Positions 1 through 64,000 of a DNA stretch of 64,000 nucleotides are shown in pieces. Both the position numbers and the translations under genes were made by a program. Source of the stretch: Paramacrobiotus metropolitanus (Eukaryota > Tardigrada > Eutardigrada > Parachela > Macrobiotidae); assembly GCF_019649055.1 (NCBI RefSeq), contig NW_026570316.1:186001-250000 (forward strand). Direction: 5' to 3'. Position 1 is the first letter of the stretch. Each line of letters begins with the position of its first letter. A model generated the notes under the pieces. That model did no database searches. It worked only from the letters and a program-made list of their open reading frames with translations, and was not told the DNA's origin.

Positions 1-3000
1 GATTCGAAAGAAAACGAAAGTGACCTTTCATCAGAAGACGAAGGAGTTGATGAGCGCCCACTTGAAAAAGCTGACAAAGGTCAAGCCACTGCACAGCAGT
101 ACGAGAGCAGTGAATCAGACTCAGAATGGACAAGTTCAAGCGATAATTCAACGACTTCAGAAGATTCGGGTGTAAATGACCTTTCAGAACAAGAAGATTT
201 ACTGGACTTGGATGAAGATGACGAAGTGGACGAAGAAAAAGAAAAAGAGATAAAAGTCAGAAGAGTGAAAATAGAAAAAGCAAGACTTTCGAAAGATGTG
301 ATTAAAGTCTACAGTGACCAACGAATCAAATTGAAACCGTCAATCTGCACACGCGTAAAGGTCAAGATGGGAAAATATGCACCGGCTCAAAACAAGTTGA
401 TGTTCACACCGGTCCCACAAGTTGAAACTGATGTGCAACCGTTGGCAGGAGTGACGGACCACAGAGGAAAATATTTCGAAATCGTCATCGCGAATCATAG
501 TAGTAAATACCAAATCGTGAAGAAAAATCAGCTTCTTGGCTATGTGGAGCCTTACGAACATATGGAGAACGTAAAGGTCAACGCGGGCACAGTAAAGAAT
601 GTACTTGATGACCCAGAGGTGGATGATACGACAAAAGCTGAATTAACAAAGATAATTGGAAACTTGAAATTAGGACCTGACCTCACTGAAGAGCAAAAGA
701 ACGACGTGTATAACGCGTTCTGGGAATTTTGGAAAGTCTTGCCGACATCCAAGAAACCGTACGGAGATGTGAAAGGGGTCACTCACGTAATCGATACGGG
801 AGATGCGAAACCAGTTAAATGTAACCCGGCCAGAACGAGTTGGACAGGCCGTGAGTTCATAACAAAGCACATTGAAGAGATGTTGGCACAAGATGTAATT
901 GAGCCCTCAGACGCCGAATGGAGCTTTCCAGTTGTGCTAGCTGTTAAAAAGAACGGCGATGGGACAATGGGAACAAGATTTTGTGTCAACTACATCATGC
1001 TGAATAAGTTAACGAGAAAGAACAACTACCCGCTACCGAATCCAGATGAGTTGCTTGATGCGTGCGCAGGAAACAAGTACTACGGGAAAATGGACTTGCA
1101 AAGTGGATTCTGGCAGATCCCAATGGATCCAGCGTCAATCAATAAAACGACCTTTGTAACACAAGATGGAATGTACCGATTTAAAAGAATGCCATTCGGA
1201 GTTTGCAACGGACCAGCAACATTCCAATTGTGCATGGACAAAGTACTGTCGAAAGCGAAAAGAAAAGGCTGCGTTTTCGGGTACATTGACGACGTTATCT
1301 TCGCCGGAAAAACATGGGCGGTTTTCATGCAGAATTTGAGAAACGTCTTAATGAGCCTAGTTGAAGCGGGATTCACGATTAAACCGACGAAATGTGAATT
1401 TGGAATGAGACAAATGGGATTTCTGGGTCATATACTCAGTGAAGATGGAATTCGAATGGATCCTGAAAAGGTCACCGCAGTCTCAGAATTTAAACGACCT
1501 CAAACAGAAAGGCAATTAAGGTCATTCCTCGGACTGGCGAATTATTATCGCAAGTTCATAATGGGATATGCACAGAAGACTTGTCATTTGTACGAATTGC
1601 TGAGACAAGATAAGCAAGTGAAAAAAGACTGGACAAAGGTGCACGAAGAGGAATTCAACAGTTTGAAACAACTGTTGTGTGAAGGTCCAGTATTGGCAAA
1701 ATTTGACCCGGCAAAACCGACAGTTATTGAATGCGATGCGAGTAAAGAGGAAATTGGAGCGGTACTGTCACAAGACGGCCACCCGATCGCGTACGCGAGC
1801 CGCGTCTTACACGGAGCCGAAAGAAATTACGGCGTGACGGAATGGGAATGTCTGGCAGTAGTATTCGCTGTCAGAAAGTTTAAGCCATTCATTGACTATG
1901 CGGAATTCACCGTACGAACGGACCACCAGGCGCTGACAAACTTGTTAAGGTCAGAAACAAATAAAGTCGGAATGAACCCGCGCTTGACAAGATGGGCGAT
2001 GGCACTGCAAGGCCACCAGTTTAAAATCGAATATAAACCGGGAAAGTATTGCGACAACGCGGACGCACTATCAAGAGCGCCAATTGAAGGTCCAACATGT
2101 CAAGAAGAAGAATTCGACGAGATTCCGAACTTCGAAGATTATAAGAAGGAATTCGACACCAAAGAACCGGCAAATGAAGTTGGACAATTGTTCCTACAAA
2201 TGGTCGAGCAAAAAGAGAAACGATTAAAGGTCAGCCCAGTTACGGCGAATGAGTCGGCTGAGAATGCGACTAATGTCAACCGGGTAAAAAGTTGGCTGCC
2301 CACCGCTAGTGACTTAAAGGTCACCGGACTTGATGCGGAATTTGAAGTTCAAAATGGAAAGGTCAACGGACTTAACGAAGCAGTAGAGAATCAAGATGAC
2401 CTTTGGGAAACGGACAAAGTTGCACGAGCATTGAATGAGTGTCCGATTAAACTGCTGAAATTCCCAAAACAAGTGAAGAAGAGGTACAAACCATTACCGC
2501 GATGCAAGGTCATAAAAGATTGGAACGAACTGAGTACAGCGACAGTTCGCATCGTTAACCTGCAAGGTGACGAAGAAGAGGAAGACGACTCGAATCTGCA
2601 GTTGAGAAATAAGCAGTTAAAAGACCCCCATCTGGCAATGATAATAGATGAATTGGAACATCTACCAGATGCTGAAACGAGATCGAAATTTGAAGTGCAT
2701 TATCAGCTGTGGAACGGAATACTGTACCGAGTAAAGGATAAAAATGGGAAACTTGAAAGGTCATACGTGGTACCGTTGTCGATGCGAAGGGCGATAATCC
2801 ACGCATTGCACGACGAGAAAGCGGCAGGGCATCTGGGATTTGAAAAGACATTGGCGGCAATTAGACTTCGATACTATTGGGATCGAATGAGCACTGACGT
2901 GAAGAATTACATACTTGCCTGCCAAGGATGTCAATTCCGCAAAACGCCAAGGAAATGCCCACCTGGAAAATTGCAAGAGATAAAAGTTGGACACCCGTTC

Positions 3001-3057
3001 TTCCGAGTTTATGCGGACCTGAAAGGACCGTTATTACCGACGGAGAAACGCGGATAA
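1..3057 (+). CDS. pol: Ty3/gypsy pol (partial): RT, RNase H, integrase N-terminus
   Basis: The frame is open from base 1, so the gene starts upstream. An acidic serine-rich linker (to about base 240) leads to a region ending in YVEPYEH, as found after the protease in Ty3/gypsy polyproteins. Reverse transcriptase follows (about 800-1600), with the catalytic YIDD motif at 1282-1293 and the MDLQSGFWQIP and PFGVCNGPATFQ blocks. RNase H spans about 1700-2090 (ECDASKEEIGAVL, then TDHQAL). A spacer precedes the integrase zinc finger (His-His about 2798-2850, Cys-Cys about 2917-2928). The frame stops at TAA 3055-3057 inside integrase, just after the zinc finger, and the catalytic core continues in the -1 frame. 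RT and RNase H look intact. The encoded enzymes would copy element RNA into DNA. Confidence 0.9.
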   Translation, partial: DSKENESDLSSEDEGVDERPLEKADKGQATAQQYESSESDSEWTSSSDNSTTSEDSGVNDLSEQEDLLDLDEDDEVDEEKEKEIKVRRVKIEKARLSKDVIKVYSDQRIKLKPSICTRVKVKMGKYAPAQNKLMFTPVPQVETDVQPLAGVTDHRGKYFEIVIANHSSKYQIVKKNQLLGYVEPYEHMENVKVNAGTVKNVLDDPEVDDTTKAELTKIIGNLKLGPDLTEEQKNDVYNAFWEFWKVLPTSKKPYGDVKGVTHVIDTGDAKPVKCNPARTSWTGREFITKHIEEMLAQDVIEPSDAEWSFPVVLAVKKNGDGTMGTRFCVNYIMLNKLTRKNNYPLPNPDELLDACAGNKYYGKMDLQSGFWQIPMDPASINKTTFVTQDGMYRFKRMPFGVCNGPATFQLCMDKVLSKAKRKGCVFGYIDDVIFAGKTWAVFMQNLRNVLMSLVEAGFTIKPTKCEFGMRQMGFLGHILSEDGIRMDPEKVTAVSEFKRPQTERQLRSFLGLANYYRKFIMGYAQKTCHLYELLRQDKQVKKDWTKVHEEEFNSLKQLLCEGPVLAKFDPAKPTVIECDASKEEIGAVLSQDGHPIAYASRVLHGAERNYGVTEWECLAVVFAVRKFKPFIDYAEFTVRTDHQALTNLLRSETNKVGMNPRLTRWAMALQGHQFKIEYKPGKYCDNADALSRAPIEGPTCQEEEFDEIPNFEDYKKEFDTKEPANEVGQLFLQMVEQKEKRLKVSPVTANESAENATNVNRVKSWLPTASDLKVTGLDAEFEVQNGKVNGLNEAVENQDDLWETDKVARALNECPIKLLKFPKQVKKRYKPLPRCKVIKDWNELSTATVRIVNLQGDEEEEDDSNLQLRNKQLKDPHLAMIIDELEHLPDAETRSKFEVHYQLWNGILYRVKDKNGKLERSYVVPLSMRRAIIHALHDEKAAGHLGFEKTLAAIRLRYYWDRMSTDVKNYILACQGCQFRKTPRKCPPGKLQEIKVGHPFFRVYADLKGPLLPTEKRG

Positions 3058-4631
3058 AATATATAGCGGTGTTCATCGATCAATTGACGAAATACGTGAT
3101 CGCAGTACCAATGAAGACGGCTACGGCGAAAGAGTTTGCCAAAGTGTTCGTCAAACACGTGATATTGGTGCATGGAGCGCCGCACATCCTACACACGGAT
3201 CGTGGACGGCATTTCACAGCCGAAGTATTGACAAAGGTCACCAACGTGTTTAAGATTAAACACACGTTTGGAACGGCTTATCATCCGGAAGGTCAAGGCC
3301 AAGTCGAAAGACAGATGCAGACGATTGCGGATGGCTTGGCACAATATCTGAAAGCGGGAAACGAAAGAAAATTTAACAAGTACCTTCCATATGTCATTTC
3401 GGCAATGAACAGAGTCGTACACGCCACAACCGGATATTCGGCATATTATATGCTACACGGCAGAGAAATGACCATGCCGGAAGATGTGGTCACAAAAACG
3501 AATATCCCAGATGATTATGGGACTCCCGACGAATGGGTAGAGACCATGAAAAAGAACTTGACCTTTGCAGAAGAAGTGGCGAAATGCAATATTGAAGATG
3601 CATATGAAAAGAACGCGGAAATCTACAATAAGAGGAAATCGGAACCTAACTTTAAAGTGGGTGACCTTGTGTTGATACGACTGCCAAAGGACACGAAACA
3701 GGGGAAGAAAGAAAATCAATCGGACTTTAAATCGAAATATGACAAAGTGTGGAAAATCCTTAGCTTTCCGCGAGCAAACGAAGCGGAGGTCATTGAACAA
3801 AACCCAAAGAAAGAAGCGGACTTGAAAGTGGTTTCGATTGATCGCTTGAAGTTATGGCACCCGCCATTGCCAGAGGAAGGCGCAGAGCGTACTTCTCAAA
3901 AAGAGTCCCTTTTCGAACCACCTCTGCTACCCGAAACGGAAAAAGTAAATGAAAACAAAGCGGAAGAAGCTGAGCAGGATCCGAAAAATGGACCAAGTCA
4001 ATTTTTCGAACCACATATTCTGCTACCCGACCCGATAAGTGGCGACAAACCGAAAAAGAAGAGAGGACGACCAAGGAAAGATGATAAAGATTTCGAAACG
4101 GTAGTTACAAAAAAGTTGAACGCGGAAGCCGGAAACCTGGCAGAAAGGTTACTGGAAAAAGATATCGAAGTAAGCTCCAAAGTAGCAGAGCGTAACGACA
4201 AGGCTCTTTTCGAACCACGCACTGCTACCAAAGACGCGGATGACCTTTTCAAACAGCAGACTGGCGGTGAGATATCAGAGCACGATTCGAATCTTTTCGA
4301 AACACGCACCGCTACTGAGAAAGGGAATCGCCAGAAGGATGATGAATTACCAGAGCGTAATTCTAAAAAGGACTCTCAACAATCCTTTTTCGAACCACGC
4401 ACTGCTACCAAGAATGGGAATGAACCCATAAAAAAGAGAAAAGAGGAAATCGACGCAGTAAAAATAAAAGCCGATCAACTGGGCCGCGATATACAAAAGG
4501 CCATCGCGGAAAGAAAAACCAAAAAGAAGAGGCCAACTCCCACGGAACTTTTAACCCAGAAGGGTGAAATGGAAGATGCAGCCGACAAAGAACTCTTTGA
4601 TCGGATAACTAATGGACGCAAGCACAAATAA
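2928..4631 (+). CDS. pol: Integrase catalytic core and C-terminal tail, -1 frame
   Basis: Integrase homology begins at about 3045, so the upstream ATG at 2928 lies in overlap and is probably not a true start. The DDE core is complete: D in FIDQL (about 3078), D in HTDRG (about 3197) and E in QVERQ (about 3306). The AYHPEGQGQVERQ and INRVVHATTGYSAYYMLHG-type blocks follow the usual order. A C-terminal GPY/F-like module ends near SIDRLKLWHP (about 3835). It is followed by a lysine-rich tail of roughly 230 residues with five degenerate repeats built on FEPRTAT or FEPxxLLP (about 3910, 4003, 4207, 4291, 4388), which is unusual for an integrase. The frame change may be a simple indel or a programmed -1 shift. 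No obvious slippery heptamer stands out. Confidence 0.82.
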   Translation: MSIPQNAKEMPTWKIARDKSWTPVLPSLCGPERTVITDGETRIKYIAVFIDQLTKYVIAVPMKTATAKEFAKVFVKHVILVHGAPHILHTDRGRHFTAEVLTKVTNVFKIKHTFGTAYHPEGQGQVERQMQTIADGLAQYLKAGNERKFNKYLPYVISAMNRVVHATTGYSAYYMLHGREMTMPEDVVTKTNIPDDYGTPDEWVETMKKNLTFAEEVAKCNIEDAYEKNAEIYNKRKSEPNFKVGDLVLIRLPKDTKQGKKENQSDFKSKYDKVWKILSFPRANEAEVIEQNPKKEADLKVVSIDRLKLWHPPLPEEGAERTSQKESLFEPPLLPETEKVNENKAEEAEQDPKNGPSQFFEPHILLPDPISGDKPKKKRGRPRKDDKDFETVVTKKLNAEAGNLAERLLEKDIEVSSKVAERNDKALFEPRTATKDADDLFKQQTGGEISEHDSNLFETRTATEKGNRQKDDELPERNSKKDSQQSFFEPRTATKNGNEPIKKRKEEIDAVKIKADQLGRDIQKAIAERKTKKKRPTPTELLTQKGEMEDAADKELFDRITNGRKHK

Positions 4632-4756
4632 ACCACATAAATATGATTAACGGGGTTTATGATGTAATGATAGGAGTTGGGAAGGCGTAAAAAGGTCATC
4701 ACTGTGAAAAAGGCTAATCAATACTGTTTCATTGTTACAGAAGGTAAGCACAGTTA
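4632..4756 (+). promoter_or_regulatory. Splice-acceptor-like leader before ORF2
   Basis: The short spacer after pol contains a pyrimidine-rich tract ending in CAG at 4738-4740, with a TTCATTGTTACAG consensus. A donor-like AAG/GTAAGC follows at once (4741-4749), then the ORF2 ATG at 4757. The placement suggests that ORF2 is made from a spliced subgenomic mRNA, as env is in retroviruses. The adjacent donor could allow a further splice to the acceptor before ORF3. The matching 5' donor lies outside the window. Confidence 0.45.
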
Positions 4757-6349
4757 ATGGACAGATTGGAACGGCAGAATTCAGATAACTCTGACTCGGA
4801 AAGTATCGGAAACCCGTTAAAGACATCGACCCCAAAAAGAATGGAAGGCGAATACGGATACGACACCTCATACGGTGAAGGGTCGGCGTCGTCGGCGGGA
4901 ACGGCACAGAACGAACCTGAAATAGTCCAAGGAGGGACTTACAGCGGCCCAGGGTATTACGCGTATCATGATCCGGGACAGCCGACGAATTACCAAGATA
5001 CGGTTAATTGGGTGCACCACGGCTCAACTGCCGGAACCCAGTACACAGAACAAACGATGCACAGTGTCCCTTACCAGCCGTACCCAGGAGTATATACCTC
5101 ACCGATGAGACCATCGCAGACAATGATGGGACCGGCCAGAATGTTGATGCCGCCACCACAACAGACCACACCGAGTCGATTTATGGGACACGGAGGATTT
5201 AGCGGAATGATGTTGCCGCCACCGCAACAGACCACACCGAGTCGATTTATGGGACATGGAGGATTTAGCGGGATGATAGCGACCCCAGTACAGTCACAAA
5301 GGTCATCCCCGATATTACCACCCTTTCCAGAAACGGGAGGCTTGTCATTATCGGATATTGGAGCACCTCGTATGAGGACACCGCAACAAATGGGAGCGCA
5401 ACGACCGCATAGGAATTCGCCACAAAAAGGTGGGAGGCGAGGCAGAAATCGTTTTGATTCACCAAGACCGCGAGGTATACTGCCGTCGCTGGGCCCAAAT
5501 TTGGAGCAGGTGGGACCAGATGGATTACGGTTAACACCCCCGGGTGAACCTACCGTGCACGAGTATTCACCAAAACTTCCGTTGGATATGAGAGAGGATG
5601 ATGCTCGGTTGAATATAATTGTGGGAAATAAGGAAAGTTTGACGGAAACCGATACAGAGGCCATCCAGGATTTTAATCGGATGTGTCGTGACCTATACAG
5701 AATCCATATGCGGGTCGAGGATGAACACGCATTTTATGGAAGGTTAATCAGTTTGGATGCGGTTATTAAACCGGTTCATATCGCACTGAAGGATAAGACT
5801 AAAGTCATCGAGGTTAAGCGGAAAGAGTTGGCGATCAAAATTGCCTCGATGAAGCAGTACCACCCGGCATTAGTCGAGAGGAAATGGCCGTGGATGATCG
5901 AACAGATCCAAAGGTTCCTTAAGACGTTCCCCCAAGAGAAGCGGACTCCTACAGGCAGCGTAGCGGGGCCGTCACGGGCGCTAGTCGAAGCCCCAGTAGA
6001 TGAGATGTCAGACAATGACCTCCTGGAAACAAAGAGAAAGATAGAAGCGGAACTAACCGAAAGGTCACGGGCCAGTTCAACCACAGGCTCAGCACGCGGA
6101 CGGACAAGCTCAGTTGCAGATTCGTCTCGCGGAAGCATAAAGAGCGGAAAACGAACAAGGTCACCGACGACAAGCCCAAAAGAAGGTGATAAAAAGGGGC
6201 AACCGACCAAAAAGGTCACGGCGAGTATAAAGCACCGCCGGCTAAGCCACAAGCACCGATACCGGTTGGTAGAAAAAGTGCACCGCCCACACCGACAAAT
6301 CCGGAGATCACGCAATTGCGTCTTCCGAAATGTAGGACTTATACGGTGA
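4757..6349 (+). CDS. Retroelement ORF2, segment a (Pro/Gly/Gln-rich)
   Basis: ATG at 4757 is the only proper start among the ORF2 segments. The N-terminal half is low complexity, rich in Pro, Gly, Gln, Met and Tyr. It contains a 66-bp (22-residue) tandem duplication at about 5149-5280 with core PPPQQTTPSRFMGHGGFSG. Residues about 275-400 are more globular and helical (LTETDTEAIQDFNRMCRDLY onward). A basic serine-rich stretch follows. The last 40 residues in this frame look like out-of-frame translation. The proline-rich continuation is in the next frame from about 6229, so an indel lies near 6200-6230. Function is unknown. It could be a displaced gag-like structural protein, but no zinc knuckle is visible. 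Confidence 0.6.
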   Translation: MDRLERQNSDNSDSESIGNPLKTSTPKRMEGEYGYDTSYGEGSASSAGTAQNEPEIVQGGTYSGPGYYAYHDPGQPTNYQDTVNWVHHGSTAGTQYTEQTMHSVPYQPYPGVYTSPMRPSQTMMGPARMLMPPPQQTTPSRFMGHGGFSGMMLPPPQQTTPSRFMGHGGFSGMIATPVQSQRSSPILPPFPETGGLSLSDIGAPRMRTPQQMGAQRPHRNSPQKGGRRGRNRFDSPRPRGILPSLGPNLEQVGPDGLRLTPPGEPTVHEYSPKLPLDMREDDARLNIIVGNKESLTETDTEAIQDFNRMCRDLYRIHMRVEDEHAFYGRLISLDAVIKPVHIALKDKTKVIEVKRKELAIKIASMKQYHPALVERKWPWMIEQIQRFLKTFPQEKRTPTGSVAGPSRALVEAPVDEMSDNDLLETKRKIEAELTERSRASSTTGSARGRTSSVADSSRGSIKSGKRTRSPTTSPKEGDKKGQPTKKVTASIKHRRLSHKHRYRLVEKVHRPHRQIRRSRNCVFRNVGLIR

Positions 6350-7467
6350 AATACACTGGGACGGACCATAACGAACGAAAGGTCACGGCTAGGATAGTCG
6401 ACAAAGGAACGAATAAAGAGATCGACTCGTGCAATCCCCTAGCAGATAAGTCAGTCAAAAACGAGATCGGGGAAAGGTCAAAGACAGAAGTCAATGAGGC
6501 GTTACAGTTCATTCCTCCGGAGGAGCGTCACAACCCACGAGTCCTCATTCAGATGATGAAACACGTTGTGTCTAAAGTAGCGATCGAAGAAGATGCATGG
6601 ATCCGAATTAAAGTGGGCACGAACGAAGACCACTTGGCGTATACATATACAACGGATGGAAGGCTGTTGACAAAAGAAAGAATTCGACCAAAACCAACAG
6701 CAGACCCAGACCCGGCTAAACGAAAATTAGACGATTACGAGTCGACCCTGAAATATACTGACGGAACATGTAGGAAGGTGACGTTGAAACTCCATTTTGA
6801 GGATAACACGACGGACAGCCTAACCGCAGTAATCATTGACCCGGTAACGGGAGACCCGATCCCATACGCCCCATGGGACATATCAGAAGAAAGCGCTGAA
6901 CAGGCCAATAAGACAGCCCTCGATCAGCTGTGGCACCTGATACCAGAAAGCGATCGTCAAGACCCGGCAGTCCAAGCAAACACACTGATCAGCATGATGC
7001 GGTATCGAGCGGAAAAAGACGAAGCCCATTTCCGACTCACAAGAAGAATGGAAAACGGAGCGTATAAAACGGTGTTCTATGACGCCATGAAGAACCCTTT
7101 GTGGGAAATCACAACACAGGGACAGGACGCGACGACACCTCACTTGGAAATTCTGGGCCAACAGCCAGCACAAAAAGATGGAGCTGGAGAAATGGAAGAA
7201 GCCCCAGTAGCCGAAATAGAAGAAACTGGAGGAGCCAGACGATCATTGCAACGTGTATTAGAGATCGTCCAAGGGGATGAAGAACATCCTCCATGTGGGG
7301 ACATTAATTGTGAACGATGTAACGTAACCGATGAATCAGAAACAAAATCGGCAGGAGACGACACAGGCGAAGAAGAAGAAGCGGATGAAGGAACTGAGGA
7401 AATTCCTCCCATCCCTCAAAAGTGGTTATTAAATCAAAGAAAGCGGCTAAACTGGAAGAAGCTATGA
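6316..7467 (+). CDS. Retroelement ORF2, segment b with a duplicated domain
   Basis: The frame is open from about 6229. Its first codon at 6316 is TTG, not ATG, which argues for continuation of segment a rather than an independent gene. It contains two copies of one domain of about 110 residues. Copy 1 runs from TYTVKY to TTDGRLL and copy 2 from STLKYTDG to KNPLWEI. Both have a short beta-like start, then a block such as NEALQFIPPEERHNP or DQLWHLIPESDRQDP, then a Met-rich helix and a final strand. The end is acidic with a CxDxxCERC-like patch (about 7292-7318). Near 7410-7420 the frame shifts again into segment c. I do not recognise the fold. Confidence 0.6.
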   Translation: MRLPKCRTYTVKYTGTDHNERKVTARIVDKGTNKEIDSCNPLADKSVKNEIGERSKTEVNEALQFIPPEERHNPRVLIQMMKHVVSKVAIEEDAWIRIKVGTNEDHLAYTYTTDGRLLTKERIRPKPTADPDPAKRKLDDYESTLKYTDGTCRKVTLKLHFEDNTTDSLTAVIIDPVTGDPIPYAPWDISEESAEQANKTALDQLWHLIPESDRQDPAVQANTLISMMRYRAEKDEAHFRLTRRMENGAYKTVFYDAMKNPLWEITTQGQDATTPHLEILGQQPAQKDGAGEMEEAPVAEIEETGGARRSLQRVLEIVQGDEEHPPCGDINCERCNVTDESETKSAGDDTGEEEEADEGTEEIPPIPQKWLLNQRKRLNWKKL

Positions 7468-9761
7468 ACCGGAAAAAGGGGAAGAAAGCCGATAAGAAGG
7501 TGGAAGAAAAGAAGAAGGATGACAAAAAGGATGACGAGAAAAAGAAGAAAGGTCACGGAAAGCAGAAAAGTAAACCCGCGACTCCGGACGTTGAAATTTT
7601 CGACGAGACTGAAAGGTCGTCATCACCGGCGCCTCCGAAAAAGTTCATCATTGAATCGGCGACTTCTAAAACAAAGAGCGATGAACCGACGACATCGAAA
7701 GCAAAGACTATTGCGGTCAAACAAGTCGTCCCTGTCGTTATATCAGCAGCCACCCCGAAAGAACGCAAAGAAAAGGAGAAGCGCGAGAAAGCAAAGCGAG
7801 AAATATCTCGTGAATCGTCAGCATCCGAAACGAGCTTACCAAGCACTTCGACGGTCAGTTCAAGATCACACGTGGACCCGAAAACGGTCAGATCAAGAAC
7901 CACAGAACCGGGGAGCCTAGCAGAGGCTCTGGAAAAAGGAAAAAAAGCAAAGAGCGAACCAGTTAAGTCGAAGGCGAAAGGCAAAACGACCATGAAAATT
8001 GACGCATTGGCGATGGCCACCTATACCCAACCAGACGGGGATAGTGAACTTGATTATTCAGGAGACGAACTGGAATTCGACGATCCTGATGATGATAATA
8101 TGACCACGATCGACGAAATTGTTGAGGCATTCGATGGAGCAGAGAAAAACTTCACACGAATAAGGACGGCATCAGTGACAGCGAAATTCCGAACTGGTTT
8201 GAAAAGATATTTGAAAGAGAAACGCCGTAGCTTCACCAAACAAAAGTTCGACGTCATATTGGAGTATGCTCGTAACGCAGGAAAACTTATCCAGAAACAT
8301 CCTAACTTCGCGTATAAGGCCAAGTTATTCAGACCAGCGAGTTCGGACAAGGCGTTGACAAGTCCAAACGAAGACAGTTCAATGCGGGTAGAAAGGGCAA
8401 TCGCAGGAATGACAAGCCCGTTGGGATCAACGAGTCACCGGATCAGTCAATATATCAACGCCGTTTGGCATGATGGAAGAGGGATGATAAAGGAAATCGA
8501 TACGGCCACCGAACGTGCATTGCCGAGGATGATTAAACAGAACATCCTATCAACAACAAACGCACACAAAGGACTGCCGATTAGATATACGAGAGTGGGA
8601 CTTATACCTCCGGAAAAACAAGGTCACTGTCATATGTCTGACAGTCAAGACATGGAAAAAGTTAAAGTGCCAATACAGGGAGATCCAGCGACTCCCATAC
8701 TGAACCAGATTGCACAACGGATAGCAGAAGATGAGGCCGCGCGGGTGAAGTCACAAGCCCCTAAAGTGCTTAAACAAAAAGGACCAATGGATTCGGAATC
8801 GGAAGACAGTGATGATAATACCACCAAAGAAACGCCTCTTGAACCAGCGAAAGAAAAAGATGAACAGTCAAAAGGTCAAGAGACAATTGGAACGGTGGCA
8901 GAAGTTCAAATGAAAGGTCACGAGACTCCGGAAACAGGGGAGAAAGAAAAGGTTATGCTCCCTGGCGAGAAAGTAGAGGCGGAGAAAGAAGCTGATTCTG
9001 CGCGACAAGTGTTTCAAAAATCTTTGCTCGCACCATCGGAGGAGGCGGATAAACCGAAAGGTCATGAGATTTTGCCACAAGAAGAGAAGACCGCCGAACC
9101 GAAATCGACTCAGTCATCATCGGGGTCTTTGGGAAAACTGACGATTGTTGAAACAGACCCAACGGACTCAACGGGCTCGGCATTATCCCCCCAGAAATTG
9201 AAAAGCGATGATACACAGACAAAAGAGGAACCGAATTATATGTTAGGAGCACCGTTAGATGTGAACAACCGAACATGGAACGAAGTTCAAACGGCGCTTC
9301 AAGGGGAAAGAGAAGGCGAAATGCTCGGCGCGCAGCTGAAAGAACAGGTTGTCGCGAGCTCAAGAGGAAGATCATCATTCAACATGACGGAACGAGTCCT
9401 GAAGCGAGCGTATAAGGAAGGAAAGCTGGGATGTAAATACAATAAAGACAACAAGATTATTTACTACCTTCCGAAGTCTATACGCACACCCAGACTTAAA
9501 ATGGAATTGGAGATATGGAAAATAGCCATCACAGATGTGGCTTTAGACGCTATTGGCGGTACAAAAGGAGCGTCGTGGAGTGACCTTTCCAATTTCATGG
9601 CTGTCCATTATGAACTGGGAGAATTGAATATTGAAAAGGACAAAGAGTGGATTAAGAATGCCGTAGAAGCCCTGATCAAAGACGATGACGTGCTTATGAT
9701 CAACGAAGACGGCCGAGTTGACTTTAAGCCGTATAATCCACCGGCAAAGGCAGCGGAGTGA
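7422..9761 (+). CDS. Retroelement ORF2, segment c; linker-histone-like C-terminus
   Basis: The annotated first codon is GTG, and the first ATG is at 7464 inside the overlap, so this is probably a continuation of ORF2. It starts with a very lysine-rich stretch (KKGKKADKKVEEKKKDDKK) and low-complexity Ser/Glu. A globular segment lies at about 8100-8620 (IDEIVEAFDGAEKNF through RYTRVGLIPPEK), followed by a long charged linker with repeated KGHE motifs. The last 90 or so residues (about 9490-9745) look like a winged helix: KIAITDVALDAIGG, GASWSDLSNFMAVHYELG, EWIKNAVEALIKDDDVLMIN, then DGRVDFKP. The order and spacing match the globular domain of histones H1/H5 (helix, Ser-rich turn, helix, recognition helix, beta wing ending FKL). 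DNA or chromatin binding is inference. Confidence 0.62.
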   Translation: MVIKSKKAAKLEEAMNRKKGKKADKKVEEKKKDDKKDDEKKKKGHGKQKSKPATPDVEIFDETERSSSPAPPKKFIIESATSKTKSDEPTTSKAKTIAVKQVVPVVISAATPKERKEKEKREKAKREISRESSASETSLPSTSTVSSRSHVDPKTVRSRTTEPGSLAEALEKGKKAKSEPVKSKAKGKTTMKIDALAMATYTQPDGDSELDYSGDELEFDDPDDDNMTTIDEIVEAFDGAEKNFTRIRTASVTAKFRTGLKRYLKEKRRSFTKQKFDVILEYARNAGKLIQKHPNFAYKAKLFRPASSDKALTSPNEDSSMRVERAIAGMTSPLGSTSHRISQYINAVWHDGRGMIKEIDTATERALPRMIKQNILSTTNAHKGLPIRYTRVGLIPPEKQGHCHMSDSQDMEKVKVPIQGDPATPILNQIAQRIAEDEAARVKSQAPKVLKQKGPMDSESEDSDDNTTKETPLEPAKEKDEQSKGQETIGTVAEVQMKGHETPETGEKEKVMLPGEKVEAEKEADSARQVFQKSLLAPSEEADKPKGHEILPQEEKTAEPKSTQSSSGSLGKLTIVETDPTDSTGSALSPQKLKSDDTQTKEEPNYMLGAPLDVNNRTWNEVQTALQGEREGEMLGAQLKEQVVASSRGRSSFNMTERVLKRAYKEGKLGCKYNKDNKIIYYLPKSIRTPRLKMELEIWKIAITDVALDAIGGTKGASWSDLSNFMAVHYELGELNIEKDKEWIKNAVEALIKDDDVLMINEDGRVDFKPYNPPAKAAE

Positions 9762-10121
9762 ACGGGATGAGCGTAATATGCAGCGAGTAATGGACCCTGC
9801 ATATTACAGAAAACAAAAAGCATAAAAAGGTTAAAACGAATGAGAAACAGTCGTATGGAAAAGCGAAAGTGAAAAGGTCAACTCGAGGGAAGCGTTAAGA
9901 CTAATAGAAAAGGTCACAGTAGTCAGAAAAAACGCTGATAACGTGAGAAAGGTCACCACGTTATAGCGATAGAAAGGAATTCAGGAGCTAGGAAAGTCTC
10001 GGCTCAGTAACGGAATAGGCGTAAAAACGATAAAAAGCCTGATAATGGATAGGAATGGAAAAGATTTACGGGGAACAGTTACTATGACGGATTGTTTTTA
10101 ATTTCAGATTTAAAGCGGAAA
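9762..10121 (+). promoter_or_regulatory. ORF2-ORF3 spacer with splice acceptor
   Basis: This 360-bp non-coding spacer carries three AAAGGTCA octamers within about 80 bp (near 9873, 9912 and 9947). It ends in a strong acceptor, TTGTTTTTAATTTCAG, with AG at 10106-10107, 15 bases before the ORF3 ATG at 10122. A subgenomic spliced message for ORF3 is the simplest reading. Confidence 0.5.
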
Positions 10122-11591
10122 ATGGCACAAAAAGGTCAAGCCACTCCTAAAGCCTCGGGAACGACATCGGAAATAGACAGATCTACGGGCTATAACCCAA
10201 AGTGTCCGGACTGTCTACGGAACAACAGAAAGGTCGATAAGAAGTTCCCGTGCTATACATGTGTTCACAAGTTGGGGGACCCACACATCGTTTCACTCGT
10301 TGGACTTATGGAAGTCAAACGGGGGAACATGGATGTTTTTCGGAACCTCATTAGCGCGAGGAATTATGGCAGCATCCCGGTAGAGGAGCGAATGTTACTT
10401 GAGGATCGTTACCGAGAAGCGATCCGGAATAACGAAAGTGGATGGGATGAAACCTTAGAACCATTGAAATGTCTACAAACAGACGCGTACCGTAAGAAGT
10501 TTGAAGAGGAACAAGAGAAGATGCACCGGCAACAGTTGGAAGACGAACTCCGCGCAAAAATTGAAGCGAACAATAGACGGGCTAGCGAACAGGCAGCTCG
10601 AGAGGCGATGCCCAGCTCATCAAACTCAGCCGTACCTACAGCGAGTCTCAACGAAGATGAAGCCCGGTTGATACGTCAGTCTCTCATTATTCAAACTGAT
10701 ACGCTGATAAACGATCCGGCCGCCATGCAAAAGGAATTATTCGACGCATTGTTGCGGGAAAAGCAGAGATTGCAGAAGGGGTTTGCTCCAGCACCATACA
10801 TAAAGAAGGAAATCGAAACACGTATGGAGGAGCTACGAAAAGCCCGTCAGAACGAGAGTAATGTCCTGCAAGCACTCAGAGGATTTAAACGGGACGAGGG
10901 TTTTATACGACCTCGATCACCTCCGCAAAGAGAAAGGTCACGCGGACATTCACGTGAACGGGAACGGACTTATGACCGCCAAAGTGAAAGACCACGCGAA
11001 CACTCTCGTGAAAGGACACGAGATTACCGCAGCGAAAGGTCACGCGAACGTTCTCGCGACCGAGATTATCGTGGCGGAAGAGGATGGGTACGCCATGGAA
11101 ATGAGATAACAGAAACGAGTATTCAGCGGAAAATCGACACGGCAAAGATTTTGGCCGCGACAAGAGGACGCGAAGAACAACGGCGTGCGGAGGCATTCCG
11201 CACAGAGCCTGAAAAGAAAGGTCATCAGGTGCCGTTGGGAGTTGCGTTCTGTAACCGTAATGTCAGAATGTCAACGCCTGAAAGGTCATGGGACAAAAGA
11301 CGTGAGCGCACACGGAATCGAACGCCAGACCCACAGGACAAGCGATGGCAAGAGAGAGCCAAGTACTATGCGGGTTTTGAATCTGGCGCAAGCAAAAGGT
11401 CATCGAGTGCGGAACGGGAAGACTCACCCCCGAAGCATCAGAGAATGGAATCGACAGTCCATGTCGTGGATCCCATCGTGAGTGCTGAGGATGACACGAT
11501 GGAGGGGGCTAGCCCAGTCGCAGCCTCAGTGTCCCAAGAGAACGTAATTCACCGAAGAAACGTGGTCCTCGACAGTGACCCTCGACAGTGA
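10122..11591 (+). CDS. Retroelement ORF3, segment a: zinc ribbon and RS/RE-rich protein
   Basis: I place the start at ATG 10122, just after the acceptor; the longer frame begins at a TTG. A CxxC-x12-CxxC cluster (residues 28, 31, 44, 47: CPDC and CYTC) suggests a zinc ribbon. A coiled-coil-prone helix follows at about residues 120-170 (FEEEQEKMHRQQLEDELRAK). Residues about 265-320 are an Arg-Ser/Arg-Glu tract (SRERERTYDRQSERPREHSR) like the RS domains of splicing factors. The frame ends at TGA 11589-11591 because of a 13-bp tandem duplication, and the protein continues in segment b. It may be an RNA-binding gag-like or splicing-related accessory protein. No family is recognised. Confidence 0.6.
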   Translation: MAQKGQATPKASGTTSEIDRSTGYNPKCPDCLRNNRKVDKKFPCYTCVHKLGDPHIVSLVGLMEVKRGNMDVFRNLISARNYGSIPVEERMLLEDRYREAIRNNESGWDETLEPLKCLQTDAYRKKFEEEQEKMHRQQLEDELRAKIEANNRRASEQAAREAMPSSSNSAVPTASLNEDEARLIRQSLIIQTDTLINDPAAMQKELFDALLREKQRLQKGFAPAPYIKKEIETRMEELRKARQNESNVLQALRGFKRDEGFIRPRSPPQRERSRGHSRERERTYDRQSERPREHSRERTRDYRSERSRERSRDRDYRGGRGWVRHGNEITETSIQRKIDTAKILAATRGREEQRRAEAFRTEPEKKGHQVPLGVAFCNRNVRMSTPERSWDKRRERTRNRTPDPQDKRWQERAKYYAGFESGASKRSSSAEREDSPPKHQRMESTVHVVDPIVSAEDDTMEGASPVAASVSQENVIHRRNVVLDSDPRQ

Positions 11592-11593
11592 CC
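11568..11593 (+). repeat. 13-bp tandem duplication that breaks ORF3
   Basis: CTCGACAGTGACC occurs at 11568-11580 and again at 11581-11593. The second copy shifts the frame by +1 and creates the ORF3a stop. Around it the amino acids LDSDP are read in both frames, so the original frame is easily inferred. It is a recent replication-slippage lesion in this copy. Confidence 0.85.
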
Positions 11594-12867
11594 CTCAACC
11601 GTCCACATCGGCGAGTAATGAACCGCTACAACGTGAACCAGAAGGACGACGCGAGCAAGCAGTTCAACGCGAACCGGACAATCGTCGCGAAGACGACCGA
11701 AGAACGACTTCCAGATTTAATAACCGACACCCTGATCTTATCGACATGGAATATGACATGAGTGATACTCATGAGCAAACGTTGGAAATTTGTCGATATT
11801 TCGGGATCGAACCTGATTCGGTTGAAGCTAACAAGATCGGCACCATAATGCGCCAGCTACGCCAATTCTTATTAGACTCTGGCTACGCTCAAGAAATTAG
11901 ACAAGGATTGGAAGAAGGAAACTTCCATCGACTACACATTCCCCGCGATTCGGCGAGAGATTGTTATCTCCCGATCCGACAGAATGGGCTGCATAGTCTA
12001 TTGGACTTGAATTTACTAGATGTGCCACTGGACACGACTGACCCAGTGGGGATGACCCAATTTTATTATACCGATTACCCTGAACGACAGGAATATGTGG
12101 CTCAATTCGTTCTACGCCATGTGAATCCAGCTTTTAAATTGCTTGCAGCGAGAGCATCAATAGGATTACAAGTCGATCCTACGGACCATGCCGCAAAAAG
12201 GATGGGGCAAAAGGTCTTTGCTGCACGACTCGCACATTATAAGACACAAAATCAGTTGGTGTCTAATACCATGAAGGACGATATCCCACCGTTGTTCCGA
12301 CCTCATGTGGCGAAATTGGGCGAACCCATGGAACACGTCGGAATAGCCCATACGGCCAGAAAGGCGTTGAAAAAGTGTAAGACACGAAGGGAAAAGGGCA
12401 ATCTCACACAGCGACACGCCTCCCAAGTTGAAGAGCGGATTAACCGGATTAAAGATACCATGGGAAGCGACTACGTTGAACCAGTGGACGGAGTCGAAAC
12501 GTACATAAACGAATTCCTTGTGAATAAAGGTGATCGACGTCCGGAACGCGCTCCTAACCAGATAGGAAGACGTGGTTTGCGAAACCAGCAGCTACGAGAT
12601 AATCTAGCTGATGTGCAACGTCGACTGGCGGACGATCCTAATAACCGAAGACTGCGGTTAGAGGAAAATGACGCACGCCACCAAGTCGAGGCGATTAAGC
12701 GTAGCCGCCAAGGGAAAGGTCGTGGTCAGCGAGCAGTTGACCCGGAAAAGGTCATGGAAGTTGACTTGACGGAACCAGTCGACCGAACTTCTGACCGAAA
12801 TCAACCGGAAAGTGCTAAGAAGCGCCCGCCAAGAGATGGCGAGGGCGATTCAAGTGAAATGGAATAG
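11575..12867 (+). CDS. Retroelement ORF3, segment b
   Basis: The first codon is GTG inside the 13-bp duplication, so this is the downstream part of ORF3 and not a separate gene; with segment a the intact ORF would be about 920 codons. After a charged linker there is a globular, mostly helical region at residues about 60-260 (EQTLEICRYFGIEPDSVEAN, then NGLHSLLDLNLLDVPLDTTD, then RQEYVAQFVLRHVNPAFKLL). A basic helical segment follows (RKALKKCKTRREKGN), then an Arg-rich coiled coil and a Lys/Arg-rich tail. There is no signal peptide, membrane segment or zinc knuckle. The size, helical core and basic tail would suit a capsid or nucleocapsid protein, but I cannot assign a family. Confidence 0.58.
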   Translation: MTLDSDPQPSTSASNEPLQREPEGRREQAVQREPDNRREDDRRTTSRFNNRHPDLIDMEYDMSDTHEQTLEICRYFGIEPDSVEANKIGTIMRQLRQFLLDSGYAQEIRQGLEEGNFHRLHIPRDSARDCYLPIRQNGLHSLLDLNLLDVPLDTTDPVGMTQFYYTDYPERQEYVAQFVLRHVNPAFKLLAARASIGLQVDPTDHAAKRMGQKVFAARLAHYKTQNQLVSNTMKDDIPPLFRPHVAKLGEPMEHVGIAHTARKALKKCKTRREKGNLTQRHASQVEERINRIKDTMGSDYVEPVDGVETYINEFLVNKGDRRPERAPNQIGRRGLRNQQLRDNLADVQRRLADDPNNRRLRLEENDARHQVEAIKRSRQGKGRGQRAVDPEKVMEVDLTEPVDRTSDRNQPESAKKRPPRDGEGDSSEME

Positions 12868-13047
12868 TGATGATCGTTAGGATCACACTATTGAAAAGGC
12901 GTCTACGGCATTTGTCGGCACGTCACAAAAATGGTGTTGTATAAGGGCGACGTGACATATTTACTTAAAACTGTATTTGTGTATTTGTTGTTTGCAGCGT
13001 TTATAGCACAGAAACCGAAAGGATAAAGAAATCATGTGGAGCATCGA
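12868..13047 (+). other. Non-coding spacer after ORF3 with acceptor-like site
   Basis: No coding potential is seen. TTTGTTGTTTGCAG (AG at 12996-12997) resembles a further splice acceptor just upstream of the tandem array. Confidence 0.4.
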
Positions 13048-13510
13048 ATGGGGTTTAAATTGATTCGGTCTATAAAGCCGGCCCCAAGGGAGTAGTTGCG
13101 GCAGTCAGCCGGCTCTCCTCCTTAAGCGACTCAGTGTTATAAATTGGCGAGAGAAACTACGGTAATCAAGCCGGATCTCTTGAATACGGAAGTGGGCCAC
13201 AAGCGGCGAAAAAGAGAAAGACAACAGGTGGAAATATTAATGGGGTAAACTTGATGCGGCAGTCAGCCGGCCTCATTAGGGTTGCTACGGTAAACTATGC
13301 CGGCAATCTCTCCAAGCGACTCAGTGTTATAAATCAACGAGAGAAATAGCGGTAACCAAGCCGGATCTCTCGTACCGAAGTTGGGCCACAAGCGGCGAAC
13401 AAGAGTAAAAGATTGAATGTGGAAACGCCATGGGGTAAATTTAATGCGGTAAACAGCCGGCCCCATCGGAGATGTTACGGTAAACTCTGCCGGCACTCTG
13501 GCCGCTCGAG
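13048..13510 (+). repeat. Tandem array of about 190-bp units in the element 3' UTR
   Basis: Units start at 13048, 13240 and 13430 (ATGGGGT...), with periods of 192 and 190 bp. The third is truncated near 13510. Shared landmarks are AGCGACTCAGTGTTATAAAT, AAGCCGGATCTCT and GGGCCACAAGCGGCGAA, plus several short CGGTAAAC/GCCGGC-type inverted pairs. Its position between the last ORF and the LTR resembles regulatory or insulator arrays of other gypsy elements. Confidence 0.8.
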
Positions 13511-14045
13511 GCATATTGAAGTTGGATGTGCGACGGAAAGGTCAAATTGAAAGTCTTACCAGGGAGGCAAGCGAAGAAGTGCTTGAAAGTCGTTAAAAAT
13601 CGGCTAAGTTCCTCCATGACCTATGACGGAAGTTTGAAAAGAAGTCGGATGACCTTTGGGATCATCATTGCCCAACAGAGTCACCGTATCAGGACTTAAA
13701 GTCGCATGACCTTTTGGGACCATTAGCCCAAGTGAGTCGCACATCCCGGATCATCTCAACAAAGGATGACCTTTACCAGGGAGGAAGCGAACTACGCTTG
13801 TCTACATGACGTCCCTCCATGACCTTTATTGAATCTCATTGTAAAGACGTACAATTGATACGCACGTTATCCCAAAGATGAAGCAGTATTCCTAAGTCGT
13901 ACTTGATACGCACCTGATTCTCAAGCGGATTGTGATGAAAAGTCGCATTACGGATGCGCGGACTTGCTCAACAGAGCGAAATGGGCCAAAGAGTGCGGAA
14001 AACGGTGGACAGGACCTGTGACCTATACGAGTCAGAAATGGAGGA
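13511..14045 (+). promoter_or_regulatory. TGACCTTT-rich 3' untranslated region
   Basis: One AAAGGTCA (13537) and four TGACCTTT (near 13647, 13707, 13766, 13818) occur within 300 bp, with two more TGACCTAT variants. Two diverged copies of an ACCAGGGAGG...CCTCCATGACCT block lie near 13558-13620 and 13776-13830. The stretch ends with a purine-rich run AGAAATGGAGGA (14034-14045) that could be the polypurine tract. Confidence 0.55.
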
Positions 14046-14651
14046 TCCTAGTCTACTTTTGATTAATACTTTTGTTGATCTTTTAACTGTTGATCTGTTT
14101 TGTATTAGAATTGATATGGAATAGTATTTTGGTACAGATCTCTTTATTCACATTGTGCATTTGGAATTGTGTGATAAACGGAATAAGAGAATTTGATGTT
14201 TTTGAGCACGCACAGACACCGGCGACCGTCTTTTCGTGGATTCCGGAGTGTGCTGAGCCTCAACGGAGCTCGGCATCCCCCCAGAGGCATGTGAGACGAG
14301 GGCTCACTAGCGTTCACGCCTGTGGCGCTAGGCGCTACGCCGATGGATTACGGTCTGTGTTGTGTCTCGCTTCTGATTGGCTCGCGCTTTATTAGTGGGC
14401 GCGGTATAGCACGTGCTGCACACTGTTGCACAGTGTGGAATTGGCTCTACGATTTGCGATCGAGCTGTGCCGATGAGGATGTTGATTTCTGTTGTGCAGA
14501 CTTTCAATATATTAAAAGTCAGCAATTAGCGGTGCGACGTCTAGTGTTTTCGCTTAGTTCGCAATCCAGATCGCATTGCTCACTCCACAGGATCTATCCC
14601 GTTTAGGTCTCTGTCCCTGGATCACAGTTGGATCTAGCATTAGAGTATGTT
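14046..14651 (+). repeat. Candidate 3' LTR
   Basis: The block follows a polypurine-like run, changes base composition abruptly and contains no AAAGGTCA. It could start at a TGTTGATC (about 14083 or 14090) and end ...TATGTTACA at about 14651. An inverted CCAAT (GATTGG, about 14376) lies inside. The upstream LTR is outside the window, so the repeat itself cannot be verified. Confidence 0.4.
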
Positions 14652-15059
14652 ACACTGCTAACCGTAAAGAGGAAATACCTCAGCCGAAAGTACTCGGTAC
14701 ATCTGTACACGCGGCACATCGCAAATCGATTATCAACAAGCCATGAAAAGGGGGCTAAAATATAGAAAGCCATAATATAGACATAACAGAATAATTACAG
14801 ATATTTACTTGTACAGCATTGTGCAGCGGCGTCTTATGTACAGTACAGCATGTTTTTGTTTTCCTGCTGCTCCTTGTCATCCGTTCTCAACTTTCTTTTT
14901 TATCCACACAGACCTCCTCTCTACAAACACAACATGGATTATTCACCAGAATATTTTTGAATAACGGTGTCGTTGTTAATTCGAATTTTCTGATATCACT
15001 TAGACACTTACCGTACATAATTGACGTTTTTGGATATCATGGCTGGTTTTATCTCCTAA
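14652..15059. other. Intergenic, nothing recognised
   Basis: AT-rich flank of the retroelement. Only short chance ORFs are present. Confidence 0.5.
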
Positions 15060-15271
15060 AAATTCGTTACCATAATTACACAGATGATTGTATCACTACG
15101 GGTACAGGGATACTCATTTACGCTTAAGTAGTCTGAGTTCTCATGGCCACTCTTACCCAACAATGATACCCAAGGATTTTCGATTTGAGCGGGCAGTTCG
15201 AAATTGGCTGCAGTCACAAACACAAAAATAAGCACAATTAAAAAAATAACGACGGTAAGGCTATGGGCCAT
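15060..15271 (-). CDS. Candidate small secreted peptide (first exon or whole)
   Basis: ATG at 15271-15269 opens a clear signal peptide (MAHSLTVVIFLIVLIFVFVTA) with likely cleavage after TAA, followed by a short polar peptide. A donor-like GTAAGA occurs after about 42 codons, so the remaining frame may be intron and a downstream exon is not located. A TATAAAAAG box lies at 15387-15395 on this strand, about 120 bases upstream of the ATG. Function is unknown. Confidence 0.45.
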
Positions 15272-15386
15272 TTTTGCAGTTTGACGCGTGTATGAAAAAT
15301 TAATAGTCCAAAGTTATAATCTTTTCCGTTCACCTACTGTAATTCAAAAAAACTGAAGCTTGAACGAAAGACCACCGACATCTATT

Positions 15387-15395
15387 CTTTTTATA
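15387..15395 (-). promoter_or_regulatory. TATA box of the candidate secreted peptide
   Basis: TATAAAAAG on the minus strand, in a suitable position for the signal-peptide ORF beginning at 15271. Confidence 0.4.
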
Positions 15396-16798
15396 CTTAT
15401 ACTGTATTGCGACACGCGCTACGCAGTCATAATAATTATTATCATTGTGGTATTTAATGGTTAAAGAACAGATCCATACTCGTACTGCATAAATATCTGT
15501 AGATATCGGTATAAACTATTAGAACAATGCTCTATATCGGCTCGGAATGGGAATTTCCTAGTAAATATTTACTGTTTGACAACATACAAAATTACAACAT
15601 ACAACACATAAATTACCAGCAATTGTTATTAAAATTGTTTTCCATACGCAACAACTAGTCGCCACTGGTTAAGCAGCGAACATGTGTTTTCTACTGGGCG
15701 TAACTGTTAACGATGTCATGCCGAACTCTGCAGTCTGCACGCGCCTTGGGCGTCGGCCTCCACTGCTCTGCCATTTGCTGGAATGGTAGATTTTAGATTG
15801 CAACCGCCCAAAACTTCCGAACGGCACCTTAAATTGTGCCTATCCATTTTTCGTGTTTTTTAACATGTATAACACAAGCGCTGATATAGATTTGTTAAGC
15901 CAGACGCTTTTGCCGAATTGTAAATCAAGAATTGTATTTTCAGAAAATAATATTCCTAAATAATTTTGCACACCTACCAAAATATGCCGCTACAAAGGTT
16001 TTACGAATGCCGTTAGCGTAAAACATAATGGGCTGGCAAAATGTACGAGGAATGCGCTTTTGCAGCTGTACACCATCCGATCACCTGTATATAGTCATGT
16101 CTGAGTACACAATCTCTATACGTGACAACAGCCAAAACTGATTGTCATTCGATGCCGGACATAGTTATGCGATTTTTATGCATGTTTAATCGGAAATGTT
16201 GGCGTAGAATCTCCGTTATAACTAAAATAATGTTCATAAAAATGACATGTGTCCATCTAAAAAATGTTCACGAGCGGAAACACGTGTCATACACTGTACA
16301 GGTGCTTGGAAGACGACACTAGTATCGATAGAAAACAATTGGTACTCATTATCACCACATCTTGCATGTATAAGTAAGTTGTTTTAGCATGCAGGTATTT
16401 GCCACGCTACAAACAACATGTACTTATGGTTAGGTTTTTATAAATTAAGTCTGGAGTTTCCGCAACGTCATGTCCGTTTTTTTAGGCTACCAGCCTACCA
16501 CAATTCAGCAATGACTCGTTAGTTTTTACTTCCGCTTTAATTAACACGTTTGTAATAGCATTTGGTACACAGGATACCGCAGACAATACACAACCGGTAT
16601 TGTTAATAAGCACGCTAGCTTTGCGGTTAAAGCACGATTAATGTAGTCAATGCAATTCTGATCGGAAAAACCAGAATTCGCATTTTTTTAACGAGGGGTT
16701 TCACATGAGAATACATGCGGATAAACAGGAAAATGTCCGTTGTGAAATAATCTCGGACGGTATAAACTGCCAACCGGCAATCTGCTAAGAATTATCAG
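15396..16798. other. Intergenic, no gene recognised
   Basis: AT-rich sequence with only short chance ORFs, including a 66-codon one at 16122 without family features. Confidence 0.5.
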
Positions 16799-16806
16799 TA
16801 TAAAAA
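16799..16806 (+). promoter_or_regulatory. TATA box of the 16947 gene
   Basis: TATAAAAA lies 141 bases before the ATG at 16947, leaving room for a 5' UTR of about 110 bases. Confidence 0.5.
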
Positions 16807-16946
16807 CAGCATATATACAGAGTACCGCCTGGCTTTAGGCTTAGATATTGTACAGAATTTGAATTGTTGTTTACATCCCTTGTTACATTGCGTTTCATTT
16901 GCGCTGGTCCTAACTTTAAATTTTAGTATTTGTACCCATTGAAATA

Positions 16947-17528
16947 ATGAGCCAGCTTTTACCCGCTGTAAGTGAGTTAGGATGTACAGTTGAATTAATT
17001 TTGCATGATCAGTATTAGACTAACTATAGACTATACATTTTTACAATTTGGCAGCTGCAGTTTCATATACTTCCACAAATATTGCACTTTTACGAATTTA
17101 ATATTATGTGTAAATGATGCTTTTATTACTGTGAACCAATAAAAGACTTCAAATTGTATGTATTTCAGCTTTGCCTGTTGGTGGCCGGTGTTCTCGTTAT
17201 GGTTTATCTGGATACAGCAGAGAGTCGCGAGATACGCCACGGCGGACGCGGACCGGCACGCCGCGTGGTCAACCATGTGGGACGTAACTTCCCGCGTCGT
17301 GTGGGCCACATGATCAGCCGACCGGGTCGCTACGGGAACTTCTACCGTCATCGTCCGCGCTATATCGGCTATGGCTACCCGGTGGTGTATCCCGGATACG
17401 TGTACGGCAGTGACCCCTATGCCTGGTATTCCAATCCCGTCCCGCAGGAGGTGTATCCCCAAGACTACGATCCCAATAATTATTGTCAGGATGATAATGA
17501 GGATGGGGTTTGTGACGATGCGGAATAG
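16947..17528 (+). CDS. Two-exon secreted Arg/Gly/Tyr-rich protein
   Basis: Exon 1 (16947-16967) encodes only MSQLLPA and ends at a GTAAGT donor. Exon 2 (17169-17528) starts after TATTTCAG in the same phase, and the join gives a typical signal peptide running to about ...VYLDTAES. The 126-residue product has a basic Arg/Gly/His region (HGGRGPARRVVNHVGRNFPR), then a Tyr/Pro/Gly-rich segment (GYGYPVVYPGYVYGSDPYAW) and an acidic end with two cysteines (YCQDDNEDGVCDDAE). I do not recognise a family. Tyr/Gly/Pro-rich secreted proteins are often cuticle or matrix components, but that is a guess. Upstream exon and signal peptide continuity are strong support for the structure. Confidence 0.72.
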
Positions 17529-18022
17529 ATCAACTCGACTCATATGCGTTTTCGGATGTTTTATGCGGTTTTTATAAAAAAATCCGACAAAAAGTTCGAT
17601 CAGTTATGATCGATTATAAGGATGTAAGCCGTTTCCGGCTGCGCCAGTATATTCAAGTACAACTGTGTTCGGTGTATTTTATCTTTCGTGAATGTGTAAT
17701 AGAAACTTTCCTTTTGTACTGTAATAGAAACTTTCATGACATTATGACAATTTTTACGTGGAGCAACCGTTGCTGCCATTAAACCAAAGTATACTCAAGG
17801 TGAATTATTTCCAACGTGTCAATAATTGCAATCCTTTTGCAATCAGCAATTACAAATTAAGCATCGCTATACTTTGTATAAAAAACCCAAGTCGTATTTA
17901 TTATCGGATAGAATTTTAAGCCGCCAATTTTGTACCGTCACGTAATAATATGAACCATCTAAAATGAAATAGTATTGTCAGTATAACATATGGTTATATG
18001 TTATTATTATTAATTTTATTTC
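17529..18022. other. 3' flank of the secreted-protein gene
   Basis: AT-rich and non-coding. A short direct repeat (CTGTAATAGAAACTTTC-like) lies near 17695-17735. Confidence 0.45.
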
Positions 18023-18086
18023 GTTATTCGGTATCAGTTTGGTTTGTGCGCAACGACGCGCGCAGACTAAATTAATACCGAATAAC
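18023..18086 (+). ncRNA. Candidate 64-nt RNA hairpin (pre-miRNA-like)
   Basis: Arms 18023-18051 and 18058-18086 pair across a 6-base loop (AACGAC). Of 29 positions, 24 are Watson-Crick and 4 are G-U wobbles if the plus strand is transcribed. Only one is a mismatch (C-A). Read as the minus strand the same four wobbles become mismatches, so the substitutions look compatible with plus-strand RNA folding. Flanking AT-rich sequence can extend the stem partly. A hairpin MITE is the main alternative. Confidence 0.4.
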
Positions 18087-18359
18087 CCAATAAATAATAA
18101 TGGGCTCAATAGCCGGACAATTGTTTTTGATACGAGAAAAAAACTAAAGTACCGTACACAGACGGAAATCCATTAACACAACATCGCGAACTGGCATACT
18201 TCTATATTCCCCTTACTATAATTATTGCTCGATTTTTGGCATGCTGCTTCCATTTAAACTTTTCGTATACAGTAAAGACAAGAAAAAAATATAATTGATA
18301 TCATAATCGGATATTGATAATATCATAACCGGCGAATATCATTACCGGTACATATACGA

Positions 18360-18872
18360 TCACAGTACATTGCAACATCCGCTTGTTCTGCCACTTTCTT
18401 CCGCGTCGCTGCGCTTTTTTGCCTGGCGCTGCTCTTTGCCGGCAATACGGAATGTCCGTACACCGCGGTTAACCGCCATGGAGCCTCCATCACTGTACGA
18501 TATATCCACCGGAAGCTGTCTAATTCGGCTCGCCGGGATGGTGTCCAGGTTATCAATGATGGTTGTCAGCGCGGCTTCGATCGCTCCCGGTTCAAGGTGA
18601 CTGTTACGCATGTTGAGATGTTTGAACTGGGCGGCAATACACTGCACCTCACCGCCTCCGTTAATAATGCTGCCGTACATTCCAACCGTTAAAGACTCGT
18701 ACAAGGCCTGTTCCACTTCCTGTAAATCTTCTTTCGTCAATTGGTGCGCGAGAGATGCATCCGGTTGTCGGGAAAACTCGCTTTGGTCGAAGGCCAATGT
18801 ACCGTTTTGAGCGTTCTGGGCCACCGCCCATTGGGCCAGAACCCGGGAAAAGTCGTCATTATCGGCAGCCAT
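18360..18872 (-). CDS. Orphan 170-residue protein with CaaX-like C-terminus
   Basis: I start at the internal Met (MAADNDDFSRVLAQWAV, 18872). The longer frame upstream looks like translated 5' UTR. The middle is well-behaved coding sequence with helices (TKEDLQEVEQALYESLTVGM, EPGAIEAALTTIIDNLDTIP) and a VNRGVRTFRIAGKEQ strand. The tail is basic (KEQRQAKKRSDAEESG) and ends ...CCNVL. Cys-aliphatic-aliphatic-Leu with a polybasic stretch is what geranylgeranylated membrane-targeted proteins carry, although no GTPase motifs are present. The family is unknown. It appears to be intronless and convergent with nothing nearby. Confidence 0.6.
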   Translation of the reverse strand: MAADNDDFSRVLAQWAVAQNAQNGTLAFDQSEFSRQPDASLAHQLTKEDLQEVEQALYESLTVGMYGSIINGGGEVQCIAAQFKHLNMRNSHLEPGAIEAALTTIIDNLDTIPASRIRQLPVDISYSDGGSMAVNRGVRTFRIAGKEQRQAKKRSDAEESGRTSGCCNVL

Positions 18873-19324
18873 ATGGCGGATGAAAATGAAAGAAATGGAA
18901 AAGCGAATGAAGACTTTTTTGCGACGAAATAACGCTTCACGGGCGCGTAAATGGTGTGTTCGATTTTTCTGATAAACGATCACTTCTATTTCACAACGGG
19001 ATGAAATAACCACACACCAACCATCGAAATACAAAAATTTCAGAAGTACGAGCAAATGCTGGAAGACTGCGCGTACAGCATGTAGATATTGTATACGGCT
19101 TATAAATCAAAATTGTTAACCAAGCGATTGCGATACCTACAATATGTGGACGGTTAAACAGATAACAGATAAATGCATTCGCAAGAATTCTGCATGTGCA
19201 TTGTAACTGTCGTACAAGTTATAGGTGATAAAGCTGCAATGTCAAAGGAAGATAATTTACATACGAGTCAGAAATTTGAGCGCAAAATATAGATAATATG
19301 ACGTCTTCCAGGTAAAATGGCAGT
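18873..19324. other. Upstream flank of the CaaX-tail gene
   Basis: Probably holds the promoter and 5' UTR of the minus-strand gene. No other gene is recognised. Confidence 0.4.
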
Positions 19325-19480
19325 TTGGACCCCGTGAATAATACTGTAATACCGTATGATTGGTTGGACCCCGTGAATAATACTGTAATACCGTATGATT
19401 GGTTGGACCCCGTGAATAATACTGTAATACCGTATGATTCGTTGGACCCCGTGAATAATACTGTAATACCGTATGATTCG
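19325..19480 (+). repeat. 39-bp minisatellite, four copies
   Basis: Exactly four units at 19325, 19364, 19403 and 19442 (TTGGACCCCGTGAATAATAC...). The last two differ at the 3' end (GATTCG instead of GATTGG). The period is divisible by three and so gives a repeated pseudo-peptide, but no gene context supports translation. Confidence 0.9.
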
Positions 19481-19509
19481 TTGTCAGCTCCTACCGAAGT
19501 ACGTACCTG

Positions 19510-21000
19510 CACAAGTGGATAACAAAATCAATCAAGTAAAGAAACTGACGGAATCTTTGGGCGTTCTGCCGGCGCATCAGTCGCTGTTTTTACTCAGGAA
19601 TAGCACGTCCCTGCCGCGGCTCATGTATGTTCTCCGAGCAGCGCCATGTTACAAATATCCAGAGAAGCTTAAAGAATTTGACGATGTGATTAAGTCCAAG
19701 GCCGAAGAAATCACCATTGTCAAGATGGACGACACCATGTACGTGCAAGATTCTCTGCCGGTTAAATAAGGAGGTCTTGGTTTACCGAAAGCAGAAGAAA
19801 TTGCAGCGCCAGCATATCTACCGTAATTATCGAATTAGAGCCCCAGGGAATTACAAGTATTTCAAACGCATCACGGGGTGGGCTCCAATTACGGGCATGG
19901 GCTTGTATTTCGGAGGGGGCTTCAATTTTTTGGCATTGCCTAATATGGGCTATACAGCATTTAATTAAGCCCATGGGCTTTTATTTCGGGGGGAGCTTAT
20001 AACTTTCAAATGACCTTAAGGGTGGGCTCTAATTACGGGGGGATCTTCTATTTCGGGGGAGCTTATAATTCGATAATTACGGTATCTTCACTTTATGCCA
20101 CTGATGAGCTGGTTAATAGTATGGTGCCCGAAGACTGCTCTGATGACCGCGCGACCGCATGTCGAGTTACGCTGGGAAGAATTAACCGGTAAATCTGCTC
20201 CATCGACAGAAGATGGAAGCAATCAACGCCTGTGGTCGGACATATTGACCGCCAGGAAACTGGAAGCCTTAAGGGATGGTGCTGACGTTATCGCTTCTGC
20301 ACGTTTGTGGGCCGCCTCCACTAAGAGTGCCAGTGCCTGGTTGTTGGCTTTGCCGGTTGCCGGTTGCCTTGGTACACCTTTAGACGATGCTGTGCTACGA
20401 GTCGCTGTTGCTTTACGAATGGGTGCTTCGGTTTGCAAGCAACACAAATGCCGCTGCGGTGAAATGGTCGATGCCCAAGGCTTGCACGGTTTGTCATGTC
20501 CAAAATGCCAAGGGAGATTCAGACGCCATGCAAGCTTGAACAGCCTTATTTAACGCAGCCTGGGATCAGCGAAAGTTCCTGCTATTTTGGAGCCACCCGG
20601 ACTGAGCAGGTCAGATGGGAAGCGGCCGGACGGCTTATCTCTTTTCCCCTGAAAGAACGGCCTCCCTTTTGGGATGTGACAGTGTGCGACACTTTTGCTC
20701 ATTCCTACATCGCCGGCTCATCAGAAGTCGCGGGATCGGCAGCAGAAGATGTGAAAGAACGAAAAAGGCGCAATTACGAAGGACTGACTGATCGTTATTT
20801 CCTCCAAACCCTGGCCTTCGAGACTACGGGAAGTTGCGACGCCAGTACCCGCCAGTTCATCAGTGAAGTTGGCGGCCGTATTAAAGATCAAACTGGAGAA
20901 GCGCGCGCCACCGAATTTTTGTGCAGCGTATTAGTGTAGAAATTCAACGGGGAAATGCTGCTTCTGTTCTGCGAACTGCTGGTTGTTCGAAAGAGCTGGA
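19510..21000 (+). pseudogene. Decayed retroelement ORF, C-terminal region of an RT protein
   Basis: Three frames carry consecutive blocks of the region found downstream of RT in a widespread family of invertebrate reverse-transcriptase-like proteins: LPAHQSLFLLRNSTSLPRLM with PCYKYPEKL (19560-19680), GGLGLPKAEE after an in-frame stop (about 19770), GAWL-type SASAWLLALPVAGCLGTPLD (about 20330), the CRCGEMVDAQGLHGLSC zinc-like motif (about 20455), WDVTVCDTFAHSYI (about 20670) and TGEARATEFLC with ISVEIQRGNAASVL (about 20895-20980). It is broken by stops, frameshifts and a MITE insertion, so it is a dead fragment. The RT domain itself is absent. Family placement is from motif memory and deserves a search. 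Confidence 0.72.
19821..20082 (+). mobile_element. 262-bp MITE with TA target duplication
   Basis: Terminal inverted repeats CCGTAATTATCGAATTA (left) and its complement (right end TTCGATAATTACGG) are flanked by TA on both sides (19819-19820 and 20083-20084). Removing the insert plus one TA restores an open frame across the surrounding retroelement fragment, which proves insertion into it. The interior has repeats of GGGCTC...TTTCGGGGG type. TA duplication and short TIRs fit a Tc1/mariner-related non-autonomous family. Related copies sit in both GPCR introns. Confidence 0.8.
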
Positions 21001-21448
21001 AGAGTTGTTTTTTTTTGTTCTAGCAAGTGGTTATTTGAGGTCTACATAAGTGTAAATAGCATTTGCTTGTACAAGTTTGGAATAAAAATGCGTTTAAAGT
21101 TGATATCTCTCATTTGCTTACATATGACTCGTTATGAGCATCACATTCTTAATACCTGCCATTTACAAACATCTATATACAGCGTCACATTACTCCTTAA
21201 CGTATTTACAAGTTTACAACCGATACCGATGATAACGCACGAATTACAAATGTTGAAAAAAACCTGCATAACATATCGTTTTGATACGAAGCTGATGTCG
21301 CTTTTGTCTGGGTTGGCGATAAATTGTGTACTTATAGTGAGTGTTTGTCTGATGCATATGTTCCCTGCACAACGGCTGTCATGTTTAATGAAATTTCCTG
21401 TGCTTAATTGCTAAATTTTGTTATTTCGACATTGATTGTTAGTTATGC
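21001..21448. other. Intergenic, nothing recognised
   Basis: The sequence between the decayed retroelement and the transporter gene shows no supported feature beyond the 3' UTR of the latter. Confidence 0.4.
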
Positions 21449-22831
21449 TTAAAGACAGAACAACAAGGCAAACGAAAACGCTGCACCCAAGACCAGACCG
21501 ACATTAATACACAGTCCCATAATCGCTCCCGTAATCTCTGCCCATTCAGGCGGCACCACTTTCGGTCCGTACATGATCCCGGCATTGCCAAAATACCCGT
21601 TCGTAAAGGCTAGCACCGCGATCAAGGTGATAAACACCGCATCCCCGAATACCGCGTCAGTATGGTCACGGGGCGCCGCATTACAAAACAAGAACATAGG
21701 AATCAAACCAGTTCGCACCACGGCGATTACAAACAGCAAAATGCCTTGCTGAGGATTCGGCCACTGCAGTAATCCATGCGAGAACCGTCCTGAAAAATCA
21801 CCCACATTGTAGACGACAAAACAGGCTACCGGGAGAAAAAGTGCGTTGTTCAGCAGCGATCCACTGGCGGCGTTGGTCGATTTCACCATCACGGAAATGG
21901 CGGGAAACACCGAGAGAGTCGTAGCAAAGGTAAGGATCAATGTACCGATATACGGCCAGGTGCGGGTGATGATCATCTTTAGCGGTGTCTTCGGCTTTTC
22001 CACCGGTTTCTCATCGGACGCATTTATGACCTTTTCGTCGTTACGATTAAAGTAAAAGTTGACAATCGGCAAGCGCAGAAAAACCGCGAATAAAACTGTG
22101 CATAACGTGGTAGCGCCGATGGCCGAGGCGAAGTACCCTACGGCTTGGTTTTTTATAGAAGAATTTTGATCGGTCTCGTCGCGATTGGTCAGCACGGAAA
22201 TCACCGACGACAGTGCCGCGAAGATCCCGGCGAAAGTCTGTCCGACCATGAACGCCGTGGCGAATTTCGACGGCATACAACCTTGCAATCCGAACAGTCC
22301 CCCGTTGACGATATTACTGGCGAAATTGATAATGAACACATTAATCATGGTGATAATAAAAAATCCCTCCTGGAATGAATCCGTGTCCACCCGCGCCAAT
22401 ACCGTTGTCACGGTGAAGATAATGATGATGACAATGAAACCGCCGTACGCGCGCAGTTTCACGGATAGGTACCTCGTCAACAATGTGCTGCACACGATCC
22501 CCACTAAACCGCAGCTGGTGGCAATGATGGTCAGAGCGTTCTCAAACGTCCGCTGATACGGTGTCGTCCCCTCCGGATGGGTGACGTTCCGCAGGGCGAA
22601 ATGGAAATAATCAGCGGCGGTGATGAAGAAATTCCACGGGTACATCCCGCCCATCCCCAGGAAGACCATGATGATGAAGGCCAGATTGTAGCGGTCGGGT
22701 GGGGCGTATTTGGGGTTGCGAGCGCCATTGTGCAGGTTCAGATCATCGGCGGTGGTACTCGTGTCGCTGGTGATGGTTGACACTTTCTCGTCGATGGACG
22801 ATGAAGTACGAGTCTCCTCGTTCCGCTGCAT
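21449..22831 (-). CDS. Equilibrative nucleoside transporter (SLC29 family), intronless
   Basis: This 460-residue protein has the ENT layout: cytosolic N-terminus, 11 predicted membrane helices, and a large central cytosolic loop rich in Lys/Pro (residues about 265-290). Family signatures include TM1 LGMGGMYPWNFFITAADYF (PWNxFITA), the QGCMPSKFATAFMVGQTFAG region of TM5, the NVGDFSGR signature of TM8, and FTNGYFGNAGIMYGPKVVP near the end. ENTs move nucleosides and nucleobases across the plasma or lysosomal membrane by facilitated diffusion or proton coupling. The start at 22831 is a clear ATG. There are no introns, unlike most genes here, which raises the possibility of a retrocopy. A relic ENT exon with splice sites lies near 43.5 kb. 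Confidence 0.92.
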   Translation of the reverse strand: MQRNEETRTSSSIDEKVSTITSDTSTTADDLNLHNGARNPKYAPPDRYNLAFIIMVFLGMGGMYPWNFFITAADYFHFALRNVTHPEGTTPYQRTFENALTIIATSCGLVGIVCSTLLTRYLSVKLRAYGGFIVIIIIFTVTTVLARVDTDSFQEGFFIITMINVFIINFASNIVNGGLFGLQGCMPSKFATAFMVGQTFAGIFAALSSVISVLTNRDETDQNSSIKNQAVGYFASAIGATTLCTVLFAVFLRLPIVNFYFNRNDEKVINASDEKPVEKPKTPLKMIITRTWPYIGTLILTFATTLSVFPAISVMVKSTNAASGSLLNNALFLPVACFVVYNVGDFSGRFSHGLLQWPNPQQGILLFVIAVVRTGLIPMFLFCNAAPRDHTDAVFGDAVFITLIAVLAFTNGYFGNAGIMYGPKVVPPEWAEITGAIMGLCINVGLVLGAAFSFALLFCL

Positions 22832-23471
22832 TGTAAAGCTATTTAAACTGGCTGTAAATGTCAGTTATAACTTTACGAGGGTGGTATGAACTATGAATGT
22901 CAAAGCGGAGTAAACTCGTAAATCTTTGGGAGGACAGTAAAAGAATGTTGGTTGTGGACTTTGCGTCGGATGTGAGTGGAATTATTGTTAAGGGAAGAAT
23001 GACCTTATCAGTTTATGGTTAAGTGTTATCGTACTCGCTTGTGTCAAATGGCAGAGACTTTCTGACAGAAGTGTGGCAAGGTTATCAGTCACTCTTGCCG
23101 ATTAATTGATAGTTCGAGGTACACGGCACACGGTACTGTCCCTTATCTACATAAGTGTTTGTAAAACAGTTTGTACAGTTCGAAACTTTTTATATGTTTA
23201 CATTCCGCGAGCACGGTTAACTGAAATGTACAGAAATTTTAAGTTTCTAAATGCATCGATGAGATGACCTTCACAAACTCAGTGGTACAAATCGATCTCG
23301 TAAAATTAATCATAATGGTTAAAAAGACCCGTACTGCTATGCACACGCATGTAATCGACGAACAATTCGAAGTATATATAATAAATTGTCGGCGCATTAA
23401 TATTGCACAGTCATCGATTACACATTATAACAAAATAACAAAAAACTGTAAGAATTCTTAAAATCTTGCAC
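22832..23471. other. Intergenic between transporter and dioxygenase 1
   Basis: Contains the 5' flank of the transporter gene and the 3' flank of the dioxygenase. No other feature is supported. Confidence 0.4.
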
Positions 23472-24995
23472 CTAAAATGGTTGAATTGCGGGGGGTGGTT
23501 TATTCATACAAGAAGGTGGGTTAGTAACAGCATTAGCCCATGCTGGTAATCCTCCAGTAAAATTCGGGTTATCCACACTTCCTTTCGCCGTCAAGATATT
23601 TCGTGCACTGGCCAAGCTCCCTTGGTCGGCGGTGGAATCCAAACCCATTGTCACCCATCCCAGTAAGCCGTCCTCGACGGTACTCCCCAGCAGAGCGTAA
23701 TTCATCACGGGGTCGCTGGCACTGGCCGATTCAGCGGCGAAAGTCAGATCCTGAGAGTTAAGGGTGATGGGGACGTTGTTCTGCTTGTACGCGGTTGTGG
23801 CGTGGACCGAGGTGAGAAGGGCCTGGTCGAAGAGGATGTTCCCGATGTGCGGAACCTTCCCACCGGCGTACGTGTTATTAGGCAGAACGGTGCCGTTGAG
23901 ATGGACGATGGTGTGGATGTGGTTAGTGCGACCGGGATAATGACCTGGGACGATGGTGATGAACTGGGTAAAACCGTCGCGGTTGGTGGGCTGCAGTCCA
24001 CGCAAGAATGTTGTGTTCTAGAAAGACCATAAAGCATTCCATAAAACTAAAAATACGCACGAAGAGCTGCGAACGAGCGTGACTTATAAAAAATTTGTTT
24101 CAACTAAATTTGTTTCAGCTCATTTTAATTAGGTGCTTGGTTAAATTGCAATCATAGAACAGCAATCTTAGCGATAGAATATGTACTCACTATGTTTTTG
24201 AGATCCGCCTTGTTTCCGTTGTCTTTCGCCACAACCCCGCCATAGACGCCGGTGGCATTGGCATGCCATATATCAACAAACACATTGGGCATCGGTTTGC
24301 ACGTCTTCGTATCGATGACTTGTATGTCGAGGTACAATGTGACTCCCTTCTGGGTTTCCCGGATATCCTTCCGAATGAATTCACCGCTGACCCAGTACGG
24401 CCCCACTTCCACTTCGGGGGTCAATGAACAGGAGACATTACTGCCGAAGGGATTACTGTTCTCGTTTAATCGATGATTGGTGGCCAGCACTTTGGCGGTA
24501 TCTCGTACACTGCGACCTTTATAAGGAAGCAAAAACAAATCACGTTCACAATAAGCATAGATGGAGTATTTTGAATTTTGTACAAAATTGACTGCTGTGA
24601 ACTGGTGATTTTGTACTTTGCTGCTGTATTAACAGACCCGAATTCGGTATTTAAACGTATCTTTACACAGTAACTAATACGAGCTCGAGTATAAACACTA
24701 CCCTACTTGTAACTCATAGTGTAAAAGCTGTAGACTTACTTAGCAGGTGTTCCGCGCGCAACGATTCAAACAGCGCTTGCCGGCGAACGATGGCGCGCTT
24801 CTGAAGAATTCGTGATGCTGTACTATCCAGACAACTCAGCACGGATCGCTTCGCTAGCTGCCGAAAGGCATGTTGCGCGAAGGACAGGGACGCATCCGGT
24901 TCAGGATGTTCATTGGGATGAGCATGCACGAGGTGCTCTATTCCGGAAAATAAGAGAACAAGTACCTGGATCAGTGCAACCTTTAGGTACATCAT
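23472..24995 (-). CDS. Secreted intradiol ring-cleavage dioxygenase 1
   Basis: Three exons: 24995-24740, 24516-24191 and 24017-23472 (375 residues; phases 1 and 0; GT-AG). A signal peptide (MMYLKVALIQVLVLLFSGIE) precedes a His/Pro-rich stretch and a basic helix, as in secreted fungal-type intradiol enzymes. Exon 2 holds the first iron ligand, Tyr126 in VGPYWV, and the WHANATGVYGG block. Exon 3 holds PGHYPGRTNHIH, giving Tyr221, Arg224, His227 and His229. These are the two-Tyr, two-His non-heme Fe(III) site and the catalytic Arg of the catechol-type dioxygenases. The enzyme opens catechol rings between the hydroxyls. Secretion suggests detoxification of dietary phenolics. The family is microbial in origin; introns show it is resident in this genome. 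Confidence 0.92.
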
Positions 24996-26108
24996 GATCG
25001 TCCGGGATTCACGAAGATGGCTATCCAGCCGCTGAAGTTAGCAAGCGTTCCTGCATCATGAAGTACCATTACGAATTTCCGAAAAAAAATAATTTGTGTT
25101 GTCGGCTTTAAAATGGAAAGACTACCTGGAAGACTAGTTGCGACCACTGCTTTGTCCTGATCCGGCGATCGGCAGATCTGTGGGTTTGCGCAGTGGTTAA
25201 ATAGGATTATAGGCGCACTTGCTATACCGCAGTTACGTATACTATTGTGTTTGCGTAAAAACGTATTTGTACCGTTATACTCGTACGTAATAATATTATT
25301 ATGTACTGTCATTATGTGGAACCTGTGCTATTTATATACTGTACTTCAGCCGGCAATCCACGTCTGCGGATTGCCACCACCGTCATACCCAGCAGCTGAG
25401 CTGTCGGGTGAATTAGTTCTTCTTCCGCTTTCAAAACTGCAAGCACATTGGCTTTACGAGAACGCAGTGATGTTAATCATATTAAGACGTATTCTCTGGC
25501 ACCAAAAACTTCCGGCATAAAACATGTCGAGAAACTCCTGCCGTAACCATGCACTTCGCAGTATTACGTGGAGGTACATATTCCAAAGCTAGGTTTCTAC
25601 TTGTAATGTTGATGGTCTGATCCAGCGCATATGCGAATTGTTGACGTGTCTGTTAATTGTGCCGCTGGCCAGTATCAACTAATTAACTTTGACTGGCCAG
25701 TTAACTTTGATTCGTGTTATCGTACTTGTTTCGGTATGACTGACTTGAATATGAGGCGTGCATATATATATCTAACAGCCTATATCAAACACAAGCAGAA
25801 ATAAATTGGTTTGTAAAACATCTTTCTTGTACTTCCCCAATCATCCATAAGGGTTCCCCGTCAACACTGGACAGAGCACTTAAAAATGAAGGAAACTTCA
25901 AACACAGTCGTACTTGCAACTCCTTTTTAAGTTTTGCATACTGGTAACTGCTGCGAAGTCGGCTCGGTTAAAGGTACACAGCAAGGCCTAAACAAACAGA
26001 TGCAGATAAATCTACGGTATATTTGAACTAATCTGCACATTGTAACCTTTAATTTTGTCCGGCAGCGACTGCCACTGGGGATGCAGCGGGGTAACGCAGC
26101 TTCAATTA
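24996..26108. other. Dioxygenase 1 upstream region
   Basis: No gene is recognised. On the minus strand a TATATAAATAG box near 25330-25340 and a CAG/GTAGTC donor-like site near 25130 may belong to the dioxygenase promoter and a 5' UTR intron. Confidence 0.35.
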
Positions 26109-27608
26109 GCAACGGGGCCATCACTAATGAGGTGTGATTTCGGCTTCCTTTGTGTCATTTCGGTAGAACCGCGTGGTCACGTATACCATACGCGTCTACG
26201 GGAAAAATGATACCGTAGTTTAGATTTCGAACTGTATGCGGTGATTAGTTCAACCTTTCACGTTTATGAAGAGAAACCAATTGTGCGAAATTAAATTTTC
26301 TTCTTCGCATGCCTTTTTTATAAAAAATAATAATAAACTACTGAAGCACAGTGAGGCGTTCTTTGCGGCAGTTTATTCGCTGATATGTGTCTGCACAGGT
26401 GCGCATGCTCACTGTTATCTGTACTACTACGCAGTATGACGGGACTTTATACAGATAAGACTATAGTCAAGTTCCTTTTTGTGGAGCGGAATTTTATTCA
26501 GATTGGCGATAATAATCATTTACTGGTTTTTTAATAAAATTTCACGTCAAGTTTTTGTATTCTGGTATTTGCACTGACTTGTGGCTATGGACTTTGGTTA
26601 TAGACTTAATATTTAATTGTCCCATTTCGCATATTTAAAGGAAAATTCACTTTTACCGTTGTTCTTAATCCGGTTGCATTCTTATACTACTACTGGAATC
26701 CTGGTTATCTGCGAATGCTTTACAATAAGCTTCATGTGCCATATCGCATGTTGAACTACAGGTACAAATAACAATATATTATTAAATAAAATTTCTGTTA
26801 TTATACAATATACAAAAATTCGTTGTAGTGATAAGAGGCACATCGCGTAATTTGGAACAACAAAGCATTGTTGGTCTTAAATCGCCAGCCTTCAAATTTC
26901 CAATATTTCCCTTCAAATTTCTGATTTTTTTATCTTATAAAAATCTTTTTTTTATCTTATAAAAATCTTCTTTTTTTATCTTTCTTATTTTCTTTTTTTT
27001 TATCTTATCTTCTTTTTATCTTATCTTCTTAATTTTTATTTTATTATTCATATGCTAGTAAAACCACTCTGTTCCCTTTTAAATACAATTAACTGGTTCA
27101 AGCTGCATAACATGAACTCTGAATTTATCCTGAACGTACGCCAGCCTTGCCAGGCTTTGCATGCACTATGAAATCACGCTGTTCTAAAAAAACATGCAGT
27201 TCTAAAATTACTGTAATACTTTTCACGGTGTTTTGGCAAACTTACGTGTACTCTAATTCATAAAATATCATTCCGAATAACCAGCGATAAACTCGTGCGG
27301 ATTCGCGTCTAACTACTCTAGGATAGACGTTCAACTGGAAGAAGTACTAACTTTCCGCACACATTGTAAGGCGTAAACAGCTTATTTCATAAGTATAGGA
27401 AGTTAGGAACCAAACATTGACTTCAACATTTATAATTTGTAACATTTTAATTTCGTTCAACAGTTGTGAAACGAATTTCTAAAAACGTTTTCGGATGTAC
27501 TGTAATGGCACGCTAGCTGCACTGGCCACGCTGTGCGTTCTACCGAAATGACAAACGCTGAGCGCGCTACGCCTCACATACCCTCGGCTCGCCTGATGGC
27601 CCCGTTGC
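26109..27608 (+). mobile_element. 1.5-kb non-autonomous DNA transposon with long TIRs
   Basis: Both ends read TA then GCAACGGGGCCATCA (left 26107-26123, right complement ending 27608 with TA at 27609-27610). A further inverted block, TGTCATTTCGGTAGAAC, lies about 45 bases in on each side, giving TIRs of roughly 60-70 bp with internal divergence. No transposase ORF is inside, only AT-rich sequence. TA flanks suggest a mariner-type target. Confidence 0.75.
26915..27055 (+). repeat. Low-complexity TTTTTATCTTAT repeat
   Basis: Irregular reiterations of TTTTTATCTTA and CTTCTTTTT, lying inside the 1.5-kb TIR element. Confidence 0.8.
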
Positions 27609-28387
27609 TAATTTTTGGCACAGTAGCGGGAGCGAAAATGTTAAATGAGCTCTTGTTAATGTGATATTTCACCCTTCTCTGTCAAAGCAAGTGCAGCTGG
27701 TTTGAAATAAAGACACTACAAACCTTCAATTTGATGTTGTGCTTGAATATGTTACCTATTTGGTACGTATGCACCGCACCGGAATTAACCATGTATATAT
27801 CCGGAACATGATCTCAACTTCAACGCTCAACTTCCACGTAAAGCTGGCTTAAGCTGCATAGTTCAAATAGCATTACGTTACAATTTTGAGCAAAACTAAG
27901 GTTAAGTTTAGCGGTGGAACGTATCTTAGGTCCAAATATGATACTGTGAGTTATATGCTAATCGGATACGACTCACTGTAAAAAAAGATGACAAGTTGAG
28001 TCGACAATACAGTATTCCAATCACGGACCAGAAAGGTCAATATTACTTCATTTGAGTTGTGGAAGGGGGCGTTTCTGTGTTCCGTTGCGTGCGCAGAGAT
28101 AACCGCCCGCAATGCAACACGCCAGCACCTACCAGCAGCAACATGGCGGAAATAGCGGGTAGAGAATGATGGCCAGGAGACTAACTGTTGTTGCAAATCA
28201 CAAGATTTTAAATTTGGTTTTGCGATCGGATGTGATGAACCAAAGGTTCGCCATTTCACCATCACTAACACACGCCCAGGGCTTAGCAAATGGCACGTTA
28301 TGGCCGCAATGGCGCTCATGGAAGTGCAAGATAGCTACGCACAAGGTTAGTTTCACCTGCTTTCAGGAATCTGCTGGACAGACCACT
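27609..28387. other. Intergenic, nothing recognised
   Basis: Short ORFs in this stretch show no family motifs and no splice-supported continuity. Confidence 0.45.
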
Positions 28388-29227
28388 CAACTGGAATTTA
28401 TTGGGATAACTCTTTTTGTGCCGTACCCACTACAGAGTACTGAAAGCGCAGAATTGTTTATAAAATCTGGGATGGGATTGCTAAGACTTTAGAGAAAGCA
28501 TGAAGTTTTAAATAGTGCGTATGCAGTTTCAATATTGTCTATAATGAAAAACAATACATCTCGAAATTATTTATGCACCACACCCGTCACGCAGTAATCA
28601 AATGATTAAAAGCTTTTCTCGGTCCCAAAACGGCACCTTTCCGCGACGACGAAGCCATTTTATCAGCTGGAGATTAAGTTTGGTCCCAGTGTTTAACATT
28701 CTGACCCTTAGCGTCGGCCACCGAGCTAATTATCTTATGGTTAACCGATTTATTGTGATGGAGTTTACTGTTTACTTCAGTAGTTTTTCATTTATTAGGA
28801 AGCATTAATCGACCCCTCCCGTGTGCGTTAGTGAATTAAATTAATAATTGAAACCTCCAAAAATAAAACAGTACAGACTACAGAGCACACTCATTACACT
28901 GGATGTTTCAGCGTTTTCTCTGCGCTTTCCCCGTACACATCTACGGTATATGTGTCTTATAATGTACGATGGGTGAATACTGATTACATTTGTACACGTT
29001 GCGAAAAATCCTTTTGCGCGCGCATCCGAAAATATTTTGTGCATCGCTAGAGCTCGATCAAGTGTTATCAACCGCTGCCATTGAAAACTGATTATCAGTA
29101 TACAATTAATATTAACTGGTTTATTCCGTTAACATTTTTAGCTTGGATGAGCATCGAATTGTGTTTTTGCCGCTGACCGTTAATAGCGTTCTTGACGCCA
29201 GTTGACGGTGTATCTTGCGTCTGCGCA

Positions 29228-32039
29228 ATGGAAACAAATAGGAGTATTAATAACGACAGCATCTATGATTTTATGTCTGACCCAAGGGCCTTCGCTTATG
29301 AATGGCAAAAACACGTTCCCGGCACCGGCGTATGGAGCGTTAATGCGCTAAAAAGCGCGGACTTATTTTATCTTGTTTGCTATCCGTTCTTATTGACATT
29401 ATGCACAATTGGAAATGCACTGAATCTGACTGTTTTAATTAGCGCGGAAGAGAAGACCAGTACCAATTGCTACATGACCGCCATGGCCATTGGCGATCTG
29501 GTTTTTGTGTAAGAACGTTCGCAATGCGATCTTGGTGGAATCGGATTAGTCTTGAACCCGACTGATAGCACAACTTGATTACATTCACCTTATCACTGTG
29601 AACTTCTAAATCACATATATTTTACCGTTAGGTGGGCACGCTTGCTGAGATACAGCAAACTTGCTAGCTGGTATACGAAGATTTCATACAACTTCAAGGC
29701 GTCCGACGCGGCGTATCCGTATATCTACTATGCAATGCAGTGGAGTGGGAGCTTCAGTGACTGGTACGAGGCGAGAGATCTCTATTGCACCCCACCTATG
29801 TTGAATAAAATACCCCCAATCTACCATGAGATTGTGTTGTTACACCATCACACGTCAGGGATTCAGCCACTTAGGGTAATATAACGATAATTATCGAATT
29901 TGTGGCTCCCCCCGCAACAATAGCACCCCCTGTAATAAGCGCCCCTCCGACATCGTGTTAGAAAATAACGGCGCACTCGAAATTCAGTCCAGGGGCCGTT
30001 AATAAATGGCAAGCGCACCAAAACGGTAGTAATAACGTAGCCAGTGCTAATGTAAGTTGCTTAACCATTGTCCGCTTAAACACGCGAACGGTGAGAACGA
30101 ATAGTAACACAATCGATCAAAAAGCGGTGATATAGGCATTTATCAGGTAACTGCTGCGCGACGTTTCAATAATGCCCACCGAAATTAAATGTTTGAATTA
30201 TAATGTCACCCCGAAAAAGTGCCCCTCCCCGAAATAGGGCTCCTCCCCTGCTCCACAGCGTTCGAAATATTTGTAGCCCGGGGCCACAAATTCGGTAATA
30301 ACGGAAACTGAATTTCACTCATAATAGGCGGGGCGCAACAGGTATTTCTCGCCGCGTGCGCTTGGCAATTATGGCGATGCCTGATTCCTTTGTCACAGAG
30401 GTTAACAGTGAGCCCTAAACACGGTCCACGCTGTTCACTGACGCATAGTGCTTTTTTTGTAGGGTTCTGGTCGCATTTTCTATAGAGCGTCTGGCTGCCG
30501 TTTTGCGTCCGCTGGAGTCTAGGTGGCTGCTGCGACCGCTTACTGCCCGTTGTATAATAGTCGGTGTTTTCTTTTTGCCGGGAGTTCTTTATGCTGGATA
30601 CTTTGCTGATGCGTATATTCGCAGCGTCAATAATGGAATTCCGGATGCCTGGTTACGCCAGTGGACGGACACCATAGACATTATAGACGTAGGTCGTGTC
30701 GGCTTTTTTGGTTGTAGTTTATTTTGCGTTGAGATACGTAGTTCGCAGAAATGCCATTACGTACTACCCTAGTTCACGTGTACAGTAATGCTGCAGTGTG
30801 CTTTAATATCTATCGTAGTTTTCTAAATTTTGATTTCAGTACCGATTATCTGTACTTAAACGTGTGTGATCGCTGCACCGATCTGACAGTTAAACTGATC
30901 GGTTTGCAAACGGAACTGATCGAAATATGTACGTATCACTAGTAATAAACACCTTGCTATTGAAAGCCATGTACAGCAGTTATTGTCGAGCAAGCCAAGG
31001 TTATGAAGCGTTTTAGAGTTCGTATTCAATCAACTTGAATGCAGCTCATTCCAGCAACCGTTTTCTTTGCGCATCTCTAACGATCTGCCGCATAAAAAGT
31101 GTTTTAGAATAACATTTGTAGACCGTAGAAGCGAAGACCGCAAGAAACGCTGAGGCAAAGTCGAAGTTGTTTCTTTGTTCAGGCTATAGCTTGGTTATTT
31201 CTAGATTCGCCGGTGTCCCTAGCACAACCGGTGCGCCGATTGATGCTGTACCGCCGCTTCGCAGTATCAAAATGTTTACCTAGATCTGGCATGTAATCGC
31301 AACATACTTTGTAGTTTGTATGCTAAATTTAAGCGATGCTGTATTCCAGACCATTGCTACTATGGGAAATTTCTTCGGTCTGCTGCTGATCGACAGTCTT
31401 CTAATAGTCCTGATCAAACGCCAGGAAAATTCGGCGATCGGTAAAATGCGCTCAACGCAGACCGGCAAGTCCCCACAAAGCAGCAATAGCAATATCATCT
31501 TGCTGGTCGACCTTGGACTGTACTTGTCCTCGGCGTTTCCCAATATCGTTTATACCTGCTTACTGCTAGTGAACAATTTTGAGATGTTTTACTTCCACCC
31601 CTCAGCACAACTTGTCGGCAGTCGATTCACCACAGTTCTCATGCAGTGTAATTATTCCTTGACCTTTTACCTGTACCTAATGGTCAGCAAAAAGTATAGG
31701 AGCGATTTTATGAGGGTATTTCGCCCGGTCTGCTGTCGTACTGGGATTAAACAACGCTGCAACAATCTGCTAGAATCGCTAGCCAGCTGCTGCATGTGCC
31801 GACCAAGCCCAATGGGGTCTTCGCACTTTGTCAACGTGCCTGCCAAATCCCACGGCATTCCCAGCATATCGACGCCTCATATTAAACTATCTGGGAAATT
31901 ATTCAATACTTCCACCGTTACAACCCAAACTGAAGAAAACAAGGAAAACGCCGTTCCCACGACGGTGGCGCCGGTGACCCAGAAGCAAACCGCTGTACAA
32001 ATCCCGGATGATCCACGAAAGCGCAGCAAGAGTTTGTAG
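29228..32039 (+). pseudogene. Rhodopsin-family GPCR, copy A, with probable lesions
   Basis: Exon 1 (29228-29508) has an N-glycosylated N-terminus, TM1 with GNALN (N1.50) and TM2 with AIGDL (D2.50). Exon 2 (from 29632) continues WARLLRYSK and carries an extracellular loop Cys (LYCTPP). Exon 3 (from 30463) has VLVAFSIERLAAVLRPL, an ERL in the DRY position, then TM4. Exon 4 (31350-32039) has TM6, TM7 (NYSLTFYLYL, a variant NPxxY region) and a long Ser/Thr-rich tail. Lesions: the donor after exon 2 reads GA where copy B has GT, and exon 3 has six T (30704-30709) where copy B has five, throwing TM5 out of frame. Peptide-receptor-like by general form; ligand unknown. It may be a pseudogene or contain assembly errors. 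Confidence 0.7.
29884..30304 (+). mobile_element. MITE copy in GPCR-A intron
   Basis: The ends are similar inverted repeats (left ATAATTATCGAATTTGTGGC, right complement GTTATTACCGAATTTGTGGC). The interior is C-rich with repeats of the family seen at 19821-20082. It lies in the intron between GPCR exons 2 and 3, matching the copy at 35.8-36.1 kb. Confidence 0.65.
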
Positions 32040-32190
32040 CCAACCTTTCAATTACCTAACCTTTCAATTTCACATTCAGTGATATCTTTTTTGCTTTTCA
32101 TCTGTTACATTTTTCTATCTTGTTTTACCTTTTGTTACCCTTTTTTATTTATTTTTTTATGTTTATGACATAGGACGTTTTACCCGATTT

Positions 32191-32871
32191 TTATTTCACA
32201 ATTTTACAAAGCGACGGCGGTTTATTTTGGCAACTGAACACTTTCCCGTACAATTTTATTAAATGAAATTCAATAATAACCGTAACCGTACATGGCATAC
32301 GCATGGCTTTGCCGCGCATGATTCCAAACTTAAAACGTCGAAACAAAAAAGAAGTGGAGGAACTATTGCTCGTCTTGAGAAAGAAAATTTTTACCCACCT
32401 TCTTCTACAAAAAAATTGCGGCATCACACCATGTGTCAAAGGTTTAGATTCGCATGTGACAAGAAGAATATAACAACGATCAATAATCGAACTATTCTTT
32501 TTGTCAGTGAATGCTAGTTTGGCGGGCTTTGAGGTTGCATCGATACACGAATCCGCCATCGTGTCCGTGAATGTCAAATCCTCCGCGGCTCCATCCAGAC
32601 GTTTTCCATTCTCGAGCATAAAACCAACACGCTCCGGATACGACTCAATACCGGCATGGCACAGCGCTCGCAGTATGAATTTAGTATGATGTACGGTTCC
32701 TTCTTGTGTCAACTGGGAGAAGCATTTCAGTTGAATGTACTCGTATTTCTGTGAACGATGTTCGTCCTCCGTGTAATGTGTATTAGTTGTATCGCGAGTA
32801 CATGGTAGTAACGGTAACAGAGCGAAAAGTACAATTCCGTTTGTGGGTATGCAGGTCAGTTGAGAATGCAA
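32191..32871 (-). CDS. Hypothetical ORF present only in duplication unit A
   Basis: An open frame of 226 codons starts at a TTG, with a hydrophobic stretch near its N-terminus (GIVLFALLPLLPC) followed by a Cys-containing globular-looking segment (YIQLKCFSQLTQEGTVHHTK, FILRALCHAGIESYPERVGF). The C-terminal half is compositionally unconvincing and contains acceptor/donor-like sites, so the true gene may be spliced with an unseen first exon. The block is missing from unit B. No family is recognised. Confidence 0.25.
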   Translation of the reverse strand: MHSQLTCIPTNGIVLFALLPLLPCTRDTTNTHYTEDEHRSQKYEYIQLKCFSQLTQEGTVHHTKFILRALCHAGIESYPERVGFMLENGKRLDGAAEDLTFTDTMADSCIDATSKPAKLAFTDKKNSSIIDRCYILLVTCESKPLTHGVMPQFFCRRRWVKIFFLKTSNSSSTSFLFRRFKFGIMRGKAMRMPCTVTVIIEFHLIKLYGKVFSCQNKPPSLCKIVK

Positions 32872-34231
32872 TATTCAGCAGTCAAGCTGTTATGCAGGTC
32901 ATTTTTACTAACCGAAATTGATCCTGCGGAAATCCTCACGGTCATCTTGACCGTCTTGATGATCCGCATCAGATCGTTAAGGCTCAAACTAACGCGGACA
33001 GTCCGGAATATTATTGCTTGTGGTTTAAAGTATTGCTCTGGAGTATTGCTATACCTCGTAATAAACCATAGCTGCACGTACTACATTATATATATTTTTA
33101 GACAAAATTTAGGCCAGGAAATTGCAGAGGAAAGTCTGTAAGCGACAGAATACGGTAACGCATCATTCTATCGTAAAATTGTGATATTTTAAATTGAACG
33201 AACTGAAAAGGACGTATGAATAAGTGGCTTACAAAATAATAAGTGAGTATCGGTAATACTAATATCTGACAGCAGTGTTTATGCCGGCGCCGCTCAACTT
33301 GAACTGTTTGCGTTGCATCGATCTTTTTCGTTTTTTTTTGTACCTTGCACATGCTTAAACAGACCGCACTCGTGCTACTGCTGGCCAAAATCTTGAAAAA
33401 TATTGAAGCGTACTCTTACAACACTTCATTAGGCCATTACGAGTCGGAGTAGGATGTAAATATGCAAAAACTGCTTCGTTGGAAGCTCACGGAAATTGGC
33501 CGCAGTTTTGAAATTATAATAATTAAAATAAACGCCGCAAACCAGAAAGCGGAACTGGTACGGAACATCATACAGCAGGTACGTTACATGGATTGCAGAA
33601 ATGAAAAATTCATTTCTGATGGCCGACATTGTCGTTTATCCCCGATATTGCGCTTTCGAGGCGTTCTCCAGACTCCGGTACAGAGCACCAAAGTGAGTAA
33701 ACGCAAGCAGGTGAGTAAAATCACAAAATAATCATAAAGCACGTTGTTTTAAACAAGATATTATTATAATACAGGGATGTACCTACAAGTTTCTTACCTC
33801 ACCGGTATATTATATTTACTACCTCGTACTATCCCTATGGTAGGATAATAACCCAGCAGATGCATACAATACAGTATACACACCAAAATAATTAATACAG
33901 TGCGCGATTGATAAGCGATTTCTTCAGCCGATACTTAGAGATGTTTAGGTATTTGTATCACTGCATGTATAGATCACTGACACGAACAAGCGAACAACTG
34001 CAAAAACTGCAAAATTTAAAAGGTATTCAACAAACGACATAAATTTTCATGCCCCAAATTTGCTTCGTACTTAAAAAGCGCATATGGATTACAAAACATT
34101 TCTGCCGCATTGATATTGTAGCGGAATCGGTACCGCTTTTATCTGATCCATAAAACACAAAAATTTTAACGCAACTGGAATTTATTGGATACGTACTACT
34201 TAATTAAGTGGTGCGTATGTACGTAGGTTCA

Positions 34232-34470
34232 GTATCGCCTATGTATGGTGAAAAACAATACAGCTCGTATTATTTATGCACCACACCAGTCACGCAGTAA
34301 TCAAATAATTAAAAGTATCGTCTATGGTGAAAACAATACATTTCGTATTATTTATGCACCACACCAGTCACGCAGTAATCAAATAATTAAAAGTATCGTC
34401 TATGGTGAAAACAATACATTTCGTATTATTTATGCACCACACCAGTCCCGCAATAATTAAATAATTTAAG
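34232..34470 (+). repeat. 78-bp tandem repeat, three copies
   Basis: Units begin GTATCGYCTATG at 34232 (83 bp), 34315 (78 bp) and 34393 (decaying). Each contains TTATTTATGCACCACAC and CACGCAGTAATCAAA. A single copy exists at the equivalent place in unit A (about 28540), so expansion followed duplication. Confidence 0.85.
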
Positions 34471-35096
34471 GCATTTCTCCGTCCCAAAACGGCAGCACTT
34501 TTCCGCGATGGCGAAGTCATTTTATCAGCTGGAGATCAATTTGGCCCCAATGTTTAACGTGTTGACGCTTAGCGTCAGGCCACCGAAGTAACATGAAACA
34601 TCATCGTTTTAATCTTAATAATTTTATTGTTAACTGATTTAGTGTGGATGAAATTTACCGTTTGCTACAGTAGGTTTCATTTATTAGAAAGCATTAATCG
34701 ACACCTCCCATCGCGTTAGTGAATTACATTAACAATTGAAATCTCGAAAAATAAAACAGTACACTCATTGCACGGGATGTTTCAGCGTGCTCTCTGCGCT
34801 TTACCCGTACACATATAACGTAAAATGTGTCGTATAATGTACGATGGGTATGTACTGATACAGTTGCACGCTTTGCTAAAATCCTTTTGCGTGCGCATCC
34901 AAAGATATCTTTGGATAGTGCTACATATTAACCGCTGTCACTGAAAAGAGATTATCAGTATACAATTAATATTAACTGGTTTAATCCGTTAACATTTTTA
35001 GGTTTGATGAGTAGCGAAATGTGATTTTGCTTTATTTTGGCTGTTTTGCCGTTGACCGTTAGTAGTGTTCTTGACGGTGTGTCTTGCGTCTGCGCA

Positions 35097-37632
35097 ATGG
35101 AAACTAATAATAGTAATAGCGACAGCATCTATGATTTTATGTCTGACCAAACGGCCTTCGTTTATGAATGGCAAAAACACGTTCCCGGCACCGGCGTATG
35201 GAGTGTTAATGCGTTAAAAAACGCGGACTTATTTTATCTTGTTTGTTATCCGCTCTTGTTGACATTATGCACAATTGGAAATGCACTGAATCTGACTGTT
35301 TTAATTAGCGCAGAAGAGAAGACCAGTACCAATTGCTACATGACCGCCATGGCCATTGGCGATCTGGTTTTTGTGTAAGAATGTTCGCAATGCGAACGTA
35401 GTGGAATCGGAGGTCTTGTAACCGACAGATCGCATAACTTGATTATACTTTGTAGCTAGTCACCTTATTACCTTGAAGTTTTATGTGTACTTCTAGTCAC
35501 ATTACATTTTTTCGTTAGGTGGGCACGCTTGATAAGATACAGCAAAATTGCTAGCTGGTATACGAAGATTTCATACAACGACATGGCGTCCGACGCGGTG
35601 TATCCGTACATCTACTATGCCATCCAGTGGAGTGGAACCTTCCGTGACTGGTACAGGGCTAGAGAGTAGAGATCTCTATTGCACCCCACCTATGATGAAT
35701 AAATTCCACTTGATCTACCATGACATTGTGTTGTTCCACCGGCACAAGTCAGGGTATAACTGTAATTATCGAATTTGGAGGTCCCTCGCAATAATAGCAC
35801 TGCCCATACTAAGCGTCGCCGACATCATGTTTGATTACTGTATATATAAGGGCACTCCCCCACGGAATTACAGCCCCGGGATCCTTAATAAATGGCAAGC
35901 GCAACAAAACGAACGGAATAGCGTAGCCTGTTACTGATGGCAGGGCAGTCATGTATACAGTAGGCAATTTTATCAGGTAACTGCTGCGTTAAGTTTCAAT
36001 AGTGCATTCCGAAATTTCATGTCTGAAATATAATGGCACCCTTCGCCCGAAATAAGAGCCCCTGCTCCATAGCGCTACATATTTATAGAGCTACATATCT
36101 GCAGCTCAGCGCCATAAATTCGATAACTACGGTAACGGGATTTCCTTCAAAAAAGGCGGGGTGCAACAGGTATCTCGCGCCCCGTACGTTTGGCAATAAT
36201 GGCGATAGTTGATTCCTTTGTCATACAGCATAACAGTGAGTCCTAAACACGGTCCACGCTGTTCACTAACGCATAGTGCTTTTTTGCAGGGTTCTGGTCG
36301 CATTTTCTATGGAACGTCTGGCTGCCGTTTTCCGTCCGCTGCAGTCTAGGTGGCTGCTGCGACCGCTCACTGCGCGTTGCATAATAGCCGGTCTTTTCTT
36401 TTTGGCGGGAGTTCTGCATGCTGGGGGCTTTGCTGAAGAGTATATTAGCAACGTCTATAATCATAATGACATTCCGGATGCCATCCTGAACTGGCTACGC
36501 CCTTGGACGAACATTATAGACATTATTGACGTAGGTCGTGTCGGCTTTTTGGTTGTACATTAATTCGCGTAGAGATACCTGCTTCATAGAAATGTCATTC
36601 ATTACATACCAGTTCATTTGTACTGTAAAACTGCAATTTGCTGTAAACTTATTACAACAGCCGTTTTTTTCTGCGCAGATAAGGAGCTGCCGAATAACTA
36701 GCGTTTTAGAATAACTTCTATAGACCGTAGAGGCGTAGACCGTAAGAAACGTGGAGGCAACGTCGAAGCTGCTTCTTGTTCGGGCTCGAGCTGGCTTACT
36801 TCTAGAATCGCCGGCTTTCCTATAGAACAACCGGTGTGCCGGTTGATGCTGTGGCCCCGCTTTGCAGTATCGGATTGTTTTTTAAGTTCTAACAATATCT
36901 GTAACAGCAATATCTTTTAAATAAAGGTATGCTGTATTCCAGACCATTGTTAATCTGGGAAATTACTTCGGTCTGCTGCTGATGGACAGCCTTCTAATAG
37001 TCCGGATCAAACGCCAGGAAAACTTGGCGATCGGTAAAATGCGCTCGACGCAGACCAGCAAGTCAACACAAAGCAGCCACAGCAGTATCATCTTGCTGGC
37101 CGATCTTGGACTGTACTTGTTCTCGAAGCTTCCCAGTACCGTTTATGACTGCTTAATGCTGGCGAACAGTCATGAGATGTTTCACTTTCACATCACAGCA
37201 CAACTTGTCGGCAATCGATACTGCACAGTTTTCATGCAGTGTAATTATTCCCTGACCTTTTACCTCTACCTAATGGCCAGCAAAAAGTATAGGAGAGATT
37301 TCATGAGGGTATTTCGCCCGGTCTGCTGTCGTACTGGGATTAAACAACGCTGGAATATTCTGTTAGAATCACTCCCCAGCTGCTCTATATGCAGACCCAG
37401 CCGAATGGAGTCTTCGCAATTTGCTAACGTGCCTGCCAATCCCCACGGCATTCCCAGCATATGGACGCCTCTTACTAAACTTACTGGTAAAATAGTAAGT
37501 ACGTCCACCGTTACAACCCAAACTGAAGAAAACAACGGAAACGCCGTTCCCACTGCGGCTGCGCCAGTGACCCGGAAACAAACCGCTGGGCAAGTCCAGG
37601 ACGATCAACGAAAGCGCAGCAACAGTGTGTAA
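35097..37632 (+). pseudogene. Rhodopsin-family GPCR, copy B, disrupted
   Basis: A paralogue of the 29.2-kb gene. Exon 1 is 35097-35374 (start METNNSN, GNALN, AIGDL). Exon 2 is 35519-35753 and ends at a good GG/GTATAA donor. Exon 3 starts at 36290 (VLVAFSMERLAAVFRPL). Exon 4 is 36943-37632 (TM6, TM7 NYSLTFYLYL, tail). Relative to copy A it has a 7-bp insertion in exon 2 (about 35664-35670), which gives an immediate TAG, and stop codons in the TM5 part of exon 3. The rest remains open and similar, so inactivation looks recent. Confidence 0.75.
35759..36132 (+). mobile_element. MITE copy in GPCR-B intron
   Basis: Left end TGTAATTATCGAATTTGG and right end TTCGATAACTACGG followed by TA. It occupies the intron position used by the MITE in copy A, so insertion preceded the segmental duplication. 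Confidence 0.65.
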
Positions 37633-38432
37633 CCACTGGATACCTAACCTTTCAATTTCACAGTCAGTGATATCTTCGTTTTTTCTTCTGTTATATTTTC
37701 CAATCCGGTTAAATAGTATTGCTTGTGGTTTAGAATAGCTGGAGTGTTGCTCAGTATACCCCGTAATAAGCCATAGCTGGATGTACCATATCATATTTAA
37801 ATAAAATTTAGGGCAGGAAATTGCACCAGGAAAGCCTGCAAGCGGCAGACCACGGTACTGCATCGTAAAATTATGGTTTAAACGGAACGAACTGACAACG
37901 GCATATGAATAATTGACTTATAAGAAAATATTAATAATGAGTGAGTAGACACACGCTGGTGAGTAAAATCATAAAAAATCATAAAACACGTTGTTTTGAA
38001 CAAGATATTGTTCTAATACAGGGATGTATAAGTTTGCTACCTCCCCGGTACATATCATATTTACTACCTGCATAGGATAGGCAGTAGGCACGTTGCAGAT
38101 GCATACAATACGTACAAGGTTCTTACAGTATACACACCAAAATAATTAATACAGTGCGCGATTGATAAGTGGTTCCTTCAGCCGATACTTAGAAATTTTT
38201 AGGTATTTGTATCACTGCATGTATTGATCACTGACACGGCGGTCAAACAAAAAACTGCAAACATTCCAGTTTTAAAATGTGTTCAACAAACGACATAAAT
38301 TTTCATGCCCCAAATCTGTTTCGTACTTAAAAGAACGTACATGGGTTATAATAAATTTTTGCCGCAAATGATATTGTAGCGGGATCGGTAGCGCTTCTAA
38401 CAGCTCCAAAAAACACAAAAAATACAACAAAT

Positions 38433-40499
38433 TTAAAATTTGGTGATTGGTTTGGGTGGTTTATCACCGTTATTTTGTAGCAAGACATTAATATTGGCTG
38501 GAGGTTTCAGTCCGGAAAAAGGTTTCGTTCCGGAAGTTGGCTTCGCTGTGGAAGCCGATTTCGTTGAAGCACCGGGTTTCATTACGGAAGGCGGTGAAAC
38601 CAGATCTTTAGCCCAATCCGGTAGTCCACCAGTAAAATTGGGGTTATCCAGACTGCCCTGCGCCGTCCAGATATTCCGCGCACTGGCTAAAGCTCCCTGG
38701 TCGGCGGTGGAATCCACGCCCAGCGTTACCCATCCTAGTAACCCGTCCTCGACGGTACTGCCCAGCAGAGCGTAATTCATCACGGGGTCACTGGCACTGG
38801 CCGATTCAGCGGCGAACGTCAGATCCTGTGAATTAAGGGTGATGGGGACGTTGTTCTGTTGGTACGCCTTCGTGGCGTGCACGGTGGTGAGGAGGGCTTG
38901 GTCGAAGAGGATGTTCCCGATGTGCGGGATCCTTCCGCCGGCGTATGTGTTATTAGGTAGAACGGTGCCGTTGAGGTGGACGATCGTGTGGATGTGGTTG
39001 GTGCGGCCGGGATAATGACCTGGAACGATGGTGATGAACTGGGTAATACCTTCGTTGTTGGTGGGCTGCAGTCCACGCAGGAACGTTGTGTTCTAAGAAA
39101 GCAACCACAATTTTTACCAAAGAGAATTGAAAAATAAACTGATAATTTATTTAAATTTCATTTGGTTTATTTTATTATATATGTATTATATATTGGGACC
39201 TGATTCCTTATTCCCGGGACAGGTTGCTCATTTCCGTGGCTAGTGTCCCATTTTGTTATGGTAACTACTAAATAGAGTATTGCTCAGTGCTCACTATGTT
39301 TTTAAGGTCGGCAGCATTCCCATTGTCTTTTGCTACAACCCCGCCATAAACGCCGGTAGCGTTGGCGTGCCAAATATCAACAAACACGTTGGGCAATGGC
39401 TTGCATGTCTTCGTGTCGATGACTTGTATGTCGAGGTACACCGTGACACCCTTCTGGGTTTCCCGGATATCCTTCCGGATAAGCTCGCCGTCGACCCAGT
39501 ATGGTCCCACTTCGATAATCGGGGTCATGGAACAGGATACCTTACCGCCGAAGGGATTACTGTTCTCGTTTAATCGATGGTTGGTGGCCAGCACTTTGGC
39601 GGTATCCCGTGCCGAACGAACTTTAAAGATAAATAGGCCACATTCACAAATCGTAACATAAGCAAAGTGATTAAATTAACACCGATACTTGAACTCTTGA
39701 AGTATTCAGATTATAATATACTACTGTACGAAGCTATACTATTATACGAAAATACGAGAACATGATTGGGATTCTTGAATGCAGTACTGCTGTATTTAAA
39801 AATTATATTACACAATGAATAAATTTAGGCAGTGATAGCCGAATTATACTATACCCCTTATGACTATTACAAGCTTTGTTTGCCCTTTTGGTCGTTATGA
39901 ATTATTTGCACTTTTATTATCCAGATGGTTTTGCAAGAGCCATGGCTTTGGCTGTTTGAGAATCGTTTTTCTGTCTAGTTGGATTATTATTAATTAAAAA
40001 ACCTAATAATTCTGTATTTCCGCTCGAGCGCTAATTGTGCAAAAAATTCGCGATAAAGCTTATGTTGCAAATTACAATGCCGAAAAGTTTTATCGTGTAG
40101 TCCATGCGGGAAACGCATTTTTCGGGTTATCAAACTTTTGGATAATAGATTATGAGGGGTCAAAATGCAAAAAAAAATGTCGTGGTAGCAGTTTCCATTA
40201 TCATAAAAGAAAATAACGCATGAGTCTTAACTGTATTACAGCTGTTAACACTTACCATGTTCCTCACGCAGCGATTCAAATAAATCCTGCCGGCGTTCAA
40301 CGGCGCGCTTCTGGAGATGCCGCGATTCGGTATTGTCCAGACAATCCATCACGGATCGTTTTGACAGCAGCCGAAAAGCGTGCTGGTCAAGGAGCTGCGA
40401 CACATCCGGTTCAGGGCCGAAATGGGCATGGGCCAGACGTTCTATTCCGGACAAAACAAGAACGAGCGCCGGTATCAGCGCCACCTTAGAGTACGCCAT
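38433..40499 (-). CDS. Secreted intradiol ring-cleavage dioxygenase 2
   Basis: Exons 40499-40256, 39620-39295 and 39092-38433 (409 residues), with phases identical to gene 1 and exon 2 of the same 326 bp. The signal peptide is MAYSKVALIPALVLVLSGIE, then HAHFGPEPD. Fe(III) ligands are Tyr122 (VGPYWV), Tyr217, His223 and His225 (PGHYPGRTNHIH), with Arg220 next to the site. The start at 40499 is chosen to begin at the signal peptide; an upstream in-frame stretch is probably 5' UTR. Unlike gene 1 it has a C-terminal Ser/Thr/Lys/Pro low-complexity tail (KPGASTKSASTAKPTSGTKP) of about 50 residues. Expected role: catechol ring opening outside the cell. Confidence 0.9.
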
Positions 40500-41862
40500 G
40501 ATCGCCGCACAAAGAGAGCCGTCGAACGGGTTCAAAGTTAGCGCCGTTTACTGCAGCATAAAACGACATTAGATTTAAAAAAATAAATAAGCGATGTTTA
40601 GTGCAAATATAAAAGGGAATTACCTACAAACTGTAAATCGCTTCCTCTTTCTGAACCAGCTTGAGTTTTGCGCACCGGTTGAAAGAAACACTTGTTACGC
40701 CGCCGTTAGAGCTGTATTTTATTAGCAGTTATTGTTTCAGATGTAGTGCTATAATGCTATTATTATGTATGTTCGTATTGGTGCTATAATGTACAGCTGC
40801 CTGTGCTACTTATAGGCTGGCAATCTACAGAGTGCGTCTATAAATTTTCTGCCACCGTCATACCCGGTACAGCTACCGTGTCAGTAATTTATCAATTCTC
40901 CTTCCGCTTATAATAATCTAAGCACAAGCGCGCTTTGCAAGAATTAAACGAAATTAATCATATTAATTGTGCCTAGGCACGTTAAAATGTCCATACAACA
41001 GCTGTTTGATGAAGAAACTGCTGCTGTAACTACGTACGTAGTTTGCAGTAACTACGTGAAAGAGCAAGCGGGGTTTCTGCTTACCGCGCTGAAGGTTTCG
41101 TCCTATATACCGCATACTATGAGGATCCTTGACCGTTGAGCTGATGTGTCCATTTTGCCGCGGGTCGGGTAGCTCAAGTTCATAGGCTTGTCAAATAAAT
41201 AATTTATAATTTATTCCATAGGCTTTGACAATAGACGCATAATATTTACTTTGATACATCACGACTTAGTTATGGAAAGGAGTGTATCGTTTTTACCCAA
41301 CCACTAGTACATCTTCCCGGTACTGCGCCAGCCGTATATGGAGTTTTCCGTTAATGCTGATCAAAAGTATTGTTAGCGACAAAAAATATTGCTTTATGTG
41401 CCTGTTTTTTTGCCGGATGCCGCAAAACTGCGTTCTGCGTTGCTACCCGCAACACGCCGTGCAGTGCATACAATAATGCTTGCCCTGCATCTACAAAATA
41501 TGGGCCGGCTTAAATGTGGTTTTCGAGGCTTACAGAAGAAAATTGGGACAACGAAACATTAATTTATAGAATACGCAATTGCTAGTTACCCTTCTACAAA
41601 GTTATGAAGCTGCAGTTTGTATAACACAGTATTGTATGAAATGTCAGAAGTACAGATCCGTACCACAACTGTTTTACGCGTAATGCAGCATATATAAATA
41701 CAGTTCTCTCCTGTGGAAATGTGTATAACAACGGTTTTCAACACATTTACACTACTACAGCAATAACCAAGTAGTGTTAATTCAACGCCGTACTGCGTAA
41801 CATTTATGTACATTAATACACTAGCCCATCATTCCGCGCTAAACACCATATACTCGGAAATT
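40500..41862. other. Dioxygenase 2 upstream region
   Basis: No gene is recognised. A TATAAGTAG-like box lies on the minus strand near 40808-40817, analogous to the one upstream of gene 1. Confidence 0.35.
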
Positions 41863-41985
41863 TCCTCAAACTTATATGTGGTCGAATTGTAGTGCACGGC
41901 CGTCAAAACAACAGACTCCGCGCCGAAGGCGGTCACGCTTGCTTTGACTATGACGTTCACGTGTGATACAGCAACGCTTATTCTT
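41863..41985 (-). pseudogene. Decayed WAP-domain exon
   Basis: The minus strand encodes CITRERH...RGVCCFDGRALQ, which matches the last exon of the WAP genes at 47-57 kb (CCFDGC). The cysteines before and after the CC pair are lost, including the DGC Cys replaced by Arg. The frame ends at a stop at a similar place. No convincing upstream exons are seen. Confidence 0.55.
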
Positions 41986-43469
41986 TACAATTATTCTTAT
42001 ATGCTGAAAATTATCAATTATCCGATTCCATACCCTTTAGAGTAGAGATTTGGAGTGCAACCCTCCGGAACGCTTCGGAACGGTGTAATGCAAAAAATCG
42101 GACAGCGTGATATGAGCGGTAATGTGATTTAGATGAAGCGCGGATCGTTTTATGGTCACATGTCTCATCGAAAGCGGGAGGTCCACGACCTATCATCTAA
42201 ACAACCCGGAATACCCTTGAGCTATTCACGACTAACATCGTCTGCGTCTAGGCACTTGTTTTAATGTATCCAAACTTTGACTGTCTGTTAATTATGTCAC
42301 TTTTTATATGCCATGAAAAACAACATGCCGTCTACTTTTTATAGTAAATTTAAGCCTTGTAATAAAGTGCCAGTGACGAACTGGGTAACGAAAGCTAAGG
42401 GATGGACACTTTGCATAATAGATTTCAAAATTCTGGCTATCCTGTCATACGAAATTATTATGTAGCGCAGTTTTGGCATAACAATTTTGGTACAATGGTC
42501 CGCAACAAAATGTCAGGCAAATTAATTATGTTTATTATAGCATAATTGCAAATGTAAAACTTGCAAAACAGCTTTACACTTTGAGGTCAGTACTTGTAGT
42601 AACTCTGTCATAATATTTTTGGGAGACGATAATGTAATAATGCAGCAGTTGCAACAGCCAGAATCATGACGTACAACGGTCAACGTGTAATTTGTACAAT
42701 GTAATTTGTACAATGATGATTTTAGAGTACCGCAGATTAGCTGCGCCAGGCATTAGAGTAGAAATCTTTATTTTGTTCATGTTGTTACTGCATATTGTAC
42801 TCGTACTACAATATCACTGCATACTGATCGCTGTAGCATACCGTAATAGCATTAATAGAGTTAAATATTTTGACGTCACCTACAGTACTAAACAAATCTG
42901 AATATCTTTCTAGTTTCTTTTAACTTGTTTGCATACACTCTCAAAAAATATGGTATTAATTGCTTGATAGGTGATACATGGGAAAATAGTTCCGGTAAAC
43001 ATGCTGCACGTGACCATCCGGTAGCAATGGTTCCATGCCGCATATTATTACAACTCCCTGGCAGTGCTGTATGCACTCTCTGAGTATCTTTCCGATATTT
43101 GTTTCCTGTACGGAGTGACCCGTAAATCAGCATTCTTATGTAAATTCTCGATGTTACCATTCCTGCCCAAGGTGCTAACAATAAGTTGGCGATGGTGGTA
43201 GACGTGGACTTCCTGCCAAGGTCGCCAACGCGGTCACCCACTATCGCACAGAAAAACTACAAATGCACATCTTCCACTTGATACCCGCGGTACACTCGCA
43301 ACGTTATGATTGATCTATTTATAGCCAACGGAAAGCTTTACAACGCCGAAAAGACATAAAACCCATGCAGGTTTTCCCGACGAGGAATTGCAGGGATGGA
43401 ATGAGGCCGGCGACACCGACATTATTCAGCCGCGATAGCACCATCGCCACCGCATTTTAATTTGTGCAG
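41986..43469. other. Intergenic, no gene recognised
   Basis: Only short chance ORFs occur. A minus-strand ORF at 42888-43241 has a weak VGDLGR resemblance to ENT TM8, too weak to call. Confidence 0.4.
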
Positions 43470-43585
43470 TGGCGATCGGGATCTCAGATTAGTCTCATGG
43501 GTTATCGTTGTCATCATCTTCTTTGCAATGACGACGATATTGTACCAAGTGGACACGGGTACGCTAAAGAAATTCTTAATTGTCA
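43470..43585 (+). pseudogene. Relic exon of a nucleoside transporter
   Basis: Between an acceptor (TTTAATTTGTGCAG) and a donor (GTAAGC) the plus strand encodes LRLVSWVIVVIIFFAMTTIL followed by YQVDTGTLKKFLIV. It aligns with ENT residues LRAYGGFIVIIIIFTVTTVL and ARVDTDSFQEGFFII of the transporter at 21.4-22.8 kb. No adjoining exons are identifiable, so it is a fragment or a very diverged gene. Confidence 0.5.
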
Positions 43586-44575
43586 GTAAGCGTACACAAA
43601 GACGCAGTAATGTGCAATCGCACTATTCTATCACAACATTTTAACAACATTTAACTCGTAAGTACCTGTACGAAGTTACGAACTCGAAACACCGTGCTAC
43701 CAATTCAAAACTGGGTTAGAATCCCAACTTTCTGCAAAAGATCACAAGCCACACAGAGTCGATAACCTAAGCTTTCCTTTTATGAGCTTATTATGCCGTG
43801 CAAGAGACATGCCGACGTTATATCAAGGATCTGCCTCATTTTCATCCATTAAAAGTTTTTCCAACCACCAGAAAGGCAGAATATGTGATGCAACAGGGAC
43901 TCGGGGAGTGTTCTAACGGTAAGAGTTTCATTTTCAGAACTCGACGGTTCTATCCCGGCCGCGAAGAAACGAAGATAAGGCAACGTCTGTGTGTATCCAG
44001 CTTTGCCCCGGCATACAAGTACAGTGAATATAAAGTATCTGTATAGCTTCAATACCGAAAAGCCAAACACTGGTGGGTTTAAAACCCTTGACCGTAATGC
44101 AAGAACCTAAATGATAGTAAATAATCGGAAACGCTTATGGTTTCCCATATGAGAAACGAGCCGTGCAGGGAGAATGCATGCGGTGCAGGGCAGCGGTCAT
44201 GTACATCCGGCAAGAACGCCCCCCATTGTATCTCGGGATATTAAATTTGCTTTGTAGAAGAAATGGTTTTGCCCTATTTGTCGGAGGAGAGGAAGAGGCT
44301 TGTTAGTAAACGAATGATCAGCAAACAAAGCAAAGTTTGCAGATTTCAAAATTTCGAAAGTTCCCATCGAAAGAGTGCCATCAAATTCCGGTGCCCCAAA
44401 TCCGCGATTTCATACTCAAAAGCGGTCTGCGGATCATACAGTACAAACGGCTGCCGCAAAAACGCTCATACTATAATGAATAAAGTCTTTGATTCCAGCT
44501 TTATTACACACTGTAATCCAGAACAAGAAAAAACTTTTATTAATAATATTCTTAAACCCATTAATTTGTTAGCTA
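43586..44575. other. Intergenic, nothing supported
   Basis: The ORFs at 43798 and 44263 on the plus strand lack family features. The second overlaps the 3' end of dioxygenase 3. Confidence 0.4.
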
Positions 44576-46042
44576 TCAAGAGCACTTTGGGGGAGGAGAT
44601 GTAGTCGCGGCGGGGGGTCCCATTCCCCCATTAGGAGGTCCCATTCCACCATTCGGAGGACCCATCCCTCCAAAAGGCGGGCCCATCCCTCCCGTGGCAC
44701 CATATCCTCCCATTCCGGGCGGTAGTCCACCGCTCCCAAGCCCTGGCAATCCTCCATTAAAATTCGGATTATCCACACCTCCACTCGCCGTCCAGATGGA
44801 GTGCGCACTAGCTAAACTCCCTTGATCCGCCGTGGACTCTACCCCCAGCGTTACCCATCCGAATATCCCGTCTTGGACGCCGCTTCCTAACAGGACGTAA
44901 TTGACCACGGGATCATTGGCACTGGCCGTCTCCTGGACGAACACCCGGTCCTGGGCGTTGGTGGTAACCTGGGCGGTGTTCTGGCTGTACGGGGTCACGG
45001 CTTCCACGGCGCTGATCAGGGTCTGGTCGAAGAGGATGTTCCCAATGTGCGGAATCGTTCCACCGCCGTATGTATTATTCGGCAGAACCGTGCCGTTGAG
45101 ATGCACGATGGTGTGGATGTGGTTGGTGCGACCGGGATAATGACCCGGGAAGTTGGTGACAAACTGCACGACACCGTCAGTGTTGGTCGATTGTAAACCG
45201 CGCAAGTATGTTGTATTCTGGAATACGAACTTAGTTATTAAGAACTGCAAGTCACGAACTGGAAAAGCTTTATTAGCGGTGCTATTACTAGGTTGCTAAG
45301 ATCGGCAGCGTTTCCATTGCCGGATGCCACAATCCCGCCGTACACGCCGCTGGCATTGCAGTTCCACACATCCACATACACACTGGACATCGGCTTGCAC
45401 GATTTCGTATCGATGACTTGGATGTCGAGAAACAGCGTAACACCTTGCTGGGTTTCCCGGAGATCCTTCCGGATGAACTCGCCGCTGACCCAGTACGGTC
45501 CCACTTCCACTTCTGGCGTCAGTGTACAGGAAACACTGCTGCCGAAAGGATTGCTGTTCTGGTTCAATCCGGTCTGGTTGGAGCGGTGGCTGGTGATCAA
45601 GGCTGTGGCGGTGTCCCGTACTGTGCGACCTTTAATGCATATTTAGGTAAAATCAAAGCACACAAGCTAAGCGAACAGATCAGAAAAAGCTTGCACACCG
45701 ACATAGAATTACAATTTAAATACGATAGAATTATATATCTAAATAATATTTACAAAACATGTCCCCTGATCATGCAGTCTTGTCTGCTTGCTTGCCTCGT
45801 TTTAACAGATGCTCAGCACGCAGCGTTTCGAACAGCGCCTGTCGGCGATCGGCAGCACGCTTCTGGAGGTTTCTCGATTCGGGATTATCCAGACAATCCA
45901 GCACGGATCGTTTTGATAACTGCCGGAAAGCCTGCTGGGCGATGGACTGCGACGCATCCGGTTCAGGATGTTCATTAGGATGAGCATGCACTAGACGCTC
46001 TATTCCGGACAACAGAAGAACAAGCACTGGCAGCAGCACCAT
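44576..46042 (-). CDS. Secreted intradiol ring-cleavage dioxygenase 3
   Basis: Exons 46042-45796, 45629-45289 and 45217-44576 (409 residues). I use the ATG at 46042 (MVLLPVLVLLLSGIERLVHA); the longer frame starts at GTG. Intron 1 appears to use a GC donor (GAG/GCAAGC), which preserves the phase 1 seen in both paralogues. Exon 2 is 15 bp longer because of a five-residue insertion (SNQTG). Fe(III) ligands are Tyr128, Tyr223, His229 and His231 within VGPYWV and PGHYPGRTNHIH. The C-terminal tail is a Gly/Met/Pro repeat (GGMGPPNGGMGPPNGGMGPP), different from gene 2. Function as for genes 1 and 2. Confidence 0.9.
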
Positions 46043-47007
46043 CTTTAAGTACGAAATGATCGCCACACGGAACGGGCGCAGTCAGCGAGGACTGCGACGA
46101 GTACTGCATCATTAAACAGCAATATTACCACAGGAAAATAAAAAATTAGAATATGTACAGAGGGCGGATTACCTGGCGCTTGTGTGCGCTTCCGGATTGT
46201 GCTCACTATCTAGCCGGAAACTGTTGTAACGAAATTACTTCAAATTAGTGGTTATAAAAAAGCCTACACCGTGATAAAATTAAGATTAGCCGGTGTGAAA
46301 TTAACAAGGATTAATGCACACGTAGTAGTAGTCTTTGTATAATACACTTTATGTTTTTTCTAAGCGTGAATTAACTGTCGGTCTTTGCATCTGGCTTATT
46401 GCATTTTTGTAAACAGTACCGTCAGGTAATTTTTCTTTTCACGAACGGAATTAGCAAATGTGGAGTATGTCTATGCACAAAACACCTCTAACAATGAGCT
46501 TATCTGATGGAGAATTGAGAAATTGTTGTTGTGGCCACGCACTGCAAAGTAATCATGCGTAATAATAGTCTGGGTTTTTACTTGTCAAGCCGATATGGCT
46601 GCGCTCCGGTGCACTTGCGAACCCTTGACCTGTCCGTTGTGCCACCGGTCGGTCGCCGGTTTTTACCGGGCTTTTATGCTGGGCAGATTTTTTTTCGATT
46701 GAAAAGTACTCGTACTTACCGTGTATTATGATTTACCTAAGTTGAAGTTCCTAATAAAATGCGAAATTTACACATACGTATGCCAACAAAAATTTTTATT
46801 TCGCTCGTTACATGTTATGACAATAGTTTTAAGAAAAGTTAAGCAACAACAACATACATAATAATGTCTCTCCTAACAAAAAGCGCTTAGCGTCGGTCAG
46901 AATAAACGCAGAAGCACAATGATGGAAGTTTGACAAGTGCCACCAAACATTATGAGCAGAGCACGGGTACGTTTTTGACCGGTAACACACATATCACGGA
47001 ATACTCC
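46043..47007. other. Dioxygenase 3 upstream region
   Basis: No gene is recognised. It probably holds the promoter of dioxygenase 3 and the 3' flank of the WAP gene that follows. Confidence 0.35.
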
Positions 47008-48102
47008 TTAAAAGCGCTCACAATCCATTTTACAGCCGTCAAAACAGCAGGTTTCTCGCCGGCGGCAGTCGAAATCACGGTCGCAGCGATTCCGACGATC
47101 ACGTACAGTACAGAAACGCTCCACTTTCTACAAATATTTACCAGTAAATATTACGCTAATAGCATACAGCTGAGTATTACGGTGAACGCGGCGGTTGCAC
47201 CGGAAAGGAGTACATACCCGACAGGATCGGAGCGGTTGTCCGCCGATATCCCGTCCGACAGGATCACCACGCAACACTACTGCAATATGATACAGGTTAC
47301 AGTCATGTGAATACTGTACACACTGTGCTGCATATAATCGTTTAGTATTAGTGCTTACCAACATTACGTCCTTGCGGTCCAACTACGCCAGGTCCCACTA
47401 CGCCAGGGTACTGCTGTGGATAGAAGACTGCCAAGGGAAACATACAATTAATTACTTTTTCGCAAACTTTTGTGTTGCACTTCGGTTAATTATTTAAGTA
47501 CTTAGTTACTACTTGTAAAAAATGTACCCGGAAAAAGTTAGAAAACCGTGTCACGATCGAGTTGTTTCAACTATCAAATGTACACAGCTTCTTCCGCCGC
47601 GTCATGTGACTTACAGTCTTAAACTAAGAAGCAAAATGCAAAATTTGTATCGCATATGACGTTGCTTCCACATGCTTGCGCTATAATCCTATTCTAACGC
47701 GGTTTTCGGACTGTACCAGTATAACGAACGTCTAAATATGTAAGAACGCTTTCCTAATATTTTTGTAAAAATATTCATGTAAATACGTAAAACTTCAACC
47801 ACAACATTAAGGAAACAGTTGCGACCGATGTGTACATCGGTCGCAACTATTCCTCTCCTCACACTTTCTCAAATATATTTTATCTCTTCCAAAAATTTTG
47901 TTCGATTTTTTATAACTTATTGAAAAGATTGTACTCGTATCTTTATCAAATACTTTTATCGTTAAAAGTTAATATAGTATAATATTGTTACCGTTATAAT
48001 GTTATGTTTATTATTATTGGGCTTACCCTGGCCGTTGACAATCTGCAGCAGCATTATTAGGAGCAGCAGGCATGGTGTATATAGAGCGGGACTAATATGC
48101 AT
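47008..48102 (-). CDS. Secreted WAP-type four-disulfide core protein C
   Basis: Four exons: 48102-48027, 47427-47359, 47279-47218 and 47127-47008 (108 residues; all GT-AG; phases 1, 1, 0). Exon 1 is a signal peptide (MHISPALYTPCLLLLIMLLQ, then IVNGQ). Exon 2 is a Pro/Gly/Val linker (QQYPGVVGPGVVGPQGRN). Exons 3-4 give a single eight-Cys domain: SCR, FCT, NRC, FDC, TCC, DGC, MDC, with the WAP hallmark C-x5-C...CC-x3-C-x3-C. WAP domains are usually protease inhibitors or antimicrobial peptides; the role here is inferred. Coding sequence falls in short exons, so simple ORF calling misses it; the plus-strand ORF opposite is a shadow. It is one of three linked paralogues. Confidence 0.78.
47817..47848. 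repeat. Perfect 15-bp inverted repeat in the WAP-C intron
   Basis: AGTTGCGACCGATGT (47817-47831) and its exact complement (47834-47848) are separated by two bases, with imperfect GGAA/TTCC continuation outside. It lies in intron 1 of the WAP-C gene. Confidence 0.85.
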
Positions 48103-48796
48103 TGTCAAAGTCGTGTTTCCAGAACTACCAGTAAGTTAAAATACGAAATAGCAGCAGTACGGTGCGCAATGGAGTATTGCTTATAACATTAGGAACATTT
48201 TCATAAATCGTCCCATTCCCGGCCTTATAAACCATTTTCACCATAGTATAGAAACCGGTTGACATTCTGTATCCGGGTCATTTCAGTGCGTTAATTGTAA
48301 CATATGCTTTATTATTTTAATAATTGTAACATGTTAACATGACCGCATGATTGATCCTGATTAATTCCGATGCTGGGAACACTCGCCGGTTGGTCCTGTC
48401 AATCTGGAATATCCGCTTCACCTACTTAATTATTACAAAGCATTTTCGGCAGTACTACTTGTAGCCCACGGCGATGTTCTTTCATTCAGCGAGAAAATAA
48501 TCGTTTGAAAGGAAAAGAACTGAACGACAGATTGATATGTGTATAAAAACGGATACAATGATAAGGCATAACTGTTGATTGACACTTCCGCAACATCACA
48601 ATTAGAATGCAATACAATGTGGAATTAATTACGCGAACTTTATTCTTATAAGAACGAGTCGATAATGCAGGAACATGGGGTTTTCAGGTGCAAATATACT
48701 GTTTCTTTTTAATTTACATATTTTAAAAGCAATAATTAGGCAATCGTTAAAAAAAGTGTTGATGCAACGAAACATTCCCTGGGTAAAAGCATGCTG

Positions 48797-49546
48797 TTAA
48801 CGAGCTTCGCAGCGCAGATTGCATCCATCAAAGCAACACTTTTCATGGCGTCCGCAGTTGGCGTCGTTTTCGCACTTGTTGCGGCGATCTTTGCCGGTAC
48901 AGTGGTGATCCATGTGCTAAAAACGCATTTTATTAAAGAGATGCCCGCCCAGTTTTTGTAATTTTCTTAATGTACTTCTATAGCATCGGACCAACGTATA
49001 AAATGGAAATACAAAAATTATTAACTAATAATACTTTATACAGCCATACGTACAACTTAATAAAATATAAATAGTAACATTTAACCAAAAAAATACACAG
49101 ATTTCTTGAAAGATGAAATTGTTTAAAGGCTAACGATCTTTAGCAAATACATAAGTTTATGAAGGCATTACTGGAAATTATAAATGTAAAAGAATATGAC
49201 ATAAAAGATTGCTATAATCTATAACAACTGTAATTTAGAGGACATTTTAAGCCATGTACGCAGTTGTATAATATGTATCTAAAAGAAGACGTGTTCTGTA
49301 CTCACGCGGCAATCGCGGCCAACTTCACGCTTCGCGATAAGACGCTCCAGGTCGACGCTCGCTGGAAAACAATACAAAAATTAATATCACAGTCTACTTG
49401 TTTAAGCTTTAAAATGTGCGGTTTTGTAGCGCAATTTAATGGACAAGTGATATAAAATAAATACTAAAATACTAACCGGCAGAAGTTGTCGTGGCCAGCA
49501 TAAACAGACCAACAACGAGCATGGATGCCAACAAAATGCGGTTCAT
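48797..49546 (-). CDS. Secreted WAP-type four-disulfide core protein A
   Basis: Three exons: 49546-49477 (signal peptide MNRILLASMLVVGLFMLATT, ending SAG), 49361-49306 and 48916-48797 (81 residues; phases 1 and 0). Exon 2 ends ...VGRDCR, supplying the first cysteine. Exon 3 starts HMDHHCTGKD and has NKC, DANC, KCC, DGC and LRC, making eight cysteines in WAP order (CENDANCGRHEKCCFDGC). The Asp between the third and fourth Cys and the KCC match the family. A protease inhibitor or antimicrobial role is plausible. The basic, short loop between the first cysteines is atypical. Exon 1 length (70 bp) is identical to that of paralogue B. Confidence 0.82.
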
Positions 49547-50807
49547 TTTTGTAAGTGGGTGGTAAAGGTCACGAATTATGGAAACAGATTTGAGCGGTTA
49601 AATATCCAAAAAGTGGAAAGCTACAGGAATTAAATCTGCCGTTTAGGCAGTTTTATACTAACTTCGCATTTTGTAAAAACTGCAAATCATCATCGTACCA
49701 AGAGTACACGAGCGCAAAACTATGTTTTATAACAATCAAGGTTTCTTATTAACGTCTTGTGCAATTAGACTCTAAAACAGAAGGGCGTCTGTTAGGATGA
49801 TTTATGTGTTACACTTCCGTGTTTGTGTCGTATCCATGAAGGGTACACGGTCTTTACGAAAACATGTTATATGAAGATGATTAGCCATAATTTTTTAAGG
49901 GCATGACGATGCAAGTTGCCGCTATGCATCTCGAAAGGTGCATGCTCCATCATCCATGCTGCTCGTATCCGGGACTTTTAGATGATAGATTCTTACCTAC
50001 AGAAGTTTACCTATCTGCATTTTTACAAGAAAGAAGTCTTAAAATGATAAATATTTGAAGTTTTACCGAAAAACTGCTTGATACTTAAAAGCTGTCGGAA
50101 GCCTGCCTGCCCTACTTGCTTGTCGAAGTGCTTCACCATTATTATCGGTACAACGACATTATACGAGTATAAAGTATAAAAACTTGTTTTTATTGGAATT
50201 TTACAGCGTTTACAAAATTATGTAATAATTATTAAATAGTAAATTAATTAGCGAATGCTTGGCCTGATTAACACAGAATAGATATAATATGTATAGGTAC
50301 AGTCTACAGTAACATAAGCCGTATTGATTGCGAAATACGGAAAAATTTTTATCTGGCATGCTTATGGAGCAACATAGCATGCTTTTGTCGTATAAAGATT
50401 TGAAATATTAACAGCACAATACTGCACTTAAATTTTCTGGTACTGCAGTGTACAAAACTCTACAGATAGTTGGCCAGAAGCTGGCCAAACCGCATTCACT
50501 GTAATTGTGCCACTGTGAAAAATGGAAACAGTGTCCCTTAGTGTCGATTTATTGCCGGCTTTTCTAGCGCGTTATGTGGTATCCAGAAGGTCATGGGTCA
50601 TAAAGATCGTGTTGCTGATAAACCGAGTTCCACAAACAGCCGTAAACACATGTTGGAGCTCCTGTAGAATTATCGTATGTGGAACAAAATAAGCTGGTTG
50701 CAGTTAATACCAACCATAATACACGTCCGGTAATCGTAATATCTTTAGCGTATTATATAATATTGGCGCCTTGTGCCGCCCGTATTTAAGAGTTTTGTCG
50801 TTTCATC
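49547..50807. other. Intergenic between WAP-A and the 50.8-kb gene
   Basis: No gene is recognised. One AAAGGTCA lies at about 49566, just upstream of the WAP-A start. Confidence 0.4.
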
Positions 50808-51272
50808 ATGAATATAAAATTTTCCATATTTTATATAATTTTTATATATGGCCTCAGCAGTGTCTACGGCCAGTTAAATGCTACCACAAACTCCAGCAGT
50901 GATGAAACTTTGGCCTGGATCAACACGAAGGAACACTGGATATTGTACGTGGACCCGGCAAATGCAACCACCGCGAACCATACCGACACCGAACCGGTAA
51001 AAACCGCGACCGAAGCCACGCGCTTCTTCGGTACAAGTCCCCGTGTCACCCCTGCCCCGGATGACGAGGATTACCCGGATGAACCGTACGCCGGGAGCGG
51101 CGATGGTTCCGACGCTCGTTCGACATTCGGACGGAAGCGTAAGCAGAAGATTGTGCCGGCTACCGCTGTCGACACAGCACCACGGGTGATTGTGTTCCGT
51201 ACACAACGAAAATCTACTCGCACCCCGCTGCGAACTCGTAAATCCAAGGGAAGGAAGGCTGCTTCGGGATAA
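50808..51272 (+). CDS. Secreted GAG-site protein with basic tail, paralogue 1
   Basis: Single exon, 154 residues. A signal peptide (MNIKFSIFYIIFIYGLSSVY, then GQ) precedes an N-glycosylated Thr/Asn-rich segment containing ETLAWINTKEHWILYVD. An acidic cluster follows, ending DEPYAGSGDGSD. Acidic residues before GSG resemble a glycosaminoglycan attachment site as in small proteoglycans. Then come FGRKRKQKI, a possible furin-type cleavage site, and a strongly basic Arg/Lys/Thr tail. It is paralogous to the 54.5-kb gene, sharing ALAWINTK, the acidic SGSG-like block and KRKQKIV. No named family; extracellular matrix or binding of negatively charged ligands is a guess. Confidence 0.72.
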   Translation: MNIKFSIFYIIFIYGLSSVYGQLNATTNSSSDETLAWINTKEHWILYVDPANATTANHTDTEPVKTATEATRFFGTSPRVTPAPDDEDYPDEPYAGSGDGSDARSTFGRKRKQKIVPATAVDTAPRVIVFRTQRKSTRTPLRTRKSKGRKAASG

Positions 51273-51881
51273 TGTATCCTCAGCTGTTTCTTTTTAATTT
51301 AACGTATGGTTTATTTGTTAATGTTTCGTACTAAGCAGCCAAAGTATACATTTGCTAGATTGAGTGATAATTCAGCCGTTCTCATGGCGGTTTACGATGA
51401 GTGCCTAATCATCGAGTTCAATCAATCAGGATAATCAGCGAAACGGCTATGATAAGTGAGTAGAAGTTTACCGCGTGTGGGAATAAATTGTGCGGTTGCC
51501 GTTTCTCTCGAAACTGTTCAGTTTTATGCACCTTAGCAAATATATTATTTGTTCGGGTACAGCGAAATAATTCCGTTTTTAGATGGCCATACAAAAGGTT
51601 TCATTGAAAAACGTAAGCCCAACATAACCGTAGCAATGAGGTGTTTTTAAACATGGTAACCATCCGAAATGGCCATGCCATAAATAATTTCATGGCGCAC
51701 TATAACATTTCGTGACCTAACAGCAAGTTTAAGCAGCGCGAGCCACAATGGAAGGAAAACACGACATACATGCACTACACAGTATGTAACAGTTAAAAAA
51801 AGACGGAAACAATTAAACATCACAAGATTTCTCGACTAGATAAAAAGACGGCATGATGCTCAGAGCAGTGAATTTCTGGAT
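51273..51881. other. Convergent intergenic region
   Basis: The 3' flanks of the 50.8-kb gene and the minus-strand Cys-rich gene meet here. Nothing else is recognised. Confidence 0.4.
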
Positions 51882-52347
51882 TTATGGTGATCCTGTTTGG
51901 CGGTTATTGTCTCCGCAAGACATCTCCAAGTGGCACTCCGGATCGCCGCTGCAGGTCGCCCACTGCTTCAAACCAGATGACACGCCCAGTTTCTGGGTGT
52001 AGCACCAGGCATCGCCCGGCTGCATCTTGTCCCAATCGGCGTACGCCCAGCACCAGCCTTTGTAACAGCCACACGTACTCAGCCCGGCACAGGAAGTAGC
52101 GCTGCTTTCTGACGCTGCAAATAATAAAAAATTTATTGAGAAGCTGTTATGCAAAAGCACTACGCTGTAGGTACATTCAGCTAAAGCTAAAGCGAAAAAA
52201 ACGTAAGCAAAAGCACAGAATACGTATAGGTATCTGCAGGCTGTATAATGGTGGACTTTAAGGAAAAACCCTCGATGATATTAACTTACGCAGATGGATT
52301 AGCATGCCCATCGCTACGACCATGGATACAGCAAAGAGCCGGTTCAT
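51882..52347 (-). CDS. Secreted eight-cysteine peptide, copy 1
   Basis: Exon 1 is 52347-52290 (signal peptide MNRLFAVSMVVAMGMLIHL) and exon 2 is 52114-51882, joined by a 175-bp GT-AG intron in phase 1 (96 residues). The mature peptide has eight cysteines in the order C-x5-C-x-C-x4-C-W, then WC, C, C and C, with landmarks CGCYKGWCWAYADWDK and DAWCYTQK. The GxCW...WCYT arrangement recalls small secreted cysteine-rich peptides of other invertebrates, but I cannot name the family. The mature part is nearly identical to copy 2 at 53.4 kb, which has the opposite orientation. Function is unknown. Confidence 0.8.
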
Positions 52348-53364
52348 TTTCGCAGGAAAGAGATATGAACTTTAAAAAGTATGACAAGTGGAAGACACAG
52401 ATAAAGTACGAGATACGAACTCGGATGACAAGTTGAGGACACAGATTTTTTCGGAACAGAAGTGTCTTAATTGGTTTTTATGTGAGAAATTCCACTTATA
52501 AACCGGATCTGTTTTAATAGCGTTGAATCTGAGCGCGGTATCTACTCATAGTCGCAAGATCAAGATGTTTTTGAAAACTGGTACCTATTTGTCATGAAAA
52601 CATTATGAATTAAAACATGCACTCTATCAATAACAACGTTTTTTCCACACACGAGAACTGCAATATGCCATGTATCTAGCTAATATTTCTGACAAGTGAG
52701 TGCAGGTTGTTCGCGTCACATTGAGCTTTATTTCGAACATCGGTATCACTCACCGCATTCCTTCTCCGATCGTTTCCGCTGTTGTTATATATTGTCCCGG
52801 GAAAACTCATTCATTTTTGAACAAACCAAACATTTTCGGGCAATGACTGTTTAGTCGCAAACTACAGTACACAACAGCCGCAAGCTACAATGACATAACA
52901 CTTAATGATCCCAGTCAACAATTATCAACACCGCAGCTTGCATGTTACAGAAATGCCCAGATGACTCATTCGAAGTAAAAGTACTGCCGGTGTCGGTTTA
53001 ACGTAACACTAAGCGTGACTGAACAACTAGACAAAACAATTCGAAGGAAACCGCAAATGTTAGTCCCCAACGTTGCTGCGTTACCTTCACGAGTCCAACA
53101 ACAAAGCGAATACGGTTACTCATCCGGCCCTTTTTTTAAAACTGTTATTATTAATTTTATACCCGACAAACATTTCTCGCAGCCGACTGCAAAACATTTT
53201 TTGGTCTCTCATAACAAAAGTACTTATATAAAAGTAACGCTCGTGCGGCGAATATTCAACAGTCCCTCTATGAATGTTCAACAGTTTCTCTAGCTATCCA
53301 TTGCGTTTTTGATAACTCAATTGTTCTCTACCACTTTGATTTCGAAGATTTGTTACTCGCTAAA
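52348..53364. other. Divergent intergenic region between the two Cys-rich genes
   Basis: A possible shared or paired promoter region. No clear TATA element and no coding sequence were recognised. Confidence 0.4.
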
Positions 53365-53815
53365 ATGACCCAAATTCTCGTTGTGTCTATGTTTATGGCG
53401 CTGGCCATGCTGCTGACCTTTCGTAAGTGGACTTGCCTTGCCTCTGGCTAACATTGCTGTTTTATCGGCCCATGAGAACATTATAACATGATCACCGGGG
53501 TTGCAAGAGTGCTTTAACATATATATTTAAATATTAAGTTGTAACTTAGCTGTATTTTACTTTACGAAAACTTTGGTTGTAGCATCGGAAGGCAGCGCTA
53601 CATCTTGTGCGGGACTGAGTACGTGTGGCTGTTACAAAGGCTGGTGCTGGGCGTACGCCGATTGGGATAAGATGCAGCCGGGCGATGCCTGGTGCTACAC
53701 CCAGAAACTGGGCGTGTCATCTGGTTTGAAGCAGTGGGCGACCTGCAGCGGCGATCCGGAGTGCCACTTGGAGATGTCGTGTGGAGACAATAACCGCCAA
53801 ACCGGATCACCATAA
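53365..53815 (+). CDS. Secreted eight-cysteine peptide, copy 2
   Basis: Exon 1 is 53365-53422 (signal peptide MTQILVVSMFMALAMLLTF) and exon 2 is 53583-53815; intron 160 bp, phase 1, 96 residues. Exon 1 has exactly the length of copy 1 (58 bp) but a diverged sequence. Exon 2 encodes the same mature peptide apart from one residue near the splice junction (EGSAT versus ESSAT). The few exon 2 nucleotide differences are otherwise synonymous (for example in the codons for MSCGD and DK). This points to strong constraint on the mature peptide, or recent gene conversion limited to exon 2. Confidence 0.82.
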
Positions 53816-54518
53816 ATGCTGTAATGGAGAGGTTGCCCGGGCTGTCGTCTAGTCGCATACTATTGTGATGCTTGGCTTTTTGCTGTTTTCATCGCTTTTG
53901 CGATCTAGTATATATATGTAGTAAATACTTTAAAAGCACCATATCTGTGCTCGTACATTAATAATTTATCTTTCTCTCCATTGCACTGTGCTCAGTAATT
54001 AACATTGTTATTTTTTTGTATACGACTCGTACATCCCTAGTGAACGATTAAAGTACAGCTTTAATTATTAAGCTGACGGAACGAGCTGCAGCTGTAACCT
54101 GTCCAAGGGTATGGGAACATAAAGAAATCAACAAAAATATTTTTAATGCAACAGTAAGCGCTGATATTTTATTAACTGAACTGGTCAAACTGTACTGTGA
54201 GTGTGCACAGATTCTGCCTGCCGCCAAAGTCGATACCCCTTATTACACTCATACCATTTACTTTGTATTTATAATCAGCTTCAGTAGCGCGTAAAGTTAA
54301 ATAACCAGGTGATCATAGTTTAGAAAGATCACACTAACGATAAAATAAGTTTCCACAAGCACGGTAAACGGTACCGGAGCTCCTGTCATTTTACAGCGAA
54401 GCAAAACAAGCTGGTTTTTATAACGGCTAACCATGAAGCACAGAAAGTATCCGTACATCAATTATAACATAAAACTATCGTCGCACTTTAGCGTTTGAAT
54501 TTAAGATTTCGCACCATC
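53816..54518. other. Intergenic, nothing recognised
   Basis: AT-rich. It separates the second Cys-rich gene from the second GAG-site gene. Confidence 0.4.
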
Positions 54519-55100
54519 ATGTGTATAAAACGGTCCTTATATTTCATAATTTTTTTAAACGGTCTCACAATGAGCTGTGTCTACGGCCAGTACAGTGCGC
54601 CTAACATATCGCGCACTTTTCGTGACGACGCTCTAGCCTGGATCAACACGAAAGACTTCTGGCTACTGAATGTGGACTCGAATGTTACCGTAACCAATAC
54701 AACCGAAACCACACCGCTTAAGAGCGTTTTCAACGAGACGCTTTTCCTCGACACTTCCGTCACCACTACTGGAGAAACACCGTTAAGCTCTACAACGGCC
54801 CGCATCATTGCCGTGGACGATGAGGACTTCACCGACGCACCGTACTCCGGGAGTGGCGAGGGACCCGTAGCAACATCCCTTCGTAAACGCAAGCAGAAGA
54901 TTGTGGTGCCGGCTGTAGATTTCGAGACACCACGCTCCATGTTGATGTCGCGTAGCGGGCGAAAACGGACCACCCGTTTACGCACTTCACGACCGGCGCT
55001 GATGTCCCGTAGCGGACGGAAGAAGACTACGCGTATTCGTACTTCACGGCGCACTCGTAAAATCAAGGCAAAGAAGGCAAATACCACGGATTCAGGATGA
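54519..55100 (+). CDS. Secreted GAG-site protein with basic tail, paralogue 2
   Basis: I start at ATG 54519 (context CATCATG, aligned with paralogue 1) rather than the upstream in-frame ATG, giving 193 residues. A signal peptide ending ...MSCVYGQ is followed by DDALAWINTKDFWLLNVD, several N-glycosylation sequons, an acidic block DDEDFTDAPYSGSGEG (a good glycosaminoglycan attachment candidate) and LRKRKQKIVV. The tail contains a tandem duplication of about 18 residues (MSRSGRKRTTRLRTSRPAL, then MSRSGRKKTTRIRTS), which makes it longer and more basic than paralogue 1. Extracellular role unknown. Confidence 0.74.
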   Translation: MCIKRSLYFIIFLNGLTMSCVYGQYSAPNISRTFRDDALAWINTKDFWLLNVDSNVTVTNTTETTPLKSVFNETLFLDTSVTTTGETPLSSTTARIIAVDDEDFTDAPYSGSGEGPVATSLRKRKQKIVVPAVDFETPRSMLMSRSGRKRTTRLRTSRPALMSRSGRKKTTRIRTSRRTRKIKAKKANTTDSG

Positions 55101-56272
55101 TACTTAAAGCGAACTGCCTATGAGGACTTTAAGGGGACGATTTATCTTCCCATTTTTCATACTAATCAGCCACAGAATCCATTGCTCGTGTTGCGATCGA
55201 ACAGCTATTCAGCTACCTTCCGGTGGGTGCACGAGGATTGGCCTATTCGCCAAGTTTATTAAGCAAACTTAGGAATAACGAAGCGTTTATGCAACGTTTT
55301 ATTAGATGTTTGCCTTAGTTTTGTGAATACAGTAAATTGTTTCCTTGTACTAGTGCAGTTTTGCAGTTGCCGTTTATTGAGAATGCATAGGGCACACTTT
55401 TTGTGTCGTTGAATCCGCTGTTTTACAAGCATTATGGGAGAGCTTCTTCGCGTACCTGATGCACAAATAACGCTGACATACAATTTCCACATATCCAACT
55501 ACAAAGTGTTCTAAATGTGTGTCATCAGAAAGGTCATACTATAAAAACGCGTTCATACCATCTATGCTGACAAGCAAGTGTTGGGCCGACAGTTTAAACA
55601 GCTAACTTCAACAGCAATTATTAGGTTAGGCACCTGTTAATAATTGATGCTGTTGCAACGTATGTCTGTTTTTTCTCCGCATGATTTCTTGCCATATACA
55701 GTGCTCAATGCTCATTAACTAATATTATTATTTCTTACTAGACATTTTTTAAGCTCTATTTGTCAGATCCGATCATCCAGTGCATATTATTTAATTACAC
55801 GCCATTCAGCTATGAAAGCCTATCAAACAGCAAGTACAGTCAGCAATCACGTACAGAGTCTGAGTATCTGTACATTATTGCTCGCAACAATAGAGGACCA
55901 CTTATTTTGTCAAAGTATTTTCAATGTAGAATCCCAGTTTACTTGCTACATGATAACTGCTCACACGCCCAGCTGATATGCATTATAAGTATGCTTACTT
56001 CCGGTATCAGCAACTTAACGTTTTGTTTTACCGTTTTCACTGATAACGCAATTATTGAGTACTGGAAACGGAAGAAGTCGATGTGGAAACGGAAAAAGGC
56101 TTTATAACGATTTCTTGTCGATTAAGTAAGAAAAACATTGTGTGTTCATTTTGTAAGGCTTGTGTGATCATTTTGAAGCACAACAACGGAATTAATGAAT
56201 TCCCCTGAAGCCCTGATGGTCAACAAAACCTCAGCAACAAACATCATCAACACCTCAATCGTCCAGTACAAG
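55101..56272. other. Intergenic, nothing recognised
   Basis: AT-rich with short chance ORFs (for example plus-strand 55760-56107). One AAAGGTCA is at about 55531. Confidence 0.4.
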
Positions 56273-56851
56273 TTAACGTTCGCATCGTAGTCCACACCCA
56301 TCGAAGCAGCACTGGCCACGGTCGCGTTCCCGGCCGCGTCCACGCTCGCAATCCCGGTCTCGCTCACATTCATTGAAGCGGTCCTTGCGGTCACAATGAC
56401 GATCCCTATGCTATAAAAGACGAAATTACCGTGGTTGGCCTGCTGCAGTCACTTCCGCTTGCATATATATCAAACGGGTTATTTCAAGTTTAAGTTACTC
56501 ACTCTGCAGTCCCTCGATGCGCGCTTCTCTAGGAAATGTGGGATATCCATTTCTTCAACTTTCTCTGCCACAGAAATTTATTTTTTCATCAAAATTTTCC
56601 GGCTCTTAATTACTATTTTTCTATGACTTATTTTATGAATTAATTATTAAAAAGCATTATTGTACTACTGCTTTATTTGGTGCTGCGCTTCCCACCCAGT
56701 CAAATTTTTCCATTAATAAAGCAGTAAAATTATTTTGGAAGCATATTTTTGACTGTTACAAAAAAATTGCATAAAACTTACCGGCAGAAACTGTTCCGGC
56801 CAAAACGACCAATCCCATCAAGAGAAAGGATATTACTATAATTTGCTTCAT
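56273..56851 (-). CDS. Secreted WAP-type four-disulfide core protein B
   Basis: Exons 56851-56782 (signal peptide MKQIIVISFLLMGLVVLAGT, ending VSAG), 56528-56503 (26 bp, EKRASRDCR) and 56410-56273; 77 residues, phases 1 and 0. The domain begins HRDRHCDRKD and runs through NEC, RDC, QCCFDGC and LRC, giving eight cysteines in WAP order. The loop before CC is expanded by an Arg/Glu/Gly run (ERGRGRERDRG). KR in exon 2 could be a propeptide cleavage site. The 82-codon minus-strand ORF that overlaps exon 3 is in the wrong frame and is a shadow. Same architecture as paralogue A. Confidence 0.8.
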
Positions 56852-57068
56852 GTTGCACACTGCTCTGTACAAAATGGCAACGCCAACCTGCATGCAATTA
56901 TCGCACTAAAAACAATGAAATTTTGGCTGATAGCAGGTTAACTTTCGCTTTTTTATCGCTTAGCCGAAGCCACTGATCAGGTATCTTTATAGCGGCGACA
57001 CTAACTGCAAAAATCTGCAAATCATTGTTTTGGCAACACCTGCAGGAAACGCAAGGTGTTTAGTATGC
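56852..57068. other. Spacer between WAP-B and the second LTR element
   Basis: The promoter side of WAP-B. It ends ...TATGC directly before the 5' LTR, so TATGC or part of it could be the target duplication. Confidence 0.4.
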
Positions 57069-57391
57069 TGTTGCGCGAGTATATAGCGCAAGCGTGTTCT
57101 GTGGGTCATGAGCAGCATGCATCATGAATCACATACATATTCATCATCATAACGGGCGTGCTTAAAATGGATACAGTTGCGGATGCGGTTGAATGCGGTT
57201 GGTTGTTGTGGTTGAGTGCAGGATAGTTTGTTGTTGTGAGCAAGTCAAATGTTGTGGTTTGACGATAACAAGCAAATGATTGAGCGTGAAGAAAGGAATG
57301 AATCATTGTGTGAACCAATAGTGTGTCTTTGTTGTCTGCAATGTTTTATCTCTCGTAACATGTATTAAGTGCCTGGCTAAAAAAGTAGTGT
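57069..57391 (+). repeat. 5' LTR (start and first 323 bp)
   Basis: Matches 63678-64000 over the whole overlap as far as I can tell by eye. The true LTR extends further right to an unknown point. TATATAG near its start could serve as a TATA element. Confidence 0.88.
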
Positions 57392-58876
57392 GCGATGAAG
57401 TTGTCAAATGATTTAGTACATCACCATCCAGCCTCGGAACAACTTCTCTTGGAATATCTGCCTTTATCTTTGGATGCCATTTTGTTAGCATTCGAGTGTT
57501 GTCTGCTAATCTGCATTAAAGGTCATCGGGTCGGATCAGCCGCTGTTGTTTATCGTTGTAGTTAGTGGTAGAGAAAGGTCATATCCACCGAGTCGATCAG
57601 CACCTTTAGTTACGCGACATGGAGGGCATGTGTGCGTAGCGAGTAAAGGCAGCTGAAGGTGTGGAGCTGCGAGGAAAGGTTAGCATATTTTAGTAGTGGT
57701 GAGTTTATGACCACTGCAAGATTTTTTAGAGAAGCAGTTTTGCTAGCAGCAGTGAGTGTGTCCTGTTGCAAGTGAGAGTTTATTAGTAGTGGTGAGCGCA
57801 ATACCACTATGAGTGCTAATTGTGCGGCAACAGTGAGAGTTATTCTGGTGCTATATTTGCTGATTGATATTGTGTCATTGTGGACGCTGTGAGACGAGCG
57901 ACGAGTGCGGATTGTGAAAGGTCACAAGTGTCGCTTACAGCAAGCCACGCGTTGTATGAGCGAGTGGGAGAGCGATATCAAGTAAGAATACTTTGCACTG
58001 CTTACAAACGACGTCGGTGAATGTTTTAAGGCTCGTTAGTGCATAAGTTGGTGCCGGCGTTCTGCGGTTCTTTTGTCGGAGCGTACAACGATAGGTGTGT
58101 TGGAGCGGAAGCGGGTGCAGGTGGTCGACAACTAACGGGAGCAACATAACGGCATTCCTCTGTAAGTCGTATGGCAACTTATCATTTTTGCTTTCTCTTC
58201 GTGGGTCCTTTTGTTCATGACATATTTTAAACAGGATAAGTTAATAACGATGTGCAGTTGCTTTCAGTTTGTTTTTTTAAAATAAAGTTTGTGTCAAAAA
58301 TAGTCATTTAGTTGACTTCGGACGAATGTTTGTTATTAACTGGTTAATGATAAAAATTGATCTTATGATTAAGTTGACCTTAGAAGATAGTCCTAATATT
58401 ACTAGAATCGTAAATCATCAGCTTACTATAAGGGATTTCGATCATTTTAACAGTGTGTGCTCTAGATTGTTTGCGGATTTTCCCTGTATTCTTTCGATTT
58501 CTTTTGCATGTAAAAAATACAGCGTATATGGTGAGACCCGCTTGGAAGGAAATATTTATAAGCAGGACCAGCAGAGTAGAAACAGTAATACTTAAGTACG
58601 TATTTAGGTATATTTCGATGCCGTCTTTTCATGCCATTAATTTTCGAAAAAAATCGAATTAACTCTTAAATATCTCGATTTGTAGAATAATTAAGTTTTT
58701 TATCTGCGCAAGTCAAAAGTCCTGCTGACGTACCAGAAAGAGCGAATCTGTAAATCGTCGTAACCGATCGTTTTGACATGCCCCTTTAAAATGCGATTCT
58801 TTAATTTTTTGTTGCTGATGATTAAAAAATCTCTGATTGCATAAATCTAAGTTTAAAAAAAGTGCTTGTACGTGAG

Positions 58877-59428
58877 ATGGCAGGAATTCGCCTTAGAGAT
58901 TTACCAGTATTTGGTGGACAGTCCACCGAATCTGCAGAAGACTTTATGGACAGGTTTAACAGAATTAAGAACTATTTTTCGTGGAGCGATGAACAGTCTT
59001 TGGTGCATTTCGGTTTGTGCTTGACAAATGCTGCCTTAAAATGGTTCAAGAACAGCGAATCCAAACTGAAAAAATTTTGCGACGCAGAGCAGGAATTTTT
59101 AAAAATCTTCGGTAGAAATCTGTTAGACTTAGATATCAGTAAATTCATGTCAAAAAATTCCGCAGTTGACGAACCCTTGACGTACGTATACGGTGTGTTG
59201 GATTACATTGCTGCAACCCATGTCAGCGCTGGAGAAGAAGAAAAGGTCAGAATTCTTTTCGAAAATTTGCCGATGCAGCTCAAAGCAGATATGATACAAA
59301 ATCGTCCCAAAACAGTCGAGTTATTTACTGAAAGGCTGCAGGAAGTTCGTAAGAAGTGTCAATATCTAAAAGCTGATGGGGAGGTGCCCGATGATTGTAA
59401 AATTTTCCCGCTTTCTAAGATGTTTTGA
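58877..59428 (+). CDS. gag: Gag-like ORF of the second LTR element
   Basis: The first ATG is at 58877 (MAGIRLRDLPVFGGQSTESA), giving 183 residues. The pattern FGGQSTESAEDFMDRFNRIK, then WSDEQSLVHFGLCLTNAALK and WFKNSE is that of the retrotransposon gag domain: target-site-like start, then helices with a LxGxAxxWF block. The rest is helical (SAGEEEKVRILFENLPMQLK). It lacks a C-terminal zinc knuckle and is short for a full gag, so it may be truncated or capsid-only. It would assemble the particle that packages element RNA. Confidence 0.72.
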   Translation: MAGIRLRDLPVFGGQSTESAEDFMDRFNRIKNYFSWSDEQSLVHFGLCLTNAALKWFKNSESKLKKFCDAEQEFLKIFGRNLLDLDISKFMSKNSAVDEPLTYVYGVLDYIAATHVSAGEEEKVRILFENLPMQLKADMIQNRPKTVELFTERLQEVRKKCQYLKADGEVPDDCKIFPLSKMF

Positions 59429-62330
59429 CGTGCTACTGGAATTTCCAACTAGTTGTTCGCTTAAAAAAAATAATTCAAAAAAACAGAAATAATTCTTAGC
59501 TCAGTTAGCTAATAATTCATAAACACTAGTCTAAGTATGAATCAATTAAATTGTAATTATGCAAGTAATGTTCTTTTGGAGGTGGCGCAATTATCGGTAC
59601 ACCAATAATGCAAGAGAGTAAAACCTTTATGTACTTTAGCGCTGTGAATGATTCAGTCGCTTTGCTTAATTCTAACAGTTTTGCTGATTTGTGCCAAAGT
59701 GTTTTCTTTGTAGACGTTTAAGGGGTGCATTTTCATAAATATCTAGTCGTGGTTTATCAACAGCGTTTGTCAAAATTAAATAAAAAAAAACTAATTTTCT
59801 TAATAAAAAATTTTGAAATTCGGGTCTAATAATTGATTTGCACCGTACAATCGCCGTAGGTAAAATCTTTGACAGCGTATAAGCCGTTAGTGATGACTTT
59901 TTTTTACAATTTTGTTTTTGGAATCGCTGACTTCTGTTTGGAATTTAGTTGAATGTTTTAAAGTTGTGCAACAAAGCTGAAAAGAGAAATAAATGAGGAT
60001 GTTGTGAGAGAAAGATGAGTAAATGAAATGGGTCAATATTTTGAGCACACTTTTATTGTTGTTCCAGCTTGCGCAAGCACTGTCGCTTGAATAACAACAT
60101 ATCAGAAAATTCGAGAACATTTTCGCATCGTTTTTTTAAGATAGCATTATGTTTTGGTACCTTTTGTCTGCTCAGGTAAAATATCCACCATGCGTTATGT
60201 TTTACACTAGAACGCTTTAATAACATGAATCGCAATTACTTATGCACTGGGACGCCTCTGCATATGTTCGGGTTATTCATGAAAAAATCGGCAGACAATT
60301 TTCAACAACAAATATTCTTGTGTGCAAGCTTGCCGGCAGCCCACTCAAGAAAATTGTTTCATAGCGGCAGTAGAAACATTAAAAAAAAGAAGAGAAGAAT
60401 TTGGTGCTCAGGGTTCAGATTACAGTACATTAGTATATAAATTCCAAAACATTGTCGCTCATTCGGCTAAAAGATCCTGTCTTATTACGCAGTAAAAAAA
60501 AGCGATTCAAAATCAGCGTATGGGTTAATTCTAAATTCTGTATGAAAACACCAGTTCGCAAATTCGGTGCACTGCAATCAAAAAAGCGCAGGGTAATTAG
60601 CGGAAAATGGAAATTGAAAAAATCATGTTCATTAAATTGCACGAAGTCGGGACCACGATTTGTTTTTTTCTAATCGGAAAATTATCTGATAAAATGCGGC
60701 ATTTCTTTGTACGTTTACATTGGTTGCGTTGTGCTCGTTTATTTAGGCTTTAGCTATTGAAGGTAAAATATTGTTGCATAATTTTCTGACCATCGAAACT
60801 TTTAAAACAGAGAAGCTAAAGATATTAATAGCTACCTTTCATTGTTGCCATCACCCATTAAAGCTCAATGCACGAGTTGCATATGATTCCTCATATATGC
60901 TTGATTTCTATTGTCGCACCCGAACCACACCCCATTGTTAAGTACGCTCTAAATCATATCATATTGCTCTGCGCTTATTAACGTAAAATATTGGCCTCAA
61001 TATTCAGTACATCGGCAGCACTTAACTTTCCTTTTTCACTTTCTTCATGTTACTTGCTGGTCAAGATGCAATAAAAAGGCAAAATAAAGTTTACTTTCGG
61101 CCGTAATACTATGCTTTCATAAGCTTTACACTGCATTAAATATATTATATTTTTATATAATCAGTGTTTGAGTAATTGTCTACCTCAGCTGTACAGTTGT
61201 TGGTATTGGGAATTATCGGGATCTGTATTATTACTGAATTTTGTAGAGTACAACGTGCCATATTCACTACGTCAACTCGTATCTTTATATTCATACAATC
61301 CTACCGTCCAAAACGTAGTCAATTTTTTTTTATGGATTCGTCAAAGTGTGGTCAGTTTAAGTCAAACTTGGTCTTAAAAAAATCAATATTTTCCTGACCA
61401 ACTTATTCTGAATTTTGATTTTTTTTTAAAACGTTCTGGTCAGAAAATTGTAGGAGTTGGTTTTAAGCGAGCAAAACGCAAGTGCAGTACTAAGAATACT
61501 TTACTATTGTGAAGCACAGTATGTAAAAAGTACAAACGGTACTGTAACCATGGATATGGATCTGTAAGTACACTTTGGTCAGTACAGCAGTTAGGGTAAT
61601 GTGGATTTTTACGTAGTTCAAATTCTAAACAGCCCCCGACGACTGCCGGAACAGTCTATAAATTCAAACCTGACCTTTCCAATACAAACGTGCCGAGCGT
61701 GAAAGCGCGAGGCTTATCTTGTACTAACAATCATTATGCTTATGATACTCGTAAAGATTGCGCAATGTGCAAATGATATTCGTACCAATAATAAGTCTTG
61801 GAGATGTTAGTTCTCAGTGTGAGGGTCTAGTAATGGTGTAATTATTATGTGAGTAGGTGAATGTTATGCTTGCGTGTGAGGTACTTTGTAGAAGAACTTG
61901 TCAGCGGACAGCCTACGACAACGGGAAAGCCGGCTAACAAGATTCTGCATAGTCTGCGGTTTAAACGTTTCATTCAGCAGCGCCCTAGCCGGAAGAAGCT
62001 GCACAGCTGTTTTGTCGCACCAGCGCACAGCCAACTAGCGTGGCCAGACGGAAGGAGTATCTACCGGCGGTGCCAGCGGAAGTAGTGCTGCTGCGGTGTC
62101 CACGTCTAGTGCGAGTTGCAGCACTAAAGAGACGTGAGCCAGTGCAAGTAACAGCACGCGCGGGATATTGAGTGCCGTGATTGGTTCGAGTACGAGCGCT
62201 GAAACTTGACTTGTGCGAGTGCTGGTGCTGGCGCGGTATCCTTTAAAATTGTGTGAGTGGTGACGTTGGAGCATGCAATGCAGGTGACAGCATTGCGAGT
62301 GCTTGTGCGAGTGCTTGTGCGAGTGTTGGC
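59429..62330. other. Internal region of the second element without recognisable genes
   Basis: About 2.9 kb where pol would be expected. Only short AT-rich ORFs occur on both strands and none carries RT or integrase motifs. From about 61.8 kb composition shifts to GTG/GCGAGTG-rich repeats that lead into the next ORF. Confidence 0.6.
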
Positions 62331-63563
62331 ATGAGCGAGCGTGAATTTAGTGCAAGTGTTAGCACTGAGAGTGTCCGTGCGAGTTGTGGTATGGGCAAGG
62401 TGAAGTCCTGTGCGAGTCAGTGCACAGTAGCGTGTGTGTCCGGCGTGAGTCATGGCGCGGGCAAGTTGGTTAATGGTGGCAGTTGTGACACTGGGAAGTC
62501 GATATCCAGTGCGAGCGATGGCTTTGCAGAGATGGTGCCGGTCAGTACGAGTGCCAACACTAGCGAGTGCAATGTTAGTGTGAGTGGCAATACTGGCGAG
62601 GATGGCATCGGAGTGAACGGCGCGAGTGGTCAGTGTGGTGTCAGTGTGAGTGGTGACAGTGGTCAGTGTGGTGTCAGTGTGAGTGGTGACATTGGCGAGT
62701 GTGGTGTCAATGTGAGTGGTGACATTGGCGAGTGTGGTGTCAATGCGAGTGGTGGTATTGGCAGCAGAGTGGTCAGTGCGAGTAGTGGCATTGGCGAGTG
62801 TGTGTGCGTGGGGAATACAGATTCAGAGAACATCAACAAACATGACGATATGTTGCGGACGTGTCAGGAGTTGTTAACCGGATACGTAGACCGGATGGGA
62901 GACTCATTACCATTTCCGGCTGAGTTTACATGGATGGCGGAGGAGTTGGCCCGGATTTGCGTGCAGTTAAGAGCATTAGTCCCACATGGAGCGCGGTTTA
63001 CCCTGGAGTCACCAACCGATATCTGCTACGGACGCCACGTAGTGTACGATTTGGATAAGTTCATCTATGGACAGTTTCTTTACTACCGTGGAGACGACGG
63101 AGCGATGCGTTATGAGAGCAAATACGGCTTTGTGTACAAGGAGTGTGGCGCCCAGAAGGAGCTAGTGTTAGTGGGAGAACATCCACGATTCTTTAATCCA
63201 TTTAAATGGTTCGTGGAAGAGGCAATTCGCAATACGTACGGACCGCGCTTGTATCACATTACACTCCCGGAGATGCGCCTTCAACACATCATGCGGGAGG
63301 TGACGGAGCGGAGAGCGCAAGTTGCAGCGGATGCGGCGCCAGACTATAGTGGCATAATGGAAACGCTGGACTTTGCGGATCTGCTAGTGCGAGGGGGGAG
63401 CGCGCCGGAAGTTGTGAGCGAACTAGACGATGATGCCGGTTATCACCAAACGCCGGCTGAGTCAAGTGCAAAGGCGGTAACAATGCAGCCTGCACCGGTA
63501 GAGAAAATGGATACGGATTCGGTGGATACCGGACCGGAAGGGGGCAAGTGCCATCCGAGTTAA
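62331..63563 (+). CDS. Repeat-rich ORF next to the 3' LTR
   Basis: The first ATG is at 62331 (MSEREFSASVSTES), giving 410 residues; the frame is open further upstream from a GTG. The N-terminal half is Ser/Gly/Val/Cys-rich, with about six to seven 11-residue repeats like CGVSVSGDSGQ or CGVNVSGDIGE (about 62578-62800). The C-terminal half is globular (DMLRTCQELLTGYVDRMGDS, ELARICVQLRALVPHGARFT, FFNPFKWFVEEAIRNTYGPR). No signal peptide or membrane segment argues against an envelope. It may be an accessory protein of the element. I do not recognise the domain. Confidence 0.55.
   Translation: MSEREFSASVSTESVRASCGMGKVKSCASQCTVACVSGVSHGAGKLVNGGSCDTGKSISSASDGFAEMVPVSTSANTSECNVSVSGNTGEDGIGVNGASGQCGVSVSGDSGQCGVSVSGDIGECGVNVSGDIGECGVNASGGIGSRVVSASSGIGECVCVGNTDSENINKHDDMLRTCQELLTGYVDRMGDSLPFPAEFTWMAEELARICVQLRALVPHGARFTLESPTDICYGRHVVYDLDKFIYGQFLYYRGDDGAMRYESKYGFVYKECGAQKELVLVGEHPRFFNPFKWFVEEAIRNTYGPRLYHITLPEMRLQHIMREVTERRAQVAADAAPDYSGIMETLDFADLLVRGGSAPEVVSELDDDAGYHQTPAESSAKAVTMQPAPVEKMDTDSVDTGPEGGKCHPS
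62578..62800 (+). repeat. 33-bp coding minisatellite
   Basis: Units of 33 bp built on GTGAGTGGTGAC and GAGTGTGGTGTCAAT, in phase with the reading frame. The degenerate GCGAGTG motif extends upstream to about 62100. Confidence 0.8.
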
Positions 63564-63677
63564 GGGATGGCAGTCACCCTCTGGGACGGTCGAACTCGAG
63601 TGTCTGGACGGATTGCGGAGCGCGATGGTGTATTAAAGCGACCCATGACGAGGACGTCATGATTTATAGGAGAGGTG

Positions 63678-64000
63678 TGTTGCGCGAGTATATAGCGCAA
63701 GCGTGTTCTGTGGGTCATGAGCAGCATGCATCATGAATCACATACATATTCATCATCATAACGGGCGTGCTTAAAATGGATACAGTTGCGGATGCGGTTG
63801 AATGCGGTTGGTTGTTGTGGTTGAGTGCAGGATAGTTTGTTGTTGTGAGCAAGTCAAATGTTGTGGTTTGACGATAACAAGCAAATGATTGAGCGTGAAG
63901 AAAGGAATGAATCATTGTGTGAACCAATAGTGTGTCTTTGTTGTCTGCAATGTTTTATCTCTCGTAACATGTATTAAGTGCCTGGCTAAAAAAGTAGTGT
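63678..64000 (+). repeat. 3' LTR (partial, runs off the window)
   Basis: Starts TGTTGCGCGAG directly after the polypurine tract and matches the 5' LTR from 57069. Near-identity implies recent insertion. Confidence 0.88.

What the first reader, a model, noticed from the sequence alone, without database searches (positions are those of the whole stretch)
21..14025. A retroelement saturated with AAAGGTCA nuclear-receptor half-sites
About 40 AAAGGTCA/TGACCTTT octamers (about 30 forward, 10 reverse) and about 13 more AGGTCA hexamers lie in 14 kb, against roughly 0.4 octamers expected. They occur in three codon phases (giving ERS, KGH/KGQ and KV), in different ORFs and in non-coding spacers. The constraint therefore acts on the nucleic acid and not on a peptide repeat. 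AAAGGTCA is the NBRE of NR4A receptors and fits ERR/FTZ-F1-like half-sites. The element may be wired to hormone or stress signalling, or the octamer may be an RNA packaging or tethering motif. Host DNA elsewhere in the window has only about seven in 43 kb.
Basis: partly seen in the sequence, partly recalled or inferred. Interest (0 to 1): 0.88.

Follow-up and report, generated by a model that had tools for sequence, protein, structure and literature searches.

The report
Giant retrotransposon with a conserved octamer
A 24-kb jumping element in a tardigrade genome carries the same 8-letter DNA word 84 times, in genes and spacers and on both strands, and related copies have mostly kept the word while the sequence around it drifted, so the word itself seems to do a job.

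Summary
The window holds the 3' 14.6 kb of a complete 24,462-bp Ty3/Gypsy element (identical 355-bp LTRs, GTAT target duplication) in the tardigrade Paramacrobiotus metropolitanus. AAAGGTCA/TGACCTTT occurs 84 times (58+26) in its 23.75-kb interior, never in the LTRs. Codon-preserving shuffles give 4.4+0.4 in the ORFs against 53+13 observed, in every phase open to them. Across 20 related copies octamers are exact in 369 of 437 comparisons (other 8-mers 26%); synonymous sites inside octamers changed in 21 of 1,018 cases, against 32% elsewhere. A cousin lineage has 1 and 7 octamers per 8 kb, those alignable lying at the same places; four loci of two more distant families have none. So selection acts on the nucleic-acid word, and its mass expansion is lineage-specific. 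Enrichment on both strands in ORFs favours double-stranded DNA over RNA, though untranslated regions are one-sided. The word equals the NR4A response element and the genome holds an NR4A-like gene, but binding is untested. Best reading: a dispersed platform for a sequence-specific DNA-binding protein, most likely an NR4A-type receptor; RNA-level and element-encoded alternatives stay open. Five literature searches aimed at it found no such retroelement.

The parts
1..3057 (+). pol part of the element in this copy: RT about 946-1437, RNase H about 1630-2010, integrase zinc-binding domain about 2770-2946; continues upstream of the window
   Evidence: Pfam RVT_1, RT_RNaseH, RT_RNaseH_2, Integrase_H2C2; ORF. 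8 F + 3 R octamers in 1-2897
2898..4631 (+). integrase core and C-terminal extension (weak AT-hook); in another frame in this copy, while copy L026 has one ORF of 1501 aa through this point
   Evidence: Pfam rve; AT_hook below its cut-off; L026
4748..6349 (+). ORF5, no Pfam domain
6193..7467 (+). ORF6, no Pfam domain
7398..9761 (+). ORF7, no Pfam domain; structure models of two pieces uninformative
10053..11591 (+). ORF8, no Pfam domain
11548..12867 (+). ORF9, no Pfam domain
12868..14289 (+). 3' non-coding region with one AAAGGTCA (13537), four TGACCTTT (13650, 13707, 13767, 13820) and a 190-bp tandem repeat (13124-13499)
14290..14644 (+). 3' LTR, 355 bp, identical to the 5' LTR at L011:183-537; no octamer; followed by the GTAT target duplication
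21..28 (-). octamer shared with the cousin lineage (L040 and L041 both carry TGACCTTT here)
76..83 (+). octamer, exact in 19 of 19 copies
1467..1474 (+). octamer, exact in 20 of 20 copies
2316..2404 (+). octamers at 2316 (+), 2358 (+), 2397 (-): exact in 20/20, 20/20 and 15/20 copies
3233..3240 (+). octamer, exact in 20 of 20 copies
9873..9955 (+). octamer triplet in the spacer between ORF7 and ORF8 (9873, 9909, 9948): exact in 4/10, 10/10, 10/10 copies
13650..13827 (-). four TGACCTTT in the 3' non-coding region

Best explanation
A complete, recently inserted, multicopy giant Ty3/Gypsy retrotransposon is studded with 84 copies of one exact 8-bp site. SHOWN: the site is over-represented at the nucleotide level, in every possible reading phase, in non-coding parts and in both orientations, and most of its occurrences are held by strong purifying selection centred on the 8 bp. 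INFERRED: the site is read as double-stranded DNA by a sequence-specific protein that binds a single asymmetric half-site. The most likely reader is a host nuclear receptor of the NR4A (NGFI-B/HR38) type, whose monomer site is exactly AAAGGTCA. The many sites together recruit it along the whole integrated copy, keeping the element transcribed or unsilenced where that receptor is present.
For: 53 F + 13 R in 20,338 coding bases against 4.44 (max 12) and 0.41 (max 4) in 2,000 codon-preserving shuffles. Octamers exact in 369/437 site-by-copy comparisons against 26% for other 8-mers; none of 20,000 random sets of 26 8-mers exceeded 0.484 against 0.849 observed for the 26 sites covered in at least 10 copies. 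Synonymous changes inside octamers 13/558 (2-fold) and 8/460 (4-fold) against 5300/18084 and 5257/14666 far away. Substitution 0.9-5.5% at the eight positions against 17% background and 8.7% and 24.3% at the two adjoining bases. One-mismatch versions are not comparably enriched, so recognition is sharp. Both orientations are conserved: F 280/336, R 89/101. Six shortened copies have 19-25 forward octamers in about 1.45 kb with at least 16 stops in every frame. NBRE = AAAGGTCA, bound by NR4A monomers (PMC4777543, passages; PMC12539977, passages). The host has three adjacent exons 83/76/67% identical to the NR4A1 DNA-binding domain; the other 34 matches are 33-62%. A host signal-peptide-like gene (by eye) has three TGACCTTTATA just upstream of its ATG (L037).
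Against: No binding or expression data exist. The LTRs, where promoters of LTR elements lie, have no octamer (at the interior density about 1.3 per LTR would be expected, so this is weak). Untranslated regions are orientation-biased: 9 of 9 in the leader are TGACCTTT although base composition predicts 86% AAAGGTCA. A DNA site needs no such bias; partial local duplication may explain it (leader flank identity 0.334 against 0.270 random, 9 of 2,000 random sets as high). A base four positions before the octamer is also unusually conserved (11 changes of 431, 0.134 expected from codon position), though it has no preferred letter; an NBRE does not predict this. The cousin lineage in the same host has only 1 and 7 octamers in 8 kb, and four loci of more distant families none, so the presumed host factor is not needed by related elements. 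Any protein with this 8-bp site would fit as well as NR4A.
Confidence: 0.4

Rival explanations
1. The octamer is a family-specific tag read by a protein that is not NR4A: an element-encoded product (Gag zinc knuckle, integrase extension, one of ORF5-9) or another host DNA-binding protein. Related families would then drift to different tags.
For: Cousins in the same genome differ. Family C has no octamer but an excess of CCGACCT on the sense strand, 8/5/8 against 0.9/1.0/0.6 in codon shuffles. The cousin lineage A-prime shows excess GAGATC/GAGATG words. The recognition is sharp at all eight positions.
Against: Six of seven shortened copies, which align to only 4.4-5.0 kb of window 1-10000 and so lack most of ORF5-9, keep 39-47 octamers, although they could be helped in trans. 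The C and A-prime words are weaker and only marginal for conservation. Structure models of two ORF7 pieces are uninformative (pLDDT 42 and 40).
Confidence: 0.25
2. The octamer works in RNA: dispersed packaging or assembly signals on the genomic RNA, or base pairing of UGACCUUU in the leader and 3' region with AAAGGUCA in the body, compacting a 24-kb RNA.
For: Untranslated regions are mostly TGACCTTT (non-coding total 13 R, 5 F) while ORFs and the array are mostly AAAGGTCA. Genome-wide, close same-orientation pairs (2,545) far exceed close opposite pairs (62 and 201). Family C's word is sense-strand only. Dispersed packaging signals are described for RNA viruses (PMC6281560, abstract in a search listing).
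Against: A single-stranded RNA motif should be enriched in one orientation, but in ORFs both are, the reverse one even more relative to its null (32-fold against 12-fold), and both are about equally conserved. Forward dominance in the array follows from its A-rich composition (expected share 0.88-0.91). Close pairs lie partly in clusters that may have grown by duplication.
Confidence: 0.2
3. The octamers are a by-product: peptide repeats, tandem duplication, or shared ancestry of young copies.
For: Some local duplication exists. Flanks resemble each other more than random in the leader (0.334 against 0.270), at forward ORF sites (0.295 against 0.265, above all 200 random sets) and in the arrays (0.311-0.337 against 0.271-0.278, above all 500 random sets in each of six copies). 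KGH/KGQ and ERS peptides recur.
Against: Three phases, both strands, non-coding arrays, and synonymous change about 16-fold lower inside octamers than elsewhere in the same copies. Flank resemblance is slight, so duplication alone cannot keep only the 8 bp intact.
Confidence: 0.03
4. The word drives recombination or gene conversion among copies, or is spread by biased repair, without a benefit for the element's expression.
For: Dispersed, orientation-free, exact words of this kind are known in bacteria (Chi, DNA-uptake words; recalled). Thirteen positions carry the octamer in some copies but not in the window copy; at 7673 and 7703 the window copy differs at three of eight bases.
Against: No tract-like conservation is seen around sites: most flanking bases diverge near the background rate, the main exception being one base four positions upstream. 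No such mechanism is known to me in animals.
Confidence: 0.07

Closest known systems
[quoted passage not shown]
   Same: A Ty3/Gypsy element with a tight cluster of one protein-binding word in its leader; here nine TGACCTTT in about 400 bp (L011 1457-1856). Twelve sites in 340 bp in gypsy: passages of PMC2374998.
   Different: Here 66 of 84 sites lie in ORFs across 24 kb. The word is a nuclear-receptor-type half-site, not the Su(Hw) site, and insulator activity is untested.
NR4A response element NBRE (AAAGGTCA)
   Same: Identical 8 bp; all eight positions fixed; monomeric asymmetric site (PMC4777543, passages).
   Different: Dozens of sites inside a mobile element; no binding shown.
Giant Ty3/Gypsy elements Burro (planarians) and Ogre (plants)
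   Same: Interior of 23.75 kb, close to Burro's up to 25 kb; extra ORFs around pol (PMC6431247, passages).
   Different: None of the Burro domains (BIR, ankyrin, BCL2, MATH) was found in seven window ORFs with Pfam. No dispersed word was mentioned for Burro in the passages seen.
Dispersed packaging signals of RNA viruses
   Same: A short word repeated through the genome and kept by selection (PMC6281560, abstract only).
   Different: Here both strands are enriched in ORFs, and close inverted pairs that would form stem-loops are rare.
Bacterial dispersed words (Chi, DNA-uptake sequences, KOPS; recalled)
   Same: Exact short word, in coding and non-coding DNA, in both orientations.
   Different: Found in a eukaryotic retroelement, expanded in one lineage.

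Membership tests
Ty3/Gypsy LTR retrotransposon | Paired LTRs, target-site duplication, primer-binding site next to the 5' LTR | tested here: met
   355-bp identical LTRs; GTAT on both sides; TGGTAGCAGAGC directly after the 5' LTR (primer-site role by analogy)
Ty3/Gypsy LTR retrotransposon | pol order RT - RNase H - integrase | tested here: met
   Pfam order in window 946-3287
Ty3/Gypsy LTR retrotransposon | gag with CCHC zinc knuckle before pol | tested here: inconclusive
   L011 ORF 1905-5711 carries a CX2CX4HX4C stretch, read by eye; no profile search of that ORF was run
Burro-type giant gypsy | Interior over 20 kb | tested here: met
   23,752 bp
Burro-type giant gypsy | BIR, ankyrin, BCL2-like, MATH domains | tested here: not met
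   No such Pfam family in seven window ORFs at E<=0.5; the upstream ORFs of L011 were not scanned
gypsy-type insulator | Cluster of one protein's sites in the leader | tested here: inconclusive
   Nine TGACCTTT, L011 1457-1856; the binding protein is unknown
gypsy-type insulator | Enhancer-blocking activity | not testable with these tools
   Needs a reporter assay
NR4A-regulated element | Exact NBRE octamer, sharp at all eight positions | tested here: met
   NBRE definition PMC4777543
NR4A-regulated element | NR4A gene in the host | tested here: inconclusive
   C45:296815-298439, three exons 83/76/67% identical to the NR4A1 DBD, clearly the best by identity; orthology not proven by a tree, and the longest single match (C22) is 53%
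NR4A-regulated element | Receptor binds the sites in vivo or in vitro | not testable with these tools
   Needs ChIP or EMSA
Dispersed RNA packaging signals | Word enriched on the sense strand only | tested here: not met
   ORFs: F 53 against 4.44 and R 13 against 0.41; but untranslated regions are one-sided

The most novel reading that the evidence does not exclude
A mobile element whose whole 24-kb genome, protein-coding sequence included, is written over with one exact protein-recognition word, most copies of it separately under strong selection. This would be a genome-wide address label or chromatin platform (anti-silencing or distributed enhancer) that expanded within one retroelement lineage, with related families possibly carrying other labels. 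No retroelement known to me does this.
Probability: 0.45. Interest if true: 0.92.

Novelty: new variant of a known kind. Interest (0 to 1): 0.8.

Why it matters
Retroelements are expected to keep their cis signals mainly in LTRs and leaders. Here 84 sites persist at the nucleotide level, 66 of them in ORFs at a cost to codon choice, so most of them must matter to the element. The word is exact, equals a known receptor site and is expanded in one lineage. That makes direct tests possible of whether a host transcription factor, or an element-encoded protein, reads a mobile element along its whole length, for example to resist silencing. It also warns that apparent peptide repeats (KGH, ERS) can be shadows of DNA words.

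Tried and rejected
Peptide-repeat origin: rejected by phases, strands and synonymous conservation. Simple composition: rejected. Local hairpins formed by the two orientations: close inverted pairs are rare, 62 and 201 loci against 2,545 same-way pairs genome-wide. Regular spacing: not found (CV 1.08 against 0.98 random). A DNA-binding domain in ORF7: PDB sequence search gave only weak hits (E>=0.31), and two single-sequence models had pLDDT 42 and 40. Selection on total number per element: suggestive only. Six of seven shortened copies have 39-47 octamers to the 3' LTR in 7.3-8.6 kb against 40 in 14.3 kb of the window copy, but the seventh (L025) has 17. Dispersed words in sister families: family C CCGACCT and lineage A-prime GAGATC/GAGATG are enriched, but their conservation is marginal after counting the words tested; kept as leads. 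Family B (one locus, L032) shows no comparable word. A pair count of family C's word in the whole genome did not complete.

Limits. The copies compared are the 20 best-ranked of the 39 other RT matches listed (40 scored of 429 first-look candidates). They are related, so per-comparison counts are not independent; the control 8-mers come from the same copies. Leaders and 3' ends of other full-length copies were not obtained. Group names A, A-prime, B, C are mine. The A-prime comparison rests on two bodies and one leader.
Full report
What is there. The window is G000:C96:186001-250000 of a 169.8-Mb genome in 533 contigs. The closest named protein to its RT region is from the tardigrade Paramacrobiotus metropolitanus, 96% identical (P0001). 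Contig C1 of G000 is 4,484,719 bases, the same length as the contig listed for the P. metropolitanus proteins P0002 and P0003, and the reported genome is 170 Mbp (PMC11191345, passages), so this is that species. The finding's 14 kb is the 3' part of a larger element: 355-bp identical LTRs lie at L011:183-537 and window 14290-14644, with GTAT on both outer sides and TGGTAGCAGAGC next to the 5' LTR. Element length is 24,462 bp, interior 23,752 bp. Identical LTRs mean a recent insertion. Pol shows RT, RNase H and integrase in Ty3/Gypsy order. A gag-like ORF of 1,268 aa and two further long ORFs lie upstream, and five ORFs without a Pfam domain lie downstream of integrase.

Counts. The interior holds 58 AAAGGTCA and 26 TGACCTTT, the LTRs none; 66 of the 84 lie in ORFs. 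In the window part, 30 + 10 against 0.71 + 0.14 from a second-order Markov model; it ranks first among 8-mers. Shuffling synonymous codons within each of 10 ORF pieces (20,338 bases, 2,000 shuffles) gives 4.44 F (max 12) and 0.41 R (max 4) against 53 and 13; F phases are 16/18/19, R phases 0/4/9 (phase 0 would be a stop). One-mismatch versions are far less enriched: the largest forward counts are 5 for AAAAGTCA (1.88 expected) and 5 for AAAGGTTA (0.52 expected); many of the latter face an exact octamer in the copies (35 of 48 comparisons).

Conservation. Twenty family copies (10 kb each, 80.6-86.5% identical where aligned) were compared with window 1-10000. The 28 octamers there are exact in 369 of 437 comparisons, other 8-mers in 26%. 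Of 20,000 random sets of 26 8-mers none exceeded 0.484 against 0.849. Not all sites are kept: 7548 is exact in 0 of 7, 9057 in 6 of 18, 5298 in 5 of 13, 9873 in 4 of 10. With the encoded peptide held identical, octamers are kept 67/67, 58/60 and 129/136 by phase against 46%, 34% and 34%. Synonymous changes inside octamers are 13/558 and 8/460 (2- and 4-fold sites) against 5300/18084 and 5257/14666 far away, and 219/954 and 262/811 within 9 bp. Oriented over sites, substitution is 0.009-0.055 at the eight positions, 0.087 just before, 0.243 just after, background 0.174. One flanking exception is unexplained: the base four positions before the octamer changed in 11 of 431 comparisons, against 0.134 expected from its codon positions, though it has no preferred letter. 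The base after the octamer is rarely G (2 of 84) and the next rarely A (4 of 84), so the preference may extend slightly. Thirteen positions carry the octamer in some copies but not in the window copy.

Shortened copies. Seven of the 20 copies reach the 3' LTR within 10 kb. Six of them keep 39-47 octamers from the homologue of window 1 to the LTR, the window copy 40 over 14.3 kb; L025 has 17. In these six the downstream array (19-25 AAAGGTCA and 0-1 TGACCTTT in about 1.45 kb) has 16-28 stops in every frame, so it is non-coding. Among these copies octamers of L017 4601-7300 are exact in 117 of 162 comparisons against 51% of other 8-mers, weaker than in the pol region. Array flanks are slightly alike (0.311-0.337 against 0.271-0.278 random), so some duplication took part.

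Orientation. In ORFs both orientations exceed their nulls. Non-coding sites are mostly TGACCTTT (13 R, 5 F); the leader is 9 of 9 R although composition predicts 86% F. Leader flanks are somewhat alike (0.334 against 0.270 random, 9 of 2,000 random sets as high), 3' flanks are not (0.264 against 0.254), forward ORF flanks slightly (0.295 against 0.265, above all 200 random sets). Close same-way pairs number 2,545 genome-wide (reversed-pattern control 51), R..F pairs 62 loci (control 21), F..R 201 (control 20). This one-sidedness is the best argument for an RNA role; local duplication is my alternative for the leader.

Where the word came from. AAAGGTCA occurs 42,562 times in the genome against 15,522 for the reversed word. 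Family B (P0002, 59% identical to the window RT region in protein; locus L032) and family C (70-71% identical to P0002; loci L033-L035) have none in 4.6-5.4 kb each. A closer cousin (L040 and L041 bodies, 72-73% identical where aligned to L011; L038 leader, 77%) has 1 and 7 octamers in 8 kb of body. All six alignable octamers of L041 sit on family-A octamers, and the one in L040 matches window 21. Of family-A octamers covered, L041 has 6 of 20 exact and 6 with one mismatch, L040 1 of 21 exact and 11 with one mismatch. So part of the site set is old and the mass expansion is specific to this family. Clusters also occur elsewhere: an inverted-repeat element with two octamers in each terminus (L036), a signal-peptide-like gene with three TGACCTTTATA before its ATG (L037), and an intron-like array in a DNA-polymerase-like gene (L039) (readings by eye).

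Reader of the word. AAAGGTCA is the monomeric NR4A site (PMC4777543, passages). The genome has 63 zf-C4 matches. A paper on C4-type zinc-finger proteins in tardigrades exists, but the terms NR4A and HR38 do not occur in its main text (PMC12941274, term search and passages). These facts make NR4A possible, not proven.

Literature. Searches for AAAGGTCA + retrotransposon (2 papers), tardigrade + LTR retrotransposon + gypsy (8), giant + LTR retrotransposon + Burro + planarian (3), NBRE + NR4A + transposable element + binding sites (2) and Paramacrobiotus + retrotransposon (0) listed no title or abstract start that reports this element or a retroelement with such a dispersed word. Of those papers I opened passages of PMC6431247 and PMC12539977; the latter, in the passages shown, mentions the NBRE only as a receptor site. 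Searches gave background. Only open-licence PMC papers are searched.

Verdict. The word is real, nucleotide-level, strongly selected and expanded in one lineage. DNA reading by an NR4A-type receptor is my leading mechanism at 0.4; an element-specific tag (0.25) and an RNA function (0.2) remain.

Noticed in passing
L037 (G000:C1:276900-278100), 501-666: A gene with a signal-peptide-like start has three TGACCTTTATA within about 120 bp upstream of its ATG and a fourth TGACCTTT in the signal peptide; C1:331928-332080 has a similar cluster of four octamers.
   Followed up: partly
L039 (G000:C1:2923500-2924500), 311-490: DNA-polymerase-B-like coding sequence (by eye) interrupted by an intron-like stretch made of degenerate GGTGACCTTT repeats.
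   Followed up: no
L036 (G000:C1:1543300-1548200): Element with about 518-bp inverted termini, 91.5% identical, each with a pair of octamers.
   Followed up: no
L033-L035 (family C): Sister Gypsy family without the octamer has a sense-strand excess of CCGACCT (8, 5, 8 against 0.9, 1.0, 0.6 in shuffles).
   Followed up: partly
L038, L040, L041 (lineage A-prime): Cousin lineage shows excess GAGATC/GAGATG/AGATGA words in ORFs and GAGATC/AGATCA in its leader, with low synonymous change at AGATG (5 of 77 against 22%).
   Followed up: partly
28 octamers of window 1-10000, fourth base before the octamer: Conserved (11 changes of 431 comparisons, 0.134 expected) without a preferred letter; unexplained.
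   Followed up: partly
window 57518-59428: Four octamers in and before a gag-like ORF (58826-59428, by eye) of another retroelement.
   Followed up: no
window 23472-24628, 38433-39675, 44576-45642: Three paralogous genes that look like intradiol ring-cleavage dioxygenases (by eye), and two paralogous receptor-like ORFs at 31284 and 36925.
   Followed up: no
window 13124-13499, 19325-19483, 34244-34466: Tandem repeats of 190 bp (2 copies, in the element's 3' region), 39 bp (4.1 copies) and 78 bp (2.8 copies).
   Followed up: no
window 2898-3057: Pol of this copy changes frame here, whereas copy L026 has one ORF through it; the window copy may be non-functional despite identical LTRs.
   Followed up: partly
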